Positions 1-40,477 of a DNA stretch of 40,477 nucleotides are shown here, piece after piece. The position numbers and the translations under genes were made by a program. Location: the NCBI GenBank assembly GCA_013151835.1, contig JAADHK010000038.1:1-40477 (forward strand), in the 5' to 3' direction. The DNA comes from Deltaproteobacteria bacterium (GTDB taxonomy: Bacteria > Desulfobacterota > Desulfobacteria > Desulfobacterales > Desulfosalsimonadaceae). The notes under the pieces were generated by a model. That model searched no databases, was not told the origin of the DNA, and saw nothing but the letters and a program-made list of their open reading frames with translations. The stretch's first letter is position 1. Every line of letters begins with the position of its first letter.

Positions 1-46
1 CCGGCGAAGCGCAACGCCGCAGACGGGCTTTTTACGGAGTCGTCAA
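1..46. repeat. Right half of a dispersed palindromic element, cut by the window edge
   Basis: The stretch caacgccgcagacgggct followed by ctttttacggagtcgtca matches the right arms of the full elements near 11.6 and 31.4 kb (caacgc.gtagatggg.ct then a TTTTACGACGCCATC-like end). The left half would lie outside the window. The tsf stop codon lies inside the terminal motif, an arrangement also seen at xerC and udg. Confidence 0.7.
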
Positions 47-642
47 TCCTGGCCGACCTGGAAGCGGGAAAACCTTCGGATAGTAATCTTCTCCCCCGTC
101 TTGGCGATGGTGTCATTTAACAGGTCAGCAATCGTCATGCTAGCGTCCTTGACATATTGCTGATTCATCAGACAGGATTCCTTGTAAAACTTGCTCATCT
201 TGCCGTCAATGATCTTGTCGATCATCTTTTCCGGTTTCCCCATCTCAAGGGCCTGCTGACGATAGATTTCCTTTTCCCGGTCAACCACCTCCGCCGGGAC
301 ATCTTCCGGCATCACACCCATGGGACTCGTGGCCGCAATCTGCATAGCAAGGTTCTTGGCAAACCCGGCAAATTCGTCTGTTTTTGCCACAAAGTCGGTT
401 TCACAATCAACCTCGACAAGCACACCGATCTTCCCGCCCATGTGTATATAGGACTGGACAACCCCTTCACTGGTTGCGCGTCCCGCTCGTTTCCTTGCCG
501 TAGCAAGCCCCTTTTTGCGAAGGAAATCCGCCGCTTTCTCCATATCCCCTTCACATTCGATAAGGGCCTCCTTGCAATCCATTATACCGGCTCCGGATCT
601 TTCCCGGAGTTGTTTTACCATCTGAGCCGTAATATCAACCAT
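43..642 (-). CDS. tsf: Elongation factor Ts
   Basis: This is the guanine-nucleotide exchange factor that recycles EF-Tu from GDP to GTP in the cytoplasm. The N-terminal UBA-like segment (residues about 1-45) contains SGAGIMDCKEAL, and the EF-Tu contact motif TDFVA is at residues 82-86. At 199 aa it is the short EF-Ts form, like that of Thermus, lacking much of the coiled-coil and second core half of the 280-aa enterobacterial protein. The ATG follows a GGGAGA ribosome site that overlaps the rpsB stop, so the gene is probably translated in tandem with rpsB, 3 nt upstream. The TGA stop lies inside the terminal motif of a palindromic repeat. The rpsB-tsf pairing is the usual bacterial order. Confidence 0.97.
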   Translation of the reverse strand: MVDITAQMVKQLRERSGAGIMDCKEALIECEGDMEKAADFLRKKGLATARKRAGRATSEGVVQSYIHMGGKIGVLVEVDCETDFVAKTDEFAGFAKNLAMQIAATSPMGVMPEDVPAEVVDREKEIYRQQALEMGKPEKMIDKIIDGKMSKFYKESCLMNQQYVKDASMTIADLLNDTIAKTGEKITIRRFSRFQVGQD

Positions 643-645
643 TTT

Positions 646-1542
646 CTATTCTCCCGCTTTTTCAACTTGAGCGTTTTTATCCGGTTCTATCGTTTCGGCG
701 CTTTTTTCCGTCTCTCCGGCCGCCGCCTTCCTGATAACCTCGACAACCGGTCCGTGTGTACCGTCGGATACAATCTCCCTGTGCACCGGCCCCTTGGCCT
801 TTACCGGTTTTTCTTCAACTTCCTTTTCCTTGTCTGCCTCGGCCTGCCGTTTTTCCGCAAGCCTTTGCGCACCTTCAATGCTGGCATCGGCAACTCTGCT
901 GGCGATTAAACGGATTGCCCGAATGGCGTCATCATTACCGGGAATGACATAATCGATAAGGTCCGGATCGCAGTTGGTATCGGTAATCGCCACGACGGGA
1001 ATACCCAGCCGTATACCTTCCTGGACCGCAATCGCCTCTTTTTTCGGATCCACTACAAACATGGCGCCCGGCAGTTTCTTCATGGACTTGATACCGCCAA
1101 GGTTGTTATCGAGCTTTTCACGTTCCTTCATGAGACGGATCCTCTCCTTTTTCGGATAGAGATTGATGGACCCGTCGTTTTCGATACTGTTTAAGTGATT
1201 CAGTCGCTCGATACTCTTTTTGACCGTCTGGAAATTGGTCAGCAGACCACCAACCCAGCGATTATGCACATAGTACATTTCACAGCGGTTCGCCTCCTCA
1301 TAAATCGATTCGCGGGCCTGCTTCTTAGTCCCCACAAAAACGATCGACCGCCCGGAAGCAACGGTATCCGCAATAAAATCATATGCGGTTTTACAAAGTT
1401 TCACGGTCTGCTGCAGGTCTATGATATAGATCCCGTTCCTTGCCCCGAAGATGTATTTCTTCATCTTGGGATTCCAACGCCGTGTCTGGTGCCCGAAATG
1501 GACACCGGCCTCAAGAAGTTCCCTCATTGTTACATAAGCCAT
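646..1542 (-). CDS. rpsB: Small ribosomal subunit protein uS2
   Basis: uS2 binds late to the 30S head-body junction. The family signature [19 protein letters not shown] is near the N-terminus, followed by [13 protein letters not shown], and [12 protein letters not shown] is in the C-terminal third, so the core is complete. The last 60 or so residues are a charged, Lys/Glu-rich and probably disordered tail, making the protein (298 aa) longer than the 240-aa E. coli form. The start ATG is preceded by AAAGGA. The gene leads the rpsB-tsf operon and has a 5' leader with a strong hairpin (1601-1627). Confidence 0.97.
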
Positions 1543-1600
1543 TTTACAACATCCTTTGTTTTTCGGTTTTTTCCTCCGCCCCCGTCACCCCGGCTGTAGA

Positions 1601-1627
1601 CCCGGCAAGAACACCTGCCTTGCCAGG
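1601..1627 (-). promoter_or_regulatory. Hairpin in the rpsB 5' leader
   Basis: Read on the minus strand, CCTGGCAAG and CTTGCCGGG form a 9-bp stem (one G-T pair) around a 9-nt loop, about 60 nt before the rpsB start. No T-tract follows, so it is not a terminator. uS2 is known to autoregulate through its mRNA leader in several bacteria, and this is a plausible but unproven site for that. Confidence 0.4.
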
Positions 1628-1677
1628 CACCATACAGACGGTCGAGGGGCGTGTGTCATTGATCAATAAATCAAATT

Positions 1678-1706
1678 TATATATCAAACCATAACGGCCG
1701 CCGCAA
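1678..1706 (-). promoter_or_regulatory. Weak sigma-70-like promoter candidate for rpsB-tsf
   Basis: On the minus strand TTGCGG, 17 nt, then TATATA lies upstream of the rpsB leader. The spacing is ideal, but the -35 keeps only its first three consensus bases. Confidence 0.3.
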
Positions 1707-1881
1707 GGATTTTTATTTTTTTAAGGCCATCGAAATAAATATTGTAAATGCAGGAAAAGGCTGAGAAGAAAACAACACCCAGTAAAAATTTTCTGGCAAT
1801 TGTACAAAAATGAGTTTAAAAGAGAGATTAAATAAAGCAAGTATACAACATACCAACCCCAAAGCATAAACGGAGGGAAAA

Positions 1882-3096
1882 ATGATTCTTAAGGCTTATC
1901 AAACCGTAAGATACCGGACGCAGCACAAAGTAATGAAATACTTATCCATGGTACTCCCATTCCCTGTTCCGGACATACTGCAGGGTCCGGGCAGTGTCAA
2001 AAAACTGGCGCGGCGGATCCAGGCTGACGGAGTTAAGAATGTGATCGTGGTTACGGATAAGGTCCTCATGGAATTGGGACTTCCGGATGTTTTTCTGGAT
2101 TCCCTCGATGAATCGGGTATCGAATATACGATATATGACGAAGTTATGCCGAATCCCACCATCGAATGCATAGAAGATGGGGTCAAGGTATACAAGGCGG
2201 AAAAATGCAACGGCATCGTTGCCTTTGGGGGCGGATCGGCAATGGATTGTGCCAAGATCATCGGCGCCCGGGTATCAAACGGCTATATGCCCATACGAAG
2301 GATGAAAGGAAACTTCATGGTCTGGCTTCCGCTTCCACCGCTATATGCCATCCCCACGACTGCGGGAACCGGCTCTGAAACCACCGTGGCGGCGGTTGTC
2401 AGTGATCCAAAGACGCACGAAAAATTTGCCATCAACGACCTGAAGCTCGTCCCCAAGGTGGCGGTGCTCGACCCTGAACTGATGGTCGGCCTTCCGCCGC
2501 ATATCACGTCCACAACCGGCATGGATGCCCTGACTCATGCGGTAGAAGCATATATCGGGTTAAACGGCAACCCATTTACCGATGACAAGGCGAAAGCAGC
2601 GACCCTGCTGATATTCGAGAACCTGGAGAAAGCCTATTCAAACGGCTCTGACCTGGAAGCGCGGAACAATATGGCGCTTGCCTCGTATTACGCGGGAACC
2701 GCCTTTACAAGGGCTTATGTGGGATATGTACATGCTATCGCGCATAATATGGGTGGAATGTATGGTGTTCCCCATGGGCTGGCCAATGCGATCATTCTGG
2801 CGCCAGTGCTGGAATTCTGCCGCAAGGAGTCAGAGAAAAAGCTGGCCGATCTGGCCATTGCCGGAGGCATCGGCGAGCTTGGCGAGCCTGCCGAAGACCT
2901 GTCGATCCGGTTTATTGAAAAAATTAAGACCATGAACAAAAACATGAAGATACCCTCCACGATCAAGGAACTTAAAAAAGAAGATATCCCCCTGATCGCC
3001 AAGCGCGCCCTGGCCGAAGCCCATCCGGATTATCCGGTGCCGAGGATCATGACGATGGAGGAATGCAAGAAACTGATCGGCAAGCTGCTTTCCTGA
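1882..3096 (+). CDS. Iron-containing (type III) alcohol dehydrogenase
   Basis: This is an NAD(P)-dependent alcohol/aldehyde oxidoreductase of the FucO/AdhB/butanol dehydrogenase family; the true substrate cannot be read from sequence. The dinucleotide-binding motif GGGSAMDCAK is at residues 116-125 and PTTAGTGSE at 158-166. The expected metal ligands are present: D215 and H219 (GMDALTHAVEAY), H284 (YVHAIAH) and H298 (PHGLANA). The length of 404 aa is normal with a slightly long N-terminus. The start is chosen because CGGAGGG sits 5-10 nt before the ATG; an internal Met18 lacks such a site. It stands alone on the plus strand, and its last 50 nt overlap the convergent prmC. Confidence 0.93.
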   Translation: MILKAYQTVRYRTQHKVMKYLSMVLPFPVPDILQGPGSVKKLARRIQADGVKNVIVVTDKVLMELGLPDVFLDSLDESGIEYTIYDEVMPNPTIECIEDGVKVYKAEKCNGIVAFGGGSAMDCAKIIGARVSNGYMPIRRMKGNFMVWLPLPPLYAIPTTAGTGSETTVAAVVSDPKTHEKFAINDLKLVPKVAVLDPELMVGLPPHITSTTGMDALTHAVEAYIGLNGNPFTDDKAKAATLLIFENLEKAYSNGSDLEARNNMALASYYAGTAFTRAYVGYVHAIAHNMGGMYGVPHGLANAIILAPVLEFCRKESEKKLADLAIAGGIGELGEPAEDLSIRFIEKIKTMNKNMKIPSTIKELKKEDIPLIAKRALAEAHPDYPVPRIMTMEECKKLIGKLLS

Positions 3097-3961
3097 GCAC
3101 TGCCACCCGCTCGATTCCCGCAAGGTCCCGGACAAACGAGATCTCCGCAAACCGGCCGGATTCACGGGCAAGGCGGGCGACTTCTTCTTTCTGGTCATGC
3201 CCTATTTCAAGGAGAAGATGCCCGCCGTCCGCCAGGCAGTGCGGGGCACGGTCCATGATCTGCCGGATGGCGAAAAGGCCATCCAGCGCACCGTCCAGTG
3301 CACGGCTCGGCTCATGTGCCCTGACCTCCGGCTCAAGTGTCGGAATATCTCCGGATGGGATGTATGGTGGATTGGATACGATCAGGCAAGCCTTAAAACC
3401 GTGAGCAATGGGCGTAAGCCAGTCGCCGGCAAAAAAGTTTATTTTCTCCTTTACTCCATGTCTGCCGGCGTTTGCTGCAGCAACCGCAAGTGCCGCCATT
3501 GAAATATCCGAAGCCTGATATTGGTAGCCGGGCCTTGCGAGCGAAAGGGAGACAATAATGGCGCCCGAGCCCGTGCCTGCATCCAGAACCCGCATGGGAC
3601 AAACCGGATTTTCATCAAGAAGCCCCAAGGCGGTTTCAACAAGGATTTCGGTCTCCGGCCTAGGTATCAGGACTTGCGGAGATACGAAAAACCCACGCCC
3701 GAAAAATTCCTTTTCCCCTGTGATATAAGCCACCGGCTCACGATTGGCTCTTCTTTTAATCATTTGTTTGAATTTCGCCAGTTCGCCTGACAAAAGAGGC
3801 TGGTCATACTTCAGGTAGAGATCGATCCTTTCAAGCCCCATGGCACGGGACAGAAGAATTTCCGCAGTAAGCCTAGGGCTGTCTATACAATGATCCCTGA
3901 AAAAGGATGCTGTCCAGGACAGGAGTTTGAGTATGGTCCAGGGAGAAGATTGATTCGACAT
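3047..3961 (-). CDS. prmC: Peptide chain release factor N5-glutamine methyltransferase
   Basis: PrmC methylates the glutamine of the GGQ motif in release factors RF1 and RF2 using S-adenosylmethionine. The N-terminal helical domain (about residues 1-90) is followed by a Rossmann methyltransferase domain with DAGTGSG (127-133) and the substrate-glutamine motif NPPY (197-200). The ATG directly abuts the TAA of prfA with no spacer, so the enzyme is translated right after its substrate, a classic pairing. The length of 304 aa is slightly long, and the last 15 or so residues fall in the region overlapping the convergent alcohol dehydrogenase. Confidence 0.95.
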   Translation of the reverse strand: MSNQSSPWTILKLLSWTASFFRDHCIDSPRLTAEILLSRAMGLERIDLYLKYDQPLLSGELAKFKQMIKRRANREPVAYITGEKEFFGRGFFVSPQVLIPRPETEILVETALGLLDENPVCPMRVLDAGTGSGAIIVSLSLARPGYQYQASDISMAALAVAAANAGRHGVKEKINFFAGDWLTPIAHGFKACLIVSNPPYIPSGDIPTLEPEVRAHEPSRALDGALDGLFAIRQIMDRAPHCLADGGHLLLEIGHDQKEEVARLARESGRFAEISFVRDLAGIERVAVLRKAACRSVSCIPPSS

Positions 3962-5032
3962 TTAATTGGAGTCTGGGTTCTGGAGGGCTTCGGCCTGGTA
4001 ATATGTGGTCAGCCCGTCTATAATCTCGTCAAGATTGCCGGTCAGAACCTGTTCTAGTTTGTAGAGGGTCAAACCAATCCGGTGATCGGTTATGCGGCCC
4101 TGCGGGAAATTATATGTCCGTATTCGTTCGCTCCGGTCGCCGCTTCCCACCTGGTCTTTTCTGGTTTGCGAAATTTTTTCGTTCTGACGGCGCGTCTCCA
4201 GGTCATAAATACGGGCGCGCAGGACTTTTAAGGCCTTTGCCTTGTTCTTGTGTTGTGATTTTTCGTCCTGGCAGATGACAACAAGCCCGGTGGGAAGGTG
4301 GGTAATCCGAACTGCGGAGTCGGTCGTATTAACACATTGTCCCCCCGGCCCTGAAGACCGGTAGACATCCACCCTTATATCTTTCGCATCAATGTTGACC
4401 TCCACATCTTCCGCCTCGGGAAGCACCGCAACCGTTACAGCCGAGGTATGAATTCTCCCCTGGGTTTCCGTGACCGGAACACGCTGAACCCTGTGAGTAC
4501 CGCTTTCGTATTTCAGGCGACTGTAGACACCGGCTCCTTTGAACATGGCTATGACTTCCTTGAATCCGCCGGCATCGGTAAGATGGGATGTCATCATATC
4601 GATAGTCCAGCCATGGGTTTCGGCATAGCGAGCGTACATCCTGAACAGGTCGGCGGCAAACAGCCCTGCCTCCTCCCCCCCGGTTCCCGCCCTGATTTCA
4701 AGGATTACGTTCTTATCGTCATCGGGATCCTTTGGAATAAGGAGTACCTTCAGCTTTTTTTCAATCTTGTCCGCCCGATTCGCAAGGCTTTCAAGTTCGC
4801 TTTTAGCCATTGCCTTGATTTCAGGATCAGTGTCGGACAATAACTCACGGCTATCTTCCATCTCCGCCATGATTGATTGGTATGCCTTGAAAACCGGTAC
4901 GACCTTTGATAATTCGGCGTGTTCCCGGGCATACTTTGTATAAAGCGCCCGGTCGTTGACGATGGCGGGATCACTTAAAAGTCCTTCAACTTCAGCGTAC
5001 CGTATTTCGAGCCCTTCAAGACGTTTAATCAT
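3962..5032 (-). CDS. prfA: Peptide chain release factor 1
   Basis: RF1 ends translation at UAA and UAG. The PVT tripeptide (186-188 in [10 protein letters not shown]) is the RF1-type stop-codon reader, as opposed to SPF in RF2. The hydrolysis motif GGQ is at 230-232 ([17 protein letters not shown]). I place the start at the ATG giving [12 protein letters not shown], which fits the family N-terminus; an upstream in-frame TTG would add three residues but has no better ribosome site. The gene lies between rpmE and prmC. A terminator-like hairpin upstream (5063-5100) could lower its transcription relative to rpmE. Confidence 0.96.
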
Positions 5033-5062
5033 AGGGTACAAACCAATAATGGATCAAGGCGT

Positions 5063-5100
5063 AAAAAAGCCAAAAACAACACAGGATCATTTTTGGCCTT
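5063..5100 (-). terminator. Terminator-like hairpin between rpmE and prfA
   Basis: On the minus strand GCCAAAAA (5090-5097) pairs with TTTTTGGC (5069-5076) around a 13-nt loop, followed by TTTTTT. The form is that of a Rho-independent terminator, although the stem is AT-rich. It sits inside an otherwise co-oriented operon, so it may act as a partial terminator separating rho-rpmE from prfA-prmC. Confidence 0.5.
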
Positions 5101-5110
5101 TATAAAAATA

Positions 5111-5332
5111 TTATTTTTTGGCAGTCTGATCCTGAAACTTGGCGTATTTTCTACGGAACCGCTCGATACGGCCAGCCGTATCGACCAGTTTCTGCTTACC
5201 CGTATAGAACGGATGGCATTTGGAACAGATTTCAACCGAGACACCAGTCCTCGTGGATCCGACGGAAAATTCGTTCCCGCAGGCGCACCGGATCGATGTC
5301 TCGACATATTTCGGATGGATTTTCTCTTTCAT
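5111..5332 (-). CDS. rpmE: Large ribosomal subunit protein bL31, zinc-binding form
   Basis: bL31 is a 50S protein at the intersubunit bridge. The protein starts [12 protein letters not shown] and is 73 aa. Cysteines C16 and C18 (RCACGNEF) and C36 and C39 ([10 protein letters not shown]) form the complete zinc site of the C+ type. The start chosen here has GAGGTG five or six nt upstream; an in-frame ATG four codons earlier would overlap that ribosome site. It lies just downstream of rho and upstream of prfA, a common order in Proteobacteria. Confidence 0.95.
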
Positions 5333-5362
5333 GTAACACCTCATGGCCGTATTATATTATAG

Positions 5363-6610
5363 TTACGAATTCATTGATTCTAAAAATCCCTTATTATCCT
5401 TCGTGCCCTTCATCTTATCGAGCAAAAAATCAATGCTGTCAATAGGATTTAATTGTGAAAGGAGTTTGCGCAAAATCCAGACACGGCTCAAAACATCGGG
5501 TGCCATGATCAGATCTTCCCGCCTCGTTCCGGAGCGGTTGATATCCATAGCCGGATAAACCCGACGGTCGGCAAGCTTCCTGTCGAGGTGAAGCTCCATA
5601 TTGCCGGTCCCCTTGAACTCCTCAAAAATAACGTCATCCATACGACTGCCGGTTTCCACGAGGGCCGTGGCGATAATAGTCAGACTTCCGCCCTCCTCGA
5701 TATTTCTTGCAGCGCCGAAAAAACGCTTGGGCCTGTGCAGGGCGTTTGAGTCCACACCGCCGGAAAGGAGCTTGCCGCTGGAAGGCAGGGTTGCGTTAAA
5801 GGCTCTTGCAAGACGGGTGATGCTGTCTAAAAGAATAATCACGTCTTTTTTGTGTTCAACAAGACGCTTCGCCTTTTCAATAACCATCTCCGCGACCTGA
5901 ACATGACGTTCGGAAGGCTCGTCAAAAGTAGAGCTTATGACTTCAGCATTGACTGACCGCTGCATGTCGGTCACTTCCTCGGGGCGCTCATCGATCAATA
6001 CCACAAATGGAACCACATTCTTGTGGTTGGTGATGATGCTGTTGGCGATATTTTTCATCAACACCGTTTTACCCGCCCTGGGCGGGGAGACGATCAAGCC
6101 GCGCTGGCCGAATCCTATGGGGCTCATAAGGTCCATGATCCGCATGGAATAATTGTCGCCCTCTGTTTCGAGGCTGATCTTACGATTCGGAAAAAGGGGG
6201 GTTAAATTGTCGAAAAGGATTTTGTCCTTTGCAACCTCGGGGTCCTCGTAGTTTATGGCCTCTACCTTCAAAAGGGCGAAATACCGCTCGGAATCCTTTG
6301 GCTGACGAATCTGCCCGGAAACCGTATCTCCGGTTTTCAGGTTAAAACGGCGGATCTGTGAAGGTGAAACATAAATATCATCGGGTCCCGGAAGGTAATT
6401 GCAATCCGATGACCGCAGAAACCCGAACCCGTCCGGGAGTATCTCAAGCGTCCCTTCACCGTAAATCAGGCCGTTTTTTTCGATGTGCGCCTGGAGGAGC
6501 GAAAAGATAAGCTCCTGCTTTCTCATCCGGCCGACATTGTCGATATTGAACTTTTTCGCCATCCGGGTCAGTTCACTGATTTTTTTGTTTTTTAATTCAA
6601 TTAGATTCAT
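5363..6610 (-). CDS. rho: Transcription termination factor Rho
   Basis: Rho is a hexameric RNA-dependent ATPase helicase that ends transcription. The order is an N-terminal helical RhoN segment (1-45), a cold-shock-like RNA-binding domain (about 48-118; GFGFLRS), then the RecA-type ATPase domain with Walker [13 protein letters not shown] (171-182), Walker [15 protein letters not shown] (from 256) and the secondary RNA-binding Q-loop [10 protein letters not shown]. At 415 aa there is no insertion. It is the first gene of rho-rpmE-prfA-prmC. A good promoter lies about 260 nt upstream, leaving a long leader of the kind used for Rho autoregulation in other bacteria. Confidence 0.97.
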
Positions 6611-6870
6611 AAAATTATTCAGCCTTGTTTCATGGTAAATTAGTTAATTGGTTAAAGTTGAGGCTTTGTAAAAGCTTCATCAATTCTTACAATATAGTAT
6701 TGACCGGAAAGCAATCCATTCAGAGATGCGGGTGTTCAACACGACAAAAGCCTGAAGGCAACACAAAGATTATATGAACATTATATAAGGTTTCGGAAGG
6801 CCTGAGTCTATGGGGTTAAAAAGGAAAAAGCCACAATTTGTCCAGCGGGAAGGTTCGCTTGTTACCTAAC
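6611..6870 (-). promoter_or_regulatory. Long rho 5' leader
   Basis: If the promoter at 6871-6899 is used, the rho mRNA has roughly 250-260 nt of leader with no sizeable ORF. It is T-rich in places on the transcript strand and has a short hairpin (GCCTTCAGGC then TTTTG, near 6745-6760). Rho is known to terminate within its own leader in E. coli; whether this leader does so is inference. Confidence 0.4.
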
Positions 6871-6899
6871 TATATATGCGGATGCAGGCGTTGTGTCAA
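6871..6899 (-). promoter_or_regulatory. Sigma-70-type promoter for rho
   Basis: On the minus strand a perfect TTGACA (6894-6899), 17-nt spacer and TATATA (6871-6876). The -35 overlaps the coaE stop codon, so rho is probably transcribed from inside the end of coaE. Confidence 0.6.
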
Positions 6900-7549
6900 G
6901 CCTTTTCATCCCTGTTTTCAAAACAGGTCATCAGCATGTGATAAAACCGGTCAACCGCAATCTTTAAATCATCCCTGCTCCCTTTATTTTCAATGACAAA
7001 ATCCGATTTCCTGATTTTTTCATCTTCCGGCATCTGTATTGCAGCCAAAGCCTCCGCCTGGCGCCGGCTTACGCTGTCACGTTCCATGAGACGTTTAATG
7101 CGGATATCATGGCAGACTGTAACCACGGCTACATAATCAAAAAAATGTGAAAGCCCGGTTTCAAAAAGAAGCGGCACCTCCACGCCCACAACCGTCTCCC
7201 CTTTTTTGAGTGCTTCTTCAAAACAGGCTGTCATCAGACGAATCACCTCGGGATGTATCAGTCCCTCGAGAACATCTTTGACCGCCATGTCGGAAACAAT
7301 CATGCGTCTTAATTTCGGGCGGTCAAGAGAATTGTCTGCGCAAAGGACATCGGGTCCGAATCGGGCAACGATCCCGTTATATGCGTCGGTCCCCGGCCCA
7401 ACCGCTTTTCGTGCGAGTTCATCCGCGCTGTAGACGGTGATCCCTTTTTCAGCCAGAAGATCGCAGACGACTGATTTACCCGAAGCAATTCCCCCGGTTA
7501 TCCCAAGGGTCAATGTCGATGGTTTGCAGCCCGGATTGCCGTTAATCAC
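6896..7549 (-). CDS. coaE: Dephospho-CoA kinase
   Basis: CoaE phosphorylates the ribose 3'-hydroxyl of dephospho-CoA in the last step of coenzyme A synthesis. The P-loop GITGGIASGKS (17-27) is near the N-terminus, followed by the substrate segment ADELARKAV and the family motif VPLLFETGL. The length of 217 aa is normal. The start is a GTG preceded by AAGG; no ATG start fits better. It lies upstream of rho in the same direction and diverges from the tRNA nucleotidyltransferase. The earlier CoA gene coaBC is elsewhere in this window (34.3-35.5 kb). Confidence 0.95.
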   Translation of the reverse strand: MINGNPGCKPSTLTLGITGGIASGKSVVCDLLAEKGITVYSADELARKAVGPGTDAYNGIVARFGPDVLCADNSLDRPKLRRMIVSDMAVKDVLEGLIHPEVIRLMTACFEEALKKGETVVGVEVPLLFETGLSHFFDYVAVVTVCHDIRIKRLMERDSVSRRQAEALAAIQMPEDEKIRKSDFVIENKGSRDDLKIAVDRFYHMLMTCFENRDEKA

Positions 7550-7640
7550 GATAAAACCTTGATTTAGTTTGGGGCTATGTTCTATTGATGATGAATTCTC
7601 AACCTGTAATTAATTATGCGGAAATGGCATACCTTAAAAA

Positions 7641-9014
7641 ATGGAACTCTTCAACATAAAATTCATCCCACCCCTGCCCGGCATATATTTTGTTGGCGGA
7701 AGCGTGCGGGACAACCTGGCGGGACGGCCCTGCAAAGACATTGACATCGCGGTCAACGGCGATCCGGGATTGGTGTCCGCCCGAATTGCAGCCGCAGCCA
7801 ATGCTCATACTCCGGTCAGGATCGGCAGAGAAGGCAAGTCAATACTCAGGGTGGTTTCGGATTTATACATCTTTGACGTTGTTAAACAAAACGGCGCTTC
7901 AATTGAAGAAGATCTGGCTCAAAGAGATTTTACCGTCAACGCCATGGCCATTGAGGCCGAATCCGGCCGTCTTATAGACCCTTTGGGGGGACATTCCGAC
8001 ATAAACTCAGGCATTATCAGGCATGTTTCGAAAAACGCCTTTAAAGATGATCCCATACGGATGCTCCGGGCATTTCGCATAGGAGCGGAGCTCGGATTTT
8101 CAATCTCCAAAAAAACACTTGAAGCCATATCGATCCATGCCGACTCGATTTACCAGAGCGCGGGGGAGAGGATAGGCGAGGAATGGATACGTTTTTTATC
8201 CATACCCGGATCATTCAAATATCTTGTTCAAATGGAGACATGCGGCCTTCTTGACAAAATATTTCCGGAACTTATTGCGTTAAAACAATGCAGCCAGAAC
8301 CGTTATCACCGCTATGATGTTTTTATTCACAGCCTGGCCACATACCGCTGGATGGAAAAAATTCTCGAAAAAGAGACGCCTCGCCTTTTCAAACCGCTTT
8401 CCAATGTATCGCAAATTACCGATCCGGTGCTTATAAAACATGCGGCACTACTCCATGACATAGGAAAGCCGGCCTCAAAACAGACGGATGCAAACGGGAA
8501 TGTTCATTTTTACGGTCATGAAAAAAAAGGGGCAAAACTGGCTGAAAAGATTTCGGACCGGCTCCGCTTTTCCAACCAGGACAAAGCCTATATCGATTTT
8601 CTCATTGCAAATCACTTAAAACCGCTTTCGCTGTTTTCAGCCCATTGTCGCACTCTTTTGACCCGCCGGATATCCACCCGTTTTTTCATCCGCCACGAGC
8701 CCTGGATACCGGATCTTCTGGCTATTTCAACGGCTGACATGTCATCCAAGGGGTGCAAAAAAAAGGCTGGGAAATACCTGACCTTTATACGCGAACTATC
8801 GCGCAATCGGCGGGATTACTACCTGCCGGAAAAGGCTAAAGAACGGCTTATTACCGGCCACGACCTGATTTCATATTTTTCGCTTACCCCTTCCCCGCTT
8901 TTCAAAAAAATTTTAGAGCATGTGGACATGGAACGGCTCTCCGGAAGGATAGGGACAAAAGACGAGGCCATCCGTGAAGTTTCTGTTTTTCTTAAACGGC
9001 GCATAGACCATTGA
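7641..9014 (+). CDS. tRNA nucleotidyltransferase / poly(A) polymerase family protein with HD domain
   Basis: This is a class II polymerase of the CCA-adding family, acting on tRNA 3' ends. GGSVRD (19-24) and DID (33-35) form the nucleotidyltransferase site with its metal-binding aspartates. RDFTVNAMA and DDPIRMLRAFRI are the family B-D motifs. A C-terminal HD phosphohydrolase domain carries HDIGKP from H272. At 457 aa it fits the bacterial Cca-HD class. I cannot tell from sequence whether it adds CCA, only CC or A, or acts as poly(A) polymerase; related bacteria may split these activities. Both tRNAs in this window encode their own CCA, so it may serve repair. The ribosome site is weak. Confidence 0.88.
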   Translation: MELFNIKFIPPLPGIYFVGGSVRDNLAGRPCKDIDIAVNGDPGLVSARIAAAANAHTPVRIGREGKSILRVVSDLYIFDVVKQNGASIEEDLAQRDFTVNAMAIEAESGRLIDPLGGHSDINSGIIRHVSKNAFKDDPIRMLRAFRIGAELGFSISKKTLEAISIHADSIYQSAGERIGEEWIRFLSIPGSFKYLVQMETCGLLDKIFPELIALKQCSQNRYHRYDVFIHSLATYRWMEKILEKETPRLFKPLSNVSQITDPVLIKHAALLHDIGKPASKQTDANGNVHFYGHEKKGAKLAEKISDRLRFSNQDKAYIDFLIANHLKPLSLFSAHCRTLLTRRISTRFFIRHEPWIPDLLAISTADMSSKGCKKKAGKYLTFIRELSRNRRDYYLPEKAKERLITGHDLISYFSLTPSPLFKKILEHVDMERLSGRIGTKDEAIREVSVFLKRRIDH

Positions 9015-9045
9015 CAACAAGAAACTCATAATATAAAGCTATAAT
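9011..9045 (+). promoter_or_regulatory. Promoter region for adk
   Basis: TTGACA (9011-9016) overlaps the stop codon of the upstream gene. TATAAA follows after 15 nt (9032-9037) and a perfect TATAAT lies at 9040-9045, which lacks a good -35 at ideal spacing. A promoter here is likely, but which -10 is used is unclear. Confidence 0.45.
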
Positions 9046-9110
9046 CTTTTTTTCTCACCCGGAATTATTTTTGCCGGGCATAAAAACAAACGGCAACTAA
9101 GGAGGTATAC

Positions 9111-9785
9111 ATGAACAGCTTATTTTTCGGCCCCAACGGAAGCGGCAAAGGAACCCAGGGCTCTATTCTAAAAGGTAAATACAAGATCCCCCATATAGAA
9201 TCCGGAGCTATTTTCCGGGATAATATTTCAAAAAACACCGACCTGGGCAAACAGGCCAAATCGTACATTGACAAGGGAGACCTTGTCCCGGATGAGATTA
9301 CCATTCCAATGATTCTGGACCGCTTAAAGTCCGATGACTGTAAAGACGGATGGTTGCTGGACGGCTTCCCCAGAAATAAAAATCAGGCGATAAAGCTTAA
9401 CGAAGCATTAAATGAGGCGGGAATCAGCCTCGATGTCGTGGTCGAAATCCTTCTGGATCGCGAAATTGCAAAGAACCGGATAATGGGTCGCAGGCTCTGT
9501 GTCAACGACAACAACCACCCCAACAACATCTTTATCGACCCCATAAAACCCGACGGGGACAAATGCAGAGTATGCGGCGGTGGGCTTACGACCCGCGCGG
9601 ACGACCAGGACGAAGATGCTATTAACAAGCGTCACGGTATTTATTATGATAGTGAAACCGGCACTCTTGCCGCAGCCTATTATTTCAGGGATATTGCTGA
9701 AAATAATACTGAAATGAAATATATCACCCTTGACGGAAAAGCGAGCGTTAAGGAAGTTACCGACGAACTCGTTTCCAAACTATAG
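9111..9785 (+). CDS. adk: Adenylate kinase
   Basis: It interconverts ATP + AMP and 2 ADP in the cytoplasm. The P-loop GPNGSGKGTQ (7-16) departs from the common GxPGAGKGT by N9 and S11. The AMP-site motif DGFPRN is at 84-89. The LID region has C152 and C155 (CRVC) and, in place of a first CxxC, C130 and H136 (CVNDNNH), so a zinc site of C-H-C-C type is possible. The length of 224 aa suits the long-LID class. A very strong AAGGAGG precedes the ATG. It sits alone behind its own promoter and upstream of rpsU. Confidence 0.93.
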   Translation: MNSLFFGPNGSGKGTQGSILKGKYKIPHIESGAIFRDNISKNTDLGKQAKSYIDKGDLVPDEITIPMILDRLKSDDCKDGWLLDGFPRNKNQAIKLNEALNEAGISLDVVVEILLDREIAKNRIMGRRLCVNDNNHPNNIFIDPIKPDGDKCRVCGGGLTTRADDQDEDAINKRHGIYYDSETGTLAAAYYFRDIAENNTEMKYITLDGKASVKEVTDELVSKL

Positions 9786-9818
9786 GCGGGCGTGAAAGTA
9801 TAGTGCATATCAAAAGAC

Positions 9819-9848
9819 TTGACATGTGCGTCCGCATGACGATATAGG
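9819..9848 (+). promoter_or_regulatory. Sigma-70-type promoter for rpsU
   Basis: A perfect TTGACA (9819-9824), 18-nt spacer and TATAGG (9843-9848) sit about 65 nt before the rpsU start. Confidence 0.5.
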
Positions 9849-9912
9849 GTGTCGTTACGGATTCCGGCCTGCCGGGCGGGATCTGAATTTAAAGGTAAAG
9901 GGGGGGAAATAT

Positions 9913-10128
9913 TTGAAGGAAATCACGGTTAGAGTCGATGACAATGACCTTGAAAGGGCTATGCGTATTCTGAAAAAAAAGATTCAGAATGATGGCCTGT
10001 TCAAGCGGCTTCGTATGAAGAAAAATTACGAGAAGCCATCTGAATATCGACGCCGGAAAAAACGCGAGGCATTGAGACGTCAGCGGATTGCCTTAATCAA
10101 AAAAAAGACGCGATTCCAGAGAACATAA
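9913..10128 (+). CDS. rpsU: Small ribosomal subunit protein bS21
   Basis: bS21 is a small basic 30S protein that helps mRNA binding near the anti-Shine-Dalgarno. The protein LKEITVRVDDNDLERAM, then GLFKRLRMKKNYEKPSE and a basic tail, matches the family along its length at 71 aa. I set the start at a TTG because AAGGGGGGG lies 5-10 nt before it and the family N-terminus begins exactly there; an in-frame ATG 29 codons upstream would add residues that do not resemble bS21. The gene has its own promoter and is closed by a strong terminator, so it is a single-gene unit. Confidence 0.92.
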   Translation: MKEITVRVDDNDLERAMRILKKKIQNDGLFKRLRMKKNYEKPSEYRRRKKREALRRQRIALIKKKTRFQRT

Positions 10129-10156
10129 TTTTATACAATCCAACTATGCATCTAAC

Positions 10157-10193
10157 AAAACCCGGCTGCTAACTCTTGCAGCCGGGTTTTTTC
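10157..10193 (+). terminator. Rho-independent terminator after rpsU
   Basis: AAAACCCGGCTGC (10157-10169) pairs perfectly with GCAGCCGGGTTTT (10178-10190) around an 8-nt loop, and the T run continues. It ends only about 14 nt before the folC start, so folC must rely on read-through or a promoter I cannot locate. Confidence 0.93.
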
Positions 10194-10206
10194 TTGGCCA
10201 ACGAAG

Positions 10207-11562
10207 ATGAAAAAATCATACGACAAATGTTTAAATGAGATGTACGCCCTGAGGCGCTTTGGAATCAAACTCGGACTGGATGTTATCGGCAACATTCTTT
10301 CCGGCCTGGGCAACCCGCACCTTTGTTTTTCGGCCATCCATATCGCCGGAACCAACGGCAAAGGCTCCATTGCCTCGGCCCTCGCCTCGATCCTGAACGC
10401 AGCCGGTCACAAGGTCGGGCTTTACACCTCGCCTCATCTTGTCCGATTCAACGAACGGATTTGCATAAACAACCGGCAGGTAAGCGACGATGATGTTGTG
10501 GAAGCCTGGCAAGCTGTAAAGAAGGTTCATACGGGAAGCCGGGAGCCGACCTTTTTCGAATACACTACGGCCATGGCATTGTATTTATTTAAAAAAACCG
10601 GCGTGGAATTAGCGATCATGGAAACCGGCATGGGCGGACGGTTAGATGCCACGAATATTGTCAAACCCGCTCTTTGCCTTATTTCAAACATTTCTCTTGA
10701 ACACCGGTTTTATCTCGGCAACACAATATCTGCAATCGCCGGGGAAAAAGCCGGGATAATCAAACAAAAAACGCCGGTTGTATGCGGCATAACCCAGCCC
10801 TCCGCCATTGATGTCATAGAAAAAAATGCCGCCAAACACGCGGCCCCGCTCTTTTTGCTTAAAAAAGATTTTCGGGTGAGAAGTTACGGGAAAAACACAT
10901 TCACCTATTACGGCAAAGAGGTCAGGTGGCCGAAAATGTGCACCCCGCTTCCGGGAGATCATCAAAAGGATAATGCGGCCCTTGTATTGGCTGCATGCGA
11001 AATATTGATGAAAGAGGACCCGCTTTTAACAATTGATGCAATACGAAAAGGGCTTGCAGCCGTAAGATGGCCAGGAAGGCTTGAAATCATCGGCAAACCT
11101 AACGATATTCATCCTGAAATTATTCTTGACGGGGCACACAACCTTGACGCGACCCGCAAACTTGCAAAGTTTCTCAAAACTTATACCGCCGGCCGTAAAA
11201 TAACGCTGATCATCGGCATTCTTGATGACAAGCCTTATAAAGGAATGCTGAATGCAATCATCCCCCTGTGTAACAGGATAATCATCACCGAGCCTGATAT
11301 CGACCGGGCGTTTCCCCCTGCGCGTCTCCTGCCTGCCGTACTAAAATTCACCCGGCACACGGAAATAATTCCCCGGGTCAAGGATGCTGTTGATCATGCC
11401 ATTAACACAACTTCATCAGAGGACATGGTCTGCGTGGCAGGCTCACTATATGTTGTCGGTGAGGCTCGACAATTCCTGGAACAGCTTAAACTTGTATCCG
11501 ATGTGAATTATCATAAGAAACGGGTTCTGCCCCAACTAAAGCTTGGCTCTGAGGGCTCGTAA
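10207..11562 (+). CDS. folC: Folylpolyglutamate synthase / dihydrofolate synthase
   Basis: FolC is a Mur-ligase-type ATPase that joins glutamate to dihydropteroate and extends the glutamate tail of folates. The ATP loop GTNGKGS is at 48-54. TSPHLVRFNERI and ETGMGGRLDATN are family signatures, and DGAHNLDA lies in the C-terminal domain. The length of 451 aa is complete. The ATG lacks a strong ribosome site but matches the family N-terminus. folK, another folate gene, is at 22.1 kb. The TAA stop lies at the edge of the palindromic repeat zone (GGCTCGTAAAAAATCC). Confidence 0.94.
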   Translation: MKKSYDKCLNEMYALRRFGIKLGLDVIGNILSGLGNPHLCFSAIHIAGTNGKGSIASALASILNAAGHKVGLYTSPHLVRFNERICINNRQVSDDDVVEAWQAVKKVHTGSREPTFFEYTTAMALYLFKKTGVELAIMETGMGGRLDATNIVKPALCLISNISLEHRFYLGNTISAIAGEKAGIIKQKTPVVCGITQPSAIDVIEKNAAKHAAPLFLLKKDFRVRSYGKNTFTYYGKEVRWPKMCTPLPGDHQKDNAALVLAACEILMKEDPLLTIDAIRKGLAAVRWPGRLEIIGKPNDIHPEIILDGAHNLDATRKLAKFLKTYTAGRKITLIIGILDDKPYKGMLNAIIPLCNRIIITEPDIDRAFPPARLLPAVLKFTRHTEIIPRVKDAVDHAINTTSSEDMVCVAGSLYVVGEARQFLEQLKLVSDVNYHKKRVLPQLKLGSEGS

Positions 11563-11582
11563 AAAATCCGTTAACCTGTTAA

Positions 11583-11711
11583 AGATGGCACAAGTATAAA
11601 GTTCCATATACAAGGCGTAGCGGTATCGCGAAAGCGGAGGCATACATAAAGTATTCCGAGCATTTCGCGACCCGCTACAACGCAGTAGATGGGACTTTTT
11701 ACGACGCCATC
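11583..11711. repeat. Full-length dispersed palindromic element, copy A
   Basis: This 129-bp imperfect inverted repeat has outer arms GATGGCACAAGTATAAAG and the complement of CTTTTTACGACGCCATC. The inner stem is 11616-11632 paired with 11663-11678 (gtagcggtatcgcgaaa with tttcgcgacccgctac). A short palindromic centre, GGCATACATAAAGTATTCCG, joins them. It begins 21 nt after the folC stop. There is no ORF inside and no obvious target duplication. It shares layout and arms with the copy at 31359-31485. Confidence 0.85.
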
Positions 11712-11721
11712 AATATTTAGC

Positions 11722-11750
11722 TTGCTTTTATGCATATAAGTGTTTATCTT
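11722..11750 (+). promoter_or_regulatory. Candidate promoter for the cold-shock gene
   Basis: TTGCTT, a 17-nt spacer and TATCTT precede a leader of about 120 nt. A long 5' leader is usual for cold-shock mRNAs. Each hexamer keeps four consensus bases. Confidence 0.4.
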
Positions 11751-11876
11751 ACTCTATCAATTAAGTTCCGTGTTAATTTACGGAAGGGTTTCTTTCTGCA
11801 GGTGTTATCCGTTTATCAAACGCCATATCATCCTTCAGTTTGTAACGTTGAAATTTTTTGAAAGGAGGTTGATATT

Positions 11877-12084
11877 ATGATAAATGGAACTGTTAAGTGG
11901 TTTAATGATCGCAAGGGTTTTGGATTCATCGAACAGGAAAACGGACCGGATGTATTTGTGCATCATGCATCACAGCGCAATCAATGCAACCGGGTTTAAA
12001 ACGCTTAGTGAAGGTGCCAGCGTAACCTTTGACATCGAGCAAGGGCCAAAAGGTCCTGCCGCTGCCAATGTGACCGTTGTCTAA
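11877..12084 (+). pseudogene. CspA-family cold-shock protein gene broken by a frameshift
   Basis: Frame one reads [20 protein letters not shown] and continues to PDVFVHH, containing RNP1 (KGFGFI) and most of RNP2 (VFVHH). It then runs out of frame and stops at 11997-11999 after 40 codons. The remaining part of a normal cold-shock domain ([16 protein letters not shown] through [13 protein letters not shown]) is intact in the next frame, to the TAA at 12082-12084. Relative to a family protein there are 7 extra nt at catcatgcatcac (11961-11973), which looks like a short tandem duplication. The ribosome site (AAAGGAGG), promoter and terminator are all intact, so the break is recent, a sequencing error, or bypassed by frameshifting. 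An intact protein would be about 66 aa and bind single-stranded RNA. Confidence 0.85.
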
Positions 12085-12101
12085 CCTTTTTAAGAGCAAT
12101 T

Positions 12102-12137
12102 AAAGGCATCTCCCGTTGCACGGGAGATGCCTTTTTT
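12102..12137 (+). terminator. Rho-independent terminator after the cold-shock gene
   Basis: AAAGGCATCTCCCG pairs with CGGGAGATGCCTTT around TTGCA and is followed by a T run. It ends just before the ribosome site of the next small gene. Confidence 0.93.
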
Positions 12138-12153
12138 AATCCAGGGAGAATCA

Positions 12154-12315
12154 ATGGCAAAACCCAATTACCAGTTTAAAAAACGTCAAAAAGAATTGGC
12201 CAAGAAAAAAAAGAAAGAAGAAAAAAGGCTTCGCAAGTTGAAAAACAAAGAGGATGAAGCCAATGAAACCGAAAAAGACCTTACCCCCTCAACCGAGGAC
12301 CAGAAAGAAGAGTGA
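12154..12315 (+). CDS. Small Lys/Glu-rich conserved-type protein of unknown function
   Basis: The protein is 53 aa, beginning MAKPNYQFKKRQKELAKK, with a basic helix-forming N-terminal half (about 20 Lys/Arg) and an acidic tail. CAGGGAGA five to ten nt before the ATG supports this start; an in-frame ATG nine codons earlier falls in the terminator. Short proteins with this MAKPNY-type start are, to my recollection, often found beside cold-shock genes, but I know no function. The basic face could bind RNA. Its position between the cold-shock terminator and an S1-domain gene suggests a shared RNA-related role. Confidence 0.72.
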   Translation: MAKPNYQFKKRQKELAKKKKKEEKRLRKLKNKEDEANETEKDLTPSTEDQKEE

Positions 12316-12345
12316 TCCTCCGGCGCCAATTGTTCAGGCTGCACA

Positions 12346-12834
12346 ATGGTTATAATCGAATATAAAAAAAACAGCGCCCCCGGAAAACAGGTTGATTTTA
12401 TGGAGGGCCAAAAAGTGACATTGCGTATCTCCGCTCAAACCGATATGGGTTTTATCGCTCTTATCAACGGCACCCACAATGGCGTCCTGTATAAAAATGA
12501 AATATTTCAGCAGTTAAAAATCGGACAGGAAATCGACGGGTTTATAAAAAAAATCCGCGATGATAAAAAAATAGACCTCTGCCTGCAAAAGCCTGGTTAT
12601 ACGGCCATCGGCGCCCTTTCCATAAAGATCATGGATACCCTGCGACAGCAGGGCGGATTTATCAAGGTCACCGATAATAGCCAGCCCCAGGCAATCGCCG
12701 ACATTTTCGGCATAAGCAAAAAAGCATTCAAAAAGGCCGTGGGCAACCTTTACAAAAAAAGGCTGATCACCCTTGAAGAAGACGGCATACGTCTGCGAGA
12801 AAAAAAACGAAAATTTGCCGGCCGTTATTTATAG
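12346..12834 (+). CDS. S1-like RNA-binding protein with C-terminal winged helix (short CvfB/YitL-like)
   Basis: Residues about 19-80 form an S1/OB-type segment (VTLRISAQTDMGFIALING, then GQEIDGFIKKIRDDKKIDL), and residues about 85-155 form a winged helix (IADIFGISKKAFKKAVGNLY, KKRLITLEEDGIRL). This is the C-terminal half of the CvfB family, whose usual members have about 280 aa with additional N-terminal S1 domains. Here only 162 aa are encoded and no in-frame extension upstream restores the missing domains, so the gene is either a naturally short form or 5'-truncated. No strong ribosome site precedes the ATG; Met19 is an alternative start. It probably binds RNA, and its neighbourhood supports this. 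Confidence 0.75.
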   Translation: MVIIEYKKNSAPGKQVDFMEGQKVTLRISAQTDMGFIALINGTHNGVLYKNEIFQQLKIGQEIDGFIKKIRDDKKIDLCLQKPGYTAIGALSIKIMDTLRQQGGFIKVTDNSQPQAIADIFGISKKAFKKAVGNLYKKRLITLEEDGIRLREKKRKFAGRYL

Positions 12835-12954
12835 TAAAATCAAATTATTGCAATGCCATAATAACTGGGACCGGCCTTATCACGAAGCTGAATATGCCTA
12901 TGCCTGGAGTTAAAAACTAAAAACACAGCACTTACCCCGGCACGGCCGTGAACC

Positions 12955-14547
12955 CTATATTAAATTAACCTGTCTGACCGAAAGAATGGGGGCAAAGGCT
13001 CTGATCTCATCAAGAACACTTTCATCCACCGGGGTGTCGATGTTAACCATGCACACCGCCCTGTCATCACGCCTGCCGAGCTGGAAACGGCCGATATTGA
13101 CATTGTGACAACCGAGCGTGGAGCCGATATGGCCGATAACCCCGGGCTTATCTATGTTATATATGGCAATCATATGCCCTTCGGGAATGGCGTCCAGATA
13201 TACATTGCCGATGCGGATCAGCCGGGGATATTTTTTCTCGTACAGGGTTCCCCATATTTCATCCGGTTTTTCATCGGTCCCCTCGAGTTTAAGTTTGATC
13301 AGGCTTGAAAAACCGCTTTCTTCGTGACTCGATGTTTCTTTAATGCCGATCCCCTTCTGCCTTGCAATGGCCCTGGCATTGACATAATTTATGGGATTGT
13401 CGGTAAATACGCCGAGGAATCCCTTGAGCAGGGCATGGGTTACCGGCTTTATGGCGACGTCGGTTATATCGCCGATATAATTGATCGTGATATCATGAGG
13501 CGCCCGGATAAGCTGGCCCATCAGAGAACCCATTTTTTCGGCAAGATTCAGGTATGGACGGAGCCGTCCCATTTCCTCCATTGAGACGGACGGAAAGTTG
13601 ACCGCATTGGTAATCGCGCCGTCAATGAAATATGCGGCCATCTGTTCGGCGACCATGCGAGCTACATTCTCCTGGGCCTCGCCAGTGCTGGCGCCCAGGT
13701 GCGGGGATAAAACAACCTTGGGATGACCGAGGATGGGAAGGGATGGGTCCGGGGGTTCTTTTGGAAAAACATCCAGGGCCGCGCCTGCCACATGGCCTGT
13801 TTCAAGAGCCTCATAAAGATCATCCAAATTGACTACTTCACCCCGGGAACAATTAATAATGCGAACGCCCGGTTTCGTTTTAGACAGGGTGTCGGCATTG
13901 ATGATGTTGGTGGTCTCCTTCATGCGGGGAACGTGGAGCGTGATAAAATCGGATTCTAAAAGCAGCTTATCAAATGGAACCAGACGGACATCCAGTTTAT
14001 CTGCTGCATCCTTGTGAACATAGGGGTCCGTGGCGATAACCTTCATCTTAAGTCCCCTGGCCCTGTCCGCAACAATACGCCCAATCTGCCCCAGCCCGAG
14101 TATTCCCAGTGTTTTTCCGGTAACCTCGACACCGATTAATTTTTTCTTTTCCCATTTCCCCTCACGAAGGGATGCGGTTGCCCGGGGGATATTGCGTGCA
14201 AGGGCCATCATCATGGAAATGGCATGCTCGGCCGTTGTTACGGAGTTTCCTCCGGGTGCGTTCATGACGACGACCCCCTGCGCGGTGGCGGACTGTACGT
14301 CTATGTTATCAACACCGATCCCGGCCCGGCCCACGGCCTTCAGGCGTCCGGCATTTTGCAGAACTTCGGCATTTACCCGCGTGCCGCTCCTGACGATAAG
14401 CCCGTCATATTCCCCTATGATCTTCGAAAGTTCTTCAGGGTTGTTGGATGCCTTGTCGTTATCCACATGCACCTTTATTTTACCGGTCGCCTCTAACACT
14501 TCTTTTGCAACCGGCGACACATTGTCACGGATCATTACCTGAAACAT
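12955..14547 (-). CDS. serA: D-3-phosphoglycerate dehydrogenase
   Basis: SerA oxidises 3-phosphoglycerate to 3-phosphohydroxypyruvate with NAD, the first step of serine synthesis. The NAD loop GLGQIG is at 151-156; the catalytic triad is R235 (NCSRGEVVN), E264 (DVFPKEPP) and H283 (SPHLGAS). The protein is the long, 530-aa form with an intervening ASB domain and a C-terminal ACT domain (HMIAIYNIDKPGVIGHIG), which commonly gives serine feedback control. The start ATG has AAAGGAAAG upstream. It is followed on the same strand by no gene before 12.8 kb, and lipA lies just upstream. Confidence 0.96.
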   Translation of the reverse strand: MFQVMIRDNVSPVAKEVLEATGKIKVHVDNDKASNNPEELSKIIGEYDGLIVRSGTRVNAEVLQNAGRLKAVGRAGIGVDNIDVQSATAQGVVVMNAPGGNSVTTAEHAISMMMALARNIPRATASLREGKWEKKKLIGVEVTGKTLGILGLGQIGRIVADRARGLKMKVIATDPYVHKDAADKLDVRLVPFDKLLLESDFITLHVPRMKETTNIINADTLSKTKPGVRIINCSRGEVVNLDDLYEALETGHVAGAALDVFPKEPPDPSLPILGHPKVVLSPHLGASTGEAQENVARMVAEQMAAYFIDGAITNAVNFPSVSMEEMGRLRPYLNLAEKMGSLMGQLIRAPHDITINYIGDITDVAIKPVTHALLKGFLGVFTDNPINYVNARAIARQKGIGIKETSSHEESGFSSLIKLKLEGTDEKPDEIWGTLYEKKYPRLIRIGNVYLDAIPEGHMIAIYNIDKPGVIGHIGSTLGCHNVNIGRFQLGRRDDRAVCMVNIDTPVDESVLDEIRAFAPILSVRQVNLI

Positions 14548-14586
14548 TGGCTTTCCTTTCTCTACATGCCGTCATCCTTTTTTGAT

Positions 14587-14612
14587 GAGCTGTTTACGGA
14601 GCAGTCGACTCA
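14587..14612. repeat. Degenerate end of the palindromic repeat at the lipA stop codon
   Basis: Right after the lipA TGA (minus strand) comes GTCGACTGCTCCGTAAA, resembling the TGACGACTCCGTAAA found at the tsf stop. No second arm is convincing, so this may be a decayed or half element. Confidence 0.4.
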
Positions 14613-15482
14613 GTTATCAGCCAGTTCCCGGGCATGATATGAACTGCGGACAAACGGTCCTGATGCTACTTTTGAAAATCCCATTTCAAGGGCCTTTTCG
14701 CGCCAGAGATCAAATTCGTCCGGACGGACAAATCGTGCCACCGGCAAATGCGCCCGGCTCGGCTGCAAATATTGACCAAGGGTAAGAATATGGCATCCTG
14801 TCCGCAGAAGATCGGTCAACACCTGTTGAATCTCGTCTTCTCTTTCTCCAAGACCTAACATTAAGCCCGATTTTGTCCGCACATTTTGATCCAGCCCTTG
14901 CGCCCGGGCCAGCAAATCAAGGGAGCGCCCGTAATCGGCCTGGGGCCTGGCCTCAAAATAGAGGCGAGGCACGGTCTCGATATTGTGGTTCAATACATCC
15001 GGCCGCGCCGACACCACTTTTTCAAGGGCGTCAAGGTCACCCTGAAAATCCGGGATCAGCACCTCCACGCTTACCTTTCGGTTTAATTGTCGAATTTGTG
15101 CAATGACTTCGGCAAATAGCCCCGCCCCCCCGTCCGGCAAATCGTCACGGGTAACCGAGGTCACCGTGACGTAAAGAAGCCCAAGTTTGAAAACGGCGCC
15201 AGCCACCCTTGCCGGCTCATCAGGGTCCGGGGGTGCCGGTATGCCGTGTTCCACTCCGCAGAACCGGCAGTTTCTGGTGCATCTTGCCCCCATGATCATG
15301 AACGTGGCGATCCGCTGAGAAAAGCATTCACCTATATTCGGGCATTTTGCTTCCCGGCAGACTGTATTCAACCGGCTGTTTATAAGCAGAGAACAGACGC
15401 GTTCATATTCAGGGCCCGAAGGAATCGACCGCCTGAGCCATGACGGTTTTTTTAAACCCATGCCGGGTTCATGACGGGTCAT
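14610..15482 (-). CDS. lipA: Lipoyl synthase
   Basis: LipA is a radical SAM enzyme that inserts two sulfur atoms into protein-bound octanoyl chains to make lipoate, needed by 2-oxoacid dehydrogenases and the glycine cleavage system. The auxiliary cluster ligands C42, C47 and C53 (CREAKCPNIGEC) and the radical SAM triad C68, C72 and C75 (CTRNCRFC) are all present, as is TKSGLMLGLGE. The length of 290 aa is normal. No lipB is in the window. It is flanked by repeat elements: a degenerate end at its stop and a 90-bp copy 35 nt before its start. Confidence 0.96.
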   Translation of the reverse strand: MTRHEPGMGLKKPSWLRRSIPSGPEYERVCSLLINSRLNTVCREAKCPNIGECFSQRIATFMIMGARCTRNCRFCGVEHGIPAPPDPDEPARVAGAVFKLGLLYVTVTSVTRDDLPDGGAGLFAEVIAQIRQLNRKVSVEVLIPDFQGDLDALEKVVSARPDVLNHNIETVPRLYFEARPQADYGRSLDLLARAQGLDQNVRTKSGLMLGLGEREDEIQQVLTDLLRTGCHILTLGQYLQPSRAHLPVARFVRPDEFDLWREKALEMGFSKVASGPFVRSSYHARELADN

Positions 15483-15517
15483 TAATTTTATCCCGTAAAA
15501 ATTTCATGTAAACGCAA

Positions 15518-15607
15518 GACGGCTCCGTAAAAAGTCTCCGCCACCTGCGGACCGCGTTGCACTTTTCCCTACAGCACAACAGCAAACTGACTATTTACGA
15601 AGCCGTC
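15518..15607. repeat. Shorter palindromic element, copy B
   Basis: Ends GACGGCTCCGTAAAAAGT and the complement of ACTATTTACGAAGCCGTC pair over about 18 bp. The 54-nt interior is unlike copies A and C apart from a weak palindrome. It lies between lipA and the TPR-like gene, 35 nt upstream of the lipA start. Confidence 0.75.
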
Positions 15608-15696
15608 AAAAACATATGCCGGCAAAAGGTATTCGCCCCTGCAAGAGGCATACAACAAAAAACGACCGGCGCAAAACCTTGAGCGGACATCACGGA

Positions 15697-16566
15697 CTAG
15701 AGGTCATTTAATATTCTTTTCCCCCAGTTTCTCCAATAGGGGTCGCGGGTCAGGCGATTGACCTGGCTCACGAGGCGTTTCACCTCGCGGGCGTTCTTGT
15801 TTCCGCCCCACATGCTCGAACCGGTGTCGGAGAGAAGCTCCGCAAGATAGATATGGCCCTCTATGCTGTCAGCATAATATTTCGTGCGCTGAAACTCACG
15901 ATAAAGCTTCATCGCCTTGTCCTTGTCGGAAAACGGGAAGGGTACGACCTGCCAGAAACGACCCAGGGCAACTATGGTTCCCCCTTTTTCAAAATCCTTG
16001 TCCATTTTATAGGCTTTTTCAAGGTTCGACTGGGTCTTGTCCTTGAGGCCTTCGCGCAGGGCCGTGATGATTCCCTTTCCATCCGCGTAAATGCCGACGC
16101 TCGCGCCATAAAAGAAATAGCCGTTCACCTTGTCGGGCCGTAAACGAATGGCCTTTTGAGCATATTGCATCCCCTTTTTGCCGTATTTCGCGCAGATGTC
16201 TTTCCATCCCCTGACCTCACGTTTCTTGGCCTCCTCGCCATATTCCCGGTATGATTTCGCGCATCTCCAGGCGGCTTCGAAATTGTTTGGATCAGATTTT
16301 AATATGGATTCACATGCGGCAATGGCTTTGCGGAAATTGTCGAGGCCTTTAGCGTCCAGAAGGGCATCGATCACTGCCATGGGGTCTGGTTTTACTATAA
16401 CGGGTTTTAGTGTTTCCACTGCTGCCTTTACAGCCTCCGTCTTCACTATTGCCTTAGTTGCCTTAGTTGCCTTAGTTGCCGGGGTTGCAGGCGGCTGGGC
16501 CGCGCAAATAGTGACAAAAACACCAAACACGATCAAAGCCATCAACATAACGGTTTTTTTAAACAT
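15697..16566 (-). CDS. Exported TPR-like protein of unknown function
   Basis: The N-terminus MFKKTVMLMALIVFGVFVT is a typical Sec signal peptide, with cleavage likely near AQPPA, so the mature protein is probably periplasmic. An ATKATKATKA tract follows. The rest is helical with TPR-like features: CESILKSDPNNFEAAWRCAK, then YAQKAIRLRPDKVNGYFFYG, then LYREFQRTKYYADS. This layout recalls RMD-type or TRAP-associated TPR proteins, but I cannot assign it firmly. The start is set at the ATG with AAGGGGGA just upstream; an upstream in-frame ATG would place 26 non-signal-like residues first. It is monocistronic, between the tRNAs and lipA. Confidence 0.75.
   Translation of the reverse strand: MFKKTVMLMALIVFGVFVTICAAQPPATPATKATKATKAIVKTEAVKAAVETLKPVIVKPDPMAVIDALLDAKGLDNFRKAIAACESILKSDPNNFEAAWRCAKSYREYGEEAKKREVRGWKDICAKYGKKGMQYAQKAIRLRPDKVNGYFFYGASVGIYADGKGIITALREGLKDKTQSNLEKAYKMDKDFEKGGTIVALGRFWQVVPFPFSDKDKAMKLYREFQRTKYYADSIEGHIYLAELLSDTGSSMWGGNKNAREVKRLVSQVNRLTRDPYWRNWGKRILNDL
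16451..16477. repeat. Three tandem copies of a 9-bp unit inside the TPR-like gene
   Basis: GCCTTAGTT occurs three times in a row and encodes the ATKATKATK tract after the signal peptide. Copy number changes would keep the frame. Confidence 0.85.
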
Positions 16567-16778
16567 TCTTCCCCCTTCGTCATTGTGTTTGCAAACCCGG
16601 CAACAAAAGACAAGGCCACGGCCGCATGTGAAATTGCACCACAAAATCCCTTTTATTCAAAATAGATACAAAAACCTCTTCGTATGTCCGAAGAATAAAC
16701 GACGGATGCACAATGAAATTTTATATATCCGGAAAAACTATGTTTAGCAAGCGAAAATTGACGGGTTCGCAGGGGGAA

Positions 16779-16816
16779 TAAAAAAGGGCCGAACCGTGGT
16801 TCCGGCTCGACCCTTA
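16779..16816 (-). terminator. Rho-independent terminator after the tRNA pair
   Basis: On the minus strand AAGGG, then GCCGGAACC and GGTTCGGC around AC, then CCTTTTTT form a stable hairpin with a T run, just downstream of tRNA-Cys. Confidence 0.85.
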
Positions 16817-16824
16817 TATTCATT

Positions 16825-16899
16825 TGGAGGCGGCAACCAGATTCGAACTGGTGAATAGCGGCTTTGCAGGCCGTTGCCTTACCACTTGGCTATGCCGCC
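16825..16899 (-). tRNA. tRNA-Cys (GCA)
   Basis: The 7-bp acceptor stem GGCGGCA/TGCCGCC is perfect. The D arm is GCCAAGTGGTAAGGC. The anticodon loop CTGCAAA gives anticodon GCA. The T arm is ACCAGTTCGAATCTGGT. The 3' CCA is encoded. It lies 7 nt downstream of tRNA-Gly. Confidence 0.96.
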
Positions 16900-16906
16900 A
16901 AAAAAA

Positions 16907-16981
16907 TGGAGCGGGAAACGAGATTCGAACTCGCGACTTTAACCTTGGCAAGGTTACACTCTACCACTGAGTTATTCCCGC
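16907..16981 (-). tRNA. tRNA-Gly (GCC)
   Basis: The acceptor stem GCGGGAA pairs with TTCCCGC. The anticodon stem TAACC/GGTTA holds loop TTGCCAA, giving anticodon GCC. The T arm is CGAGTTCGAATCTCG. CCA is encoded. It is probably co-transcribed with tRNA-Cys. Confidence 0.96.
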
Positions 16982-17053
16982 TCATCAAAAAATGTAATAC
17001 CCTATTAAGGATTTTTCATGACCTTGTCAATAAAAAATCATCATCGATTGCCG

Positions 17054-18058
17054 TCACGCCGGGATAAAATCGACCGGCCGCATCTCGCTCATGGATATGG
17101 CCTCTTCCGGACAGGTCGGGCGACAGAGTCCGCAACCCATGCATTTATCCGAAAGCACCCGGTAAACATCGGCCCCGGTATCTTCAGGTGGGGCGATGGC
17201 GTTGAACTGACATCTCTCAAAACAGGTTCCGCACGCCGAGCACAAACCGGGATCAATCCCTGCCTGGTACCGGCTCGGAGCACAGAGATTCAGGCCTTCC
17301 GAGATCACGAGCGGCAGGGCCTGGCAGCAACAACTGCAGCAATTGCAGATAAAATGGCCGCCTTGTGCCCGGTTCATGGTCACATGGACCAGCCCTTTTT
17401 TTTCGCACAGCCGCAGGATGTCCAATGCCTCGTCCCGGCTTAATTCACGGCCGGTCCCACGATCGAGGGTGTAGCGGGCCGCGTTATCAACCTGGATGCA
17501 TACTTCCAGGGGATTATCGCATTTATGGGCGATGACCCGGCAGGTGCAGCGCGTAACCGCGAGTTTTTCCGCCGTCTCTATGATCCTGTTTGCGCTTTCA
17601 AAATCGAGGATCTCCTGGCCGCCGGACTCGACGGATTCTTCAACCGGAATAATCCGGGTGAATGCCTTTGGAAAGAACTGGACCGCAAGTCGGGCGAAAT
17701 CCGGCCACTCGGTTTCCATGAACTCCTGCCACAGATCCAGGTATTTACGCGGGGCCTCGGGCCACAGAATGGTTGCGTCATGGAACTGAATCATGTCCCG
17801 GCACATCTTGTAGGCCACCGTGCCGGTTTTGTAGGATTTAAACACAACTCCCCTATGATACAGGGATTTGCAGAGCGCTTCCATTTCATCTTCCGGCTGG
17901 CCTGTCTTTTGGGCAAGTTGTTTTGGTGTGCCCGGCATGGTGAGCAGAAGTGCTGCCTCTTCTTCATCCACGATCATGGAAAAAAGCTTTGGGATGATCG
18001 CAGATCCCGTGAGCATGATCTTGTCAGTCAAAGTCTGGAAGATATCTTTTTCGGTCAT
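17054..18058 (-). CDS. Cysteine-rich double-cluster ferredoxin-like protein, paralogue 1, function unknown
   Basis: The 334-aa protein has 22 cysteines. Residues about 30-85 look like a winged-helix segment (TPKQLAQKTGQPEDEMEALC). A central domain has C171, C173, C180 and C187 (CTCRVIAHKCDNPLEVC), then a dense CNCCSCCC at 238-245. The C-terminus holds two [4Fe-4S] ferredoxin motifs, C273/276/279/283 and C306/309/312/316 (CMGCGLCRPTCPEEAI). It has no signal peptide or membrane segment, so it is cytoplasmic. AAGGAG precedes the ATG, 19 nt after the end of its paralogue. The architecture occurs in anaerobes but I know of no tested function; electron transfer or a redox-responsive regulator are guesses. 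Confidence 0.8.
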   Translation of the reverse strand: MTEKDIFQTLTDKIMLTGSAIIPKLFSMIVDEEEAALLLTMPGTPKQLAQKTGQPEDEMEALCKSLYHRGVVFKSYKTGTVAYKMCRDMIQFHDATILWPEAPRKYLDLWQEFMETEWPDFARLAVQFFPKAFTRIIPVEESVESGGQEILDFESANRIIETAEKLAVTRCTCRVIAHKCDNPLEVCIQVDNAARYTLDRGTGRELSRDEALDILRLCEKKGLVHVTMNRAQGGHFICNCCSCCCQALPLVISEGLNLCAPSRYQAGIDPGLCSACGTCFERCQFNAIAPPEDTGADVYRVLSDKCMGCGLCRPTCPEEAISMSEMRPVDFIPA

Positions 18059-18077
18059 TTAAGCTCCTTTTCCCGCA

Positions 18078-19157
18078 CTACATGAACTTGCTGAAATCCA
18101 CGCCACGGCCTTCCCCACGCACCTTATACCAGTCGTTTTCATCAACCGGCGGGACTGCGATTTCCGCTTCCGGTTTTTCCAGCAGCGAAATCGCCTCTTC
18201 CGGACAGGTTGACACGCACAGTCCGCATCCGATGCACCGGTTTTTGTCGACAGCGTAATAATCATCGACTTCTGATATGGCGTTGACCTGGCAGCGTTCA
18301 TCGGCGCAGATACCGCAGGCAATGCAGGATTCAGCATCAATCCGGGCGTAATATTTTGAATTTACCGCATCCGTATATCCGTACTCGTTTATTCCCCTCA
18401 AAATCCCGCAGCAGCAGCCGCAGCAATTGCAGATAAAATAATGGCCGGACTGGACATTGTGGGTCATGTGCACAAGGCCGGCTTTCTCGGCCATCTTGAG
18501 GACCCCGTAAGCTTCCTCCTTTGTGATGGGCCTGCCCCAGGGCGACTTATCCATGACGCCGGGCACGGGCGCCACTGCCATGCACACCTCCATGGGCTTG
18601 TCGCACCGCAGGTCCAGTAAAGCCTTTTCCTTCTTGCAGATGCAGTCGGCCACGGCAAAGGACTGGCCGGCTTCGATTATCGCCGATACCTGGTCGTAAA
18701 CCAGGGTTTCACTGCCCGCAGGCACGTCCTCCTCAATGGGAACAACCTTCATGAATTGAGGCTTGTTTTCAAAAAATCCCTTGGCGAAATACGGGGCGTA
18801 TTCTTCACACATTTGTGCAAACTCCCGGTCCATGCGGTTCAACTGGAATTCATATACGCCGAGGACCCAGGGGATCATCTTAAAGAGCTTGACACCGCCG
18901 AGGTCAACTCCAAACACCTCGCCCCGCTCCCACATGGAGGTTAGCATCCCTTCAAGCCCCTCTTTCGGCCTTCCGGTCCTGTCGGCAACCTGGTCGGCGG
19001 TTTCCATTGTGAGCCTGAGATCGCAAAAAAGATCGGCCTCATCGGGTGTAAAAACCTTTTTCAACAATTTTATCTCGACTCCTGATTCAGTGGAGGGAAA
19101 GCCGTTTGGCAGGGTATCGAGCACCTTTGCAAGCCTGTGATAAATTTCATCGCTCAT
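18078..19157 (-). CDS. Cysteine-rich double-cluster ferredoxin-like protein, paralogue 2, function unknown
   Basis: It is a 359-aa paralogue of the following gene with the same order: a winged-helix-like N-terminus (TADQVADRTGRPKEGLEGML), C172, C174, C185 and C192 (CICKKEKALLDLRC, then EVC), CNCCGCCC at 243-250, and two ferredoxin motifs. The first motif is C278/281/284/289 with four instead of three residues before the last Cys (CIACGICADERC); the second, C308/311/314/318, is standard. It carries 20 cysteines and a longer C-terminal tail ending DFSKFM. AAGGAG supports the start. It leads the two-gene unit and diverges from fetA. Conservation of both copies suggests a heterodimer or two related substrates, which is inference. 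Confidence 0.8.
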   Translation of the reverse strand: MSDEIYHRLAKVLDTLPNGFPSTESGVEIKLLKKVFTPDEADLFCDLRLTMETADQVADRTGRPKEGLEGMLTSMWERGEVFGVDLGGVKLFKMIPWVLGVYEFQLNRMDREFAQMCEEYAPYFAKGFFENKPQFMKVVPIEEDVPAGSETLVYDQVSAIIEAGQSFAVADCICKKEKALLDLRCDKPMEVCMAVAPVPGVMDKSPWGRPITKEEAYGVLKMAEKAGLVHMTHNVQSGHYFICNCCGCCCGILRGINEYGYTDAVNSKYYARIDAESCIACGICADERCQVNAISEVDDYYAVDKNRCIGCGLCVSTCPEEAISLLEKPEAEIAVPPVDENDWYKVRGEGRGVDFSKFM

Positions 19158-19309
19158 TTGCTGGTTCTCCTTAATTTGTATAAAGTCGAAAAGCGGTTGC
19201 CGTACACTCAGGCATGTGCTAGCCTTTTAAAGCTCGGCATATGCTGAATATAAAAAAGCCTAACCCAAAACAGACTCATCTTCAATCTTAAATTTCGGCA
19301 TTTTTACAA

Positions 19310-20011
19310 ATGAAAGCAAGCCCTGAAATAAACCAAAGAAAAACCACCCGGCAAAAGAGCGCTTCCGCTGATACCCTTCCACCCGGCCACACAGCAATAA
19401 AAGTAAAAAACATAGGCCTACGGTTTGGGGAAAAAATCGTAATTAAGGATTTTTCCCTCACCCTTTTTCCCGGGGAAAAAGTTGTGCTCACCGGCGATTC
19501 CGGATCTGGAAAATCGAGCCTTATCAGGTGCATAATGGGATTTTGCGCCCCTGATTGCGGAGAAATTTTCATTAACGGCACGAGGCTTACACCCGAATCC
19601 GTCTGGAACCTCAGGCAGACGATCGCCTATGTCCCCCAGGAGCCGGATACCGGGCCGGGAACGCTAGAACAATGGCTTGCCCGGCCATTTTCATTCAGGA
19701 TAAACCGCAATATCCGGTCAAACATTGAAAAAATACCCGGACTCGCACGCAGGCTCGGGCTTTTACCGGACATTCTTAAAACCGATTCCTGTCGGCTTTC
19801 CGGGGGGGAAAAACAGAGGGCCGCGCTCCTTTCGGCGCTTCTGCTCGAAAGAAAAATTTTAATTGCGGACGAGCCCACGTCCGCCCTGGACTGCGGTTCT
19901 GCCAAAAAAATCACACAATTTATAACCGACCTGCCCGGTGTCTCATGCCTTTTGGTTTCACACGACAGCAAGCTTGCAAAAAAGGCCGACCGGGTGGTGA
20001 ATATCCCATAA
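19310..20011 (+). CDS. fetA: ABC transporter ATP-binding protein, FetA-like
   Basis: This is a single ABC ATPase domain: Walker A GDSGSGKSS (62-70), the Q-loop segment VPQEPDTG, signature LSGGEKQR (163-170) and Walker B ILIADEPTSALD. It is paired 11 nt upstream of a FetB/YbbM-type permease, which identifies the likely system as the FetAB exporter, linked in E. coli to iron homeostasis and peroxide resistance. The first 28 residues (MKASPEINQRKTTRQKSAS and on) precede the usual domain start and no ribosome site is visible, so the true start could differ. It diverges from the Fe-S protein pair, which would fit an iron-related theme. Confidence 0.85.
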   Translation: MKASPEINQRKTTRQKSASADTLPPGHTAIKVKNIGLRFGEKIVIKDFSLTLFPGEKVVLTGDSGSGKSSLIRCIMGFCAPDCGEIFINGTRLTPESVWNLRQTIAYVPQEPDTGPGTLEQWLARPFSFRINRNIRSNIEKIPGLARRLGLLPDILKTDSCRLSGGEKQRAALLSALLLERKILIADEPTSALDCGSAKKITQFITDLPGVSCLLVSHDSKLAKKADRVVNIP

Positions 20012-20022
20012 CAGGTTATATT

Positions 20023-20817
20023 ATGCAAACAATTGATATCAAAATTATAAGACTTGCCGCATATTACGGACTGCTGTTAATCCCGCTTTCCATATTGCTC
20101 TGGTTCAAGGTGCCGATCATCGGCAAAACCATTATGGCCGTTGTCCGCATGACGGCCCAACTCCTTTTCGTGGGACTCTATCTCCAGGTTGTATTTTCAC
20201 TCAACAATCCATGGCTCAATCTCTGCTGGCTTATGGTAATGGTTGCGGTTGCCGATTTTTCAATAACAAGGGGATGCGGCCTTAATACGAAAAGATTCGT
20301 TTTCCCGCTTTTTTGCGCCATAGTCTTTGGGTCCGCGATTCCACTCCTCATTTTTGTCGGCCCCCTGCTTGACCTGCCGAACCTCATGGACGCACGATAC
20401 GTTATACCCATCGGAGGGATGATACTCGGAAACTGTTTGCGCGCGGATATCATAGGGGTAAAGGACTTCTATGAATCGATTAAAAAAGATGAAAAACGCT
20501 ATATGCTCACCCTGTCCCAGGGAGCGGACCTGCACGAGGCCATCCTCCCCTACCTTCGGGACGCATGCAGGGCCGCTCTCCTACCGACAATAGCAACCAT
20601 TGCCACCATAGGGCTTGTGGCGCTGCCGGGGATGATGACCGGGGTGATCCTCGGTGGCGCGGACCCCATGATGGCCATAAAATACCAGATCGCCATAATG
20701 ATCGCCATATTTTCAGGAACCGCGATCACCGTAGTGCTTGCCATACTAATGACCGCACGGACGGGTTTTGATCCCTACGGGATGCTTGATCTGGAAATAT
20801 TTACGGATCAGACATGA
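20023..20817 (+). CDS. fetB: ABC transporter permease, FetB/YbbM family
   Basis: The 264-aa integral membrane protein has about seven hydrophobic segments. Family segments include VVRMTAQLLFVGLYLQ, IPIGGMILGNCLRADIIGVK, and TIATIATIGLVALPGMMTG followed by GADPMMAIKYQIAIM. This matches the UPF0014/FetB family of putative metal exporters in the inner membrane. The start is placed at MQTIDIK, 11 nt after the fetA stop; a longer in-frame reading would overlap fetA with non-hydrophobic residues. It ends 2 nt from the convergent pgsA, with no terminator between. Confidence 0.88.
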   Translation: MQTIDIKIIRLAAYYGLLLIPLSILLWFKVPIIGKTIMAVVRMTAQLLFVGLYLQVVFSLNNPWLNLCWLMVMVAVADFSITRGCGLNTKRFVFPLFCAIVFGSAIPLLIFVGPLLDLPNLMDARYVIPIGGMILGNCLRADIIGVKDFYESIKKDEKRYMLTLSQGADLHEAILPYLRDACRAALLPTIATIATIGLVALPGMMTGVILGGADPMMAIKYQIAIMIAIFSGTAITVVLAILMTARTGFDPYGMLDLEIFTDQT

Positions 20818-20819
20818 GT

Positions 20820-21398
20820 TTAGTACTCGATATAGCGCCTGAAGCGGACAAAATAATCAGCTCCGGACCAGAGCGTGACCGCAAGGGCGATCCAGAGGAG
20901 GGTGAAGCCTACCTTATGAAAATCAATACCGAAAAATGAAAAATGGATAAGCAGCGGGATGATGGCCGCAATTTGAAACCCTGTCTTGTATTTGCCCAGC
21001 GTTGAGGCGGCCACATCTCCGCCCTGCTCGGAGATGATATTGCGCAGGCCGGTTATTGCAAGCTCGCGCCCGAGAATCACACAGACCATCCAGGCCGGGA
21101 CCCTGCCAAGGGGTATGAGCATGATCAGGGCCGATGCAACCAGGAGCTTGTCGGCCAGGGGATCCAAAATCTTTCCAAGGTTGGAGACCAGGCCGTAGCG
21201 CCGGGCGAAATAGCCGTCAAAATAATCGGTAATGGCGGCCACCGAGAACACAAAGGCGGACAACAGGGCGCACAGCCGGTTCCCCCATGTGAGCAGGATG
21301 ATCAAAATCGGAACTGCGGCAACCCTGAAAAGGGTGAGTGTATTGGGATGCTTCAACACCGTCCAAATTTTTCCCCTGGTCTCTTTCCAGTCTCTCAT
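20820..21398 (-). CDS. pgsA: CDP-diacylglycerol-glycerol-3-phosphate 3-phosphatidyltransferase
   Basis: PgsA makes phosphatidylglycerophosphate from CDP-diacylglycerol and glycerol 3-phosphate, the committed step to phosphatidylglycerol and cardiolipin, in the inner membrane. The CDP-alcohol phosphotransferase signature D-G-x2-A-R-x8-G-x3-D-x3-D is complete (DGYFARRYGLVSNLGKILDP and on to LADK). The 192 aa with about five membrane helices fit the family. GAGAGG precedes the ATG. It is the last gene of the long minus-strand run. In E. coli pgsA is followed by glyW-cysT-leuZ; here tRNA-Gly and tRNA-Cys lie 4 kb further on. Confidence 0.93.
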   Translation of the reverse strand: MRDWKETRGKIWTVLKHPNTLTLFRVAAVPILIILLTWGNRLCALLSAFVFSVAAITDYFDGYFARRYGLVSNLGKILDPLADKLLVASALIMLIPLGRVPAWMVCVILGRELAITGLRNIISEQGGDVAASTLGKYKTGFQIAAIIPLLIHFSFFGIDFHKVGFTLLWIALAVTLWSGADYFVRFRRYIEY

Positions 21399-21420
21399 GC
21401 TGCCTCTCGAAATCGGTTTC

Positions 21421-21458
21421 CGGTTGTCAGTTGTCAGTTTCCAGTACCCAATACCCAG
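21421..21458. repeat. Short degenerate tandem repeat (CAGTTGT-like) between fsa and pgsA
   Basis: cggttgtcagttgtcagttt followed by ccagtacccaatacccag consists of imperfect 7-8-nt units. A similar tract lies between hslV and hslU (30734-30774). Confidence 0.65.
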
Positions 21459-22103
21459 CTACTTGCCGGCCTTTTCCCAGTCACTCAAAAACGCCTTGAT
21501 CCCTTTGTCGGTCAATGGGTGGGCTGCAAGTTTTTTAAGGACGGCAAACGGAATGGTGGCGATGTCCGCGCCCAGAAGAGCGGAGTCGAGCACGTGAAGC
21601 GGGTGCCGAACACTTGCCACGATAACCTCGGTCGTATAATCATAATTTTCGTAAATGGTCACGATCTGCTCCACGAGCTGGAGGCCGTCTGCGGAAAGGT
21701 CGTCCAGGCGGCCCACGAACGGGCTGACATAACTCGCGCCCGCCTTGGCGGCCATGAGGGCCTGAAGCGGGGAAAAGACCAGGGTCACATTGGTGGCGAT
21801 CCCCTCTTTAGACAGGATCTGCACGGCCTTAAGGCCTTCCACGGTCATGGGTATCTTGACAACTATGTTTTTGGCGATTTTCGCAAGTTCCCTGGCCTCG
21901 GAAACCATCCCGTCTGTTTCAAGGCTTATCACCTCGGCGCTGACCGGCCCGTCAACCACCTCGCAGATCTGCGCCACGATATCCTCGAATTTCCCCCCCT
22001 CGCGAGAAATCAGGGTAGGATTGGTGGTAACACCGTCGGCCATGCCCATTTCCGCAGCCTGCCGTATTTCGTCTATGTTTGCGGTATCAATGAAAAATTT
22101 CAT
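21459..22103 (-). CDS. Transaldolase-family protein (fructose-6-phosphate aldolase-like)
   Basis: It is a small TIM-barrel aldolase of 214 aa. [20 protein letters not shown] and [10 protein letters not shown] open the barrel; the Schiff-base lysine is K83 (VVKIPMT); [20 protein letters not shown] and [12 protein letters not shown] follow. This short class includes both true transaldolases of the MipB/TalC type and FSA aldolases, which sequence alone does not separate, so no gene symbol is given. AAGGAG lies 6 nt before the ATG. It sits between folK and pgsA and is probably co-transcribed. A pentose-phosphate role is the simplest reading. Confidence 0.9.
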
Positions 22104-22122
22104 GCTGTTCTCCTTGTAAAAA

Positions 22123-22659
22123 TTACAAACAACCGCAATAGGCTGTTTTAGTTATTACTTCGTTCTCATCTAATGGCACGCACTCCCCGCTGCTTTCATC
22201 AAGTCCGGAAAGAAGCGTATTCACGGTCATACCGAGAACCGGATGCACGAAATCCGGGCATATATCCGAAAGCGGGTGGAGCACAAACCCCCGGCGATGC
22301 ATCCTTGGGTGGGGTATCACCAGTTTTCGGGTATCAATGATCAGATCATTATAAAAAATAATATCAAAATCAAGGATTCTCGGCCCGAAACGGATGCCGC
22401 CGGTTTTACGGCCCATTACCTGCTCCGCCTTCTTCAGGTGCAAAAGAAGCATATCCGGAGACAGCCGGGTCGTGATTGCAAAGGCCGTATTTACAAACCA
22501 GGGCTGGTCCGCGTAATCCATGGGGGCCGTGGAATAATACCCGGCCCGGGCGCGTATATCAACATCGCCCGAACGGGTAAGCGCCCCGGCACCGCGTTGT
22601 ATATTTTCGATCCTGTCGCCGAGGTTCGACCCGGCGGATATGTATGCCGTATTTGTCAT
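22123..22659 (-). CDS. folK: 2-amino-4-hydroxy-6-hydroxymethyldihydropteridine pyrophosphokinase
   Basis: HPPK transfers pyrophosphate from ATP to the pterin precursor of folate. Family segments are [43 protein letters not shown] with the metal-binding DxD, and [19 protein letters not shown]. The length of 178 aa includes about 15 extra residues at the C-terminus, ending in CGCL. Its ATG overlaps the TGA of the upstream lipoprotein gene (ATGA), indicating coupled translation. The product feeds the pathway that ends with FolC (10.2 kb); no folP or folB is in the window. Confidence 0.94.
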
Positions 22660-23135
22660 CGCAGGTCTTCTTCCGGGACAGCCCGCAGCCCGGCATCCGG
22701 TGGCAGAAACACGGCAACCGTTGACACCGGACCTTCGATTCCATGCTCATCAACACATCCGACCCTGTATTCGTAGCGACCGGGGCTTTTCGGCATATCA
22801 ATAAAGGTGAAAACGGCCTCGGTTTTATACGAAACCCGGGCGATCGGCACGGCCCTTACCGGACAGGTCGTACAACCAACATACCCCCTGGAGATGAAAA
22901 ACCCGGCCGGTTCTTTTTTGCTATGATCCGCTATTTTCCAGCGCAACACGACATTCCCACCGTCAAGACTCGCCTCAAGAGCTGAGACAGACGGCGGCAT
23001 GCTCGATTTTTCGGGCAGCGGCGGCCCTTTCCTGCCGCAGCCGGCAATTGAAGAATACGCAACCGTTACCAGCATTACAAGGCTTACGATAAAAAACCTT
23101 TGTGCGGCGATGATTATATTTTTTGAACCCGCCAC
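22656..23135 (-). CDS. Small LptM-like lipoprotein with an extra fibronectin-type domain
   Basis: A hydrophobic signal (FFIVSLVMLVTVAYSSIAG) ends in lipobox SIAG-C33. The mature start CGRKGPPLPEK matches the LptM/YifL motif of short outer-membrane lipoproteins; LptM stabilises the LptD-LptE translocon in E. coli. Unlike the 60-70-aa family, this 159-aa protein continues with a fibronectin type III-like beta domain (NVVLRWKIADHS, then GRYEYRVGCVDEHGIEGPVS), including a CTTC pair. The start is GTG with GGGAGA upstream, directly abutting argH. It overlaps folK by 4 nt. Lipoproteins of this kind often follow argH or lysA in Proteobacteria, which supports the assignment. Confidence 0.82.
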   Translation of the reverse strand: MAGSKNIIIAAQRFFIVSLVMLVTVAYSSIAGCGRKGPPLPEKSSMPPSVSALEASLDGGNVVLRWKIADHSKKEPAGFFISRGYVGCTTCPVRAVPIARVSYKTEAVFTFIDMPKSPGRYEYRVGCVDEHGIEGPVSTVAVFLPPDAGLRAVPEEDLR

Positions 23136-24572
23136 TTATTCTCCCGTCTTCTCCTTGCAGATTTCCGAGCCGTTCACGGCTTCAAGCGCCTCTTTTGCCC
23201 GGCTGATGGCCGCGATCACGTTTTGTCTGGCCGTTCCGCCGTATGACCTGCGCCTTGAAATCACGGTATCCAGAGAAAGGGCATCGAAAATATCATCCTT
23301 GATCAGGGGCGAAAAAGCCCTGAGCTCGTCTAATGACAGTTCATGAAGTTCTTTATTCTGCTTTATGGCGTATGCCACGGCCCTGCCCGCGCATTCATGG
23401 GCCTGCCTGAACGGCATACCCGCAGTCGCAAGCCAGTCAGCAAGGTCTGTGGCATTAAGATACCCGCTTTGCGCGGCCAGCTTGGTGGTTTTGTTATTTA
23501 CCCGGATATTGGGCACAAGACGCGAATAGATATCAATACATGCGAAAAGGGTGTCCATGCTGTCGAAAACCAGGGGTTTGTCTTCCTGCATGTCCCTGTT
23601 GTATGCAAGCGGCAATGACTTCATCAGCATGAAAAGGGCCGTCAGATCCCCTATGACACGGCCGGTTTTGCCGCGCACCAGCTCCGGGATGTCCGGATTT
23701 TTCTTCTGGGGCATGATGCTGCTTCCTGTACAGAATGCGTCATCAAGGCTTATAAACGAAAACTCGGATGACGACCAGAGGACCAGCTCTTCGGAAAAAC
23801 GGCTCAAATGGATCATGCATATCCCGGCAGCCGACATGGTCTCCATCATGAAATCACGGTCCGAGACGGCATCAATGCTGTTTTCGGAAATCTGCGAGAA
23901 CCCGAGCAGGCCTGCGGTGTAGTGCCTGTCGATGGGATAGGTCGTGCCCGCAAGCGCCGCGCTTCCAAGGGGCATGACGTCCATGCGGGAAAGCGCGTCT
24001 GAAAACCTGGCGCAATCCCGTGTAAACATTTCGTAATAGGCCATTATGTGATGGGAAAAAAGGATGGGTTGTGCCCGCTGGAGATGGGTATAGCCGGGCA
24101 TGACGGTATCAATCTTCCTTTCTGCCAAATCGACCAGAGCCTCTCTTAACCGGGCCAGGCCGGATATGATCCCCGTTGTTTCCTCTTTGAGATAGAGCCG
24201 CACATCAACCGCCACCTGGTCGTTTCTGCTCCGGCCGGTGTGGAGTTTTTTTGCCAGATCGCCCACATGCATGAAAAGCCGGTCTTCAATGTGCATGTGG
24301 ATGTCTTCGAGCCGGTCTTCAAAAGCCATATGATTTGACTCGATATCGGCACAAACCTTTTTAAGGCCCTCGATCAGTGCTCCCGCCTCGACGTCCGTGA
24401 TCACCCCGGCTTTTGCCAGGGTCCGGCAATGGGCAATGCTTCCGGCGATATCATAGGGGTAGAGCCGGCTGTCAAAGGTGATTGAAGAGGTAAACGCCTC
24501 CACGGCCGCGTCCGTAGGCCGTAAAAACCGGCCGGACCAGGGTTTTTTATTTTCCGTGTTGTCAGCGCTCAT
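23136..24572 (-). CDS. argH: Argininosuccinate lyase
   Basis: ArgH splits argininosuccinate into arginine and fumarate, the last step of arginine synthesis. The superfamily signature [19 protein letters not shown] carries the catalytic serine loop; [19 protein letters not shown] and [15 protein letters not shown] complete the active site made from three subunits of the tetramer. The length of 478 aa is normal. Its ATG overlaps the argG stop (ATGA). It ends directly against the GTG of the lipoprotein gene. Confidence 0.97.
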
Positions 24573-25783
24573 GATACTGCGGATCTTTTCATAAGGTTCA
24601 GTATTTTCAGGCGCAACGCGTTTAAACGGATAAACCCGTCCGCATCGGCCTGCCTGTAAACGGAATCGTCCTCAAAGGTTGCAAAATCAAGATTGTAAAG
24701 CGAATTTTCGGACTTTCTCCCCACTACCATGCAGGAGCCTTTGTAAAGCTTGAGCCGGGCAGTGCCGGCAACCTTCTTCTGGGTCTCGTCGATCATTTTC
24801 TGCAAAAGCCTGCGCTCGGGCGAAAACCAGAACCCGTTGTAGATTAATTCGGCATATTTCGGCACCAGGGAATCACGAAGGTGCATGACCTCGCGGTCCA
24901 TGGCAAGCGATTCCACGGCCATGTGGGCAAGGCGGAGTATGGTTCCGCCCGGGGTTTCATACACCCCCCTTGACTTCATGCCCACAAACCGGTTTTCAAC
25001 CAGATCGATCCGGCCGATGCCGTGCTTTCCGCCCAGGCGGTTGAGCTCAGCCAGGAGATTTGCGGGACTAAGAGGATTTCCGTTTACGGCAACAGGATCC
25101 CCGCATTTAAAATCAATTTCCATGAATTCGGGCTCGTCAGGCGCTTCTTCGGGCGAGACCGACAGGGTGAACATGTCTTCCGGCGGGGTAGCCCAGGGGT
25201 CTTCGAGAATCCCGCCCTCGTAGCTGATATGGAGCAGGTTCCGGTCCGAGGAATACGGCTTGGCCTTTGTGGTTGGAACCTCGATACCGTGCTTTTTCGC
25301 AAAACTCATAAGCGCGGTGCGTGAATTTAAATCCCACTCCCTCCAGGGAGCGATCACGCAGATATTCGGGTCAATGGCATAGTAGGTCAGCTCGAATCTC
25401 ACCTGGTCATTCCCCTTGCCCGTGGCCCCGTGGCTGACCGCATCGGCGCCCTCGGCAGCGGCGATCTCCATCTGCCGTTTTGCAATAAGGGGCCGGGCGA
25501 TGGACGTTCCGAGCAAATATTGGCCCTCGTAGACTGCGTTTGCCCGAAATACCGGAAACACGTAGTCTTTGACAAATGTTTCCTTAAGATCGTCTATGTA
25601 AACGGCGCAGGCCCCGGTCTTTTTCGCCTTTTTCTCAACAGGCGCAAGCTCTTCGCCCTGCCCCAGATCCGCGGCAAAGGCGATTACCTCGCAGTCATAG
25701 GTCTCAATCAGCCATTTTAATATCACCGAAGTGTCGAGCCCTCCCGAATAAGCGAGAACCACCTTGTTTATATTCTTGTTCAC
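24569..25783 (-). CDS. argG: Argininosuccinate synthase
   Basis: ArgG joins citrulline and aspartate with ATP. The N-type PP-loop [18 protein letters not shown] is at the start, with [30 protein letters not shown] and CDKP-free family segments such as [11 protein letters not shown] downstream. The 404 aa length is complete. The start is GTG with TGGAGA eight nt before it. It follows hicA by 32 nt rather than argF directly, because a toxin-antitoxin pair sits between argF and argG. Confidence 0.97.
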
Positions 25784-25815
25784 TATCTGGTCTCCATTTT
25801 AGCGCAACATTTTTC

Positions 25816-26031
25816 TCATTCGAATTCCGACCTGGGAATTCCGGATTGACGAATAATAGACCTCAATGTTCCTATCCGTACTTCCTTATGATCCGGAACC
25901 ATAACAGTAATAGTACTGCCAGCTAACCTTTTCTGCATGGCTATGTGACTTCCACGACGTCTTACCTGGTAAAATTCATACTTTTCCAGAATACGGCAGA
26001 TATCCTTACCGGAAAGAATACATAACCTCAT
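25816..26031 (-). CDS. hicA: HicA-type mRNA interferase toxin
   Basis: HicA toxins are small dsRBD-fold proteins that cleave mRNA and are neutralised by HicB. The 71-aa sequence has LSGKDICRILEKYEFYQVRR, then RGSHIAM with the catalytic histidine H29, then TVMVPDHKEVRIGTLRSIIR with the usual PDH.E...GTL...I pattern. I chose the ATG that overlaps the hicB stop (ATGA); a longer in-frame reading would add residues encoded within hicB. It is intact, with no frameshift. It lies in the arginine operon between hicB and argG. Confidence 0.9.
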   Translation of the reverse strand: MRLCILSGKDICRILEKYEFYQVRRRGSHIAMQKRLAGSTITVMVPDHKEVRIGTLRSIIRQSGIPRSEFE

Positions 26032-26249
26032 CCAACAGCTACCTCTACGTTGGTAACATAGACTTCGCCGTGAAATCTTTGTCTGCATTCCTCGGGAGAT
26101 GCGGTCTCAAAAAAAAGCTCAATGGCTTCCCGCAGATTATTTCTGGCCCCGTCAACAGTATCGCCCTGACTTGCGATATCCAGCTCCGGGCACAAAGACA
26201 CATAACCATCGTCTTCCCGTTCTATGATAGCTGTCAATAGTCTATTCAT
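26028..26249 (-). CDS. hicB: HicB-type antitoxin, short form
   Basis: HicB antitoxins have a partly degraded RNase H-like fold. This 73-aa protein reads LLTAIIEREDDGYVSLCPEL, then SQGDTVDGARNNLREAIELF, the core family pattern. There is no C-terminal helix-turn-helix or ribbon-helix-helix domain, so it may repress its own promoter poorly or not at all. GGAA five nt before the ATG supports the start. The antitoxin-first order and 4-nt overlap with hicA tie their translation. It follows argF by 42 nt, enough space for a small promoter that I cannot identify. Confidence 0.9.
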   Translation of the reverse strand: MNRLLTAIIEREDDGYVSLCPELDIASQGDTVDGARNNLREAIELFFETASPEECRQRFHGEVYVTNVEVAVG

Positions 26250-26291
26250 TATATTCCTTTTTTTACCACCGGTTAAGCAGATCATATATGA

Positions 26292-27212
26292 TTATGCCCC
26301 GGCCACCAGCATCTCCAGCAAGGCCTTGTGCATATGCAGCTTGTTTTCTGCCTGGTCCCAGACCACGGATTGCGGCCCTTCAAGAACTTCCTCGGATATT
26401 TCCTCGCCCCTGTGAGCCGGAAGGCAGTGCATGACAATGGCATCTTTATCGGCAAGCGAAACAAGTTGCGCATTCACCTGGAACGGCTCAAAAACAGATT
26501 TCCGGGCCTCGGCCTCGGCCTCCTGGCCCATGCTGGCCCAGACATCCGTGTTTATGACGTTTGCGCCCGAGACAGCCTTCACGGGATCATTGCATACCAA
26601 TATCCTTTTCCCGGATTTTTTAGCGGCCCGGTCCAGCACCCCTTGATCTGGCTCGTAACCAACGGGACAGGCAAGCGACAAACAAAAACCGAGAACCGAT
26701 GCCGCATTTATCCATGAATGGGCCATGTTGTTTCCATCACCCACCCATGCAATCTTGAGATTCTCAAGGAATTTTTTCTTTTCCATCACAGTCATGAGGT
26801 CGCTTAAAATCTGGCAGGGATGGTACATATCCGACAATGCGTTTATCACCGGAATGTCGCAATATTTTCCGAAATCCGCGATAGTGTCCTGGGAATACGT
26901 CCTGAGCACAAGGGCATCCAAGTACCGGGAAAGAACCCGCGCAGCATCGGGTATGGGCTCGCTCCGGGCAAGCTGGGTATCGGTTGCCGAGATAAAAAGC
27001 GGAGTGGCCCCGAGCTGGGCTGCGGCAGCCTCAAAAGAAATCCGGGTGCGGGTCGATTTTTTCTCAAATATCAGCCCAACGGTTTTTGCCGCAAGCGAAT
27101 TTTCAACGATCCCTTTTTTATGCCGGTCCTTAAGCTCAAATGCCCGGTCGAAAAGATTGTGAAACTCGTCCTTTGTGAAATCCGAAAGGCTTATTATGTC
27201 TTTTTTGCTCAT
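26292..27212 (-). CDS. argF: Ornithine carbamoyltransferase
   Basis: It makes citrulline from ornithine and carbamoyl phosphate. The carbamoyl phosphate motif STRTRISFE, the segment MYHPCQILSDLMT, the ornithine site INTDVWASMGQE and the HCLPAHRGEEI motif with its reactive cysteine are all present. I start the protein at MSKKDIISLSDF (306 aa) because TGGGGA lies about 8 nt upstream and this matches the family length; a further upstream ATG lies inside argD. It begins 4 nt after the argD stop. Confidence 0.96.
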   Translation of the reverse strand: MSKKDIISLSDFTKDEFHNLFDRAFELKDRHKKGIVENSLAAKTVGLIFEKKSTRTRISFEAAAAQLGATPLFISATDTQLARSEPIPDAARVLSRYLDALVLRTYSQDTIADFGKYCDIPVINALSDMYHPCQILSDLMTVMEKKKFLENLKIAWVGDGNNMAHSWINAASVLGFCLSLACPVGYEPDQGVLDRAAKKSGKRILVCNDPVKAVSGANVINTDVWASMGQEAEAEARKSVFEPFQVNAQLVSLADKDAIVMHCLPAHRGEEISEEVLEGPQSVVWDQAENKLHMHKALLEMLVAGA

Positions 27213-27216
27213 TAGA

Positions 27217-28440
27217 CTATTCCCCACAAATTGACGGATTTGAAAAAAGCCCGTCAAGGCACTCGATAAGAGAATCTATCTCCTCTTCCGTAATAATCAG
27301 AGGCGGCACAAAGCGCAGAATATTTTCCTGGATACAATTTATGATAAACCCTTTTTCCAGACATGCCGAGACAAAAGACGCTCCGGGAACCGAAAGGCGC
27401 ATTCCGAGCATAAGTCCCATACCCCGTACGTCTTCTATGATTTCATGCCGCTGCGCCAGCCACTCAAGGCGGGATTTGAAGTACGCGCCGATACGCGCAC
27501 ATCGTTCAACCACCTGCTCCCTTTCCATGAGCCTTACCACCTCAAGGGCCGCAGCGGTGATCACCGGTGTTCCCCCGAATGTCGAGGCGTGAGCGCCCGG
27601 GGAAAACGCGGATGCCACCTTTTCGGTAGCCAGCATGGCCCCTATGGGGAGCCCGTTTCCAAGGGCCTTGGCAAGGGTCATGATATCGGGCGTGACATTG
27701 AAATGCTCGTATGCAAAAAACTTTCCCGTCCGGCCGATGCCGGTCTGAATTTCATCAAAAATCAGGATGGTCCCGGTTTCGTCGCACAGGTCCCGGAGAG
27801 ACTCGAGATACCCGGGGTCCGGAGCGCGCACACCGCCCTCGCCCTGGATCGGCTCAATAAGCACCGCGCAGATAGTGTCGTCAAGGCGTTGCCGGACAGC
27901 GTCCACATCATTAAACGGCACGAAATCAAACCCCTCCAGGATCGGCTCGAATCCCTCGCGGACCTTTTTCTGGCCGGTTGCCGAAAGTGCGGCAAAGGTG
28001 CGGCCGTGAAAGGAGTTTTCCATGGCGATTATCCGACACCGGCCTGTCTTTCCCTGGTCGAAAAAAAACTTTCTCGCAAGCTTGATGGCAGCCTCGTTAG
28101 CCTCGGCCCCGGAGTTGGCGAAAAACACCCTGTCGGCAAAGCTGTGGGATACCAGCCAGTCGGCAAGCTCAGTCTGGGGCACGGTATAATAAAGATTTGA
28201 CACGTGAAAAAGCGTATCCGCCTGCCGGCACAGGGCCGACGCTACCTCGGGACAGGAGTGGCCCAGGTTGCACACCGCGATCCCGGCTAAAAAATCGGTA
28301 TATTTCCGGCCCTGATCATCCCATAGGGTGCAGCCCCGCCCACGCATGAAAACAATGGGTAACCGGCGGTAGGTGTTACAGATCACCCGGTCCGACAAGA
28401 CTTTTATGCCCGTTTTTAAATTATTCATCTTCTTTATCAT
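27217..28440 (-). CDS. argD: Acetylornithine aminotransferase
   Basis: This PLP enzyme converts N-acetylglutamate semialdehyde to N-acetylornithine and, in many bacteria, also serves lysine synthesis. FANSGAEANEAAIKLARK binds PLP phosphate; LIFDEIQTGIGRTGKFFAY holds the pyridine-binding aspartate; the Schiff-base lysine is in MTLAKALGNGLPIGAML. The length of 407 aa is normal. Its ATG overlaps the argB stop by 4 nt (ATGA), so I prefer it to an ATG four codons later. Confidence 0.96.
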   Translation of the reverse strand: MIKKMNNLKTGIKVLSDRVICNTYRRLPIVFMRGRGCTLWDDQGRKYTDFLAGIAVCNLGHSCPEVASALCRQADTLFHVSNLYYTVPQTELADWLVSHSFADRVFFANSGAEANEAAIKLARKFFFDQGKTGRCRIIAMENSFHGRTFAALSATGQKKVREGFEPILEGFDFVPFNDVDAVRQRLDDTICAVLIEPIQGEGGVRAPDPGYLESLRDLCDETGTILIFDEIQTGIGRTGKFFAYEHFNVTPDIMTLAKALGNGLPIGAMLATEKVASAFSPGAHASTFGGTPVITAAALEVVRLMEREQVVERCARIGAYFKSRLEWLAQRHEIIEDVRGMGLMLGMRLSVPGASFVSACLEKGFIINCIQENILRFVPPLIITEEEIDSLIECLDGLFSNPSICGE

Positions 28441-29312
28441 CCAGTAACTTGAGTTCCTATCCCCTGATTGGTAAAAAGTTCCAGGAGAAGCGCATGTCTC
28501 CGGGTTCCATTTATAATCTGGACCTTGTCCACGCCTTTTTCAAGGGCGGCGATGGCATATTCCACCTTTGGAATCATCCCCCCTGAGATCGTATTGTTTT
28601 CAATCATCCGTTTTGCCGCAACAGCATTAATCGACGTAACCAGTTCTTTACAGGAGTCGAGGATTCCGTCCACATCCGTAAGATAGATCAACCGGCCGGA
28701 CGAAAGCGCGCCCGCAACCTTTGCGGCCACAAGATCCGCGTTTATGTTATACGTCTCGCCGGACGTGCCGGCCCCCACCGGTGCGATGACCGGGATAAAG
28801 CCTTTTTGCGAGAGGGTGACAATCAGTTCGGTATTGATATTCGTGACCGTCCCCACGAGTCCGGGGTCGATGATCTCCGGAGCCCCGGCCCCCTCCCCCT
28901 GGTGCAGGAGCTGGAGCTTGTCGGCCATGATAAGGTTCCCATCCTTTCCGGACAGGCCCACGGCTTTGCCGCCCTGGCGGTTTATCTGGGCCACGATGGC
29001 CTTGTTCACCTTGCCGCCCAGAACCATCTCCACCACGTCCATGGTCTCGGAATCGGTGAAACGCATGCCTCGGACGAATTTTACGGAAATCCCCATCTTT
29101 TCCATCACCGAGTTAATCTGGGGTCCACCGCCGTGGACCACGACCGGATGAAGCCCGATAAGCTTCATTAGCGTGATATCCCGGGCGAAATCGTCCTTTA
29201 AAGTTTCATCCACCATGGCATGCCCGCCGTACTTGACCACGATGGTCATGCCGGAAAAATACCGGATATACGGCAGGGCCTCTATGAGTATGTCGGCGAC
29301 ACTTGGTGTCAT
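28437..29312 (-). CDS. argB: N-acetylglutamate kinase
   Basis: ArgB phosphorylates N-acetylglutamate. The amino-acid-kinase motifs VVKYGGHAM, VVVHGGGPQI and SGKDGNLIMADKL are present. The N-terminal helix ADILIEALPYIRYFSG is typical of the hexameric, arginine-inhibited class, so feedback control by arginine is likely (family knowledge). The start is set at the ATG giving MTPSVADIL (291 aa), because AAGGAG sits exactly 6 nt upstream; in-frame GTG and ATG codons further up overlap hslU. No argC, argJ or argA is next to it. Confidence 0.96.
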   Translation of the reverse strand: MTPSVADILIEALPYIRYFSGMTIVVKYGGHAMVDETLKDDFARDITLMKLIGLHPVVVHGGGPQINSVMEKMGISVKFVRGMRFTDSETMDVVEMVLGGKVNKAIVAQINRQGGKAVGLSGKDGNLIMADKLQLLHQGEGAGAPEIIDPGLVGTVTNINTELIVTLSQKGFIPVIAPVGAGTSGETYNINADLVAAKVAGALSSGRLIYLTDVDGILDSCKELVTSINAVAAKRMIENNTISGGMIPKVEYAIAALEKGVDKVQIINGTRRHALLLELFTNQGIGTQVTG

Positions 29313-29326
29313 GGGGCGCTCCTTCA

Positions 29327-30727
29327 TCACAGAATATACCGGCTCAGGTCCTGATCCTCGCGCACATCCTTTAAGCCATCCATAACAAAGGAGCGGTCAA
29401 TAACGATTTTACGGTCATCCATATCCGGGGCCTCAAACAATATCTCTTCCAAAAGATGCTCCATGAGCGTATGGAGCCGCCGGGCTCCTATGTTTTCCGC
29501 CTGGTTGTTCACATCCTCGGCCATGGTCGCGATCTCGTTGACCGCCTCGTCATTAAAGGAAAGATCAATGCCTTCAGTGCGCAAAAGCGCCATGTACTGG
29601 AGGAGAAGCGCGTTTTTCGGTTCCGTCAGTATCCGGAAAAAGTCCTTTTTATGCAGGGAATCGAGTTCCACCCTGATGGGAAACCGGCCCTGTAATTCGG
29701 GGATCAGGTCGGACGGCTTGCTCACGTGAAATGCACCTGACGCTATAAACAGGATGTGATCTGTCCTGACAGGCCCGTATTTCGTGTTTATGGTGCTCCC
29801 CTCTATGATAGGCAAAAGATCGCGCTGGACCCCTTCGCGTGATATGTCCGGCCCGCTCCCACCAGTATTTCCGGCGATCTTGTCAATTTCGTCCAAGAAA
29901 ATTATGCCCGACTGCTCCACCTTGGTTTTTGCTTCGGAAACGACCTTCTCCATATCAACCAGACTCTGAGCCTCTTCCTGGGCAATGATTTCAAGGGCCT
30001 CCGAAACGGTCACCCGCCGCTTCCGCGACGTTCCCTTGGGCATGAGACTTCCAAGCATATCCTTGAAATTAATGCCCATCTCCTCGATACCGGCGTTGGA
30101 AAATATCTCCACCATGGGCATGGACTTGTCCGGGACTTCCAGATCGACCTTCCGTTCGTCGAGCTTGCCGGCCCGCAGCATTTTTTTCAACTTTTCCCTG
30201 GTGGCGGTCATGGACTGCCTGGGCGCGGATGCATCCGGAGCGATTTCAATCACGTCATCACTGCCCGGGTTGAGTGCCGGGTCCGGGGCCGGTTTTGCCG
30301 ACTGCTCCCCACTTTCAGGCAAAAGAAGGTCTAATACCCGTTCCTCGGCAATGTTAGCGGCCTTTTCCGTAACCGCCTCCTGCTCCCGGACCTTAAGCAT
30401 GTTGATGGTCATTTCGAGAAGATCCCGGACCATGGACTCAACGTCGCGGCCCACATAACCCACCTCGGTGAACTTGGATGCCTCCACCTTGTAAAAGGGA
30501 GAATCCGTGAGCTTTGCTAAGCGCCGTGCAATCTCAGTTTTTCCAACTCCGGTGGGGCCGATCAGGATAATGTTTTTCGGCGCGATCTCGTCGGCGAGTT
30601 CCGGGTCCACCTTGCGGCGGCGCCACCTGTTTCGCAAGGCGATCGCCACGGATCGCTTTGCCCGGCCCTGGCCGATGATATATTTGTCTAGTTCAGACAC
30701 GATTTCCGATGGTTTAAGGCTGCTCAT
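29327..30727 (-). CDS. hslU: HslU, ATPase subunit of the HslUV protease
   Basis: HslU is a hexameric AAA+ unfoldase that feeds HslV. Walker [10 protein letters not shown] (57-65), Walker [12 protein letters not shown] and sensor segments are present, with a long I-domain between them (about residues 105-240). The C-terminal tail DLSRYIL is the segment that docks into HslV and activates it. The length of 466 aa is normal. It follows hslV by 47 nt, which is filled by a short degenerate repeat. Confidence 0.97.
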
Positions 30728-30733
30728 AATATT

Positions 30734-30774
30734 CCAGTTTTCGGTTATCAGTTATCAGTTGCCGGTTGTCGGTT
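30734..30774. repeat. Short degenerate tandem repeat between hslV and hslU
   Basis: ttatcagttatcagttgccg and the flanking cagttttcgg and gttgtcggtttcagg are imperfect copies of a 7-8-nt unit like CAGTTATC. It resembles the tract at 21421-21458. Confidence 0.65.
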
Positions 30775-31320
30775 TCAGGCTTCTTCTATTGTAAAAACAT
30801 CATTTGTAAACACGCAGATACCGGACGCGATCTTCATGGCTTCCGCCACAATGCCGTTTGCATCGCAACCAATGGTCTCTGCGTGGGAAAGAAGCGCCAC
30901 AGCAGCGGCATGGGCCGCAACCCCACCCGATCCTATGGCGATCACGCCCTCGTCCGGCTCGATCACGTCGCCGTTTCCGGATATCAGGAGCATGTTCTTG
31001 TCGTCCACGGCGATCATCATGGCCTCGAGCCGCCGGAGATACTTATCCGTGCGCCAGTCCCGGGCCAGCTCAACCGCAGCCCGGATCAGGTTGCCGTTGT
31101 ATCGTTCGAGCTTTGCTTCAAGCTTTTCGGACAGGTTCAGGGCGTCGGCGGTTGCGCCCGCAAACCCGACCACTATGGTGTCGTTAAAAATCCTGCGGAC
31201 CTTCTTTGCCCTGTGCTTGACAATGGTATTATTGAGCGTGACCTGGCCATCGCCCGCCACAACCGTTTTTCCGTTGTAACGGACCGCGAGTATTGTTGTG
31301 CCGTGAAAAGAATCCATCAT
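30775..31320 (-). CDS. hslV: HslV, peptidase subunit of the HslUV protease
   Basis: HslV is an N-terminal threonine protease forming a double hexamer. FHGTTILAVRYNGKTVVAGD has the Thr that becomes the mature N-terminus after removal of a short propeptide (MMDSFHG). GDGQVTLNNTIVK follows. The length of 181 aa is normal. Two adjacent ATGs are possible starts with only a weak ribosome site. It leads hslV-hslU and is separated from xerC by a full palindromic element. Confidence 0.96.
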   Translation of the reverse strand: MMDSFHGTTILAVRYNGKTVVAGDGQVTLNNTIVKHRAKKVRRIFNDTIVVGFAGATADALNLSEKLEAKLERYNGNLIRAAVELARDWRTDKYLRRLEAMMIAVDDKNMLLISGNGDVIEPDEGVIAIGSGGVAAHAAAVALLSHAETIGCDANGIVAEAMKIASGICVFTNDVFTIEEA

Positions 31321-31358
31321 TTAACACTCTTTAAAAATAAGGTTGTCATTTTGCAAAA

Positions 31359-31485
31359 GATGGCTAAGTCAAAAGCTCCATATACAAGGCGCAGTGTTTT
31401 TTCAGGAACGAAGGCATACATATAGTATGTCGAGTGACTGAAAAAATACTGCAACGCCGTAGATGGGGCTTTTAACGACGCCATC
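31359..31485. repeat. Full-length dispersed palindromic element, copy C
   Basis: It is a 127-bp imperfect inverted repeat. The outer arm GATGGCTAAGTCAAAAGC pairs with the complement of GCTTTTAACGACGCCATC. The inner stem is 31392-31405 with 31438-31451 (cagtgttttttcag with ctgaaaaaatactg). The central segment GGCATACATATAGTATGTCG is near-identical to that of copy A. Its end overlaps the xerC stop codon by two bases. Confidence 0.85.
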
Positions 31486-32449
31486 ATTTCCTTGGATGAG
31501 CTCCGTCATACGCGGCCATCAAATGATCGATGCTGACATGCGTGTATTTCTGGGTGGTGGAGAGCTGGCTATGCCCCAAAAGCTCCTGCACCACTCTTAA
31601 ATCAAGACCGGCATCAAGCAGATGCGTGGCAAACGTGTGCCTAAGCGCGTGCGGCGAAATGGGCGTCGCAAGATTTGCCGCCCTTGCAGCCTCGTTTATG
31701 ATCCGGCCAACGGACCTGTCGGTAAGCCTGCTCCCGAAAAGGTTTAAAAAAAGCGGCCCTTTCCAGATGTCGGGCGGCGGTTTTTTAATTTCACCCAAGG
31801 CATCGCGATACGTTCGTATGGATTCAATCGCGTATCTTCCCACGGGAACTATCCTCTCCTTTGCTCCCTTTCCCATTACCCGGATCATCCGTCCGGAAAA
31901 ATCGATATCCTCCACGTCCATACCCACGAGTTCGGACACGCGCACACCCGTTGAATACAAGGTTTCGATGATAGCGCGGTTCCTTTTTCCGGAAACAGTG
32001 TCCACGGGCACGGATTCTATAAGCCGAAACACGTCATCCACGGTCAGGTAAACGGGAATCGTTTTTTCCTGTTTGGGCGTCAGGACCGATGCAGCAGGAT
32101 TTGTGGAAATCACCCCGTATTTTTCAAGATAGTTAAATAGCGAGCGGATGGACGAAAGCTTTCTGGATATGGTCGTCCGGGTCAGTTTCTGCTTGTAGAG
32201 AAAGCCTAAGTAACTGCGGATCACAAGTACGCTGATCGCCTCCACGTCCGCCGCGTCCGTATCGGCCTCCCCCTCGGCCGCAGGGTCCACCAGGGCGCGA
32301 TTGGCTGCGAAATAGGACAAAAAATCCTGTAAATCCCGTGTATACGCCCTGCAGGTATTCGATGAATACCCCTTCTCAACGGAAAGGTAATCCACGAATG
32401 AATCGATCAGATGCGTTATAGCCGCTGCATTCATTATCCTAAAATCCAT
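31484..32449 (-). CDS. xerC: Tyrosine recombinase XerC
   Basis: XerC with XerD resolves chromosome dimers at dif. An N-terminal core-binding SAM-like domain (FVDYLSVEKGYSSNTCRAY) is followed by the catalytic domain with Arg in STGVRVSELVGMD, HALRHTFATHLL (His-x-x-Arg), LLGHSQLSTTQKYTHV (His and the nucleophile Tyr). About 321 aa is slightly long owing to an acidic insert after residue 60 or so. The start is uncertain: an ATG at 32449 is used here, an ATG at 32434 has AGGA close to it, and a TTG lies at 32458. Its stop overlaps a palindromic repeat. Confidence 0.93.
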   Translation of the reverse strand: MDFRIMNAAAITHLIDSFVDYLSVEKGYSSNTCRAYTRDLQDFLSYFAANRALVDPAAEGEADTDAADVEAISVLVIRSYLGFLYKQKLTRTTISRKLSSIRSLFNYLEKYGVISTNPAASVLTPKQEKTIPVYLTVDDVFRLIESVPVDTVSGKRNRAIIETLYSTGVRVSELVGMDVEDIDFSGRMIRVMGKGAKERIVPVGRYAIESIRTYRDALGEIKKPPPDIWKGPLFLNLFGSRLTDRSVGRIINEAARAANLATPISPHALRHTFATHLLDAGLDLRVVQELLGHSQLSTTQKYTHVSIDHLMAAYDGAHPRK

Positions 32450-32472
32450 GGTGGACAAGGGGGAAAATGTCC

Positions 32473-33057
32473 TTAAAAATTAATCATCTCCTCAATTTCG
32501 TTCCAGGATGAAACCTCTAAGAACGGGTGCGGTTTTCTATTCCACGGCTGGTTGAAGACAATGGGCGTAACCCCTGCCTCGGCCAGCACGAAGCAGGTCT
32601 CAAGCCGGTCATCCACAAACCAGGAAACCCCTTTTTCCAAAAGCACGTCCTTTTTATCCGAAAAAGACCCGGTTGCAACAATCTCTATATCGGAAGGCGA
32701 AACGTCCAGCCGGGCCAAAAGCCACTCTTCAATATGTTCGGCATCCGGCCGGGCCGTCACGAAAAGAGTTGGCCGATGCCGTTTATTCAACCGCTTTAAG
32801 ATATGAATGGCTCCGGGAAGCGGATACAGGGAGAATGCATGTTCTCCGGAAAGTATCCGTAATATTATCTGCGTAAGCGCATCGTCGTCAAGGCCTGTGG
32901 ATTTTCTCACGTCATATTCGGTGATATCTTCATAGCGAATGCCCGTAACACCGAAGTCTCCGGCAATGGAAAGAAAAAGCGACATCGTATCCGCCACCAC
33001 GCCGTCGATATCAAAGGCGATGCGCGACGGGTCGATCTTTATACCATCTGCGTACAT
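32473..33057 (-). CDS. HAD-superfamily phosphatase, 5'(3')-nucleotidase (NT5C)-like
   Basis: HAD motif I FDIDGVVADT has the nucleophile D16 and acid D18; motif II is FVTARP; the motif III lysine is in SFSDKKDVLLEKG; motif IV is WFVDDRLETC. The small cap between motifs I and II suits deoxyribonucleotidase-like enzymes. The protein is 194 aa and cytoplasmic. The substrate is unproven; nucleotide phosphates are the best guess from family likeness. It begins 3 nt after the stop of the Rho-N-like gene and is followed by xerC, so the three are probably co-transcribed. Confidence 0.82.
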   Translation of the reverse strand: MYADGIKIDPSRIAFDIDGVVADTMSLFLSIAGDFGVTGIRYEDITEYDVRKSTGLDDDALTQIILRILSGEHAFSLYPLPGAIHILKRLNKRHRPTLFVTARPDAEHIEEWLLARLDVSPSDIEIVATGSFSDKKDVLLEKGVSWFVDDRLETCFVLAEAGVTPIVFNQPWNRKPHPFLEVSSWNEIEEMINF

Positions 33058-33060
33058 GTA

Positions 33061-33393
33061 TCAGGCGAGCTGCCTGGTCTTTTTCTTCAACCTGCTTATC
33101 TTCCGTCGATAAATATCGGCCATTTTACGGTTGCCTTCCTGGTGAAGGGCTGTCCTTTTCTCTTTAAGATCGCGAATTTTAATCTTTACCGAGCGGACCG
33201 TGGCATCGCTGCGGCTCTTTTTGGCGTTCGGATCCTCAATTCCCTTTGCCTTGCGGATGGCGGCCAGAAGTTCCGACTTGTTCAAGCCGTGAGCGCCGGT
33301 AATTTCCGGAATTTCCTTGGCCTCATCCCGCAGTTCCTTTGCCGTCATCTTTTCTATGGGCTTTTTCTTCTTGTCCTTATCCTTTTTCCCCAT
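33061..33393 (-). CDS. Small Rho N-terminal (SAP-like) domain protein
   Basis: The 110-aa protein has a Lys-rich start (MGKKDKDKKKKPIEK), a helical Rho-N/SAP-type motif (MTAKELRDEAKEIPEITGAH, then LNKSELLAAIRKAKGIE), and a basic helical C-terminal half likely to form a coiled coil (SVKIKIRDLKEKRTALHQEG). Rho itself starts with a similar helical motif (5.4-6.6 kb). There is no ATPase or cold-shock domain. A nucleic-acid-binding role is probable but untested. AAGGAGAAGGA precedes the ATG. A good promoter and a terminator-like hairpin lie in its leader, suggesting control by attenuation. Confidence 0.8.
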   Translation of the reverse strand: MGKKDKDKKKKPIEKMTAKELRDEAKEIPEITGAHGLNKSELLAAIRKAKGIEDPNAKKSRSDATVRSVKIKIRDLKEKRTALHQEGNRKMADIYRRKISRLKKKTRQLA

Positions 33394-33433
33394 TTGAATC
33401 CTTCTCCTTGCAATAACATGTTTCCATAAATCC

Positions 33434-33464
33434 TCAAAAACAAAACGGAGGCTTACGGCCCCCG
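33434..33464 (-). terminator. Terminator-like hairpin in the leader of the Rho-N-like gene
   Basis: On the minus strand CGGGGGC and GCCTCCG form a 7-bp GC-rich stem (one G-T pair) around CGTAA, followed by TTTTGTTTTTG. It lies about 40 nt before the start codon and downstream of the promoter at 33489-33518, so it could act as an attenuator. Confidence 0.5.
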
Positions 33465-33488
33465 CTTGCCGGTTAAAAACAGACTGTA

Positions 33489-33518
33489 ATCTTAAAACAT
33501 CCGGTTTGATTATGTCAA
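33489..33518 (-). promoter_or_regulatory. Sigma-70-type promoter for the Rho-N-like gene
   Basis: On the minus strand TTGACA (33513-33518), 18 nt, then TAAGAT (33489-33494). It is the clearest promoter in the 20-36 kb run and probably drives the Rho-N-like gene, the HAD phosphatase and xerC. Confidence 0.55.
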
Positions 33519-33527
33519 TGTATAATT

Positions 33528-33563
33528 GATGGTCTCGTAAAAAGCTTTTTTACGGAGTCGTTA
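33528..33563. repeat. Minimal palindromic element at the udg stop codon, copy D
   Basis: GATGGTCTCGTAAAAAGC is followed at once by TTTTTTACGGAGTCGTTA, i.e. just the two outer arms with no interior. The udg TAA stop lies within its last bases. It can also serve as a terminator on either strand. Confidence 0.8.
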
Positions 33564-34277
33564 AGACAGCGTAAGCCTTGCCATGACCTGTTTCAGATCA
33601 TCCCACACCGCGCGTTTTGCGGACGGATTTTCAATGAGATGGGCTGGGTCGTGGGTGGTCATGACGGGTATGCCCCGCAAATCCTGGAATCGGCCGCGCA
33701 GGCGCGCGATGGGTTCGGAAGTTCCGAAAATAACCTGTGCGGGATATTCTCCGAGAGCGATAATAATCTTCGGCTTAATGCGCTTGATTTGAGCATCCAG
33801 ATGAGCACGGCAAAATAGCCCGGCCATCCGGTCGAAAACCTGACCGCCTTTTGGCCTGCATTTCAAAAGGTGCGTGATATAGACCGAGTCACGATCAAGC
33901 TTCATGGCCCCTATGATGCGGGTAAGGAGTTCGCCTGCCGAACCGGAAAAAGGGATACCGGATTCTTCGTCTTCGGGCTCGGGGATCCCGCCCACAAACA
34001 TAACCCGGCAATTGTCCGGCCCCGCGCCAAAAACCGGGCGGCAATTAAGGGGAAAAAGGGAACATCTGGCGCAGACCCGGCGCATGGACGGATCAGAAAA
34101 ACCGGGCGGACCCGGTGTCGACTCCATGCGATCCATGATCTCGAAGGTCCTGCCGGGAATCATGGCATCCGAGCAGCCCATTTGTTTTAAAAACAGAAGG
34201 CATGCCCGGACCTCGTCGACTGCGGCCGCAAACTCATGCGGTGCAATGGGGGCCGGCTTGTTTGAGTTAATATTCAT
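33561..34277 (-). CDS. Uracil-DNA glycosylase family 4-like Fe-S protein
   Basis: These enzymes remove uracil from DNA. The four cluster cysteines are present: C69 and C72 (CARC), C140 (LLKCRP) and C156, with 15 residues between the last two as in the family. The two active-site motifs diverge: GEAPGxxED is replaced by GGIPEPEDEESGIPF (96-110), and the HPA motif reads THDPAHLIENP. PFSGSAGELL is conserved. So the fold is secure but uracil activity is not. The 238 aa include an N-terminal extension of about 55 residues. It follows coaBC by 22 nt and ends inside a palindromic element. Confidence 0.83.
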   Translation of the reverse strand: MNINSNKPAPIAPHEFAAAVDEVRACLLFLKQMGCSDAMIPGRTFEIMDRMESTPGPPGFSDPSMRRVCARCSLFPLNCRPVFGAGPDNCRVMFVGGIPEPEDEESGIPFSGSAGELLTRIIGAMKLDRDSVYITHLLKCRPKGGQVFDRMAGLFCRAHLDAQIKRIKPKIIIALGEYPAQVIFGTSEPIARLRGRFQDLRGIPVMTTHDPAHLIENPSAKRAVWDDLKQVMARLTLS

Positions 34278-34299
34278 GGGATTTCATCGATTATCCGTC

Positions 34300-35505
34300 T
34301 TAGGCGTTTTTCATCACTTCGACTATCCGGTCCAAAAGCACATGGGCTGCTTCGTCCTTTTCCATTTCCGGGAGGGCTTCATCACGGCCGTCCGGGTAAA
34401 AGAAACGTATCCGGTTGGTTTCCACACCAAATCCCGAGCCCGGCTCGTTGATGAGATTTGCGGCAATCAGGTCGAGATTCTTGGCCTCCAGCTTCTTTAC
34501 CGCATTTTTTTCAAGCTCCTCTGTTTCAGCCGCAAACCCCACGAGAACCTGGCCGGGTTTCTTAAGCCTGCCAAGCTCGGCCAGAATGTCAACCGTTCTT
34601 TCGAGTTTCAAATCGGTGCTTGCGGTATTTTTTTTAATCTTTTGTGCTGCCGGACAAGACGGCCGGAAATCAGCCACAGCCGCGACTTTTACGATCACGT
34701 CCGCATCAACGGCGCGGCGCAAGACCTCGTCCGCCATCTGGGCTGCCGTGGACACACGGACAGTCTCAATGCCCAGGGGATCGGCAAGGGAAACAGGCCC
34801 TGAAACCAGCGTAACTTCGGCGCCCCGGCCGGCTGCGGCACGGGCTACGGCATACCCCATCTTTCCGGAAGACGGGTTGGAGATAAAACGCACGGGATCG
34901 ATGACCTCGCGTGTGGGGCCCGCAGTGACCAGAACCCGTTTTCCATTGTAATCATTGACAAGCAGGGCACGTAAAATATTTTCCACTATCCCAGGCGGTT
35001 CCGCCAGACGCCCCGGCCCCACATCACCGCAGGCAAGATCGCCGACGCCCGGCTCGACGATCAAAAATCCGTCCTGTTCCAGAGTATCTATGTTCCGCTG
35101 CACGGCCCGGTTTTCATACATATGAACGTTCATGGCCGGGCAGATGAGCTTTGGCGAGGTGACCGCAAGGACCAGGGTCGTTACTGCATCATCGGCGATC
35201 CCATTCGCAAGCTTTGCGATTATATTGGCCGTTGCGGGTACAACAACAACGGCATCCGCCTCCTGTGCCCATGAAATATGGCGCATGGGATCACCTGCGG
35301 GCGCAAACATGTCCATAAAGACCGGATGCCCGGAAATCGCCTCAAAGGTGATCGGTCCCACAAACCTGGCCGCATTTTGCGTCATGGCCACGTGGGCAAC
35401 GGCCCCGGCCTTTTGCAGAAGCCGAACAATCTCCACGGCCTTGTAGGCGGCAATCCCTCCTGAAACACAAAGGACTATATTTTTGCCTGAAAGTGTTGTG
35501 CTCAT
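34300..35505 (-). CDS. coaBC: Bifunctional phosphopantothenoylcysteine decarboxylase / phosphopantothenate-cysteine ligase
   Basis: CoaBC performs two middle steps of coenzyme A synthesis. The N-terminal flavoprotein CoaC part has [13 protein letters not shown], the PATANI variant of the PASANT loop and [10 protein letters not shown]. The C-terminal CoaB part has [20 protein letters not shown] and SGKMGYA. The start is set at MSTTLSGKN (401 aa), with AAGGA about 6 nt before it; a further upstream in-frame ATG adds ten residues without support. It leads the run towards udg and the Rho-N-like gene. Confidence 0.95.
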
Positions 35506-35598
35506 TTTAATCCTTTTTGTCAATTCTGATATCAAACAGGAAATCCAACGAAAAATCTACGCGAATAATCATATCCGAAAGCCTTGCGAATCTTGCTG

Positions 35599-35796
35599 TC
35601 AATGCTCTGAAAATATCAATTTCTTAAATTCAATCCTGTCGGCAAAAGTCATCCTGGAAGAAGATATCAGAAGATCAATATCCCCGCCTTTGGCATTATC
35701 ATCTTTCCTGGAGCCAAAAAGATAAACCCTTGCCCCGGGATCGATCCGGCGTAGCGCCTGAAGAATAACCGTTTTTTCTTTTTCCGTGAGCCGCAT
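35599..35796 (-). CDS. Short MNT-type nucleotidyltransferase fragment
   Basis: The 65-aa product MRLTEKEKTVILQALRRIDP continues to YLFGSRKDDNAKGGDIDLLI, the GSR...DID nucleotidyltransferase motif of MNT antitoxins. The usual protein is about 95-105 aa; here a TGA ends it right after FKKLIFSEH, before the final strand with the third catalytic acid. After the TGA the same frame runs only nine more codons, so this looks truncated. No HEPN partner is adjacent. It begins 9 nt after the methyltransferase stop. It could be a decayed MNT-HEPN remnant. Confidence 0.6.
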   Translation of the reverse strand: MRLTEKEKTVILQALRRIDPGARVYLFGSRKDDNAKGGDIDLLISSSRMTFADRIEFKKLIFSEH

Positions 35797-35805
35797 TAGT
35801 TTGCC

Positions 35806-36375
35806 TTATTTTTCGGCAGCATTTTTCCCAAGCACCACAAACTGATTACAAAAAAACTGAAACCGTTTATATTCCAATATGGTTAAATCAAATTCATTCG
35901 CCAGATTCTCAAACCTGCGCCTGTTATAGATCACCACATGATCATCCACGGCTGATTTGGCAAAAAGGCCGATCTTCGCGCCGGCAGTATGAACAATATC
36001 GTTTCCAAACGGGGTCGGAGTTGTGATAATGATTTTGCCGTCGGATGTTAACAATCTTACCAGTTGCTCAATTAAAAATTTCTGATTCCAGATATGCTCG
36101 ACAATCGCAATCATGACTATCAGATCAAACTGCTGATCAATTTCCAATGCGTCATTATCCAGATCTCTTGCAATAAAATTGGCTTGGGGGAACTTTTTTT
36201 TAAGATCGGCAAATCGTTTTGTACTTAACTCCACACCACAATAGCTATTAATCTGATCCCCAAATTTTTGAAGGATAATGGAATTTCCACAGCCGATATC
36301 AAGCACATCTCCTCTGATATAGTCAGAAATCAACGAATGCCGCCAGTCGGCAAGCATTTTACTCAACAGTGCCAA
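35806..36375 (-). CDS. Class I SAM-dependent methyltransferase
   Basis: The Rossmann motif I VLDIGCGNS is followed by a motif II acidic region (CGVELSTKRF), FDLIVMIAIVEHIWN and DGKIIITTPTPFGND, typical of the Methyltransf_11/23 group that modifies small molecules or glycans. It is about 189 aa. I prefer a TTG start (36375) because AAGGGGG lies 6 nt before it; another TTG six codons earlier contains that ribosome site. The gene is clearly richer in A and T than its neighbours, hinting at transfer. Position after the sugar genes suggests a polysaccharide or lipid substrate (inference). Confidence 0.8.
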   Translation of the reverse strand: MALLSKMLADWRHSLISDYIRGDVLDIGCGNSIILQKFGDQINSYCGVELSTKRFADLKKKFPQANFIARDLDNDALEIDQQFDLIVMIAIVEHIWNQKFLIEQLVRLLTSDGKIIITTPTPFGNDIVHTAGAKIGLFAKSAVDDHVVIYNRRRFENLANEFDLTILEYKRFQFFCNQFVVLGKNAAEK

Positions 36376-36399
36376 TGATCGCCCCCTTTGCAATGCCCG

Positions 36400-36957
36400 T
36401 TATAAAAGTTTCAGGCGCCCTGTTTCATACACATACCGGCTCCGGCAGGCCGGACATGAAAGATCTTTATCCAATTTTTCACCGCAGGCACACACCCACC
36501 CCGCACGGGCCGCAGGATTGCCGAAAACCAGGGCATGGTCCGGCACGTCCTTTGTGACAACAGAGCCCGCGCCCACAAAGGCGTAAGCCCCTATGGTATT
36601 TCCACACACGATTGTGGCGTTTGCGCCTATGGTAGCGCCTTTTTTAACCAGCGTCGGCCGTATCTCGTCCATACGCCGAATATGAGCACGGGGGTTATAC
36701 ACATTGGTGAAAACCACGGACGGCCCGCAGAAAATATCGCCCTCGAAACGCACCCCCTTGAAAATCGACACGTTGTTCTGAATCTTGCAGCCATTTCCTA
36801 TGGAGACATCCGGCCCTATGACAACGTTCTGGCCGATATTGCACTGACTGCCGATGCTCGTTCCGGCCATGATGTGGCTAAAATGCCATACCCTGGTTTT
36901 TGGCCCTATGATAACCCCATCGTCAATATAGCTCGATTCGTGGATAAAAAATTCCAT
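36400..36957 (-). CDS. Left-handed beta-helix N-acetyltransferase, WbpD-like
   Basis: Hexapeptide repeats (YIDDGVIIGPKTRVWHFSHI, IGQNVVIGPDVSIGNGCKIQ, NVSIFKGVRFEGDIFCG) form the acyl-CoA-binding helix. FTNVYNPRAHIRRMDEIRPT and KKGATIGANATIVCGNTIG match WbpD/WlbB, which acetylates the 3-amino group of UDP-GlcNAc(3N)A in O-antigen synthesis. A C-terminal Zn-ribbon-like CAC...CPAC segment is present. It is 185 aa from MEFFIHESS; in-frame codons further upstream overlap the preceding dehydrogenase. It begins 5 nt after that gene. Confidence 0.85.
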   Translation of the reverse strand: MEFFIHESSYIDDGVIIGPKTRVWHFSHIMAGTSIGSQCNIGQNVVIGPDVSIGNGCKIQNNVSIFKGVRFEGDIFCGPSVVFTNVYNPRAHIRRMDEIRPTLVKKGATIGANATIVCGNTIGAYAFVGAGSVVTKDVPDHALVFGNPAARAGWVCACGEKLDKDLSCPACRSRYVYETGRLKLL

Positions 36958-36962
36958 CGGAT

Positions 36963-37907
36963 TTATGCCCCGCGCTTTAAAAAAGGATGATACTCTCCCC
37001 GAATACCGACACTTTCGGCATTCCGTATTGCATAAACAGTTTCTATACACGGCCTGGCAACAGAGGCACTAAACCCTCCACCGCTCAGAATGTCTTCATA
37101 ACTTGTAGTGTGAAGGTCCGTAAAGCCACCTGAAAACTCAAGCTCATCTCCGTTTACCGCGATGGACCGAAAAGTCTTCTGCCCCTTTTTCGCAATCTCT
37201 TCCGGCAATGTCGAGGCATCAACACTTAAAAACCAGCGCACGCGCGCGTTTTTCAGTTCCAGAAAACCGGCTGCGGTATTTTGGGTCAGCAGATGCACGA
37301 TATTTTCATGAACCGGCCCGAAAACCCAGATGAGCATGTCGAAGAAATGGATTCCGATGTTTGTGGCAATGCCTCCGGATTTATGAATGTCCCCCTTCCA
37401 GGATATGAAATACCATCTCCCTCTTGAAGTGATATAGGAAAGATCAATATCATATTTCTGATCCTTGGGCCCGTTTTCCACCCGTGCCTTTAAGGCCCGT
37501 ATAGCCGGGTGAAGTCTAAGCTGCAGGATGTTGTAGACATTCTTTCCGGTCTCCTTCTCCATCTCTTCAAGCCCGTCAATATTCCAGGGGTTCAGCACAA
37601 GCGGCTTTTCGCAAATGGCATGGGCATGGCTTCGCAGGGCAAACCGGATATGCGCGTCGTGAAGGTAATTGGGAGAACATATGGATACATAATCGACTCC
37701 GTTATCCTTTCGTCTCAACTTGTCCACATGCCTGTCGAAACGCTCGAACTCGGTAAAAAAATGCGCCTCCGGAAAATAACTGTCGATTATTCCCACGCTG
37801 TCGCTCGGGTCCATTGCAGCAATGAGCCGGTTCCCCGTATCCTTGATGGCCTTCATGTGCCTCGGGGCAACGTATCCCGCAGCTCCGAGCAATGCAAAGC
37901 TTTTCAT
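36963..37907 (-). CDS. Gfo/Idh/MocA-family oxidoreductase, WbpB-like
   Basis: The N-terminal Rossmann start MKSFALLGAAGYVAPRHMKA binds NAD; SICSPNYLHDAHIRFAL and HAICEKPLVLNPWNIDGL carry the conserved EKP lysine. The C-terminal domain has GGIATNIGIHFFDMLIWVFG, with the GxxxDxxxHxxD-type pattern. This closely recalls WbpB/WlbA, the UDP-GlcNAcA 3-dehydrogenase. It is 314 aa. AGGA is 8 nt from the ATG. Next to the WbpD-like acetyltransferase and a WecB/WbpI-type epimerase it fits the UDP-diacetamido-uronate pathway. Confidence 0.85.
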   Translation of the reverse strand: MKSFALLGAAGYVAPRHMKAIKDTGNRLIAAMDPSDSVGIIDSYFPEAHFFTEFERFDRHVDKLRRKDNGVDYVSICSPNYLHDAHIRFALRSHAHAICEKPLVLNPWNIDGLEEMEKETGKNVYNILQLRLHPAIRALKARVENGPKDQKYDIDLSYITSRGRWYFISWKGDIHKSGGIATNIGIHFFDMLIWVFGPVHENIVHLLTQNTAAGFLELKNARVRWFLSVDASTLPEEIAKKGQKTFRSIAVNGDELEFSGGFTDLHTTSYEDILSGGGFSASVARPCIETVYAIRNAESVGIRGEYHPFLKRGA

Positions 37908-37928
37908 TTATGATTCCTTATAATTACT

Positions 37929-39074
37929 TTAGTTGTTCGAACTATGGAACATTAAAAACCATTCTAAAAGCAGTTCAACTATCTTCCGGCCTGCGTGCCC
38001 GTCTCCGTAGGCCTGCCCGGTAAAATTACCGGAGCCCGATTTTTTGACCGCAGCCACAATGGCATCGGTCGCGGCTCCCACAATAACATTGCACCCTGAA
38101 TCAAGTGTTTCCACCCATTCCGTCTCGTCCCTGAGCGTAACGCACGGCTTCGAAAACCAGTAAGCCTCCTTTTGCACGCCGCCGGAATCGGTCAGTATCA
38201 TGCGCGAGTTCTGTTCAAGAACCAGCATTTCAAGATAAGAAACGGGATCGATACACCTGATATGGGGCAGATCCAGTCCGAGCGCCGCAATCTTTTGCCT
38301 GGTATTCGGGTGCAGAGGGACAACAACCGGAAAACACTCAGCGCCTATGATATCAAGGGCCTGAAATATAGACCTTAATCTTTCCGGGTCTCCGGTGTTT
38401 TCGGCCCGGTGAACCGTGGCCAGAATATATTGGCCGGAAATTAGACCAAGGCTCTCCATTATCTCGCTCCGTCCGTCCGCAAGCCCCTTATGGAAAAGAA
38501 CGGAATCATACATCACGTCCCCGACCAGACGAACCTGCGAATCGATCCCCTCGTGTGAAAGGTTTTCCACCGCAGTCCGTGTGGGACAAAATAACAGGTC
38601 TGAAATATGATCGGCCACCACCCGGTTGATCTCCTCGGGCATCCTTTTATTGTAGCTCCTGAGTCCGGCCTCGACATGGGCAACCGGAATATGGAGCTTT
38701 GATGCGGCCAGGGCTCCTGCAAGAGTTGAATTCGTGTCCCCGTACACCAGCACCAGATCGGGACTTTCTTTCTTGAACACATCCTCAAGCCCCATCAGCA
38801 TCCTGCCGGTCATCTCTCCGTGGTCGCATGAATTTACACCTAAATTCACGGCCGGCCCGGCCGGCCGCGGGATCCCCAGCTTATCAAAAAAAACACCGCT
38901 CATGGAGTGTTCATAGTGCTGACCTGTATGAACCATCTCTTCAACAATACGCGGGCCTGAATTTTTCTCGTTATAATCCCTGATCGCCCTGCTCACCACC
39001 GCAGCCTTTATAAACTGGGGACGCGCGCCGACAACGGTTATTATATGGATTCGATCCCGCTTACCATTCATCAT
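37929..39074 (-). CDS. UDP-N-acetylglucosamine 2-epimerase family protein (WecB/WbpI-like)
   Basis: This GT-B-fold non-hydrolysing epimerase has VVGARPQFIKAA, VYGDTNSTLAGALAASKLHI, HVEAGLRS, RMPEEINRVVADHISD, TVHRAENTGDPERL and LTDSGGVQKEAYWF. About 381 aa from MMNGKRDRIHI; residues further upstream are in frame but lie in the gap after the preceding gene and lack a ribosome site. WecB makes UDP-ManNAc; WbpI acts on UDP-GlcNAc(3NAc)A. The adjacent WbpB and WbpD homologues favour the latter, which sequence alone cannot settle. Confidence 0.9.
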   Translation of the reverse strand: MMNGKRDRIHIITVVGARPQFIKAAVVSRAIRDYNEKNSGPRIVEEMVHTGQHYEHSMSGVFFDKLGIPRPAGPAVNLGVNSCDHGEMTGRMLMGLEDVFKKESPDLVLVYGDTNSTLAGALAASKLHIPVAHVEAGLRSYNKRMPEEINRVVADHISDLLFCPTRTAVENLSHEGIDSQVRLVGDVMYDSVLFHKGLADGRSEIMESLGLISGQYILATVHRAENTGDPERLRSIFQALDIIGAECFPVVVPLHPNTRQKIAALGLDLPHIRCIDPVSYLEMLVLEQNSRMILTDSGGVQKEAYWFSKPCVTLRDETEWVETLDSGCNVIVGAATDAIVAAVKKSGSGNFTGQAYGDGHAGRKIVELLLEWFLMFHSSNN

Positions 39075-39142
39075 AGATCTCGTTCTCCGCCAGATGAATT
39101 CAGAAAATCTCCGGCATACGAAATTCACAAAAGATCCCGGGG

Positions 39143-40318
39143 CTAAACCCGGCCACAGTCCTTTTCATACGAATCCCATTTAACACCTTTGAATATGGCC
39201 GGAACATTTATCTTTTCCTTAAACTTAAAAACGGTTTCCATCATCTGCGCAAGGACATCTTCGGTAAGGTAATGCGGAGTTAAACCGATATCCGTAAGAC
39301 CGGTATGTACGGCGTTATAATAATGTTCCTCCGCCTCTTTTCGCGGATTGGGTAAATTTTTCACCTTCACATCCAGTCCGAAGCGTTTTCCGAGCTTGCG
39401 TACCCTTTCCGCAAGCTCGTTTACCGAGAAGAGTTCAACAAACTGGTTAAATATCCTCAAGGTTCCCTGATCAGGCGGATTTTCCAGGGAAAGCCGCACA
39501 CACTGAAGCGTGTCCCTGATATCCAGATACCCCCGGGTCTGCCCTCCCTTGCCGTAAACCGTAAGTGGATAACCGATAACGGCCTGGACGATAAAACGGT
39601 TTAATACCGTCCCGAACAATTCGTCATAATTAAAAAACGGTAAAAGCCGTTCATCTCCCGCAGTCTCGTCCGTGTGCATCCCGTAAACCGGCCCCTGCAT
39701 GAGATCCGTCACCTTCAGACCCCACATGCGCACGTAAAACCACAACAGGTCGGTATCCATTATCTTGGTGGTATGATACAGACTCCCGGTCTGCCGGGGA
39801 AAGAGAAACTTATCCTTTTTTCCCTTATGCTCGATGGTAATCCATCCCTCCTCGATATCGATATTCGGCGTTCCATATTCCCCCATCGTGCCGAGCTTGA
39901 TAATATGGGCTTTCGGAACAAACTCCTTTACCGCGAAGATAGTGTTTGCCGTGACTTCCAGATTGTTTTTAAGCGTCTGCATCGCGGTCCTTCTGTTCAA
40001 CATGGAATATGGCGCCGAGGGCTGTTCCGCATAATGGATCACTGCTTCCGGGCGAAATTTGCAAAAAAGTTCCGAGATGAAATCCCATTCACTAAGGTCG
40101 CCTATGAATACTTCCACTTTTTTGCCCGACCGTTTTTCCCATATCCTCGCCCGTTCATTTAGATTCGGCACGGGCCAGAGCGGTTCCGCGTCTGTTTCCC
40201 TGCAATTATTTCTCCTGAGATAATTATCCGCTACCGCAACCTCGTGCCCGCAGGCGCTCAGATTCATGGCGGTGGGCCAGCCCAGATAGCCGTCTCCACC
40301 CAATATCAGTACGCGCAT
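39143..40318 (-). CDS. UDP-sulfoquinovose synthase-like SDR enzyme (SQD1/SqdB/Agl3 family)
   Basis: SQD1-type enzymes build UDP-sulfoquinovose from UDP-glucose and sulfite. The NAD motif GGDGYLG is at 7-13. HYAEQPSAPYSM and KLGTMGEYGTPNIDIEEGWI match the SQD1 active site; catalytic T144, Y181 and K185 align closely with T145, Y182 and K186 of the plant enzyme. VYGKGGQTRGYLDIRDTLQC and NPRKEAEEHYYN are strong family signatures. It is 391 aa and complete, with GGAG 5 nt before the ATG. No sulfolipid synthase (SqdX/SQD2) is visible, so the sugar may go into a surface glycan. Confidence 0.87.
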   Translation of the reverse strand: MRVLILGGDGYLGWPTAMNLSACGHEVAVADNYLRRNNCRETDAEPLWPVPNLNERARIWEKRSGKKVEVFIGDLSEWDFISELFCKFRPEAVIHYAEQPSAPYSMLNRRTAMQTLKNNLEVTANTIFAVKEFVPKAHIIKLGTMGEYGTPNIDIEEGWITIEHKGKKDKFLFPRQTGSLYHTTKIMDTDLLWFYVRMWGLKVTDLMQGPVYGMHTDETAGDERLLPFFNYDELFGTVLNRFIVQAVIGYPLTVYGKGGQTRGYLDIRDTLQCVRLSLENPPDQGTLRIFNQFVELFSVNELAERVRKLGKRFGLDVKVKNLPNPRKEAEEHYYNAVHTGLTDIGLTPHYLTEDVLAQMMETVFKFKEKINVPAIFKGVKWDSYEKDCGRV

Positions 40319-40356
40319 TTTCTCTCCTTTAACTGGTTTGCGTTATCCGCTCTTTT

Positions 40357-40477
40357 TCAATGTGAAGAAGGCCAGTAGCTCGTGTCCGGATGCTCACTCT
40401 CATCGCATTCGTTTAACAGTCCATTTGTTTTTAAAAATTTTTTCAGCCCGGCTTTGGAGAGCCTGGGCTCATTTTCC
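40357..40477 (-). CDS. C-terminal end of a gene cut by the window edge
   Basis: On the minus strand an open frame runs in from the edge for 39 codons, including RLSKAGLKKFLKTNGL and ending HPDTSYWPSSH before the TGA. The stop lies 38 nt upstream of the sulfoquinovose-synthase-like gene in the same direction, so it is probably part of the same sugar operon. Too little is present to name a family. Confidence 0.55.
   Translation of the reverse strand, partial: ENEPRLSKAGLKKFLKTNGLLNECDESEHPDTSYWPSSH

Follow-up and report, generated by a model that had tools for sequence, protein, structure and literature searches.

In the sulfur cycle, sulfonated sugars make up a large pool. Phototrophs and certain archaea are named as sulfoquinovose producers in a 2026 review (PMC12890257). 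According to another review, the signature of UDP-sulfoquinovose synthases is [ST]MG-xn-Yx3K, Pen is a UDP-GlcNAc 5,6-dehydratase, and a 5,6-ene passes between the SDR enzymes Pen and Pal (PMC8987622). In the Agl3 study (PMC4388408), the Agl3 reaction was concluded to pass via UDP-Glc-5,6-ene; the Arg101 mutant (R101A, whose mutagenic primer spells AEQ-[A]-SAP) was inactive in the assay of 5,6-ene formation, whereas the Thr mutant fully retained activity.

The window analysed here, 40,477 nucleotides from a Deltaproteobacteria bacterium (Desulfosalsimonadaceae), is one whole contig whose right-hand end cuts a gene, so that the assembly offers no sequence beyond it. ORFs were found on the minus strand at the positions that the original prediction had given (Table 1). 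Promoter and terminator scans showed no signal above shuffled sequences. The true start of the WbpI-like ORF may be downstream of the listed GTG.

Table 1. Genes of the SQD1-like locus at the right-hand end of the window
Feature	Position	Strand	Basis
SQD1-like SDR enzyme, 391 aa, Arg101-to-Pro clade	39143..40318	-	phmmer, motifs, tree, fold
Putative partner dehydratase (Pen/PglF/CapD-like), last 39 codons and stop, cut by contig end	40357..40476	-	similarity to L097 partner C-terminus
Non-hydrolysing UDP-diNAcGlcA 2-epimerase, WbpI-like	37929..39128	-	8sxv match
WbpB-like 3-dehydrogenase (GFO/IDH/MocA)	36963..37907	-	3oa2 match
WbpD/WlbB-like hexapeptide N-acetyltransferase	36400..37050	-	3mqg match
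SAM methyltransferase, last gene of the same run	35806..36393	-	profile search

By full-length similarity and fold, the window protein is a member of the SQD1 family, as had been predicted. It matched 1qrr/1i24 (SQD1) with a phmmer E of 1e-136 over its residues 2–382, with ~51% identity to plant SQD1, and its AF2 model superimposed on SQD1 with Z = 52.3 (rmsd 2.3, 375 aligned residues; next fold, Z = 31), where the mean pLDDT of the model was 81.6 but fell below 50 at residues 144–160 and 170–184, around the active site. In the SQD1 tree the protein also lay within the family and apart from epimerases, so that the grouping with non-sulfonating SDR epimerases named earlier as a possible refutation was seen neither in the tree nor in the fold. 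The score against the UDP-sulfoquinovose synthase profile NF041015 (455.7 bits, cut-off 575) was considered as an argument against membership and dropped, because Arabidopsis SQD1 itself also falls short of the cut-off (484.7 bits).

The counterparts of SQD1 Thr145, Tyr182 and Lys186 are retained, the TMG and YHTTK motifs being present in agreement with the [ST]MG-xn-Yx3K signature, and so are His95, Met145, Glu147, Tyr148, Ser180, Tyr182, Thr185 and Lys186, residues important in Agl3. On the other hand, the motif EQPSAPYSM carries Pro in place of the Arg of EQRSAP (Arg101 of Agl3), a change that the original prediction did not mention. The active-site Thr, Tyr and Lys that it reported as intact are indeed there, but they are poor evidence of UDP-sulfoquinovose synthesis, since the Thr mutant of Agl3 is active, its Arg101 mutant is inactive, and this Arg is the residue replaced here.

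Among 131 aligned rows, position 101 was Pro in 95 (93 without the distant rows L137 and L023) and Arg in 36, the latter including plant SQD1 and Sinorhizobium meliloti SqdB. Because several loci (e.g. L011 and L042) are the same genes as named ones, we preferred counts on rows below 90% identity, and in the tree of these rows the Pro clade formed a single branch of 86 rows with SH-aLRT of 100; outside it, Pro occurred only in the two distant rows, and all others had Arg. Typing of Rhodobacterales matches (n = 47) gave 44 Arg and 3 Pro. At 11 of the 80 named loci the gene caller did not report SQD1 as an ORF of its own, and tblastn was used to obtain the protein instead. That sulfate reducers predominate in the sample is due in part to the query, which comes from one. 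Cultured hosts of the clade include Desulfatibacillum alkenivorans (L027), Motilimonas pumila (L060) and Microbulbifer agarilyticus (L067).

The Pro clade is accompanied by a second gene, which was found in the flanking DNA examined at 77 of 86 Pro loci vs 0 of 31 Arg loci, the Arg flank being mostly ~1.5 kb (26/31). Other neighbours of Pro genes vary, whereas this partner is constant. Across 60 genomes (the own genome and relatives), partner matches of at least 459.6 bits (next match, 230 bits) occurred in exactly the 9 with a full Pro gene (Fisher 4e-9, by a test that ignores kinship between genomes), and across 149 Rhodobacterales genomes, the 3 with a Pro gene, and no others, had a match of at least 302 bits (next, 211 bits). 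Counter-cases are the Pro loci L035, L065, L075 and L079, whose genomes hold weaker partner matches (92–199 bits) or none. Genome G057, with a 77%-identical SQD1-like piece that does not include residue 101 (L020, 183 aa, left out of the alignment), had a best partner match of 202 bits; the Fisher test nevertheless treats it as a Pro genome. In the window, the fragment at the contig end, also absent from the original prediction, shares 57% identity over 35 aa with the C-terminal end of the partner at L097 (E = 1.4e-10 against a small database), and another search gave E = 3.9e-7; no further part of this gene turned up in the rest of the own genome. Fusion of the SQD1-like and partner genes had been suspected from long open frames at L081 and L104, and none was found.

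By sequence, the partner is a Pen/PglF/CapD-like sugar-nucleotide dehydratase, mostly 336–403 aa long. Its best solved match was Pen (6bwc, 290 bits; others at most 235 bits), which came first again in a repeat search, and solved PglF scored 183 bits. Structure comparison did not separate Pen (Z = 42.0) from FlaA1 (Z = 41.6). In a tree with Pen, FnlA, CapE and FlaA1, Pen was the nearest solved row by path, with unsure placement, since branches were long, two partner rows split off and one generic row fell inside. A motif scan found Met in place of Pen's catalytic Tyr in 71 of 72 partner rows (one row gave no call), which departs from DK-xn-Yx3K, so that by motif the partner resembles the PglF/WbpM 4,6-dehydratases.

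The genes on the other side of the SQD1-like gene were identified as had been proposed: a WbpI-type UDP-diNAcGlcA 2-epimerase (8sxv, E = 9e-117; next, a GlcNAc 2-epimerase, 9e-84), a WbpB-like gene (3oa2, E = 1.5e-115) and a WlbB/WbpD-type acetyltransferase (3mqg, E = 1.6e-62). In 94 loci outside the window, some of them short and some duplicates, WecB/WbpI-like genes were found in 8, WbpB-like genes in 3 (24–27% identity) and WbpD-like genes in 5. The diacetamido-uronate genes thus look accessory to the SQD1-like clade, and the link drawn to them in the original prediction turns out to be local and rare in relatives; the conserved neighbour is the dehydratase cut by the window end. The prediction of a surface-polysaccharide rather than a sulfolipid context is supported. 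In a tally of 121 neighbours of Pro loci, drawn in random order from 349 eligible ones, there were Wzx-like, O-antigen-ligase-like and glycosyltransferase genes, and the sulfolipid synthase that would have spoken for a lipid, searched for as an SqdD-like transferase with the S. meliloti neighbour gene (assumed to be SqdD from its position and its GT8 family) as query, was found in 0 of 88 Pro rows vs 9 of 31 Arg rows. In the window, which extends only 159 bp upstream of the SQD1-like gene, the best SqdD-like match had E = 0.31.

With regard to sulfite, a profile search found dsrA over cut-off in the own genome, in line with the sulfite-rich physiology predicted for it, and in 32 of 51 genomes. 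At 6 Pro loci a PAPS reductase-like gene lies 1–7 kb away, vs 0.26 expected (P = 3e-7, kinship ignored, for an association noticed first and tested afterwards). The expectation was taken from a density of 43 matches (at least 75 bits, hand-counted, CysD-like included) per 221 Mb over 1.33 Mb of Pro-locus DNA, a total in which duplicates and both distant loci are counted. The PF01507 search covered 50 of the 80 named loci, for the most part loci with longer flanks, and the six already noticed were all in this set. A dsrA over cut-off was missing from 19 of 50 genomes, and all 6 loci belong to these (Fisher 0.0017, kinship ignored); in 13 of the 19 there was no PAPS reductase near the SQD1-like gene. 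The copy at L067 lies 6.7 kb away in the opposite orientation and scores below the CysH cut-off, and two Arg-type genes also have a PAPS reductase nearby. This sulfite supply fits sulfonation by the clade. APS kinase genes and, judged by eye, sulfotransferase-like genes also lie near some loci, where they may serve ordinary O-sulfation.

The Pro change and the fixed partner enzyme suggest a two-enzyme route to a sulfonated cell-surface sugar, and we lean slightly towards the reading that the Pro clade and the adjacent dehydratase make one C6-sulfonated UDP-hexose for surface polysaccharide. The reaction, substrate and division of labour that we infer are as follows. The dehydratase would oxidise C4 and remove water across C5/C6, giving a 5,6-ene or 4-keto-5,6-ene; the SQD1-like enzyme would re-oxidise C4, add sulfite at C6 and then reduce C4; and glycosyltransferases would build the C6-sulfonated hexose into surface polysaccharide. 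In this organism the sulfite would be supplied by dissimilatory sulfur metabolism; certain other hosts would draw it from a PAPS reductase whose gene lies close to the two. UDP-GlcNAc is the substrate of the partner's nearest solved relatives, so the product may be UDP-N-acetyl-6-sulfoquinovosamine, the alternative being plain UDP-sulfoquinovose. The most specific form of this proposal, which we put forward quite tentatively, is a widespread pathway in which a Pen-like dehydratase would form UDP-GlcNAc-5,6-ene and an SQD1 relative without its own dehydration step would add sulfite, so that sulfur bacteria and others would obtain UDP-N-acetyl-6-sulfoquinovosamine for their surface polysaccharides.

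The high similarity to SQD1, the other Agl3-important residues retained in the window protein and the sulfur-gene association of the loci would also suit an ordinary UDP-sulfoquinovose synthase that uses UDP-glucose and sulfite and tolerates Pro101, while the dehydratase makes a second glycan sugar (e.g. QuiNAc or FucNAc). We consider this unlikely, because the Arg/Pro split tracks the partner gene, and a partner that stays fixed while other neighbours vary would normally point to two steps in a single pathway, not to two separate sugars. Loss of an Arg essential in Agl3 could also mean that sulfonation was lost, not that labour was divided. The product of CapD/PglF-like 4,6-dehydratases is a 4-keto-6-deoxy sugar on which a second enzyme then acts, and the clade might accordingly act on the dehydratase's 4-keto sugar as a 4-reductase, 4-epimerase or other tailoring SDR without sulfite. 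This seems more doubtful still, since the clade keeps the TMG motif and its place in the SQD1 class by fold (Z 52 vs 31) and sequence, PAPS reductase-like genes lie near Pro loci only where the genome lacks dsrA over cut-off, and dsrA was found in 32 of 51 genomes. A functional tie of the SQD1-like enzyme to the adjoining diacetamido-uronate (ManNAc3NAcA) genes, for which the same strand, the short gaps and the confirmed gene identities speak, is highly improbable given how rarely such genes occur at the other loci.

If the clade makes a sulfonated sugar, as in the two-enzyme reading that we favour, many non-photosynthetic bacteria, including sulfate reducers, would also be producers, by a second route and perhaps of a second sugar. 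Labelling Pro-clade genes 'UDP-sulfoquinovose synthase' is unsafe, and EQPSAP together with the partner gene provides a simple marker of the clade. Among the literature matches listed, which consist of titles and abstract openings and include few subscription papers and are therefore a weak guide, nothing on the Pro clade or on its pairing with the dehydratase was found.

In comparison with known systems, the window protein shares fold, length and the TMG and YxxxK motifs with SQD1, SqdB and Agl3, and with Agl3 also the His, Met, Glu and Tyr residues that mattered there and, in the context proposed, glycan use rather than lipid use. Those enzymes carry Arg101, whereas the window clade has Pro throughout and no SqdD-like transferase was found for it; and Agl3 alone makes UDP-sulfoquinovose in vitro (PMC4388408), whereas the window clade has an adjacent dehydratase partner. 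As in the WbpA-B-E-D-I pathway to UDP-ManNAc3NAcA, WbpI-, WbpB- and WbpD-like genes follow the SQD1-like gene here, but this set rarely adjoins the clade elsewhere. The UDP-GlcNAc 4,6-dehydratases PglF and WbpM have Met-x3-Lys instead of Tyr-x3-Lys, as in the partner, which on the other hand is short and has lower sequence similarity to solved PglF. Pen and Pal of the Bacillus thuringiensis pseudaminic acid pathway differ in that Pen has a catalytic Tyr where the partner has Met, that the second enzyme is Pal and not SQD1-like, and that a 4-keto-6-deoxy sugar is formed where sulfite addition is proposed here; yet they are two SDR enzymes working in sequence, just as we propose for the Pro clade and its partner.

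The ORFs of the original prediction are present at their coordinates in the window, which is a complete contig, and the observation itself is real. The match between the SQD1-like protein and Arabidopsis SQD1 retains the Thr/Tyr/Lys triad, as had been claimed, and an AF2 model of the protein, poor at the active-site loops, gave a Z score of 52 to SQD1 vs 31 for the next fold. The three genes that follow were confirmed as WbpI-, WbpB- and WbpD-like by their nearest solved structures. A listed GTG start makes the WbpD-like ORF overlap the WbpB-like one; the real WbpD-like start is probably a later ATG. Against the UDP-sulfoquinovose synthase model, the genome gave one full-length match; the other five score at most 40.5 bits.

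In the archaeal UDP-sulfoquinovose synthase Agl3, activity is abolished by Ala at His95, Arg101, Met145, Tyr182 or Lys186 and is not abolished by Ala at Thr144, and a listed mutagenic primer identifies Arg101 as the Arg of EQRSAP (PMC4388408). The window protein reads EQPSAP at this motif. Across an alignment of 131 rows, this position was Pro in 95 and Arg in 36, with no other residue; L137 (Natrinema) and L023, both counted under Pro, are distant and have other differences in the motif. The Arg rows include Arabidopsis SQD1, Rhodobacterales relatives and the SqdB-like gene of Sinorhizobium meliloti pSymB, which adjoins a glycosyltransferase gene and forms with it what we take to be the SQDG locus. 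All 47 Rhodobacterales matches were typed (Arg 44, Pro 3). A tree of 120 rows below 90% identity placed the 86 core Pro rows on a single branch (SH-aLRT 100) that neighbours plant SQD1. Since both types occur in one Jannaschia genome (G090), they probably do not share one job. The window protein is assigned to a distinct clade within the SQD1 family and is not classed as a UDP-sulfoquinovose synthase, because a defining residue was tested and found to be Pro. A literature search of limited coverage found no publication on this clade or its pairing with the gene described below.

The gene adjoining the Pro-type gene, most often directly upstream, is usually of one kind in the named loci: a CapD/PglF/Pen-like SDR dehydratase (PF02719), hereafter the partner. 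Among rows below 90% identity, it was found in the examined DNA of 77 of 86 Pro loci vs 0 of 31 Arg loci, most Arg loci having 1.5-kb flanks; with short-flank loci only, the counts were 11/13 vs 0/30. The nine Pro rows lacking it include the window, whose contig end encodes the last 39 partner residues, and L012, where it lies 4 kb off on the same contig; three others (L055, L073, L098) have a match of at least 377 bits elsewhere in the genome, and the genomes of four (L035, L065, L075, L079) yield matches of 92 to 199 bits at best, or nothing. Among 60 genomes (own and relatives; at least 459.6 bits), the partner occurred in 9, precisely those with a full Pro gene, and among 149 Rhodobacterales (at least 302 bits) in 3, again precisely those with a Pro gene; at these score levels no genome in either set had the partner without the Pro gene. 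Across these genomes, the two genes are present or absent together.

The proposed glycan rather than lipid setting was supported. Pfam searches on 121 sampled of 349 eligible neighbours gave 10 Wzx-type members, 8 for each of the two main glycosyltransferase families, 4 NeuB and 4 O-antigen ligases, and the S. meliloti SqdD-like transferase had matches in 9/31 Arg loci and 0/88 Pro loci.

As for sulfite supply, the window's genome has dsrA, which exceeded the cut-off in 32 of 51 genomes (own included), with Nitrospirae, Magnetococcales and Gallionella records among them. Six loci (L060, L062, L067, L081, L082, L092; 0.26 expected from genome density) carry a PAPS reductase-like gene within 1–7 kb of the Pro gene, and four of the five scanned exceeded the cut-off of the phosphoadenylyl-sulfate reductase model NF002537, L067 falling below. 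In 19 of 50 genomes no dsrA exceeded the cut-off, and all six loci come from this group (Fisher 0.0017, kinship ignored; the pattern was noticed first and tested afterwards); no PAPS reductase-like gene was found in the examined locus DNA of the other 13. Because PAPS reductase yields sulfite and consumes the sulfate donor of O-sulfation, these neighbours point to the use of sulfite. Three loci have an APS kinase (CysC-like) gene close to the pair, which is ambiguous in meaning; the SQD1-like gene of one of them, L097, is among the closest relatives of that in the window. Among other SQD1/SqdB-like loci, L139 is possibly another non-lipid sulfosugar locus and L137 possibly a case parallel to the Pro clade.

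Coordinates of features in the window and in loci of other genomes (L-numbers)
Locus	Position	Strand	Feature
Window	39143-40318	minus	SQD1-like protein, 391 aa; full-length match to Arabidopsis SQD1, E 1e-136
Window	36963-37050		Overlap of WbpB-/WbpD-like ORFs
L032	6121-6681		APS kinase (CysC-like)
L090	12158-12742		APS kinase (CysC-like)
L097	8010-8597		APS kinase (CysC-like)
L024	10915-11898		GalE-like SDR (neighbour-protein cluster c2)
L139 (Rhodobacteraceae M382 plasmid)	5001-8764		Arg-type SqdB-like gene, then sulfotransferase and PAPS reductase (annotations)
L137 (Natrinema plasmid pNVE414)	5001-8170		Distant haloarchaeal SQD1-like protein with Pro (AAQPSAPY), then two more SDR genes
L136 (Rhodococcus qingshengii plasmid)	1430-12945		SqdB-like, SulP anion transporter, glycosyltransferase and alkyl sulfatase-like genes in one run
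L138 (Rhizobium rhizogenes pC6.5b)	3797-7378		Divergent SQD1-like protein, 35% identical to that of the window, flanked by two glycosyltransferase genes

The closest solved relative of the partner was Pen of Bacillus thuringiensis (6bwc, 290 bits), also the top match for a Chloroflexota member, followed by FnlA (235 bits), CapE (232 bits; an enzyme likewise acting on UDP-GlcNAc), FlaA1 (203 bits) and PglF (183 bits); in structural comparison, Pen and FlaA1 were tied. The partner shares the Met-x3-Lys motif class with PglF and WbpM. UDP-GlcNAc is the substrate of Pen, FlaA1, PglF and FnlA (PMC8987622 among the sources), and Pen is described as a UDP-GlcNAc 5,6-dehydratase in that review.

The Agl3 reaction proceeds via UDP-Glc-5,6-ene, which accumulates when sulfite is scarce or absent (PMC4388408). 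Since the Arg essential in Agl3 is missing and a 5,6-dehydratase relative nearly always adjoins, our results suggest, and are consistent with, a division of these steps between two enzymes, in which the partner would form the 5,6-ene and the SQD1-like enzyme, likely still a sulfite-adding enzyme, would then add sulfite to it. The sugar may derive from glucose or GlcNAc, and we lean slightly towards GlcNAc because of the partner's relatives. A third SDR, GalE-like, is found in 31 of 95 loci, often adjoining the pair; it could change C4 of the sugar, and a C4 epimer, for example a sugar of sulfofucose type, is conceivable from these loci. A fixed pair amid varying neighbours would represent two steps of one nucleotide-sugar pathway, as in other surface-sugar systems.
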